31,869 nt of DNA from positions 1 to 31,869 of IMG/VR virus record IMGVR_UViG_3300022591_000042. One strand, given 5' to 3'. Position numbers and translations under genes: made by a program. Below the pieces are notes generated by a model, which worked only from the letters and a program-made list of their open reading frames with translations, was not told the DNA's origin and searched no databases. Of this stretch, positions 1 through 31,869 are shown piece after piece; the stretch's first letter is position 1, and each line of letters begins with the position of its first letter. Origin of the DNA: a virus.

Positions 1-495
1 TTTCATATACAAGGTAATACGTCAAGTACTTATAAATATGGTTTATTTTATAATGATGAATTAGTTAGTTTAATGACGTTTAGTAAAAAACGAGTTGGTA
101 TCGGTGAAAAAACAACAGACGCTGAGGGAAAATTTGAATTGGTTAGATATGCGTCATCTAAGCATGTAGTTGGTGGCGCAAGTAGATTATTAACACATTT
201 TATTAGGAATCACTTTACTAAATTAATTTATTCATATTCTGATAATGAATGGAGTGATGGAAATTTATATTCAGTTTTGGGCTTTGAATTACTTAGAGAA
301 AATAAACCAAGTTACTGGTATTATAAACCAAATAATAAAAAAATGAATCATCGTTATACATATAGTAAACAAAAATTACGTGATAAAGGCTTTGATGTTA
401 CTGAAACAGAAAAAAATATTACAAAATATGATTTAGGATTATTGAAAATTTGGGACTGTGGCAAAAAAACGTGGGTATTAAAAGTCGATAAATAA
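1..495 (+). CDS. C-terminal part of a GNAT-like / homing-endonuclease-associated protein (5' end outside window)
   Basis: The frame is open from base 1 (it reads FHIQGN...), so the gene begins upstream; the internal ATG at 73 is probably not the start. Visible signatures are YGLFYNDELVSLMTFSK, a VGGASRLLTHFIR helix, YSYSDNEWSDGNLYSVLGF, a PSYWYYK segment and a terminal KIWDCGKKTWVL. From family knowledge, this order (ELVSxMTFxK, GGASxLLxxF, SYxDxRWSxGxLYxxLGF, IWDCGxxxxxL) is the GNAT-like C-terminal domain found in many phage homing-endonuclease-like proteins, after an N-terminal nuclease or zinc-ribbon part. That N-terminal part cannot be seen here, so nuclease activity is inference. It could equally be a free-standing Mom-like or acetyltransferase-like protein. 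The next gene starts 4 bases after the stop codon, so the two are probably co-transcribed. Confidence 0.62.
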   Translation, partial: FHIQGNTSSTYKYGLFYNDELVSLMTFSKKRVGIGEKTTDAEGKFELVRYASSKHVVGGASRLLTHFIRNHFTKLIYSYSDNEWSDGNLYSVLGFELLRENKPSYWYYKPNNKKMNHRYTYSKQKLRDKGFDVTETEKNITKYDLGLLKIWDCGKKTWVLKVDK

Positions 496-499
496 GTAT

Positions 500-1066
500 A
501 TGATAATTACAACAAATTTTTACTCTCCAACTAACATATATCAAGTTTCAGAAGACGGAACAATTGATTGGAATAATATTCAAAAAGTTGCAGAACGTGA
601 ATCATATGCCACTACTATTTCTCCGTTGCATACTATTTCTGGATTATGGCAAGAACGTTATAGAACACATACTAGTCAAATATGGGCAACCAATTTCAAT
701 TTTACTCCAACTGGAACGATATTAAATGGTATAGAACTATCTTTATCTATGATGAGATTATCAAGAATTGAAGATTTAGTAATACAGTTATGTCTAAACG
801 GGGAATTAATTGGGTTAAATAAAGCTTCGGATGTTCCGCCAGATATTGCCAATATGTATACTGCAGATACTGGTATTATTTTAGAACCCCCAAGTGATGT
901 CTCAATATATGGATCAACAGATGATTTATGGGGAACTAATTTGACAATTAATGATATACAAGATCCAAGCTTTGGTGTTGTAGTTTCGTTGCAGTCGCAT
1001 CCTACTATACCACATAGAGATATTGGATATATTGACCAAATATCTCTCCGTGTAAGTTTTATTTAA
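500..1066 (+). CDS. Unknown beta-rich phage protein, possible virion component
   Basis: This is a 188-residue protein that I do not recognise as a named family. It has no signal peptide or membrane segment. Residues about 55-188 read as alternating beta strands with hydrophobic and Thr/Ser-rich stretches, and end in a DLWGTNLTINDIQDPSFGVV segment followed by a DQISLRVSF strand. The pattern 'LWG..LT..DI.d..FGV.v...' ending in a D.I.L.V strand recurs in jelly-roll-like modules of phage structural proteins, so a capsid- or tail-associated beta-sandwich is plausible but unproven. It starts 4 bases after the upstream stop. Its stop codon overlaps the stop of the convergent transglycosylase gene by 3 bases. 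No clear Shine-Dalgarno sequence precedes the ATG, so translation may be coupled to the upstream gene. Confidence 0.6.
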   Translation: MIITTNFYSPTNIYQVSEDGTIDWNNIQKVAERESYATTISPLHTISGLWQERYRTHTSQIWATNFNFTPTGTILNGIELSLSMMRLSRIEDLVIQLCLNGELIGLNKASDVPPDIANMYTADTGIILEPPSDVSIYGSTDDLWGTNLTINDIQDPSFGVVVSLQSHPTIPHRDIGYIDQISLRVSFI

Positions 1067-1680
1067 GCAATTCTATCTACTTTATTTCCTAGATCAGCAA
1101 CCGTTATTTTATTATCATGATTTGCATCAAGGACTTTATTTTGATCATACACTTTATTTCCTTTTGTGCTTATAACATGATCGCCAGGTTGGCCCATTGC
1201 TTTGGGATAGAAAACTGCAGCATATAAATCACGTCTACTCATACCTGGTTTTACACCAGCATTTTTAAAATACTTATACACGTAGTCTAGTTGGTCCACT
1301 GCTGACATTCTTCTAAGATCTTCAACTGTTGTACCCAATCTTCTGGCTGTTGCTGGCATAAATTGAATCAATCCTGTTGCATTTGATATAGGATTTACTG
1401 CATCAGGTCTTATACCTGATTCTAGTTTCATTATTGCCAAAATATCGTTAGCATTAACGCCAAGAGCTGAAGCAATCTTGATTAATTTTTTATTAAAATC
1501 TGGATCTTGGATAGATTTAACATCGACTGGTGCAGACGAAATAGACTGTGGCGTGTCATCGTTGGTATCACTGGTATCAGCTGTTGGTTTAACACCAAGT
1601 AGTTGATTTACTAAACCACCCATGTCAACTGCATTTGTCATCCCTGTATTAATATCTTCATTAAATTCGCTAAAACGCAT
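1063..1680 (-). CDS. Lytic transglycosylase (SLT fold) with C-terminal EF-hand loop
   Basis: This 205-residue protein would cleave peptidoglycan glycan strands. Residues 60-155 form a goose-type/SLT transglycosylase domain: MKLESG holds the expected catalytic Glu87, followed by NPISNATGLIQFMPATARRLG, where the G-L-I-Q-F motif (103-107) and MPATA are diagnostic. Residues 1-58 are a Gly/Thr/Ser/Asp-rich linker with no signal peptide, which argues for a virion-borne or holin-dependent enzyme. Residues 185-196 (DANHDNKITVAD) fit a canonical calcium-binding EF-hand loop, with D at 1, N at 3, D at 5, I at 8 and D at 12. The gene is alone on the minus strand here. An AAGGGG ribosome-binding site lies 9 bases before the ATG, and a late-promoter-like AATAAATACT lies just upstream of that. 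Confidence 0.85.
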   Translation of the reverse strand: MRFSEFNEDINTGMTNAVDMGGLVNQLLGVKPTADTSDTNDDTPQSISSAPVDVKSIQDPDFNKKLIKIASALGVNANDILAIMKLESGIRPDAVNPISNATGLIQFMPATARRLGTTVEDLRRMSAVDQLDYVYKYFKNAGVKPGMSRRDLYAAVFYPKAMGQPGDHVISTKGNKVYDQNKVLDANHDNKITVADLGNKVDRIA

Positions 1681-1705
1681 AGTTTATAACCCCTTTATAT
1701 TATAA

Positions 1706-1715
1706 AGTATTTATT
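1706..1715 (-). promoter_or_regulatory. Late-promoter-like element for the transglycosylase gene
   Basis: Read on the minus strand the site is AATAAATACT. It is one base away from the GATAAATACT element that recurs at three plus-strand gene starts in this window, and it resembles the T4 late promoter core TATAAATA. Transcription starting a few bases downstream would give a leader of about 20 bases that contains the AAGGGG ribosome-binding site. The role is inferred from motif recurrence and position. Confidence 0.5.
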
Positions 1716-1755
1716 AAAATAATAAGCATGGTGCAGTTTCATTGCAGGTATTATT

Positions 1756-1765
1756 GATAAATACT
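1756..1765 (+). promoter_or_regulatory. Late-promoter-like element GATAAATACT upstream of the 1845 gene
   Basis: The exact ten bases recur ahead of the sheath gene (27412-27421) and the last gene (31470-31479). The site is T4-late-like, with GATAAATA in place of TATAAATA. It lies about 80 bases before the ATG at 1845 and opens the long fibre gene series. It overlaps the 5' arm of the inverted repeat at 1764-1773. Confidence 0.6.
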
Positions 1766-1822
1766 ATATCATAAAGTGCCGAAGGATTCGGACTTATGCA
1801 GCACCCACTGCGTATGATATAG
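1764..1822 (+). promoter_or_regulatory. Structured leader: three-way-junction-like inverted repeats
   Basis: Three nested or adjacent helices can be drawn from the bases. The outer helix is ten perfect pairs, 1764-1773 (CTATATCATA) with 1813-1822 (TATGATATAG). The first inner hairpin is AAGT-g-CCGAA (1774-1783) with TTCGGACTT (1787-1795), nine pairs with one bulged G and a three-base loop. The second is GCAG (1798-1801) with CTGC (1808-1811) around a CACCCA loop. The ribosome-binding site AGGAG (1833-1837) and ATG (1845) follow directly. If transcription starts about 6-8 bases after the GATAAATA core, most of the outer 5' arm would be missing from that transcript, so the outer helix may need an upstream start or act in DNA. 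I could not match it to a known riboswitch or ribozyme. Confidence 0.5.
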
Positions 1823-1844
1823 AATATCATTTAGGAGAAAAATC

Positions 1845-2846
1845 ATGGGAAGACCTTTAAATAAAAAATATTTTGGTAACCGTAATATAGGTTCAGCAAA
1901 CACAACTACTGATAACGGCATAGGTGGTCAAGTATTATCAGCTGTTACTGTAACAACTAATAACTCGACTGGTTATACAAGCGGTTCAGCAGTTACTTTT
2001 TCAGCACCTACTTTACCAAGAGGAGTTACTGCAACTGGTTCTGTAGTAACATTTGGTGCAGCTGGTGCTGGTGCATTAACTGATAAAACAACTTATACTC
2101 GTACTGGTACCAGTGTTGCTGCTACAGGTACATACACTGGTGTTGTTCAAAAAGGTGGAACTAATGGTGGAACTGGTGCAGTCTTTACAATTGTTAAAAG
2201 CACTTCTGCTACAACATATGCAGCACCAACCGTAACTGTTACTACTCCAGGTAGTGGATATACTATCGGAAGTACTATTGTAATTGATGGATCGTTATTA
2301 GGTGGTGTCACAACTACAAATGATTTAACGTTAACGGTCGCGGGTTTTGTTGCTGGAACCGGTACAATTCAAAGTATACTTATTACTAATAGCGGTTCTG
2401 GATATGAATCAGCGCCAACTTTTACTATTGCAAACCCAGGCACAATAGGTTTAACAACATTAACTTCAGTGTTAAGTACAAATACTGGTATTGTAGGTAC
2501 TGCATCGAGTCAAGAACCAGCAATCAAAGCTTCTGCGTTTACTGTAGCTAATAATCAAACTGCTGATATTAATAAACAAGTTAGTGGTCGTCGTTACAAT
2601 GTAACAACTGCTGAAGGAACTGCAATATGTAAACTAGTAACTGCTACGCCTGCAGCTATTGGAGAAATGACTATTATTGCAACTGATAGTAGTAGTAATA
2701 CTTATTATGTAACAAAGTTAACAAATCATAGAGCAACATTAACACCACTTACAGGTTCATCTCATGAGTTTGTAGCTGGTTCAGCTACTAGATGGACATT
2801 TGGTTCTGCTTCATTCGGTGAATCAGTAACAATTCAAAACGCATAA
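1845..2846 (+). CDS. Putative virion protein with SGxGY modules, first gene of the fibre block
   Basis: This 333-residue protein is rich in Thr, Ser, Gly and Val, as expected for a beta-structured virion protein. It begins MGRPLNKKYFGNRNIG, a basic start I associate with conserved but unnamed structural proteins of aquatic T4-like phages. Two glycine-rich motifs, GSGYTIGSTIVI (about residue 137) and SGSGYESAPTFTI (about residue 183), match motifs in the 11014-14937 fibre protein. The C-terminal third, from about residue 246 (QVSGRRYNVTTAEGTAICKL), looks like a separate compact domain. A good AGGAG lies 7 bases before the ATG. Its place directly behind a late promoter and structured leader suggests high late expression. 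It could be a decoration, whisker or fibre-attachment protein; the exact role is unknown. Confidence 0.6.
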   Translation: MGRPLNKKYFGNRNIGSANTTTDNGIGGQVLSAVTVTTNNSTGYTSGSAVTFSAPTLPRGVTATGSVVTFGAAGAGALTDKTTYTRTGTSVAATGTYTGVVQKGGTNGGTGAVFTIVKSTSATTYAAPTVTVTTPGSGYTIGSTIVIDGSLLGGVTTTNDLTLTVAGFVAGTGTIQSILITNSGSGYESAPTFTIANPGTIGLTTLTSVLSTNTGIVGTASSQEPAIKASAFTVANNQTADINKQVSGRRYNVTTAEGTAICKLVTATPAAIGEMTIIATDSSSNTYYVTKLTNHRATLTPLTGSSHEFVAGSATRWTFGSASFGESVTIQNA

Positions 2847-2857
2847 TTAAGATTATT

Positions 2858-2891
2858 GAGGGGATGTAAGTCCCCTCCCTATACTGAGGGG
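2858..2891 (+). promoter_or_regulatory. Two mutually exclusive hairpins over the ribosome-binding site of the 2897 gene
   Basis: GAGGGGA (2858-2864) can pair with TCCCCTC (2871-2877) across a six-base loop. The same CCCCTC (2872-2877) can instead pair with GAGGGG (2886-2891), which is the likely ribosome-binding site, 5 bases before the ATG at 2897. Only one of the pairings can form at a time. There is no T-run, so this is not a typical intrinsic terminator. A translational switch is inference. Confidence 0.5.
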
Positions 2892-2896
2892 TATAC

Positions 2897-5800
2897 ATGT
2901 CACGAGTTTTAAAAATTAACCAAGGTGATTATACACTACAGGTTGATGATACAGGTTCTATAATATTTGATACAGTTAGTGCGCAAACTACAGGCGATCT
3001 TGCTGTTGGTAAGGATTTAGATGTAAAAGGCAACATACACGTTACTGGTGTAGCATATGGTACTGCTCCAGTTGTTACAAACATATTGTACGTAACAATG
3101 GATGGTAAAGATACAAATGATGGATCATCACAAGATTCGTCACGTGCATGTCGGACCATTGGTGGTGCATTAAAATCACCTTTGTATACACCAGGAACAT
3201 CTATAAAAGTTGCAGCAGGCCATTACTTAGAGCAAAATCCTCTTGTTATAAAACCATACACATCAGTTATCGGTAGTGACTTACGTACAACATCAATAGA
3301 ACCAATTAATAAAACACAAGATTTATTTCATGTATCCAGCTCATGTTATTTGGCGCAGATGCAATTTATAAATGGTCGTAGTGGTATTGTAGATCCGTTT
3401 ATAGATCGCGGCGCATATGCTGTAACATTTCCAGTGTTTGAAAAAGTTGATTGTTATAAATCACCATATATTCAAAACTGTACAAATCAATCTGGTCCTT
3501 GGTTATATGATGGTACAATGTTCATACCTAACCAAACTGTTCAAATTCCTAAAGCAGTAGCTACTACAACATTTGGAGAAGGAGAATCAATTATAACAGT
3601 TGATGTTAGTGAAGGAACAATTGAAGAAGGCATGTCAATTAATACTGCACCGCAAAATATTGGTTTCTTTTCTGCTAGAACATTAATTTTATCAAATATA
3701 ACATTTATACAAGAACAAATTATTGAATATATCGCAGACACATATCCTTCTTTTATATATTCAACTGAAAAATGTAGTCGTGATATATCAATTATTTTAA
3801 AAAATATAATGTATGATGTTACTTTTGGTGGAAATTCTAAATCTGTTGAAGCTGGATTGGCATATTGGAATGGTGTGAGTAGCTTTATATCTGGCGAAAC
3901 TACTGAGACCACTGCTGCATTAACCCGTATAAACGGGTTGGCAGCTGCAATTATAAACAATGCAGATCCATCATTTACTGTTTATAATCTTTCTGCAACT
4001 CAATATAAAAATATTAATTTAGTTGGTGGTTCTATTGCAACTACATCAATTGCTGATAAAATTAATATAATAAAAACTATTATAGCAGATCAATCAAACG
4101 CTCCAGTTGTTTATTATAGTACTGGTGCAGAACCTGGTTTGGTATCCGCGGAGGAATTATTATTACATAATAAATCATTTATACAAGCTGAATTACTTGC
4201 ATGGATTGATTATTCGTACTCGGCATATGGATACGATGTGGCAAAATGTGAAAGAGATGTTGGATTTATAATTGATGCGATTATCTATGACATGATTTTT
4301 TCGTCTAATTTTAATTCAATAATTGCTGGGAGAGCATATTACCGAGCAGCAGCATCTTTTGCAATTACAAATGAAAAAACGCAAACAATTGCAGCATTAA
4401 CGTATCTAACATCATTAATAATTCCGTTAATACACCAAAATCCAACTGCGGTCGCATCTGTAACCTCAAATATGGCATTGATTAAAGATATAATTCAGTA
4501 TGGTATTCAAAATATACCGGCATTTGCCATTACAACACCAACAGGCAAAGATACTGGGTTTACTTATGCAAGGGACTTAATAGCAGCAAATACTAATTTT
4601 ATTAAAGCGGAAGTGATTGAGTACATACGACAAAATCATTTATCATTATATAATAGTATTGACAGGGATATATGCAGTCGTGATGTTGGGTATATTCTTG
4701 ATGCTTTATTTTATGATTTGACTTACGGCGGTAATCTTCAATCAATAATTGCAGGAGAAGCATATTTTTCTTATACAACATTGCAGATAGCGCAGAATGA
4801 AGTAACTGCAATATTAGCAGTATTTGAATTGATCGGTGATATTGTATGGAAACTAAATCAAGATTATTATATTCCATTACAGATGGTTGTTCCACAAGTT
4901 ACTAATACTCAAGGATCGTTAGAAGCTGCAAACGAGGCTCGTAAATTAATTAATGATATACGCGCAATTATTGATAATAAATATAAACCAATCAAAGTTG
5001 TACCAGCTGATACTGCATGGGTCGATGCGAATTTATTAAAAATGAAAAAAATATTAACTGCTTCAGTTAATAAATTAAAAGTACAAGTTACTGATCACAT
5101 AAGCACTACACAATTTAGCTATAATGTAACTTCATGTAGACGTGACATCGGATTAATTATTGATGCTGTTTCTGGTGATGCGTTATTAGGTGGGAATTCT
5201 AAATCAATAGACACTGGTTTAGCATACTATTTTGGTGACAAATTAGTAGTTAGTGTTGACGAAGTTCCTAAAATTGTTGGAACATTGGGAAGACTTAAAA
5301 ATATTATTGAACCGATTTTAAGAAATGAATTAATTACTAAAACATATCGCAATAGTGCTGATCAAATACAAGATATTTCATTGGAAAATGGTTATATAGC
5401 AACTCCAGCAATTAAACGAAATATAGATATTATAATAAATCTTATAGAAAATGGTAGATATGCTGTTCCGTTAAGATACGCTGGAACTGCATTATTTTCT
5501 GCAACTGGATTAAGTGCTGATGATGTAAGAATTGCTCCAACGGTTATTAATAAAAAAGCAATACCAGGATCTTCTACTCTTTTTGAAATTGAATTATCTG
5601 CACCAACTGTTGGAATAGGTAATAATTCTTCATTATATTTTGGTGAAACATCGAGTTATCCAATAGATGAAACACTAATTCCTTCATTATTTTCTGATAG
5701 ATGGGCTAGTAGAAAATTAGATCCATGGGGCGCAATGGGTGGAGCATTGATTGACGGGAATTCAGTAACTGACGTGTCACCAATTAAATCATTTGTGTTT

Positions 5801-7426
5801 GATGCATATACACAGGTTAACCAAGGTGGTAGAGGAGTTCGAGTTACTAATAATGGTTATTGTCAGTTGGTATCAGTTTTTACAATTTTTAGCTCTATAG
5901 CGGTCCAAGCCGATAGAGGTGGTATTGCATCAGTAACTAACTCTAATGCTAACTTTGGTGAATATTGTATGATTGCTAAAGGGTATGGGGTTAACGAATT
6001 TTCTGGCACTGTTTATAACCCACCAATTTTACCATTATATCCAAAAGGATATTACCCAAATGATGCAAATGTTGAGATTTTCGTTCCAGATGCAGTTTAT
6101 CGTCCTCATATTGCGTTAATCATGGAAGTAGAACCACCACTTACTTATAGAAATGCACAAGCTCTACCAGGTTTTATTTCTACATATACCACATTTTCAA
6201 CTATAACAGTAGGCACTTTAGTTTTAACTGATATTGATGTTACTGATATGTATATAGGTCAGAAAGTTTATATTCGAGATATATATGGACGCTTTGAAGA
6301 CCCTATATCTAATATACGATATATTCCTGAAGGCACAACAGTAATTGATGTCGGACCACATGCTTTATATTTAAGTAAGCCTATTGGTGTTACTGCTGGA
6401 AATCCACAAATTACAACATTTTTTACTTTATTTACATCTGGAAATGCGTATTATCAAGTATTATCTAGCACGTTGCAATTGGCTGCTGCAGAACCACAAC
6501 CTAGACTTAGATCCGATAAAACTACTATTGACAATTATTCAAATGTATTACCGGTTGAACAGCGAACAATTCATGTTGAATCATTGAATTTATTAAAATC
6601 TATGATGGTAAGTGTAGCAACCAATACAATTATCGTATCACCATACCAAACTAACGTTACTCAAATAACATATCTAATAGCATATCCAAATGGAAGTATT
6701 GCGGTTGATAGGTTAAACGAGCTAAATACTATTATAATAGACGGTATGACGTTTGCAGATGTAGAACATATGGTAGGTGATACTGTCATGATTGGTGCAA
6801 CACCACATACTATAACCATAACTAAAAAAGGTACTTCTGGTGAAGGATATGGAGATGCTGCAAATATCATTGATAATAACGTTGAATTTTTAGTTGAAGA
6901 AATAACTGCATTTTTAACTCTTACATACCCAGCATTGGTTTATAATAAAACTAAGTGCCGCAGAGATGTTAGGTTAATCTGCAAAAACATAGGTTTAGAT
7001 TTGAGGTCAGGTGGAAATTATAATTCAGTATTTTCCGGCCTGTCATATTGGTTTAGACCTGGCACTTATCATGTTGTTTCTCTAGAAAACCAAGTACGTG
7101 ATTTTGATTTATTCCCAGACGGTGCACTTGTAAACTTCTACCAACGTAGTTATATAACTGCTTCTGGGTATTTATTTGAGTATATTGGAGCAGGAACTAA
7201 CTATGGCGCATTGCCACAGATTGGTAGGGCAGATCCAATACAAGCAAACGAAGTAAACATGCTATCTGGTGGAAAAGTATTTTTCACATCAATTGATCAG
7301 AATGGTGACTTTAGGGTTGGCCCAGGACTATTAATAAGCCAAGCAAATGGAACATTAAGTGGTAGAGCATTTCAAAAAAGTTTATTTGCAGAAATGACAC
7401 CATTTATATTAGCAATTGAAGGATAA
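2897..7426 (+). CDS. Giant tail fibre: beta-helix scaffold carrying five CxRD helical modules
   Basis: This 1509-residue protein is a probable receptor-binding or long fibre subunit. Residues about 60-215 look like a pectate-lyase-type right-handed beta-helix start (LYVTMDGKDTNDGS, then KPYTSVIGSDLRTTSIEP, then GPWLYDGTMFIP). The helix pattern resumes near residue 941 (DPWGAMGGALIDGNS through EYCMIAKGYG). Between them lie four helical modules of about 150 residues, each with a C-x-R-D helix, at Cys293, 451, 593 and 747. A fifth is at 1354. A terminal module with EYIGAGTNYGALP (about 1427) and SIDQNGDFRVG matches the 11014-14937 protein. Its ribosome-binding site is the GAGGGG involved in the alternative hairpins. 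The fibre role is inferred from family resemblance; receptor and partner are unknown. Confidence 0.8.
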   Translation: MSRVLKINQGDYTLQVDDTGSIIFDTVSAQTTGDLAVGKDLDVKGNIHVTGVAYGTAPVVTNILYVTMDGKDTNDGSSQDSSRACRTIGGALKSPLYTPGTSIKVAAGHYLEQNPLVIKPYTSVIGSDLRTTSIEPINKTQDLFHVSSSCYLAQMQFINGRSGIVDPFIDRGAYAVTFPVFEKVDCYKSPYIQNCTNQSGPWLYDGTMFIPNQTVQIPKAVATTTFGEGESIITVDVSEGTIEEGMSINTAPQNIGFFSARTLILSNITFIQEQIIEYIADTYPSFIYSTEKCSRDISIILKNIMYDVTFGGNSKSVEAGLAYWNGVSSFISGETTETTAALTRINGLAAAIINNADPSFTVYNLSATQYKNINLVGGSIATTSIADKINIIKTIIADQSNAPVVYYSTGAEPGLVSAEELLLHNKSFIQAELLAWIDYSYSAYGYDVAKCERDVGFIIDAIIYDMIFSSNFNSIIAGRAYYRAAASFAITNEKTQTIAALTYLTSLIIPLIHQNPTAVASVTSNMALIKDIIQYGIQNIPAFAITTPTGKDTGFTYARDLIAANTNFIKAEVIEYIRQNHLSLYNSIDRDICSRDVGYILDALFYDLTYGGNLQSIIAGEAYFSYTTLQIAQNEVTAILAVFELIGDIVWKLNQDYYIPLQMVVPQVTNTQGSLEAANEARKLINDIRAIIDNKYKPIKVVPADTAWVDANLLKMKKILTASVNKLKVQVTDHISTTQFSYNVTSCRRDIGLIIDAVSGDALLGGNSKSIDTGLAYYFGDKLVVSVDEVPKIVGTLGRLKNIIEPILRNELITKTYRNSADQIQDISLENGYIATPAIKRNIDIIINLIENGRYAVPLRYAGTALFSATGLSADDVRIAPTVINKKAIPGSSTLFEIELSAPTVGIGNNSSLYFGETSSYPIDETLIPSLFSDRWASRKLDPWGAMGGALIDGNSVTDVSPIKSFVFDAYTQVNQGGRGVRVTNNGYCQLVSVFTIFSSIAVQADRGGIASVTNSNANFGEYCMIAKGYGVNEFSGTVYNPPILPLYPKGYYPNDANVEIFVPDAVYRPHIALIMEVEPPLTYRNAQALPGFISTYTTFSTITVGTLVLTDIDVTDMYIGQKVYIRDIYGRFEDPISNIRYIPEGTTVIDVGPHALYLSKPIGVTAGNPQITTFFTLFTSGNAYYQVLSSTLQLAAAEPQPRLRSDKTTIDNYSNVLPVEQRTIHVESLNLLKSMMVSVATNTIIVSPYQTNVTQITYLIAYPNGSIAVDRLNELNTIIIDGMTFADVEHMVGDTVMIGATPHTITITKKGTSGEGYGDAANIIDNNVEFLVEEITAFLTLTYPALVYNKTKCRRDVRLICKNIGLDLRSGGNYNSVFSGLSYWFRPGTYHVVSLENQVRDFDLFPDGALVNFYQRSYITASGYLFEYIGAGTNYGALPQIGRADPIQANEVNMLSGGKVFFTSIDQNGDFRVGPGLLISQANGTLSGRAFQKSLFAEMTPFILAIEG

Positions 7427-7439
7427 AAGGAATTAAAAC

Positions 7440-10400
7440 ATGGCACTAATACCATTAAATACATTTAAAACAAAAACTGCAGTATTAACCACAAAAGAAT
7501 ATAATCAAGCTAGATGTGCACGTGATACTGGCTTGATTATTGACTCAATTGCATTTGATATTTTATACCCTGGGGCTGGTGATACACCTGATGGTTCTGG
7601 AATGTATAATAAATTTTCACAAACAGCATTTGCTGGAGAGCAATATTGGGCACAATCAGCAACTAGAATCCCAGGTGAAGTTTTTCAAACATTAGCTGCT
7701 TTAGAACATGCAAAGGATGTGGCTGTTAAAATTGTAAAAAAAGAAACAGTCACTGTTACTACTGGCAATACACAAACTCAAGTTACAAATGGATATCAAG
7801 CTGGTTCATCTGCTGGTGTTCAGCGCGTAATTGATGAATTTAATTTGATGATTGATATTATACAGAATGGTATTGCTGGCACAACTGATAATATTGTTCC
7901 TAATTCTAAACAAGTTATCGATGCTGGATTGTTAAATACTGCTGATTTATTACAGGCCAACAAAACTTTTTTACAAGCAGAAGTAATAGCATGGATTGAC
8001 TATACATTTGTAACTAATGGATATCCAGACGTTAGTACAAAATGCAGTCGTGATACAGGTTTAATAGTGGATTCGTTGGAAGTAGATCTTTTATCTGGTG
8101 GAAATACTCAATCAACCTTTGCTGGTTTACAATATTGGAATCATGATTCGCTCTCACCATCAATGTTACAAACTCAACAATTAAATGAAAGTGCACAGAC
8201 GGCGGCAGCATTAACATTTTTAAAAGGAAAGATTGCTTATTATATTTCAAAGTCTGGAACAAATATTGATAATAATATGGATACTCTCATAAATATTATT
8301 AATAGTGGAATAAATGGCATAACTGATCAGATAGTACCAAATAATTACGTAACAACACCAACAAATTTAACAAAAGCTAATACGCTAATCGCTAACATAG
8401 AAAATTTAAAAACTGATGTTATTGTTTATATTAGTGCAAATCTGAGTAACCCACCTTTTAACGCTGCTGGATTTCAAGCAGCTTATAATGCCGATACTTG
8501 TAGCAGAGATGTTGGGTACATTTTAAATTGTATAATTTATGATATGTTATATGGTGGGAATAGACAAACAGTACAAGCAGGAGTATATTATTATGGTTTT
8601 AATACAACATCAACAGCTCTTCCAAATGAAGTTGTTAAATCTGTGGAGGCATATAATTATTTAAAATCATTAATAAGTAGTGTTGTAACTGCAAAAGCTA
8701 TTACAACAAGTGATCTTTACCAAAACACAGCTACCCAAGTTACAAATTTAAGCCCTGGGACAGTTGATGAAGCCGCAAAAGCTGAAGCAAATATGGTATT
8801 GATTACTGATATTATTCAACAAGGTGAGATGGCAGCTAATATTGTTAAAACGCCATTAAACATATCGTATGTACCGATTTTAAATGAAAAAAATGCTGCT
8901 GCATTATTACATGCTAATCGAGACTTCCTTAAAGCTGAGGTTGTTGCATTTGTTAATAAGCCATCATATGTGTATGATCAAGTAAAATGTGCACGTGATA
9001 CTAAATTATTAATAGAATCATTGGCGTTTGATTTACTTTCAAACGGTCAAACACAATCTAACTTTTCGGGTCTTCAATATTGGAATCATGACTCAACTAC
9101 TGCTGCTAGTATTCCAAATGAAAAAGCACAAACTGTGGCTGCAATTACGCATTTACAAACTTTAATTAGTCAAATAATTATTAACCAATCAGTAAATGTA
9201 GTTAATACTATAATATCACAATATGTTGATGTTACTAAACCAGGAAATGCAACTAGTTCAACTCGTATAACTACCTTATTTACAACTCTACTTGGAATAT
9301 TAAATAATGGGACAGTGGGAATAACTGATAAAATTGAAACCAATGTATATTCTACACCAGCAGATGGTATTATTAATGCATCTACTTTAATTTATGAAAA
9401 TTTATTGTTTATTAAAACAGAAATGATAGCATGGATAAATGACCAAATAGCAAATGCAACATCAGGGACAACTTTTTATAATTTTACTTATGATACTGAT
9501 AAATGTTCAAGAGATGTTGGTTATATATTAGATTGTATTCGATATGATTTATTATATAGTGGTAATAGACAAACAATACAAGCTGGTGCATATTATTATG
9601 GATTTAATACAGAGTCTACCGCAATACCTAATGAAAAAACGGAATCTATTGCTGCGTATAACCATTTAAAATCATTAATTGGTGATATTATACAATCTCA
9701 ACCGATTGCAAAAATATATCAAACAGATTACAACCAAGTATTATCATCAGCTCCTGGGTCAAGTGTTGAAGCTGCGAACACGGAATTGAATATTACCTTA
9801 ATAAATAATATTATTGAACTAGGAACAAAAGCTGCGAACACTAAAGAACCAATTAATATTTTATATGTCCCAACTACAAATGAAGAAAATGCAGCAACGG
9901 TATTATTGGCAAATAAAGACTTTTTGGCTGCAGAAATTGTATCATTTATAAATAATTCAACAACACCAAACTTTGTTTATAATTCAGCTAAATGTAAACG
10001 GGATGTTGGATATATTCTCGACTGTGTGACATTTGATATAAAACACAGTGGAAATAGACAGGCGATTCAAGCAGCAGTGCGGTATTATGATAATTCGGCA
10101 ACTGTATCAATTGTTCCTAGTGAAAAACAAGATACAATTAATGCATATAAATATATGGAGTATGTTATTTCTAAAGTTGTTAGACAACAACCAGTAAATA
10201 TTGGTGATTTGGGAACTCCATGGGCAAGCAATGCATATGTTGCAACTGGATCACAGATGTTCTATTCGGTTACTACTATTAACGGAGTAACGACAACATA
10301 TTTATATAGAGTAACTGATGGGGGAAATTTAGGATCTGTCGCACCAAATACTAATAGCACACAAACTAATGGTGGAGTTACTTTATCGTATATTGGTGTT

Positions 10401-11021
10401 AAAGAAGTAAGTCCAGATCACCCTAAATCACCATATCAAACTACTGTATTGCAAACCATACGACCATCTACTTTAGATTATAGTGCAGTTGTTAACAAAG
10501 TTGCTGATACAGTTACATTTTTAAATAGTGTTATAGAGACTGGCCCAATTATTGCTGAGAATTACCGATTACCAATAAGTCTTACTGCATCAACCGATTC
10601 ACCTACAGTCGATGCTTGGAAATCTATAGAAGAAAATAGAGAATATATTATAGCTGAAGTTATCGGATATATGAATTCGTTAACAACACCGAATACTACA
10701 AAAATATATACATCTCCTCCAGGTGTAACTGCAATTGTTTTAATGGCACAAATAGCAAATGTTAGCGATTCAGATGTAAATGTGACATTTGCACATTATC
10801 GAAATTTTCCAGTTATAGCAGATCCAGCAACATTAAATGGTGCACAAGCTGGTGATAACATTACTGTGCTACTAAACAATTTTACAATACCTTCACAAGA
10901 TTCAGTCACACCATTAACAGGTAAAATGATTTTAGAAAGCTTTGATAGTGTTGTAGCATATGCAAGTAAAAATAAATCATTACATATTACTTTAAGTATA
11001 TTGGAGACTGCAAATGCCTAA
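7440..11021 (+). CDS. Large tail fibre protein built of six CxRD helical modules
   Basis: This 1193-residue protein is almost wholly repeats. CxRD helices begin at Cys26, 202, 354, 517, 689 and 852, a period of about 150-175 residues. Each module reads C-x-R-D-x-G-x-[IL]-[IL]-[DN], then a D-[LM]-L-x-x-G-N/G-x-x-[QS]-[ST] turn, then AGxxYW or AGxxYY, then a P-N-E-K helix. Modules with YWNHD (Cys202, 517) alternate with modules with YYYGFN (Cys354, 689), suggesting duplication of a two-module unit. Residues about 1092-1193 form a different C-terminal beta domain (PPGVTAIVLMAQIANV ... LTGKMILESFDSVVA ... LHITLSILE) of the kind found on other phage virion proteins, perhaps for attachment. An AAGGAA site precedes the ATG, and the gene overlaps the next by 8 bases. 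No enzymatic motif is visible. Confidence 0.75.
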   Translation: MALIPLNTFKTKTAVLTTKEYNQARCARDTGLIIDSIAFDILYPGAGDTPDGSGMYNKFSQTAFAGEQYWAQSATRIPGEVFQTLAALEHAKDVAVKIVKKETVTVTTGNTQTQVTNGYQAGSSAGVQRVIDEFNLMIDIIQNGIAGTTDNIVPNSKQVIDAGLLNTADLLQANKTFLQAEVIAWIDYTFVTNGYPDVSTKCSRDTGLIVDSLEVDLLSGGNTQSTFAGLQYWNHDSLSPSMLQTQQLNESAQTAAALTFLKGKIAYYISKSGTNIDNNMDTLINIINSGINGITDQIVPNNYVTTPTNLTKANTLIANIENLKTDVIVYISANLSNPPFNAAGFQAAYNADTCSRDVGYILNCIIYDMLYGGNRQTVQAGVYYYGFNTTSTALPNEVVKSVEAYNYLKSLISSVVTAKAITTSDLYQNTATQVTNLSPGTVDEAAKAEANMVLITDIIQQGEMAANIVKTPLNISYVPILNEKNAAALLHANRDFLKAEVVAFVNKPSYVYDQVKCARDTKLLIESLAFDLLSNGQTQSNFSGLQYWNHDSTTAASIPNEKAQTVAAITHLQTLISQIIINQSVNVVNTIISQYVDVTKPGNATSSTRITTLFTTLLGILNNGTVGITDKIETNVYSTPADGIINASTLIYENLLFIKTEMIAWINDQIANATSGTTFYNFTYDTDKCSRDVGYILDCIRYDLLYSGNRQTIQAGAYYYGFNTESTAIPNEKTESIAAYNHLKSLIGDIIQSQPIAKIYQTDYNQVLSSAPGSSVEAANTELNITLINNIIELGTKAANTKEPINILYVPTTNEENAATVLLANKDFLAAEIVSFINNSTTPNFVYNSAKCKRDVGYILDCVTFDIKHSGNRQAIQAAVRYYDNSATVSIVPSEKQDTINAYKYMEYVISKVVRQQPVNIGDLGTPWASNAYVATGSQMFYSVTTINGVTTTYLYRVTDGGNLGSVAPNTNSTQTNGGVTLSYIGVKEVSPDHPKSPYQTTVLQTIRPSTLDYSAVVNKVADTVTFLNSVIETGPIIAENYRLPISLTASTDSPTVDAWKSIEENREYIIAEVIGYMNSLTTPNTTKIYTSPPGVTAIVLMAQIANVSDSDVNVTFAHYRNFPVIADPATLNGAQAGDNITVLLNNFTIPSQDSVTPLTGKMILESFDSVVAYASKNKSLHITLSILETANA

Positions 11022-14000
11022 TCTTTTAAGCGGAAGAACTAAAGTAACGGCTGCTGAAAATCTTTCAGCATCACGATATACATATATCTCACCAAGCCAA
11101 GCACAACCTGCTTTTGGAAAACCACCATTTAATCAAGCTGTACTCGTTTTTGATACTAATGGTAATTCAACATGGATTAAACAATCTTCATTAGTTACTG
11201 GCATTATTCCTACAAAAAATGTTATATTTGTAGCTAAAAGTGGAAATGATAGTAGTCCTGGAAATACAATAACCAATCCAAAAGCAACAATTGGATCTGC
11301 AATTGTGAGTGCGATACCTGGTACCACAATCATTGTTTTTAGTGGAACGTATAATGAAATAAATCCATTAGTTATTCCTGATAATGTGGCAATTATAGGC
11401 CAGGATACACGAGTATTTGTGGAACCTAAATATGTAATGGTAGATGTTTTTAAATTAAAAAGCGGATCAGCCGTTGAAAGTATTACTGTTATAAATCATC
11501 AAGCCCCAAGTTTTGCATTTAGTTTAGAACCTTCAGTTGACTTTATCGAATCTCCAGTTATAAAATCTTGTTCTAGTATTACTGGACCATTTCTAGTTAA
11601 TGGAACACGATTTATTCCAAATATAACTATACAAGGACAATTCGGTCCAACACAATTGCCATCAATGGATACATCGTTAACTGGGACAGGGTATGAAATT
11701 AACCCAAATGGTGCAGGTGGTGGTATCAAAGCCGATGGGTTATATTTTGGATCTGGAACAGTTGTAAGAACTCTCACAGTTGAACAATTTTATGCCGCCA
11801 ATCAGGGTGGGATAGGAGTAATAGCTAAAAATTCAGCAAATATTAATATTAAAAACAGTTTAACTGAATTTTGTTCATATAGTTATCAAGCTATTACTGG
11901 TGGACATCTTGAAGTTTCAAATTGTACTTCAAAGTATGGTATATATGGTTTAAATAGTGATGGTTTCGATCCCGATCCTTACATTTTAAATAGTTCAGTT
12001 TCTCAAACACAAGCGAGTGGAATTTTAACTATTAGAGTCTCTAGTGGAGGATCTGGATATATTGGTGCACCAACGGTCAGAGTGGGAACACCTTGGCAAG
12101 CTAATGCAGCAGTAACTACAAATTCACAAATTTATAATAGCAACACTGGCAAAATGTACTTGGTTTTGGCAGGTGGAAATACATCATCTGCTGCGCCTAC
12201 TAATGTAGGAACAACTGCGTTTAATGATGGTGCAACTGCGTCATTATTATATACTGGAAATGTTGCAACTGCTACCGCAACAGTTTCTGGTGGAGTTATA
12301 ACTGGCGTAACACTAAACACTCCGGGAACTGGTTATACAACTATACCTACTGTAACATTGGTTAACACTAATGGTGGAAGTAATGGTCAAATCGTTGTAG
12401 ATGCGTTAAGTGGAATATCACTTATAACAATTGGTGAAATAACACAACATCCAATTAATGGTTCTTTGGCACAATTTACTGGTAATAATGATAAGCAAGT
12501 AGTTTCATCTTCGACAGTTGTAACAGTTGCCAGTTCCAATATAACAATAAAACCAAATTTAAATTATTTACGACAATCAACAACAGTATCATTCTATAAA
12601 GGTAGTATGATAGTTGCAACAATGCATAATTTTAATAACATTGGAGCTGGCGTAACATACAATGCATTGCCTGAATATGGCAGTATTCCATTACCATTAA
12701 ATGAAATAATACAAACCAATTATGGACAAATTTTTTATTCAAGTATTAATGAAACAGGCACTGTTAATATTGGTAATAATTTTACTATAAATCAACTCAC
12801 TAATACTACAACTGTTAATGGTGGAGCATTAGATTTAACTCAAATTAGTGATATTGGTCCATTTATACGTAATGGTGTTCCAGTTGGGGTAAAATTAAAA
12901 GAAATTAGTGATAATATAACATTAAAAGGTTCAACTAATACTTTTGATTCATATACAGTGCCCACACAAAATGCCATATCACAATTTTTAAGTAATAACT
13001 ATTTGCCTCTTTCTGGCGGAACTGTTACTGGTCCAACCAATATAACAAATTTAAGTTTTTCTTATACTACGAGTACATCCAACGCAACTATTGGGACAGT
13101 TTCAGATACACAAAGTATTATTATTGCATCTGGGAATAACATAATTAATGTTAATAATAGTAAATTGATTAACGTTGTGGACCCGCAATCCCCACAAGAT
13201 GCTGCTACGAAACTTTATGTAGATCTTGCAATAAGAGGTGGTGTTTCATCAATTAATACACAACAAATTGGCGCATTTGAAATCAGTGGGAATTCAATAA
13301 CCAACACAAACAATAATGGTGTGACACTATTAGCAAATACAGGAGCTGGATTTGTTGAAATAACATCTACTGTTGATAGCACTTCAATTAATAATGGCGC
13401 CCTTGTTGTTGATGGTGGTGTTGGTATTGCTAAAAATGTGTATGTTGGTGGCACGTTGCATGTTTTAACATCAATGTATGCCTCAGTACTTATCGGTAAT
13501 GTCAGTGGATCAGCAACGACGGTAACTGGATGGGACCAAAGCGCAATAACAAAAGTTGGAAATTTATCAGATTTAACTGTTGGAAATTTTAAAATTTCCG
13601 GAGATACAATAAAAAATCAGCATTCTACATCAAATTTAATTTTAGGTGTAACAACACGTGGTGCAGTATTACCAGAACTTCCTAGTACTATTGATTTTGG
13701 ATCCACTGACTTTAAATGGCATACTGGGTATTTTGACTCATTATACGGAACAGTTAAAACTAGTTCTCAACCTTTTATTAGTACTCTATCGTCTAATGTT
13801 AATATTGTCGATAGTACGTTTGCGTTTGACTCAACATTATCGATCGGATATAATTCAAATAATAAACTCGCCATAAAAACAACACACACAGGTAATAAGT
13901 TGGCACAAGTTCAATTTATAACGACTACTGACAATACACAAACTGATGGGTTTGGGTTTGAATTTTGGCCTAACGGCAATCTTTCATTAAAGGTTGAGGA

Positions 14001-14937
14001 TGGAAAGGTCACAATAACAAATGATTTACGAGTTGTAAATCATATTTATATTGATAATCCTATACTGACTTTGGGACAACGTAATCGTAATAATCTTACT
14101 GACAATGACTATGGTGTGACATCATTAAATAATACTGAATTAAATGCTAGTGTGACAGTACGCACTATATCTAATGGCAATTCAACAGTATCAGCACAGG
14201 TTATATTTCCATTGCCACCATCTACTTATGGTGTTAAAGTACATGATTATTTAACTATAATTGGCAGCGGTAATGTTTCATTAGACTCAGTTTGGGAGGT
14301 TATATCAATTATTGATAATAATGCATATATTAATGTAACTTCAAATGTTAACACTGGTGATTACACACCAACCACCGTTCTTTTAAGTAGAAATAGTTTT
14401 TTTGGGTATAATCGTGAATATGATGCGTTTACCTTTATTCCAGATGCAACTATTAATACAGCAAATAATACCGTTTCTGGTGATTTTGGGTATATAAAAG
14501 CAAATCTCGACAGTAATAATGTACGATTGACTGGTGGCACGATTGATAATATACCAATTGGGTCATCAACTGCATCAACTGGCACATTTACGTCAGTGAT
14601 AACTGATGAGATTAAAGCCCGCACTGTTATTGAATTTGATAGTGTCGATCCCATAGTGCCTCATCTAATAGATTCATTTGATAAAACATCAGTTGATTTG
14701 GCAAAATATATTATTAAAATTAAAAATACTACTAACGGGTCAGTTACTGCACAAGAATTGATTTTAGTGCATGATAGTACCAACATTTTAATGAATGAAT
14801 ATGCAATTTTAAATACAACAAGTAGATTGGGATATATTTCAGGTCTCTTTGGTACTGGAAATCTTATTGATTTATATTTCACACCAAATGATGCTGGACA
14901 GCACTTTTCAATAAGCATAATTCGGTTTTACGCATAA
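11014..14937 (+). CDS. Large tail fibre with uninterrupted beta-helix and fibre repeats
   Basis: This is a 1307-residue fibre protein. Residues about 70-330 form a pectate-lyase-like beta-helix (VIFVAKSGNDSSPGN, GTYNEINPLVIPDNVAIIG, GPFLVNGTRFIPN, NANINIKNSLTEF-type rungs). SGxGY motifs follow at about 343 (GGSGYIGAPTVRV) and 436 (GTGYTTIPTVTL), then IGAGVTYNALPEYG (about 543), LPLSGGTVTG (about 664), VDPQSPQDAATKLYVD (about 722) and NGALVVDGGVGIAKNVYVGG (about 793). The last two are typical phage fibre motifs near trimeric coiled or beta-prism regions. The C-terminal domain (about 1228-1307) has AKYIIKI, TAQELILVHD and MNEYAIL and is shared in form with the next fibre. The start overlaps the upstream gene by 8 bases, implying coupled translation. 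Confidence 0.8.
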   Translation: MPNLLSGRTKVTAAENLSASRYTYISPSQAQPAFGKPPFNQAVLVFDTNGNSTWIKQSSLVTGIIPTKNVIFVAKSGNDSSPGNTITNPKATIGSAIVSAIPGTTIIVFSGTYNEINPLVIPDNVAIIGQDTRVFVEPKYVMVDVFKLKSGSAVESITVINHQAPSFAFSLEPSVDFIESPVIKSCSSITGPFLVNGTRFIPNITIQGQFGPTQLPSMDTSLTGTGYEINPNGAGGGIKADGLYFGSGTVVRTLTVEQFYAANQGGIGVIAKNSANINIKNSLTEFCSYSYQAITGGHLEVSNCTSKYGIYGLNSDGFDPDPYILNSSVSQTQASGILTIRVSSGGSGYIGAPTVRVGTPWQANAAVTTNSQIYNSNTGKMYLVLAGGNTSSAAPTNVGTTAFNDGATASLLYTGNVATATATVSGGVITGVTLNTPGTGYTTIPTVTLVNTNGGSNGQIVVDALSGISLITIGEITQHPINGSLAQFTGNNDKQVVSSSTVVTVASSNITIKPNLNYLRQSTTVSFYKGSMIVATMHNFNNIGAGVTYNALPEYGSIPLPLNEIIQTNYGQIFYSSINETGTVNIGNNFTINQLTNTTTVNGGALDLTQISDIGPFIRNGVPVGVKLKEISDNITLKGSTNTFDSYTVPTQNAISQFLSNNYLPLSGGTVTGPTNITNLSFSYTTSTSNATIGTVSDTQSIIIASGNNIINVNNSKLINVVDPQSPQDAATKLYVDLAIRGGVSSINTQQIGAFEISGNSITNTNNNGVTLLANTGAGFVEITSTVDSTSINNGALVVDGGVGIAKNVYVGGTLHVLTSMYASVLIGNVSGSATTVTGWDQSAITKVGNLSDLTVGNFKISGDTIKNQHSTSNLILGVTTRGAVLPELPSTIDFGSTDFKWHTGYFDSLYGTVKTSSQPFISTLSSNVNIVDSTFAFDSTLSIGYNSNNKLAIKTTHTGNKLAQVQFITTTDNTQTDGFGFEFWPNGNLSLKVEDGKVTITNDLRVVNHIYIDNPILTLGQRNRNNLTDNDYGVTSLNNTELNASVTVRTISNGNSTVSAQVIFPLPPSTYGVKVHDYLTIIGSGNVSLDSVWEVISIIDNNAYINVTSNVNTGDYTPTTVLLSRNSFFGYNREYDAFTFIPDATINTANNTVSGDFGYIKANLDSNNVRLTGGTIDNIPIGSSTASTGTFTSVITDEIKARTVIEFDSVDPIVPHLIDSFDKTSVDLAKYIIKIKNTTNGSVTAQELILVHDSTNILMNEYAILNTTSRLGYISGLFGTGNLIDLYFTPNDAGQHFSISIIRFYA

Positions 14938-14940
14938 ATA
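14931..14940 (+). promoter_or_regulatory. Possible late-promoter-like element before the 14962 fibre gene
   Basis: ATAAATA at 14934-14940, in the context GCATAAATAGAC, spans the upstream stop codon and lies 21 bases before the next ATG, with AGGAG at 14948-14952. It matches the T4 late core but lacks the ACT extension of the three best sites, and the leader would be very short. Confidence 0.3.
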
Positions 14941-14961
14941 GACATATAGGAGATTTAAATT

Positions 14962-17900
14962 ATGACAAATGCTACTAATAAACAATTTTTAACTAGAACT
15001 GGAGTATTATTACCAGCTGGTTCAACAACACAAGCACCATTAACTTTTCAACAATCATCACCAACTGGAAATAACTTGTTGTCTACTATTTCAGCAGGTT
15101 CAATTGAATGGGATGGATATAATTTTTATGTAACAGAAGCAAGTACAAATACAACATACGGTCTTAATAGTTATACTAGCAATACTACTACTATGACAGT
15201 AGTGACTGGTTTTTTCACTGGTACAGCGAATAATGTAGTTACTGTAAATGCAGTGACATCACAACCAGTAAGACAACAAATTGCCTACAAAAACTCAACA
15301 ATCTTGCCACCAATTACCAAATATAGGGCCGCTGGATTGGCAATTTATAAATTAGACAGTACTCAGCAATCGGTAATAGTTAACGGAACTCCCACGCTAT
15401 TTGATCATCTTAATTATGTGTATGGGTATTCTACTGCTACACAGATATACACTGATATAGCTCATATTAACGATACTGATGATCCAGAATCTTATACTAC
15501 TATAACTGCATACAGAGCACAAAAATTTGCGCAAGCAGCAGCTGGTGTTATTATGCCACCATGTGTGCCTGGTAGAAAAGTTACCGTGATGAACGATACT
15601 CCTTCTGCATTACAAATATATCCAATGGCCAGAGTGACTAAAACTGGTGCAACTAGTAACGGTACTATATTTACGTTAAATAGTGGTGAAACAACTAATG
15701 GATTGTATCCGGGTATGAAAATATTCAGTATTACTGGTAGTGGGAATGGTGCAATTGATGTAAACGCAAGCAATAGGATTGTAAGTATTCTTAGCACCAC
15801 TCAATTTGTGGTTGATACATTGCCAACAACCGCTTTTACTGTTAATGCTAGTGTTTATAGTTCACTTAATTTTAATACTCTTTCTCCGCAGATAAACGGG
15901 GATAGTTCGTTTTTATCTATTCAAAAACAGTCAATGGAATTTGTTGCAGATCCGGATGGTGTTAACTGGATTATGACTGGATCTGCAAAAATATCTAGCA
16001 CTAACGGCCCGGCGACTTCAAACATTACCATGTATTCAGTATTATATGCTAATGGTGTTGATCCGGCTGGTGTTACACCAGTATCAACTACGACTTCTAC
16101 TGGTTCTGTCTTAATTTCAGGCGGATCTAATAGCGCACCGAAATATGGTCAAGTAAATTTATCAAGTGGTAACAATATGATCACTGGTATATTACCACCA
16201 GAAAATGGAGGGACAGGGTCTGCTGGAACTACTCTAAGTGCAGCATCTAATACAACCGTGTATAGTATTATGCCATCAGATACAATAGTAAAAGTACTTA
16301 ATATTGGTTTAGGTGTCCCTAATATTTTTATAGGAAATACTGCATCTTCGTCAAATGTTACAATTAATGGAAATCTTATAGTAAAGGGTGTTCAAGAAAC
16401 TGTTCAATCTACAACGTCAGTATATACTGATAGCGTATTAGAATTACAAAAAGCAGCATCTGGTGGCTGGATGACGAGCGATCCTCTAGTTGATGTTGGA
16501 CTACGGTATCATGAATTCAATGAAAATAATATACCATTTTTTCAAATAGCTGGATCTGCAGGCGCATCAAACACATTAATACTTTCGGATCCTATTGTTT
16601 TACCAGTGGGATCGGTTGTTAAAGTTTATATGGCATCAGCAATTGGTGGTATTACTTCAACAAGTCCGTATGCAGTATCCAGTTCAGGATCAACCACTAC
16701 TATCAACAATGTATCATATAACCAGACTGTTCTTACAAATGCTTCTGCTACTGCACTACCTAGCACGAGTAAAACTGGTTATTTAACTAGAGTTACAAAT
16801 TTTACATTTACTGCTATAACTACCAGCGTAATTTCTCCTGCAACAGCCACTACGTCTGCATATGTTACTGCAACATTATCATATAATACAACAACGTACC
16901 CTGGGATATTTGCAGTTGGTGATATTATAACAATAAATGGTACTTCTATCGCTACAAGTGTGAACAACTATAACGGAAGTTGGAAAATAACTAGTGTCAG
17001 TTCGGGAACGTTAGCTGTTAAAATTGAAAACACTGATACAAATAAGTTACCAGACGGTTCTGGGGTTGTAGCGAGTGGTGTAGCAGGTACTGTATATATT
17101 GATGATCATTACGCATTTACTGGTTGGGATAATTCAAGTAGTAATTTTTACTTCTATAAAGAATCATTAGAAACAACGACTAGTGGTGCTGGTACTGGAA
17201 CTGTAACTGGTATTTATGGGAACGTTAAAGGTTCAACATTTGTGTCAAGACCATCTGGTATATTACCAGCCAGTGATATTTCTACTGGTATGTCTATAAG
17301 AGTTGACCCATACACTGTAATAGTGGATCAAACAACCGCATTTAATACCGTGTTGCCACAAGCATCAACGGTAAGAATTGCACAGATGACGTTAGACTCT
17401 TACACTACGTCAGCAAGTTTTACAAATGCAGCATCATTATATATTGATAACTCACCAAAAGCTACTGGCGGTATAACCATAACAAATGCATATGCTATTC
17501 AAGTGGGTGCTGGTAATGTGTTGTTCGGTGGAAATTTAAGAGTTGATGGCGGCACTTTAACAGCAAACATGTCATCTGCTGGCACATTTTACTTATTAAA
17601 TAATTCTTCTGTTACTGGATTAAGTGTTGGTACAAGTTCTGTAAAAACTGTAATTGGTGCACCGAATGCGACTGTTGAAATTGGTACAACTGGTGGTACT
17701 GGGTCAACATTATCGTTAGCTGCGCAAAGTGCTAATACTGTGACTATATCAGCTAATACTGCTAATACTGCTTCTGTTTTTGATGATTCAAATGTAAGTA
17801 CTGGTTCACTTTTTGCCAATGCAACTTCTATCAATGTAGCAAAATCTACTGCTGTTGCAAATTCATTGGATGTAAAATTTGGTAATAATGTAACAGCTGG

Positions 17901-19500
17901 AACAACAATTACGGTTGGTGGTTCAGCAGGTAGTGGAAAAGAAAATAAAATAACATTGGGGGGTGGGGCTGGAAGTTTGGCAACAATTGATTCTAATACA
18001 GCCGCCACTGTATCATTATTCCCATCAAATACTTCAAGTGTTAGTATAGGATCCATTGTACCAACTTTAAGATTACAAACTGGACTTACTGGAAATACTT
18101 CTACATATATCGGTACACAAGTATCACAAACTGCCACTACTGCAGTATACATTGGAAAATCTGATACATCAGGGACTTCAGCAATCTATCTTGGTGCTAA
18201 AAATGATGGTACTACTACTACTGGAAAAGCAATATTAGATGCAACAACAGCTACTGCTAATGGTTACATTTTCCCAACTATAACAAGTGGTAACGTATAT
18301 TATAGTGATAATGCAGCTAATAGTTATTTTGGAAATTCAAATGTATCGTCAGTAACTTTAACAATTGGTGGAAATGCTACTGTAAATACTAATTTAATTG
18401 TAGGATCAAGCTCGGCTACTGGAACTAATAGTATAAAAATTGCTTCAAAAACAACTGGTGCAGTTAAAATAACAACTGATGTGACTACTGGATCCGCTAC
18501 TATTTTTGATACTGTATCTGGGTTAACAACTATTGGTGCAACCACAATAAGTACTGGAAACGGCAATGTGATGTTAGGTAAATCACCTAATCAAATTGCA
18601 AATGGAAAAGAAGTAGTTACTGCTGAATGGGTGTTAAACGCGCCTGGTGCAATTAATACAATCTCTAAAACAGTCACATCACCCACACCTACTGTTATCG
18701 ATATTACTGGAGCTACTGCGCCGGGTGCATTTTTATTTGACAAGTATCGTGCAGCAAAATATGTAATACAAGCAACACAGATTGCTGGCAACCCAACATC
18801 TGGTATTAGTAATTTTAGATCACAAAGTTCTGAATTATTAGTAACGCATGATGCTCCAGTTGTTACTTATAATTTAACCAGTAATAATACCGGCACTTCT
18901 ACCATTACAGTCACTTCCCCAACACTTAATGGACTATTGCTTGGCATGAAAGTATCAGTTTTATCTGCTGCCCAAACTACTGATGCAATTCCAGCTAATA
19001 CATTTATTGTGGCATCAACTGGAACTAATATAACATTAAGTTCTAACGTAACGGTGGCAACTAATTGTGTTATATTAGCTAAAATGGATAAGCCATATGA
19101 TACTGGTCCGTTAGGTACTAACATTAATGCGGCTGCTGGGACACAAATACAATTTAACAACAATGTTTCAAGTTCAGCTGGTGTAGTATACCCAGGCATG
19201 GTTATGACCTTTGTACCACCACAGGCTCCTGCAACTATTTTGGTTACGTCAGTGACTTCATTAGGTTTCACGTTAAGTAACACCATAACTGGCGTGACAA
19301 GAATGACAGGAAATCCACAAGTTTTTTCTACTGAATACGGGGTAGTTGAAACAAACGGAACAGTAGCAATATATAATGCAGATGTTAACGCATCATCACC
19401 ATATGAGATATTAATTTCTGCAACTGCAGTAACTACTTCTGGTACAACCCTTGTTCAAAATCTTTATAGAATTGAGAAAGAGCTTATTGAAATAATGTAA
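14962..19500 (+). CDS. Giant tail fibre, Thr/Ser/Gly-rich, with interrupted C-terminal domain
   Basis: This 1512-residue fibre protein begins MTNATNKQFLTRTGVLLPAG and consists of beta-rich, Thr/Ser/Asn-heavy repeats. Fibre signatures include ENGGTGSAGTTLS (about 414), GNLIVKGVQETVQSTTSVYT leading to DSVLELQKA (about 469-490), YNGSWKITSVSSGTLAVKI, and GGNLRVDGGTLTANMSSAGT (about 855). The C-terminal domain, from about residue 1261 (YRAAKYVIQATQI, SSELLVTHD), resumes as VFSTEYGVVETNGTVAIYNAD only after about 150 intervening residues that hold two copies of a 'GMxVS ... ITLSS'-like unit. An AGGAG lies 9 bases before the ATG. A hairpin after the stop may end transcription. The fibre role is inferred from composition and motifs; no receptor can be named. 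Confidence 0.78.
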   Translation: MTNATNKQFLTRTGVLLPAGSTTQAPLTFQQSSPTGNNLLSTISAGSIEWDGYNFYVTEASTNTTYGLNSYTSNTTTMTVVTGFFTGTANNVVTVNAVTSQPVRQQIAYKNSTILPPITKYRAAGLAIYKLDSTQQSVIVNGTPTLFDHLNYVYGYSTATQIYTDIAHINDTDDPESYTTITAYRAQKFAQAAAGVIMPPCVPGRKVTVMNDTPSALQIYPMARVTKTGATSNGTIFTLNSGETTNGLYPGMKIFSITGSGNGAIDVNASNRIVSILSTTQFVVDTLPTTAFTVNASVYSSLNFNTLSPQINGDSSFLSIQKQSMEFVADPDGVNWIMTGSAKISSTNGPATSNITMYSVLYANGVDPAGVTPVSTTTSTGSVLISGGSNSAPKYGQVNLSSGNNMITGILPPENGGTGSAGTTLSAASNTTVYSIMPSDTIVKVLNIGLGVPNIFIGNTASSSNVTINGNLIVKGVQETVQSTTSVYTDSVLELQKAASGGWMTSDPLVDVGLRYHEFNENNIPFFQIAGSAGASNTLILSDPIVLPVGSVVKVYMASAIGGITSTSPYAVSSSGSTTTINNVSYNQTVLTNASATALPSTSKTGYLTRVTNFTFTAITTSVISPATATTSAYVTATLSYNTTTYPGIFAVGDIITINGTSIATSVNNYNGSWKITSVSSGTLAVKIENTDTNKLPDGSGVVASGVAGTVYIDDHYAFTGWDNSSSNFYFYKESLETTTSGAGTGTVTGIYGNVKGSTFVSRPSGILPASDISTGMSIRVDPYTVIVDQTTAFNTVLPQASTVRIAQMTLDSYTTSASFTNAASLYIDNSPKATGGITITNAYAIQVGAGNVLFGGNLRVDGGTLTANMSSAGTFYLLNNSSVTGLSVGTSSVKTVIGAPNATVEIGTTGGTGSTLSLAAQSANTVTISANTANTASVFDDSNVSTGSLFANATSINVAKSTAVANSLDVKFGNNVTAGTTITVGGSAGSGKENKITLGGGAGSLATIDSNTAATVSLFPSNTSSVSIGSIVPTLRLQTGLTGNTSTYIGTQVSQTATTAVYIGKSDTSGTSAIYLGAKNDGTTTTGKAILDATTATANGYIFPTITSGNVYYSDNAANSYFGNSNVSSVTLTIGGNATVNTNLIVGSSSATGTNSIKIASKTTGAVKITTDVTTGSATIFDTVSGLTTIGATTISTGNGNVMLGKSPNQIANGKEVVTAEWVLNAPGAINTISKTVTSPTPTVIDITGATAPGAFLFDKYRAAKYVIQATQIAGNPTSGISNFRSQSSELLVTHDAPVVTYNLTSNNTGTSTITVTSPTLNGLLLGMKVSVLSAAQTTDAIPANTFIVASTGTNITLSSNVTVATNCVILAKMDKPYDTGPLGTNINAAAGTQIQFNNNVSSSAGVVYPGMVMTFVPPQAPATILVTSVTSLGFTLSNTITGVTRMTGNPQVFSTEYGVVETNGTVAIYNADVNASSPYEILISATAVTTSGTTLVQNLYRIEKELIEIM

Positions 19501-19501
19501 A

Positions 19502-19550
19502 TAGTAGAATGAGAATCAATCATGCACCAAATGGTGCATGATTACTACTA
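19502..19550 (+). terminator. Strong hairpin after the 14962-19500 fibre gene
   Basis: AATCATGCACC (19518-19528) pairs perfectly with GGTGCATGATT (19533-19543) around an AAAT loop. TAGTAG (19502-19507) can extend it with CTACTA (19545-19550) across an internal loop. Only ATTTTG follows, so it is a weak intrinsic terminator or an RNA-stabilising or processing hairpin between two fibre genes. Confidence 0.55.
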
Positions 19551-19572
19551 ATTTTGTGGATAGGGAAACAGA

Positions 19573-22500
19573 ATGACAACTACAAGTTTTAAAGAATTTA
19601 ACGCAAGAAATGGCGCAGTTATTGGCACGCTAAAATCAAATTACATAAAAATCTCAGGTGGGACAACAACAACTGACCCTACTGTTATTACAACAATTGC
19701 AACAAATACCAGTTATGCTGACATAAATCTGAATTTAATTCCTGCAGGTACTGGATATGTTACTGTAACAGGGGGTTCTGGATTTATTATAGGATCATCT
19801 ACTACTGGTTTAACTGCTACTACTACTGGAATTACTAGAAATAATAATAGTCAACCAGGTGATTTATTATTAAGTCCATCAAGTACTGGATATGTTACTG
19901 TAACAGGTGGCTCTGGATTTATTATAGGAACATCTACTACTGGTTTAACTGCTACTACTAATTCTATTACTGTTAAAAACGGAACAACAAATACTGATTT
20001 AAATTTATATGGATCAGTAAGTGGTCATGTAGTTTCAAATAATAATTTTAACGCACCAACGTTGGAGTTAAGTGCAGCATCACCGGCAACACCTATTAAG
20101 GTTGCATCTACGATGCCTGTGTATAACCTCAATATATTAGGTGCTAATATAACTGCTGGAACACCTGGAACTGGTTCATTTACCACTTTTACAATTCCTG
20201 ATCTAGTTTCTATGAGTGCAGATACCGGATCAATAGATGTTGTTATTACACCACGTGATTCAAAAGGATATGATTTAACACCAATAACGAGTACTATAAA
20301 GTATAGTGTATCTAGGTCTTCAACAACGGTAGTTCAAGCACCATATTTTTATATTAATACAACTGGGAACAGTTTTACTAAAAATGTAAATGGTTCATTT
20401 TCACCGCCGTCAATTACAATAACCACTACATTTGGTTTAATAACGGGCATCACGTATCAGTGGTATAAAAACGGTACGATTATTAATTTAGCTAACACAA
20501 GCTCGTATACTATTGTTGGTCTAACAGATTACGCTGGCATACCAACAAACACGTATTCATGTACAGCAACTGGGACATACAATGGCAGTACAATTTCTAT
20601 CACTGACTATTATACTATACCAATAAATAACACAGGATCGACTCCAGCAATTTTATTATACAGTGAAAATGTTTTAATGAAGGCCCCCGCCACTGGATAT
20701 GCGACTATTGTTAAAGCACCAAGCACCTCCAATGACATCCAAGTTTATGATAGTACTGGAGCCTTACTTCAATATGGTACTCAAGGTGCTAACACATTTA
20801 GTTGTCATATAATTGCACAAACAAATGTGAATGTTGGTGTTGGTTCATCATTTATTCCTGCAAAATCTTTAGGATCAAATACTAGCACTACAACTGGAAC
20901 TTTATTTTTACGTGATGATCAATCATGGGCACCAGTCAGCCAAGCCGCCAACTCAGCTATAGCATTAAGTGAAAATAATAATAATGTAACACTATACATT
21001 GGTTCATCCGATTCTACTGCTGGAAACTGGAGTACTGGTAATGTTTCAAAAGGTTTTACTTATGTACCAAGCACTGGCACCTTAACTGTATCTGGGACTT
21101 CGTCTACTATTGTTATCGGGTCAACTACTAATTTAACGTTGACTACTAATAAGATCTCTGTTACTTCTAGTTCTACCACTGATCTAATATTACAGCCATC
21201 TAGCACTTCTGCATATGTTAATGTAACTAATAGTGCCGGATTTATTATAGGAACATCTACTACTGGTTTAACTGCTACTACTAATTCTATTACTGTTAAA
21301 AACGGAACATCAAATACTGATCTAATATTAACACCAGCTGGAAATGGTACTGTTTCTAGTGCAGCAGCAATATATGCTAAATCATTTGAATCATCTGTTG
21401 GTACTGGGACTGCTCCAATAAAGGTCGCATCTACTACGGTTGTTGACAACCTTACGATTTATGGTAAAAATGTAACAGGTACAACAGGGACATATGTTCC
21501 TGCAGCATCGTTAGGGTCATCTGTAGGAAGTCCGGTAGGATCAAAGTTTTTACGTGATGATCAAACATGGGCAACTGCTAATATAGCACTAAGTGAAAAT
21601 ACTGGAAGTATTGCATTATATCTTGGAATGTCAGATTCTACTGCTGGAAACTGGACTACTGGTAATGTTTCAAAAGGTTTTACTTATGTACCAAGCTCTG
21701 GTACCTTAAACGTATCTGGGTCTTCGTCTAATATTGTTATCGGTACAACTACTACTGGGTTATCGATTACTACCAATTCTATTACTGCTAAAAATGGAAC
21801 AGCAGACACCAATTTAACTTTAAATGCTGGGGTTACTACTGGTGAGGTTCAAATAATAGGACCTGGAAGATTACGAGTGGGTGCAGGTACTAATTATATT
21901 TTCTTAACATCCGGTGGGGTTACTGCATATGGTACCGACGCAAACTTGCAGATAAATGGTCAAGGAAATGGGTATGTTGTTACGGGTGGAAAGTTCAAAG
22001 CTAATGTATTAGAATCATCTGTGGTTGTGGGTACTGCCCCATTAATTATCGCATCTACTACACCAGTAGACAATCTTAATATTTTAGGTGCAAATGTAAC
22101 AAGTGGATCTATTGGGAATTCTTATGTACCAGTAAAATCATTGGGTAGTGGTTCAGCTACTGCTGGGAATCTATTTTTGGCAGATAACAGTACTTGGAAA
22201 TCTGGTAATATTGCGATTAGCACTGAGGAGTTATCAGCAAATAAACATTACATAGGCTCTTCAACATCAGTGACATCCGGTGATTTTTGGAGTATTGCGT
22301 ACATGTCTACAAATTTGTATTATTATCCTGTATCTGGAACATTAAATGCATCTATTTTTAATTCTACATCTGATAAAAATAAAAAAACAGATATAAAACA
22401 AATAGAAAATGCATTAAATATTATATCAGGTATTAATGGAGTAACATTTAAATGGAAGGAAAATAACTTAAAATCTGCCGGTTTAATTGCCCAGGATGTT

Positions 22501-22632
22501 GAAAAGTATTTACCGGAGCTAGTAAATTCTGATGATGATGTAAAATCATTAAATTATAACGGTATTATTGGTGTATTAGTTGAAGCAGTAAAAGAATTAA
22601 CAGAACGGGTAAAGATATTAGAACAACCTTAA
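19573..22632 (+). CDS. Tail fibre/spike with Ig-like domain and C-terminal S74 intramolecular chaperone
   Basis: This is a 1019-residue fibre. Residues 1-250 and 360-930 carry repeats of GFIIGTSTTGLTATTNSIT type and of NVSKGFTYVPSTGTLTVSG type. Residues about 257-355 look Ig-like, with a YQWYKNGT strand and YSCTATGTY. The C-terminus from Ser933 (STSDKNKKTDI ... GVTFKWKE ... SAGLIAQDVEKYLPELV ... GVLVEAVKEL) is a classic peptidase S74/endosialidase chaperone domain. In that family it trimerises the fibre and releases itself by cutting just before the Ser of the S-D pair, here Ser933-Asp934. The mature fibre would then be about 932 residues. The final helix is a likely trimer coiled coil. The gene is convergent with the Nudix gene, overlapping by 4 bases at the stops. 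It is probably the outermost receptor-binding fibre. Confidence 0.88.
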   Translation: MTTTSFKEFNARNGAVIGTLKSNYIKISGGTTTTDPTVITTIATNTSYADINLNLIPAGTGYVTVTGGSGFIIGSSTTGLTATTTGITRNNNSQPGDLLLSPSSTGYVTVTGGSGFIIGTSTTGLTATTNSITVKNGTTNTDLNLYGSVSGHVVSNNNFNAPTLELSAASPATPIKVASTMPVYNLNILGANITAGTPGTGSFTTFTIPDLVSMSADTGSIDVVITPRDSKGYDLTPITSTIKYSVSRSSTTVVQAPYFYINTTGNSFTKNVNGSFSPPSITITTTFGLITGITYQWYKNGTIINLANTSSYTIVGLTDYAGIPTNTYSCTATGTYNGSTISITDYYTIPINNTGSTPAILLYSENVLMKAPATGYATIVKAPSTSNDIQVYDSTGALLQYGTQGANTFSCHIIAQTNVNVGVGSSFIPAKSLGSNTSTTTGTLFLRDDQSWAPVSQAANSAIALSENNNNVTLYIGSSDSTAGNWSTGNVSKGFTYVPSTGTLTVSGTSSTIVIGSTTNLTLTTNKISVTSSSTTDLILQPSSTSAYVNVTNSAGFIIGTSTTGLTATTNSITVKNGTSNTDLILTPAGNGTVSSAAAIYAKSFESSVGTGTAPIKVASTTVVDNLTIYGKNVTGTTGTYVPAASLGSSVGSPVGSKFLRDDQTWATANIALSENTGSIALYLGMSDSTAGNWTTGNVSKGFTYVPSSGTLNVSGSSSNIVIGTTTTGLSITTNSITAKNGTADTNLTLNAGVTTGEVQIIGPGRLRVGAGTNYIFLTSGGVTAYGTDANLQINGQGNGYVVTGGKFKANVLESSVVVGTAPLIIASTTPVDNLNILGANVTSGSIGNSYVPVKSLGSGSATAGNLFLADNSTWKSGNIAISTEELSANKHYIGSSTSVTSGDFWSIAYMSTNLYYYPVSGTLNASIFNSTSDKNKKTDIKQIENALNIISGINGVTFKWKENNLKSAGLIAQDVEKYLPELVNSDDDVKSLNYNGIIGVLVEAVKELTERVKILEQP
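19749..19988 (+). repeat. Tandem direct repeat within the S74 fibre gene
   Basis: TACTGGATATGTTACTGTAA begins at 19749 and again at 19884, each followed by a near-identical run encoding GSGFIIG(S/T)STTGLTATT. The unit length is about 135 bases. The second copy continues into the 72-base stretch repeated exactly at 21238-21309. Confidence 0.8.
21010..21119 (+). repeat. About 110-base direct repeat, second copy at 21634-21743
   Basis: Both copies start GATTCTACTGCTGGAAACTG and share a long run encoding GNVSKGFTYVPS, with a few differences near the end. They lie 624 bases apart, so a larger module of about 208 codons was duplicated within the fibre. Confidence 0.8.
21238..21309 (+). repeat. 72-base exact copy of 19915-19986
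   Basis: By eye, bases 21238-21309 are identical to 19915-19986, encoding GFIIGTSTTGLTATTNSITV and the following KNGT. Identity at nucleotide level, including third positions, points to recent duplication or gene conversion within the fibre gene. Confidence 0.85.
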
Positions 22633-23087
22633 TATATTAGCTCTATCAATTCAAATATAGTTTGTAATTTAGTTCTTATTATTTTATTAGAGAAACTATT
22701 TTTTAAACCTTGATGTAGTGGGCGTGGAGCATTTGAGATATTGGACCACGCCCATCCACAGTGTTCATCACTTAATACTGGAATAAATTCATCTTCGATG
22801 ATACATAAGTACGTATGAAAACTAAAAATAGAATCAGTTGAAACAAAAGTTTCTAATGGTATTGTCTTTATTATAACTGGATGAGTACCAATTTCTTCAA
22901 CTATTTCTCTGCACAACCCTTGCCATGGTGTTTCATAAGACATGTTAGTCCCTCCAACTAAACCCCAAGTTCCTTGATGTTTGCCATGAGTTTTTTGAAG
23001 TAATAGCACTCTTTGTGTTTTTTTAGAATAAAATAATGCACCAGATGCAATAATTGGATCTTTATGATTTATAGTACCAATCTCCAT
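22629..23087 (-). CDS. Nudix hydrolase
   Basis: This 152-residue protein would hydrolyse a nucleoside diphosphate linked to another moiety (X); the substrate is unknown. A complete Nudix box spans residues 46-68: G46, E52, R60-E61, E64-E65 and G67, fitting G-x5-E-x7-R-E-U-x-E-E-x-G-U, with Thr in the last position. The preceding beta strands (IIASGALFY, RVLLLQKT) and GTWGLVGG are typical of the fold. The start overlaps the gp15-like gene by 19 bases, so it is the third gene of a minus-strand operon with gp14 and gp15, an unusual setting for a nucleotide hydrolase. Its stop overlaps the stop of the S74 fibre gene. Candidate substrates from the wider family include dNTPs, ADP-ribose, dinucleoside polyphosphates and capped RNA; nothing here decides between them. 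Confidence 0.88.
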   Translation of the reverse strand: MEIGTINHKDPIIASGALFYSKKTQRVLLLQKTHGKHQGTWGLVGGTNMSYETPWQGLCREIVEEIGTHPVIIKTIPLETFVSTDSIFSFHTYLCIIEDEFIPVLSDEHCGWAWSNISNAPRPLHQGLKNSFSNKIIRTKLQTIFELIELIY

Positions 23088-24517
23088 TTTCCTACCTCAT
23101 AAACACCTTCAAAACTTTTATTCCAATATACACCATTCCATATATACTGAACATTTGTATGAATATTGGTTTGCCATAATATTGTATCATGTTCCAAATT
23201 TGAATCAAAAATTACGACCCAACGTTCCCCAGTATACTCAATAATATCGTTTGCATGTGCATAAAAATCTATACCAGCTACAGATTTCCAAGCATCAGGG
23301 CCAGATAAATTTAAAATATTGCTAATGTCTTCAATAATTAAAAACCGTTTTCCCGTTGGAATTAGTTGGTCACTTGATTCATTATTTGGTCTTTTTGGAT
23401 TATACGAAGTAGGATCAATTATAGCATCAAATGTCCCTGGGCTTAACGGTCTAAAAGAAGCTGATGCGGTATAACCAATATCTATATCTAGTTTACCATT
23501 GGAATCTATACCAGTATTTGAAACCAATGTATCTAAATCCCAATTTACTGTCAAAATACTATTATTAAATTCGTCAACAGATATTGTTCCTGATACTTCT
23601 GAACCACCAGGCTGTTGTAAATATATTCTACTTGCATTAGGAAAATATAACGAGGGATAAAGATTTAAAATACTATCCCAATTAATTGAAGAACCATGTT
23701 TAACTGGAATATCTAAATGTGAAAATTCATTTTCAATAATTTCAGATGGATCAACAAGAATAACGTGATTACCATTTACAATTACTTTAAAATTATCAAC
23801 TGTTATTGTTTTCTTATCCCAGCTGTCATTTGTATTCATTGGATCACTTATATCAAAATTACTATTTGCAACAATACGAGTTATTACGCCCAAATGTTTT
23901 ACTTTTACTGGTGGACTTAACCATATAGGTGTGTCTAAGGATATTGTTGCATACTCAATATTTGATTCAGGACCAACTGGTATAGATTTATTAGACCAAG
24001 TTATGTCAGATAAATTTAACACAGATAAACTTGTCCAATCAATAAAATTATTATTGGTTTGTATTTCTAAACTAGGGTTAAATAACACCAAAATTTGTTC
24101 CATTAACTGTAATTTTTGATCAGTGCTAGATGTCCATATATCTGCTTTTAATGATAGCATAAAAGGTGTGGGCATTAACCGTTCAACGGTATAATTCCTA
24201 CCAGGTGCATTTGTATACGTATTTGATGAATCTATGCCACGTTCTCTAATATTTACTGCACTAACATGTGATGCATTTGCTAATCTTGTATTATCTAACT
24301 TTAAACCAGTTACATACACACTAATTCTAGGAGATGAATTAATAATGTTTTCTGAATTTTGACGGATTATATTTGCAACTTGTCTGTCAGCATCACCATA
24401 TAAAACAGGAACTTGAACAAGTGTTCCATCTTCGTATTTTACTACAAAATTACCAAACACGCGCATTACTTGATTTATGTATCTACGTATTATCCCATCA
24501 TAAAAATGTTGTGCCAT
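23069..24517 (-). CDS. 15: Tail completion / sheath stabiliser, gp15-like, with long C-terminal extension
   Basis: This 482-residue protein would cap the tail after sheath assembly and contact the neck. The N-terminal half follows the T4 gp15 pattern: FYDGIIRRYINQVMRVF, then VQVPVLYGD, PRISVYVTGLKLD, RLMPTPFMLSLKADIWTSS, DQKLQLMEQILVLFNPSLEI. T4 gp15 is about 272 residues, so roughly residues 230-482 are extra. The extension ends in a Trp/Tyr-rich segment (ANDIIEYTGERWVVIFD, QYIWNGVYWNKSF, GKWRLVL) similar to the 'GDxW' modules in the gp14-like and sheath proteins. The start codon overlaps the last base of the gp14-like stop (TAATG), so translation is probably coupled. Similar long forms occur in cyanophage-type T4-like phages, to my knowledge. 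The assignment is from remembered family patterns, not a search. Confidence 0.75.
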   Translation of the reverse strand: MAQHFYDGIIRRYINQVMRVFGNFVVKYEDGTLVQVPVLYGDADRQVANIIRQNSENIINSSPRISVYVTGLKLDNTRLANASHVSAVNIRERGIDSSNTYTNAPGRNYTVERLMPTPFMLSLKADIWTSSTDQKLQLMEQILVLFNPSLEIQTNNNFIDWTSLSVLNLSDITWSNKSIPVGPESNIEYATISLDTPIWLSPPVKVKHLGVITRIVANSNFDISDPMNTNDSWDKKTITVDNFKVIVNGNHVILVDPSEIIENEFSHLDIPVKHGSSINWDSILNLYPSLYFPNASRIYLQQPGGSEVSGTISVDEFNNSILTVNWDLDTLVSNTGIDSNGKLDIDIGYTASASFRPLSPGTFDAIIDPTSYNPKRPNNESSDQLIPTGKRFLIIEDISNILNLSGPDAWKSVAGIDFYAHANDIIEYTGERWVVIFDSNLEHDTILWQTNIHTNVQYIWNGVYWNKSFEGVYEVGKWRLVL

Positions 24518-25920
24518 TAGAAATCCGCCTTTGGTTTTAGTGCTTTGGAAAGACTTTGACGCTGACTTTCCCTAGTATTATATAAAGAAACTGTCCAAAC
24601 ACCATCATATGGTATGGTTTGTTGAATATTGTTGATAATTGGTAAATGAATAACAATTTTTTCAATACCATTTACTAATCTATTTTCTATTAAATTAGGA
24701 TGATCTGCTAGTGAAAAATCTAATTCAGAAATACTTTCCTTCAAAACAACATACGGTGCATTAACATAATTAATATTAGTTACTACAACAATATCATTAG
24801 TTAAAAGTCTAACATCATCCGTGCCAATTACATCGTGATATATGAATTTTGTATTATTAATAAATCCAAATTTTAAAGTATCTCTTGTATTTGTATTTGT
24901 CATTGTTGTTCTAACTGCATCTTCTACTTTTGACCATTTGTTATCAATAAATTTAAATAATCGGTTTGGCAAAAAATCAGTACGTAAGAAAAAATCATTA
25001 TTTTCTGGATTATTTGGAAATTGAATTCCTTGTCCATAATTATAACCATTATATGGAATTCCATCTCCTAACAAATAACCAGAATACCCATCCTTTAATG
25101 GTTTTGCGTTGACTTCACTTGCTAATATCCCGCCACTACTTGCATTGGAATCAGAATCTGCAGTAACTATCATTGCTCTATTAGTTACTGGATCCATTGC
25201 TAATGTATAAAACTGCTGTGTTTCATATCCACTTAAAGGTGCATCTGCTTCTGCTTGAGCTAAAACTTGATTACTAATTTCCATTTCTTTACGATGGGTG
25301 CTTAATAAATCTCGTAACGTAAAATTACTATCTTCAGATGCGGGTTTATCTAATATGTCTGAAAATTGCTGATTATCAGTTATTTTTTTAAGTTTTAATC
25401 TATACAGATGAGGATACCAAGTAACACTAAATCCTTCACTGGCCCTTCCAACATCTTCTATTACATAATATCTAGGAAGACTAATGTCATAATCATTTAG
25501 TGCAAAATCATCTTTTAAGTTGGGTAATTCAAAGACATCACCACTCATTGGTTTACGACCAATAAATGAAATAAAATCATTAATATGAACTGTCATGAAT
25601 AAGGTATCATTATCTATAAACATACCAAACTGACTTAAATTAAAATCAATATCTGAAACCTTATAAAAACCACGAAGTTTATAAATCTCTTCGTCGTATT
25701 TTCTATCTCTATTTTCTAAAAATAACAAATCTTGAATATTTGTTACATCTAACGAATCATATATTGGTTGATCAGCAGTTCCAGTTGTATTAACTTTTGG
25801 CCCAAGATACTTATGTAAATAAACATCTACTCCCCCAGCTTGAAACATTCTGCTTATTTGTTTATCAAAAAACTTATAATTGTTGCCTTTTTCTGGGCGA
25901 AATAATGATAATCTTGGCAC
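24517..25920 (-). CDS. 14: Neck protein, gp14-like (GTG start)
   Basis: This is a 467-residue predicted neck protein joining head and tail. The start codon is GTG (CAC on the plus strand at 25918-25920), with AAGGAG 6 bases upstream. Features seen are SLFRPEKGNNYKFFDKQISRMF, then GGVDVYLHKYLGPK, IQDLLFLENRDRKYD, FNLSQFGMFIDND and RKPMSGDVFELPNLKDD. The order 'aromatic-x-R-M-F ... G-D-V-Y-L-H-K-Y ... E-N-R-D ... G-D-[VL]-[FI]-x-[LF]-P' fits the gp14-type neck family, but T4 gp14 is only about 256 residues. Residues about 303-330 (NNDFFLRTDFLPNRLFKFID, then NKW) hold a module like those in gp15 and the sheath. The gene heads the minus-strand operon, with gp15-like and Nudix genes behind it. It is called gp14 mainly from motif order and from its neighbours gp13 and gp15. 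Confidence 0.65.
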   Translation of the reverse strand: MPRLSLFRPEKGNNYKFFDKQISRMFQAGGVDVYLHKYLGPKVNTTGTADQPIYDSLDVTNIQDLLFLENRDRKYDEEIYKLRGFYKVSDIDFNLSQFGMFIDNDTLFMTVHINDFISFIGRKPMSGDVFELPNLKDDFALNDYDISLPRYYVIEDVGRASEGFSVTWYPHLYRLKLKKITDNQQFSDILDKPASEDSNFTLRDLLSTHRKEMEISNQVLAQAEADAPLSGYETQQFYTLAMDPVTNRAMIVTADSDSNASSGGILASEVNAKPLKDGYSGYLLGDGIPYNGYNYGQGIQFPNNPENNDFFLRTDFLPNRLFKFIDNKWSKVEDAVRTTMTNTNTRDTLKFGFINNTKFIYHDVIGTDDVRLLTNDIVVVTNINYVNAPYVVLKESISELDFSLADHPNLIENRLVNGIEKIVIHLPIINNIQQTIPYDGVWTVSLYNTRESQRQSLSKALKPKADF

Positions 25921-25941
25921 ATTTAACTCCTTACTTTATTT

Positions 25942-25951
25942 GATATTTATC
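25942..25951 (-). promoter_or_regulatory. Late-promoter-like element for the gp14-gp15-Nudix operon
   Basis: On the minus strand the site reads GATAAATATC, one or two changes from the recurrent GATAAATACT. It lies about 21 bases before the GTG start, with AAGGAG in between. Position and resemblance support a late promoter; it is not proven. Confidence 0.5.
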
Positions 25952-25979
25952 ACTTTATCTGTACATGTTTTACTAAATA

Positions 25980-25987
25980 TATAAATA
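25980..25987 (+). promoter_or_regulatory. TATAAATA, possible late promoter for gp13
   Basis: This is an exact match to the T4 late core, and it runs into AAGGAG (25987-25992). It lies only 12 bases before the ATG at 26000, so a start 6-8 bases downstream would fall at the end of, or beyond, the ribosome-binding site. It may be chance AT-rich sequence, or a promoter giving a near-leaderless transcript. Confidence 0.3.
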
Positions 25988-25999
25988 AGGAGAATTAAT

Positions 26000-26770
26000 A
26001 TGTCTGAAGCAACTTCAATGATTGAACGTAATAAAGTATTTGAGTACGTCCGTGCAATGTTAGGGGACGGGATGGTGGATCTAGACTTAGATCCTATCCA
26101 TTATGAAACTGCATTAAATAGAGCTTTAGCTAGATATCGCCAACGTAGCTCAAATGCAGTAGAGGAAAGCTATAGCTTTTTAGAATTAATTCAAGATCAA
26201 AATGAATATCGCCTACCTGATGAAATTATTGAAGTGCGTCAAGTATTTCGTCGAGCAATTGGATCCCGATCTGGAATGGGAGCAGGTGGTACATTATTTG
26301 AACCGTTTAATTTAGCTTATACAAATACTTATTTAATGAGTGGCAGTATGATGGGTGGTTTGGCCACGTATGAAATGTTTGCAGGTTATCAAAAATTAGT
26401 TGGTAGAATGTTTGGCAGTTTTATTGAATTTAAATGGAAACCAACTAGTCATATATTAAATATTTTACAAAGACCATTTGCGCAAGGTGAACAAATCTTA
26501 ATACAATCGTATAATTATAGACCAGATTTTGTTTTATTAAATGATATATACGCTGCACAATGGTTAAAAGATTATACACTAGCAACATGTAAAATGATGT
26601 TAGGGGAAGCAAGAAGTATGTTTGCTAGCATTGCTGGGCCGAATGGTGGTGGTATACAATTAAACGGTAATGATTTAAAAAGTGCAGCAAAAGAAGAACT
26701 AGAGAAATTGGATAAAGAACTTGAAACCTTAGTGGCTGGTGGCCAGGGGTATACTTTTGTGATCGGCTAA
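26000..26770 (+). CDS. 13: Neck protein, gp13-like
   Basis: This 256-residue predicted neck protein acts with gp14 in joining the filled head to the tail. It opens with a helix-rich segment (KVFEYVRAMLGDGMVDLDLD, then HYETALNRALARYRQRSSNA). It continues with YRLPDEIIEVRQVFRR, SGSMMGGLATYEMFAGY, and a C-terminal WLKDYTLATCKMMLGEARSM leading to GGGIQLNGNDLKSAAKEELE. The pattern of an N-terminal '[FY]EYV...LG', a central 'SGSM.GGL' and a C-terminal 'W[LI]...[TA]...[KR].[ML]GE......G...LNG' fits T4 gp13 and its aquatic-phage relatives, and T4 gp13 is about 309 residues. AAGGAG lies 7 bases before the ATG. It is divergent from gp14, and only 12 bases separate it from the kinase gene. Confidence 0.75.
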   Translation: MSEATSMIERNKVFEYVRAMLGDGMVDLDLDPIHYETALNRALARYRQRSSNAVEESYSFLELIQDQNEYRLPDEIIEVRQVFRRAIGSRSGMGAGGTLFEPFNLAYTNTYLMSGSMMGGLATYEMFAGYQKLVGRMFGSFIEFKWKPTSHILNILQRPFAQGEQILIQSYNYRPDFVLLNDIYAAQWLKDYTLATCKMMLGEARSMFASIAGPNGGGIQLNGNDLKSAAKEELEKLDKELETLVAGGQGYTFVIG

Positions 26771-26782
26771 TTTAGGGTATAT

Positions 26783-27406
26783 ATGACAATAATTGCAATA
26801 TGTGGACAAATCGGATCTGGAAAAGATACTGCTGCTGAGTATCTCATTAATAATTACGGATATCACCGGGAATCGTTTGCATCTACATTAAAAGATTCAT
26901 TATCTGCAATCTTTGGGTGGGACCGTATTATGTTAGAGGGATTAACAGTAACAGACCGACAGCATCGTGAACAAGTAGATGAATGGTGGGCAGAAAGGTT
27001 GAATATTCCGCAATTATCACCTAGGTGGGTTATGCAACATTGGGGTACTGACGTATGTCGTAACTCATTTCATAATGATATTTGGGTCGCGTCTTTGGAG
27101 AATAAATTAAGAAAAATAACAGAAAATGTGGTTATCTCTGATTGTCGTTTTCCAAATGAGTTAAGTACTCTTAAAAAAATCAATGCTAAAACTATATATG
27201 TTAGAAGAGGTAAGATTCCAGACTGGTATGATGATGCAATTTTAGCTAATTCTGGTGATTCATTTGCTAAATTAAAATTAAAAAATAATGGAATACATGA
27301 GAGTGAATATAGTTTAATTGGCCAAACATTTGATTATGTTATTGAAAATAATAGCACGATTGATGATTTATATAATAATATTTTTCAAATCGTCAAAAAA
27401 ATCTAA
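26783..27406 (+). CDS. 1: Deoxynucleoside monophosphate kinase, T4 gp1-like
   Basis: This 207-residue P-loop enzyme would phosphorylate dNMPs (in T4 gp1: dTMP, dGMP and hydroxymethyl-dCMP) to diphosphates for DNA synthesis. A Walker A loop, GQIGSGKDT, lies at residues 8-16, with the Asp after Lys14 that is common in this family. A LID or acceptor-binding region follows (FASTLKDSLSAIFGWDR, EWWAERLNIPQLSPR, MQHWGTDVCR), and then a strand with a D-x-R-F motif (VVISDCRFPNE). The length is near that of T4 gp1 (about 240). It sits between gp13 and gp18, on the same strand with short gaps, so it is probably expressed late with structural genes. Its exact nucleotide specificity, and whether the phage uses modified bases, cannot be told. 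Confidence 0.85.
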   Translation: MTIIAICGQIGSGKDTAAEYLINNYGYHRESFASTLKDSLSAIFGWDRIMLEGLTVTDRQHREQVDEWWAERLNIPQLSPRWVMQHWGTDVCRNSFHNDIWVASLENKLRKITENVVISDCRFPNELSTLKKINAKTIYVRRGKIPDWYDDAILANSGDSFAKLKLKNNGIHESEYSLIGQTFDYVIENNSTIDDLYNNIFQIVKKI

Positions 27407-27411
27407 TATTA

Positions 27412-27421
27412 GATAAATACT
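27412..27421 (+). promoter_or_regulatory. Late-promoter-like element GATAAATACT before the tail sheath gene
   Basis: The ten bases are identical to those at 1756-1765 and 31470-31479. A start a few bases downstream would leave a leader with a strong GGAGGA (27441-27446), 7 bases before the ATG. This is the best-placed copy in the window and fits the need for high sheath expression. Confidence 0.65.
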
Positions 27422-27453
27422 TTCATATACATAGTTCAACGGAGGAATATTAT

Positions 27454-30400
27454 ATGGCCACATTAAATTCACCTGGTGTTTCAGTACAAGTAATCGATGA
27501 AAGTTTTTACTCATCTGCTGCCCCAGGTACAGTGCCACTTATCATAGTGACATCACAAGAAAACAAACAAAACGGATCAAATACTGGCATTGCGCCTGGT
27601 ACGTTAGCATCTAACGCTGGTGCAATATATTTACTTACAAGTCAAAAAGACTTAGTAGATAATTTTGGTGTTCCAGTATTTCAAACTGACGCAAACAATA
27701 ATCCAGTACACGCAGGTGAATTGAATGAATATGGTTTGCAAGCTGCATATAGCTATTTAGGCATTAGCAATCAAGTATTTATTGCTAGAGCAAATGTTAA
27801 TTTGTCAGAGTTAAATCCAACTCCATATAGTCCAGCAGGAAAACCAATTAATGGACAATATTGGATTGATACAGCTAGTTCTAAATATGGAATACAAATT
27901 TGGGATTCAGCTCCTGCAATTGCTGGTGGACAAAAATTTACAAATGTTGAACCATTAGTTATAACAGATCATACTCTTGTTAATAATTTTTCAGCACAAG
28001 ATTATAAACCTACTTTAAGTGTTGGTCTTGAAGGAACATACGCTATTTCAGCAGTGTCAACATTATTATCTTTATGGTATAAAAAACCAGTTACTACTTC
28101 TGAATCTAAATGGGTTGAAGTGGGATCTACTGATTGGTTTAAAAGTATACCTGTTTTTACTAGTTCAAAAAATGCAAACTCAGTGACTTTTACTTCTTCA
28201 GGGGCAACACCAGATACATTTTCTATCGGCGGTACTGAAGTATTACTAAGTTCTGGGGCTACTAATTTAACTGAATTAGTTAATGGTATTAATGCTCAAA
28301 ATGCACCATATACTGCATTTAAGACATCTACTGGAAGACTGCAATTATTTAGTGATGGTACTGCAAATTCTTATGTAATTACTGGTGCAGCATCTACATT
28401 AGCAGCGTTAGGATTAAGTGCTGGTACTTATCTAACACCAAGTTTTCAAGTTTCAACACATACTGATGTTCCAGTATATAAACGCGGTACTGGCTCAGTG
28501 TCAGGCAGACCTACTGGTTCTGTGTGGGTTAAAACTACTACACCAAATGCAGGTGCTGAATGGTCGGTTAAACAATACAATTCTGCAACTAATACATGGG
28601 TATCAAAATCTGCACCATTATACAGTACAAATGCTGAAGCATTATACGGGTTAGATAGCACTGGTGGTGGATATAATATTGCTGGTGGTTCGGTATATGT
28701 AAAATATAATGTAAGTCAATCTACTCCAGCATTAGGTGATTTTAAATTATATCGTAGAACAGATGTAGGTTCAACTCTAGTTAGTACTGTTCCAGTTACT
28801 GCAGCAGCATTCCCAACTGGGCAATATACTTTTGCATTTAAATTTACTGCAATTGGAACTACAGACATTTCATCACATAATGTGACAATTAATATTACAC
28901 CATCTGACAATACTAATGCGGTAGTGATTGATCTTATTGAAGCTGGATTTAAAACATTTAATGATCCAGCAATTAATATTTTTAGATCACCAACTGGTAA
29001 TGATATTTTGTGTATTAAACACGTGTCTGGTGGAGATATTTACTTTGAAGACGGTGCCAATACACCAATTAGTAAATTATTTAACCCAGCAAGTACACTT
29101 AATTTTTATCATTCAGATGATGCGATTGCAACTCATTATACTGTCTCATTATGGAGTCCGTTGACTGACGATAAATTAGGTGGTTTTGCTATTAATTCAC
29201 CAGATGCACCGACAACGTCTGCATCTGATGGTCAAGTTTGGTATAGCAGTATAGTAGATGAAGTTGATATTTTGATAAATGATGGCACAACATGGAAAGG
29301 TTATAAAAATGTGAACCTAGGTAGTGGTACTGGTGCTACTGATCCAAATGGACCAATCGTTAGTGCAACTAAACCGTTAGTACAGTCTGATAAAACACCA
29401 TTAGCTGAAGGTGATTTATGGATAGATACATCTGATTTAGAAAATTATCCACAAATACATAGATACTCTGATTATGATAAAGCATGGACATTGATTGATA
29501 ATACTGATCAAACAACTGATAATGGAATAGTATTCCATGATGCACGTTGGGCAACTGCTGGCGATTTAACAGATCCTAGTACTATTACTGCTTTATTATC
29601 AAGTGACTATGTTGACGCTGATGCACCAGATCCAGTTTTATACCCTAAAGGTATGTTATTATGGAATCTTCGTAGAAGTGGTTTTAATGTTAAAAAATAT
29701 GTGGCAAATTATTTTAGCCCATATAATCATAACTTACGTTATCAAGATGAATTAATGACTGCGTATTCTTTGGGTCGTTGGGTAAGTCAAGCACCAAATC
29801 AAGAAAATGGTGCAGGAACTTTTGGAAGACATTCACAACGTTCTATTGTTTTAAACGCAATTAACGAATTATTATTGTCTAATCAAGCATTGCGTGATGT
29901 TGACCGTACTGTATTTAATTTACTTGCAGTTCCTGGATATCCTGAAGCAATACCGTCAGCTGTATCATTAAATTATGATCGTGGTATTTCTGCATTTGTT
30001 ATTGGTGATTCACCAGCTAGATTAACACCAGATGCAACTTCACTTAATAACTGGGGTACAAATTTAAATAATGCATTAACTGATGGTGATAATGGTTTAG
30101 TTACCACTGATCCTTATTTAGGCGTATTTTATCCATGGGGATACACAACTGATTTGACAGGAAATAACATTGTTGTTCCGCCAAGTCACATTATGTTAAG
30201 AACTATTGCATTAAGTGACAATGTTAGTTATCCATGGTTTGCACCAGCTGGTGTACGTCGTGGTGGTATTACTAATGCTTCATCTGTCGGTTATGTTGAT
30301 ATGAATGGTGAATTCCAATCAATAGCATTAAATAATGGACAACGTGATGTATTATCAGCAATACATGTAAACCCACTTACTTATATCAGCGGTACTGGTT

Positions 30401-30771
30401 TGGTAAATTATGGTCAAAAAACAAGACAGTTAACAGCTAGTTCTCTTGACAGAATCAATGTAGCTAGATTAGCAATACATTGCCGTCAACAATTAACACA
30501 GTTAGCTAAACCATTTATTTTTGAACCAAATGATAACACAACCAGAAATGCTGTTCGTACAGTGGTTACAAATTTATTCTTAGGTTTAATAACTCAGCGT
30601 GCAATTTCAGATTTCGTGGTGGTTTGTGATAAAAGCAACAACACTTCTGCAAGAATTGATCGTAACGAGTTATATATCGATATAGCAATTGTGCCATTGA
30701 AATCAGTCGAAATGATTTATATTCCATTACGTCTGAAAAATACTGGTGCATTAACTGGCGCAGGAGCATAA
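27454..30771 (+). CDS. 18: Contractile tail sheath protein, gp18-like, greatly enlarged
   Basis: This 1105-residue sheath subunit polymerises around the tail tube and contracts at infection. The N-terminal 130 residues are sheath-like (NSPGVSVQVIDES, KDLVDNFGVPVF, YGLQAAYSYLGISNQVFIAR). The C-terminal 370 residues hold the conserved core: WNLRRSGFNVKKYV, YPWFAPAGVRRG, LDRINVARLAIHCRQQL, FEPND..TRNAVRT, and ISDFVVVCDKSNNTSARIDR followed by NELYIDIAI. T4 gp18 has 659 residues, so about 450 are extra, at about 150-710. They include a segment (about 241-329) like the flagellin hook-IN motif and four tryptophan-rich modules (about 132, 345, 590, 650). The ribosome-binding site GGAGGA is strong. 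The inserted part should face outwards, as the variable domains of T4 gp18 do; that is inference. Confidence 0.92.
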   Translation: MATLNSPGVSVQVIDESFYSSAAPGTVPLIIVTSQENKQNGSNTGIAPGTLASNAGAIYLLTSQKDLVDNFGVPVFQTDANNNPVHAGELNEYGLQAAYSYLGISNQVFIARANVNLSELNPTPYSPAGKPINGQYWIDTASSKYGIQIWDSAPAIAGGQKFTNVEPLVITDHTLVNNFSAQDYKPTLSVGLEGTYAISAVSTLLSLWYKKPVTTSESKWVEVGSTDWFKSIPVFTSSKNANSVTFTSSGATPDTFSIGGTEVLLSSGATNLTELVNGINAQNAPYTAFKTSTGRLQLFSDGTANSYVITGAASTLAALGLSAGTYLTPSFQVSTHTDVPVYKRGTGSVSGRPTGSVWVKTTTPNAGAEWSVKQYNSATNTWVSKSAPLYSTNAEALYGLDSTGGGYNIAGGSVYVKYNVSQSTPALGDFKLYRRTDVGSTLVSTVPVTAAAFPTGQYTFAFKFTAIGTTDISSHNVTINITPSDNTNAVVIDLIEAGFKTFNDPAINIFRSPTGNDILCIKHVSGGDIYFEDGANTPISKLFNPASTLNFYHSDDAIATHYTVSLWSPLTDDKLGGFAINSPDAPTTSASDGQVWYSSIVDEVDILINDGTTWKGYKNVNLGSGTGATDPNGPIVSATKPLVQSDKTPLAEGDLWIDTSDLENYPQIHRYSDYDKAWTLIDNTDQTTDNGIVFHDARWATAGDLTDPSTITALLSSDYVDADAPDPVLYPKGMLLWNLRRSGFNVKKYVANYFSPYNHNLRYQDELMTAYSLGRWVSQAPNQENGAGTFGRHSQRSIVLNAINELLLSNQALRDVDRTVFNLLAVPGYPEAIPSAVSLNYDRGISAFVIGDSPARLTPDATSLNNWGTNLNNALTDGDNGLVTTDPYLGVFYPWGYTTDLTGNNIVVPPSHIMLRTIALSDNVSYPWFAPAGVRRGGITNASSVGYVDMNGEFQSIALNNGQRDVLSAIHVNPLTYISGTGLVNYGQKTRQLTASSLDRINVARLAIHCRQQLTQLAKPFIFEPNDNTTRNAVRTVVTNLFLGLITQRAISDFVVVCDKSNNTSARIDRNELYIDIAIVPLKSVEMIYIPLRLKNTGALTGAGA

Positions 30772-30775
30772 TAAA

Positions 30776-31399
30776 ATGACAACAATATCTTTAAACAACT
30801 TTACAGTTCCATTACATGATTCAAATACTGGAACATTAATGCCCAAATTATCTTATAGATTTAGGGTGTTTTTTACTGGGTTGGGTTATAATTCCAAAGT
30901 TGATGATGTATCATTGCAAGTAACTGATGCTTCAAGACCAGTAGTAACATTTGATCAAGTCGCAATACCAACTTATAATAGTACTATTAATTTAGTATCT
31001 AAACCTAAGTGGTCTGCGCTTGCTATTACTGTCAGAGATGATGTTAATAGTACAGCGAGTAGAGTGATCGCTGATCAGCTTCAAAAACAATTTAACTTTA
31101 ATGAACAAAGTTCCGCAGCTTCTGGTGGTGATTATAAGTTTACTACTATCATTGAAATGTTGGACGGTGGTAATGGTGTTAATGAAGCAACTGTTCTTGA
31201 AACTTGGACGTGTGCAGGTTGCATTTTGACGATGGCTACTTATAGCGCACTTAAATATTCTGATACAACTGCATTTTCAACAATTGCATTATCTATTCAA
31301 CCTGATATTTGTGTTCTAGAAAACAGCAAAGTTGATCCATTAATTGGAAACAACCCTGTAATTCAAAATAGATCATCAAATCAAGCAACAAATATTTAA
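30776..31399 (+). CDS. 19: Tail tube protein, gp19-like
   Basis: This 207-residue protein follows the sheath gene directly (4-base gap) as in T4, where gp19 forms the inner tube. Features are LSYRFRVFFTGLGYN near the start, an 'R-P-x-V-x-F-D-Q-V' strand (RPVVTFDQVAIPTYNSTI), KPKWSALAITVRDD, and a C-terminal EMLDGGNGVNEATVLETWT followed by a CxxC-like pair (WTCAGCIL) before the final strands. The alternation of strands and the central 'R[PK]....F..V....' motif fit the T4 gp19 tube fold. T4 gp19 is 163 residues, so loops are somewhat longer. AGGAG lies inside the end of the sheath gene, so translation is probably coupled. A strong hairpin follows the stop. Confidence 0.85.
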   Translation: MTTISLNNFTVPLHDSNTGTLMPKLSYRFRVFFTGLGYNSKVDDVSLQVTDASRPVVTFDQVAIPTYNSTINLVSKPKWSALAITVRDDVNSTASRVIADQLQKQFNFNEQSSAASGGDYKFTTIIEMLDGGNGVNEATVLETWTCAGCILTMATYSALKYSDTTAFSTIALSIQPDICVLENSKVDPLIGNNPVIQNRSSNQATNI

Positions 31400-31409
31400 T
31401 CAGTAATTT

Positions 31410-31442
31410 ATAACATGCTGCGTAAAATGCGCAGCATGTTAT
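31410..31442 (+). terminator. Hairpin terminator after the tail tube gene
   Basis: ATAACATGCTGCG (31410-31422) pairs perfectly over 13 bases with CGCAGCATGTTAT (31430-31442) around a seven-base loop. The T-rich TCTTCATCT that follows is an imperfect U-tract. Together with the promoter-like site 28 bases downstream, it marks a transcription boundary. Confidence 0.7.
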
Positions 31443-31469
31443 TCTTCATCTATCCTGGTTGGTAATTTA

Positions 31470-31479
31470 GATAAATACT
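31470..31479 (+). promoter_or_regulatory. Late-promoter-like element GATAAATACT before the last gene
   Basis: The site is identical to those at 1756-1765 and 27412-27421. It lies 41 bases before the ATG at 31520, with a weak ACAGG ribosome-binding site between them. Downstream bases (ATCAT) resemble those at the other two sites. Confidence 0.6.
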
Positions 31480-31519
31480 ATCATGAAAATGATAATGTTA
31501 CAACTACAGGTATTCAACA

Positions 31520-31869
31520 ATGGATAATATAAATGATCCGCGTCTAAAAGCTAGATATAAAGACGATACAAATAGCCTGCATTCACAACTTATTTCACCT
31601 GTTTTGTTACGAGAACAACAACATGGGTCACATATTTTTGTACCTAATAATTATGATTTAGCACCAAAATTTAAATATCAATTTCATGTTGCATTTAATA
31701 TTAATACAAGTGTATTGAAAAAATTAAATAGCATGAATATTCCTGAAATTAGTTTGTTAGTAAAAAATACAACATTGCCATCATTTATAATGGCAACTGT
31801 TTCTGCAAATCAATATAATAGAAAAAAATATATTCAAACACAACATGAATTAACTGAAGTAGACATATC
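31520..31869 (+). CDS. Second tail-tube-like protein, N-terminal 116 residues (3' end outside window)
   Basis: An open frame runs from the ATG at 31520 to the window edge without a stop. It reads MDNINDPRLKARYKDDTNSL, then ISPVLLREQQHGSH, and then a tube-like stretch: LAPKFKYQFHVAFNI, IPEISLLVKNTTLPSF and a strand ending ..YNRKKYIQTQHELTEVDI. The order '[FY]x[FY]xFxVxF ... V[KR]...LP.[FI] ... N.....R.' matches the early part of gp19-type tube proteins, including the gp19 upstream. It may be a tube paralogue such as a tube initiator (the role of gp54 in T4) or a minor tube subunit. It has its own late-promoter-like site and ACAGG upstream. The partial length limits the call. Confidence 0.6.
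   Translation, partial: MDNINDPRLKARYKDDTNSLHSQLISPVLLREQQHGSHIFVPNNYDLAPKFKYQFHVAFNINTSVLKKLNSMNIPEISLLVKNTTLPSFIMATVSANQYNRKKYIQTQHELTEVDI

Follow-up and report, generated by a model that had tools for sequence, protein, structure and literature searches.

The fibre gene at 2897-7426 of the window carries, at one fixed site, a cassette that we interpret as a tandem array of phycobiliprotein-related globin-fold modules, derived from the host and forming a side arm of adjustable length (with a probability of roughly three in four). Phycobiliproteins are the light-harvesting pigment proteins of cyanobacteria. The window is a 31.9-kb fragment of an uncultured virus that is known from its sequence alone; the parts of the genes at 2897-7426, 7440-11021 and 11014-14937 that are given below lie on the plus strand.

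The genes at 2897-7426 and 11014-14937 encode proteins of 1509 aa (P0001) and 1307 aa (P0002), respectively. A preliminary description had assigned them a common scaffold, and BLASTP confirms this with three colinear blocks: an N block (P0001 41-216 against P0002 46-207, 3e-19), a middle block (940-1030 against 228-318, 2e-7) and a C block (1412-1504 against 525-618, 7e-12). The landmarks of the scaffold are found at residues 200, 942 and 1428 in P0001 and at 191, 230 and 542 in P0002; the first two are separated by 742 residues against 39, in agreement with the earlier estimate of about 730 against about 40. P0001 also matches the cyanophage tail-fibre scaffold phrog_17885 with the N, middle and C blocks in order. 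Its N-terminal scaffold (residues 50-216, 3044-3544; scaffold HMM 1e-32) runs up to SPYIQNCTNQSGPWLYDGTMFIPNQTVQ, the scaffold resumes with KLDPWGAMGGALIDG (residues 940-1036, 5714-6004; scaffold C-HMM 4.5e-29) and a conserved C-terminal domain follows at 7121-7423 (phrog_17885 and phrog_3442). The paralogous scaffold of P0002 (11149-11967; scaffold HMM and BLASTP) lacks the cassette and serves as a same-genome reference for a near-empty site.

The insert of P0001 comprises residues 217-939, or 3545-5713 of the window (3520-5720 had been given before). It holds exactly four CxRD modules, as the preliminary description had counted, with HMM E-values from 4e-41 to 2e-47: module 1 (Cys293, 3647-4060, 3.7e-43), module 2 (Cys451, 4115-4525, 1.9e-47), module 3 (Cys593, 4526-4942, 4.3e-41) and module 4, the last of the array (Cys747, 4994-5425, 1.4e-43). 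A fifth, truncated module (helices A-F, Cys1354) is present in a second insert at about 6839-7066, where the C.RD motif is found and the HMM gives 1.7e-37 over residues 1305-1445. This four-helix module may be a regular feature of the fibre, since in many inserted relatives the total module count exceeds the cassette count by at least one.

To test the insertion, relatives were fetched from IMG/VR with the module and scaffold profiles (at least 587 and at least 512 loci, respectively). Both scaffold blocks are present in 180 ORFs. Of these, 97 contain no module and their site is empty, the blocks being 0-20 residues apart. The gap is about 50 residues in P0002, in its copies and in a few more ORFs, and in all but two of those that remain it holds 1-14 modules. 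The compact fibre without insert also occurs in isolates such as P-SSM2 and S-SRM01. Insert length grows in whole modules: in a hand-picked non-redundant subset it amounts to 158 aa for each module on top of a constant 153 aa (r 0.993), the counts being those of a single HMM by which diverged modules can be overlooked. Among inserted relatives the junctions have a constant sequence: counted from the N junction, the first Cys comes after 94-97 residues in 17 of the 26 proteins and after 94-116 in 22 of the 23 matched ones (three of the 26 had no match), and the last Cys precedes the C scaffold by 177-217 residues in 23 of the 26. Dozens of relatives, with module numbers of 0-14, share these junctions, so the insertion is more than a chance observation. 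The empty sites, the constant junctions and a length that is set by the number of modules give good support to the view that a helical cassette was inserted into a fibre scaffold common to these proteins. In addition, last modules from different phages are closer to one another (0.466) than to the internal modules of the protein they belong to (0.367), a pattern consistent with modules being gained and lost within the array; we infer that the array grew by internal duplication.

The identity of the modules had been missed in the preliminary description: they are predicted to have a phycobiliprotein-like globin fold and appear related to the phycobiliproteins of the host. Single-protein searches of Pfam and the PDB yielded one Pfam match over the cut-off and otherwise borderline matches to phycocyanins, and we therefore used profiles and predicted folds. 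The search of HMM databases that had been suggested for the CxRD modules led to PF00502, with 32.3 bits for the product of the next gene (P0003) and 16.9 bits for P0001 against a curated cut-off of 22.2. Of 23 viral records, 3 exceed this cut-off and 15 match the family at E up to 1e-3; among 14 control genomes, such a match is seen in the cyanobacterium only. PF00502 matches 44 of 122 module pairs and is the sole listed Pfam family that matches more than one. When module profiles are compared to the PDB, the top matches are phycocyanin alpha chains; the similarity is weak (best E 0.0009), with CxRD in register with Cys84-x-Arg86-Asp87, the bilin-attachment motif of phycobiliproteins, whose residues are known to hold the bilin.

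In a profile-profile comparison (hhalign), the modules reach 94% with a set of 84 phycobiliproteins from cyanobacteria (E 9.8e-8, 98 columns), against 17.6% over 16 columns for the best of 45 other families, 0.2% for a reversed-profile control and only 0.1-0.2% for haem globins (PF00042 and PF01152). The match spans columns 42-148 of the 166 columns of the phycobiliprotein profile. The N-terminal X-Y helical hairpin, which serves subunit assembly in phycobiliproteins, is absent from the module match, and the first predicted helices are A and B.

The motif itself is present in all 11 modules of the window. In the IMG/VR modules Cys is kept in 96% (a figure somewhat favoured by the anchoring rule), Arg+2 and Asp+3 in 100% each and Asp+14 in 99%, and Tyr+30 is found in 88% (100% in the realigned set). 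In modules of isolates Cys (50 of 53) and Asp+3 (52 of 53) persist but Arg+2 is frequently lost (present in 26 of 53), and in divergent ones often C-x-x-D alone remains. At position +9 from the Cys, Asp is found in 82-83% of the modules against Arg in 100% of the 84 phycobiliproteins. Five cyanobacterial relatives have no Cys motif in the aligned region; three of them also lack the Arg-Asp and two keep it, so the fold does not simply depend on this motif. Its conservation is, however, no proof of a ligand.

Two AlphaFold models were made, and these are not fully independent since the proteins differ but the families overlap. The first covers a two-module stretch of P0003 (Cys689 and Cys852; 122 rows) and has a mean pLDDT of 80.9, rising to about 90-98 in the larger part of the first module. 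Six helices are predicted per module (16-27, 29-45, 60-80, 84-94, 107-125 and 149-168) in the globin order A-B-E-F-G-H; Foldseek against the PDB returns fused haemoglobins first and then phycobiliproteins (prob 0.99-1.00, none with E below 0.001). The second model, of a relative in which the scaffold carries a single module (L022; 78 rows, with scaffold-anchored fragments in the alignment), predicts the six module helices at pLDDT 87-98, and here the best 50 PDB matches are all phycobiliproteins (prob 1.00, best E 5.8e-4, TM by target length 0.52-0.75). In both predictions the module core thus matches the globin-like helical core A-B-E-F-G-H of PF00502. Named strong matches in a viral structure library (E up to 1e-3) are proteins of cyanophages or uncultured phages, with no phycobiliprotein name among the matches listed.

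It might be argued that the modules are an unrelated helical repeat of phages, in which the CxRD helix and the globin-like packing converged with those of phycobiliproteins. Most of the sequence signal indeed resides in one helix of 25 residues (masking it reduces the hhalign result from 94% to 3.9%, E 0.011), the identity in the fold matches of both models is mostly 12-20%, and the modules lack the X-Y hairpin and, as a rule, Arg+9, with divergent isolates often reduced to C-x-x-D. Nonetheless, the masked profiles keep an unchanged register over 94 columns, fold searches with both models lead to phycobiliproteins or globins, neither haem globins nor the 45 control families yield a profile match, and the domain is limited to phages of cyanobacteria. 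Moreover, Arg+9 does occur in a few isolate modules, among which CIDDTMKILRAFQYDL of P-HM1 shares both Arg+9 and Tyr+13 with phycobiliproteins. We therefore consider convergence unlikely.

The L022 model also bears on how the cassette is attached. In the preliminary description it was placed in a rung loop of a beta-helix, from where it would hang a receptor-binding or spacer arm from the fibre. Of this, the insertion stands. The N-side scaffold is likely made of beta-helix-type strands, predicted with high confidence (mostly short regular strands, the best stretches with pLDDT 85-94), and the rung loop is likely as well; it is not graded higher because the C-side scaffold strands reach a pLDDT of only 50-67 (pTM 0.45) and no significant match to a solved or curated beta-helix family was obtained for the scaffold in the PDB and Pfam (the best is a xylosidase, E 0.21). 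The exit from the scaffold does not seem direct. Strands are predicted on both sides of the module (176-213 and 391-428, mostly pLDDT about 87-96), which suggests that a small beta adapter links the modules to the scaffold. In P0001 the putative N half corresponds to residues 214-248 (3536-3640; pLDDT about 87-92 in the homologous strands), kept in all listed inserted relatives, and the putative C half to residues 877-926 (5525-5674; pLDDT 93-96, falling to about 70 at the end), also kept in inserted relatives.

Modules are not confined to this fibre. The next gene, 7440-11021 (P0003), consists almost wholly of six CxRD modules (7440-10310; Cys 26, 202, 354, 517, 689 and 852, recognised by the motif and by PF00502) with a small conserved protein fused to them; automatic annotation could name it 'Phycobilisome protein'. 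Its last 110 residues (10686-11018; tblastn with query 1083-1193, and gene order) match a small stand-alone protein of 110 aa that is encoded directly downstream of the compact fibre in phages of the P-SSM2 and S-SRM01 type, and the modules have therefore entered two adjacent genes. Across 50,697 phage records, the 200 that bear modules are all cyanophages. Modules occur in 13 of the 16 T4-like cyanophages of PMC3037559; they were not found in T4 or KVP40, nor in S-CREM2 (418-nm tail), and no module match was seen in 292 cyanobacterial genomes in a search run without a positive control. In isolates they are carried by ORFs for very large structural proteins and, in P-HM1, by gp7 (baseplate wedge type). 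The S-SM1 module protein SSM1_102 belongs to cluster T4-GC 969, which is reported to have been detected by mass spectrometry in purified S-SM1 virions (PMC3037559).

Taken together, our preferred reading is that domains of about 160 aa, related to phycobiliproteins and of globin fold, have been inserted as an array at a single, fixed position of a cyanophage fibre scaffold. Strands from both flanks would probably build a small adapter domain, so that the array would project sideways as an arm, longer or shorter according to the number of modules (0-14). Phages probably acquired the domain from a phycobiliprotein of the host; it would then have lost the N-terminal X-Y hairpin, multiplied, and spread to several virion genes (the fibre, the neighbouring gene, very large structural proteins and the gp7-type baseplate wedge protein). 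The arm function we infer from the architecture only.

Alternatively, the arrays could be receptor-binding modules whose diversity sets the host range, which would suit the fibre context and the variation in module number and sequence among relatives. Conservation is, however, strongest inside the module, as suits a structural unit, and a likely and more typical adhesin is encoded separately at 19573-22632, a fibre-like protein that ends in a Peptidase_S74 intramolecular chaperone. For the array, a role as spacer or arm is the simpler explanation, and we regard a role in receptor binding as improbable.

Other genes of the window were noted too. A protein of 1512 aa without Pfam or PHROG match is encoded between the fibre genes (14962-19500), and a tail sheath of 1105 aa (27454-30771) combines a C-terminal sheath domain with a weak match to the flagellin-hook IN motif. 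On the minus strand, opposite to the fibre genes, 1063-1680 has PHROG matches of the baseplate-hub and lytic tail-protein type. The end of a homing-endonuclease-like gene is located near the fibre genes at the window edge (1-495); in both P-SSM2 and S-SRM01, HNH endonucleases likewise lie ahead of the compact fibre.

Another possibility is that the modules bind linear tetrapyrroles (bilins made by host or phage) at the conserved Cys, giving virions with pigmented or light-responsive arms. If true, this would give a role to phage genes for bilin synthesis, the purpose of which has been called a mystery (PMC3037559), and perhaps to phage bilin lyases. A link between the modules and phage bilin genes is not supported, as their presence does not track: among the 16 isolates P-HM1 and P-HM2 have pebS together with modules, P-SSM2 and S-SSM7 have pebS but lack modules, and both pebS and pcyA are missing from many phages that carry modules. 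Among module contigs, which are fragments, a bilin reductase is present in 3 of 24 and CpeT and CpeS-type lyases in none. In P-SSM2, whose fibre is compact and has no modules, a haem oxygenase gene (L005:2668-3369) is located two genes upstream of the fibre gene. Hosts could still supply bilins to the modules despite this pattern, but overall we find the pigment reading very doubtful.

That the modules belong to the axial shaft of the fibre, at whose ends the scaffold pieces would be separate domains, might be suggested by long arrays that lack this scaffold on the N side in P0003 and in the very large structural proteins of isolates, but for this gene it is largely refuted and highly improbable, as the scaffold is contiguous in the 97 relatives and nearly so in P0002, and strands are predicted with high confidence on both flanks as if they formed one adapter domain.

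The preferred reading of a host-derived array of phycobiliprotein relatives would put a light-harvesting protein family into the particles of viruses that infect the organisms using it. It would also account in part for the very large, so far uncharacterised structural proteins of T4-like cyanophages and offer a virion arm of adjustable length, the growth of which can be read from the sequence. Furthermore, it makes testable whether phage-encoded bilin enzymes serve the virion. Use of the phycobiliprotein family in a virus particle seems to have no earlier description; within the open-licence literature we found no paper that links phycobiliproteins with structural proteins of phages.

In comparison to known systems, the modules resemble the phycocyanin, phycoerythrin and allophycocyanin subunits of PF00502 in helix order, predicted fold, the Cys-x-Arg-Asp on the bilin-attachment helix, roughly equal size and cyanobacterial setting. 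They differ in that they have no X-Y hairpin, Asp instead of Arg at +9, a near-invariant Asp+14 and Tyr+30, and no known chromophore, and in their arrangement as tandem arrays inside virion proteins. Bilin biosynthesis-associated globins (BBAGs) are phycobiliprotein relatives outside the phycobilisome (PMC10151467); set against the modules by description only, these are cellular proteins whereas the modules are structural repeats of phages. The compact tail fibres of P-SSM2 (PSSM2_293) and S-SRM01, which both belong to phrog_17885, have the scaffold and the small downstream gene in common with the window, but their site is empty and without modules. Finally, the long tail fiber protein of S-SCSM1 (SSCSM1_26), though annotated as a long tail fibre only and with just two recognised, diverged modules, combines the scaffold with CxRD/CxDD modules at the matching place.
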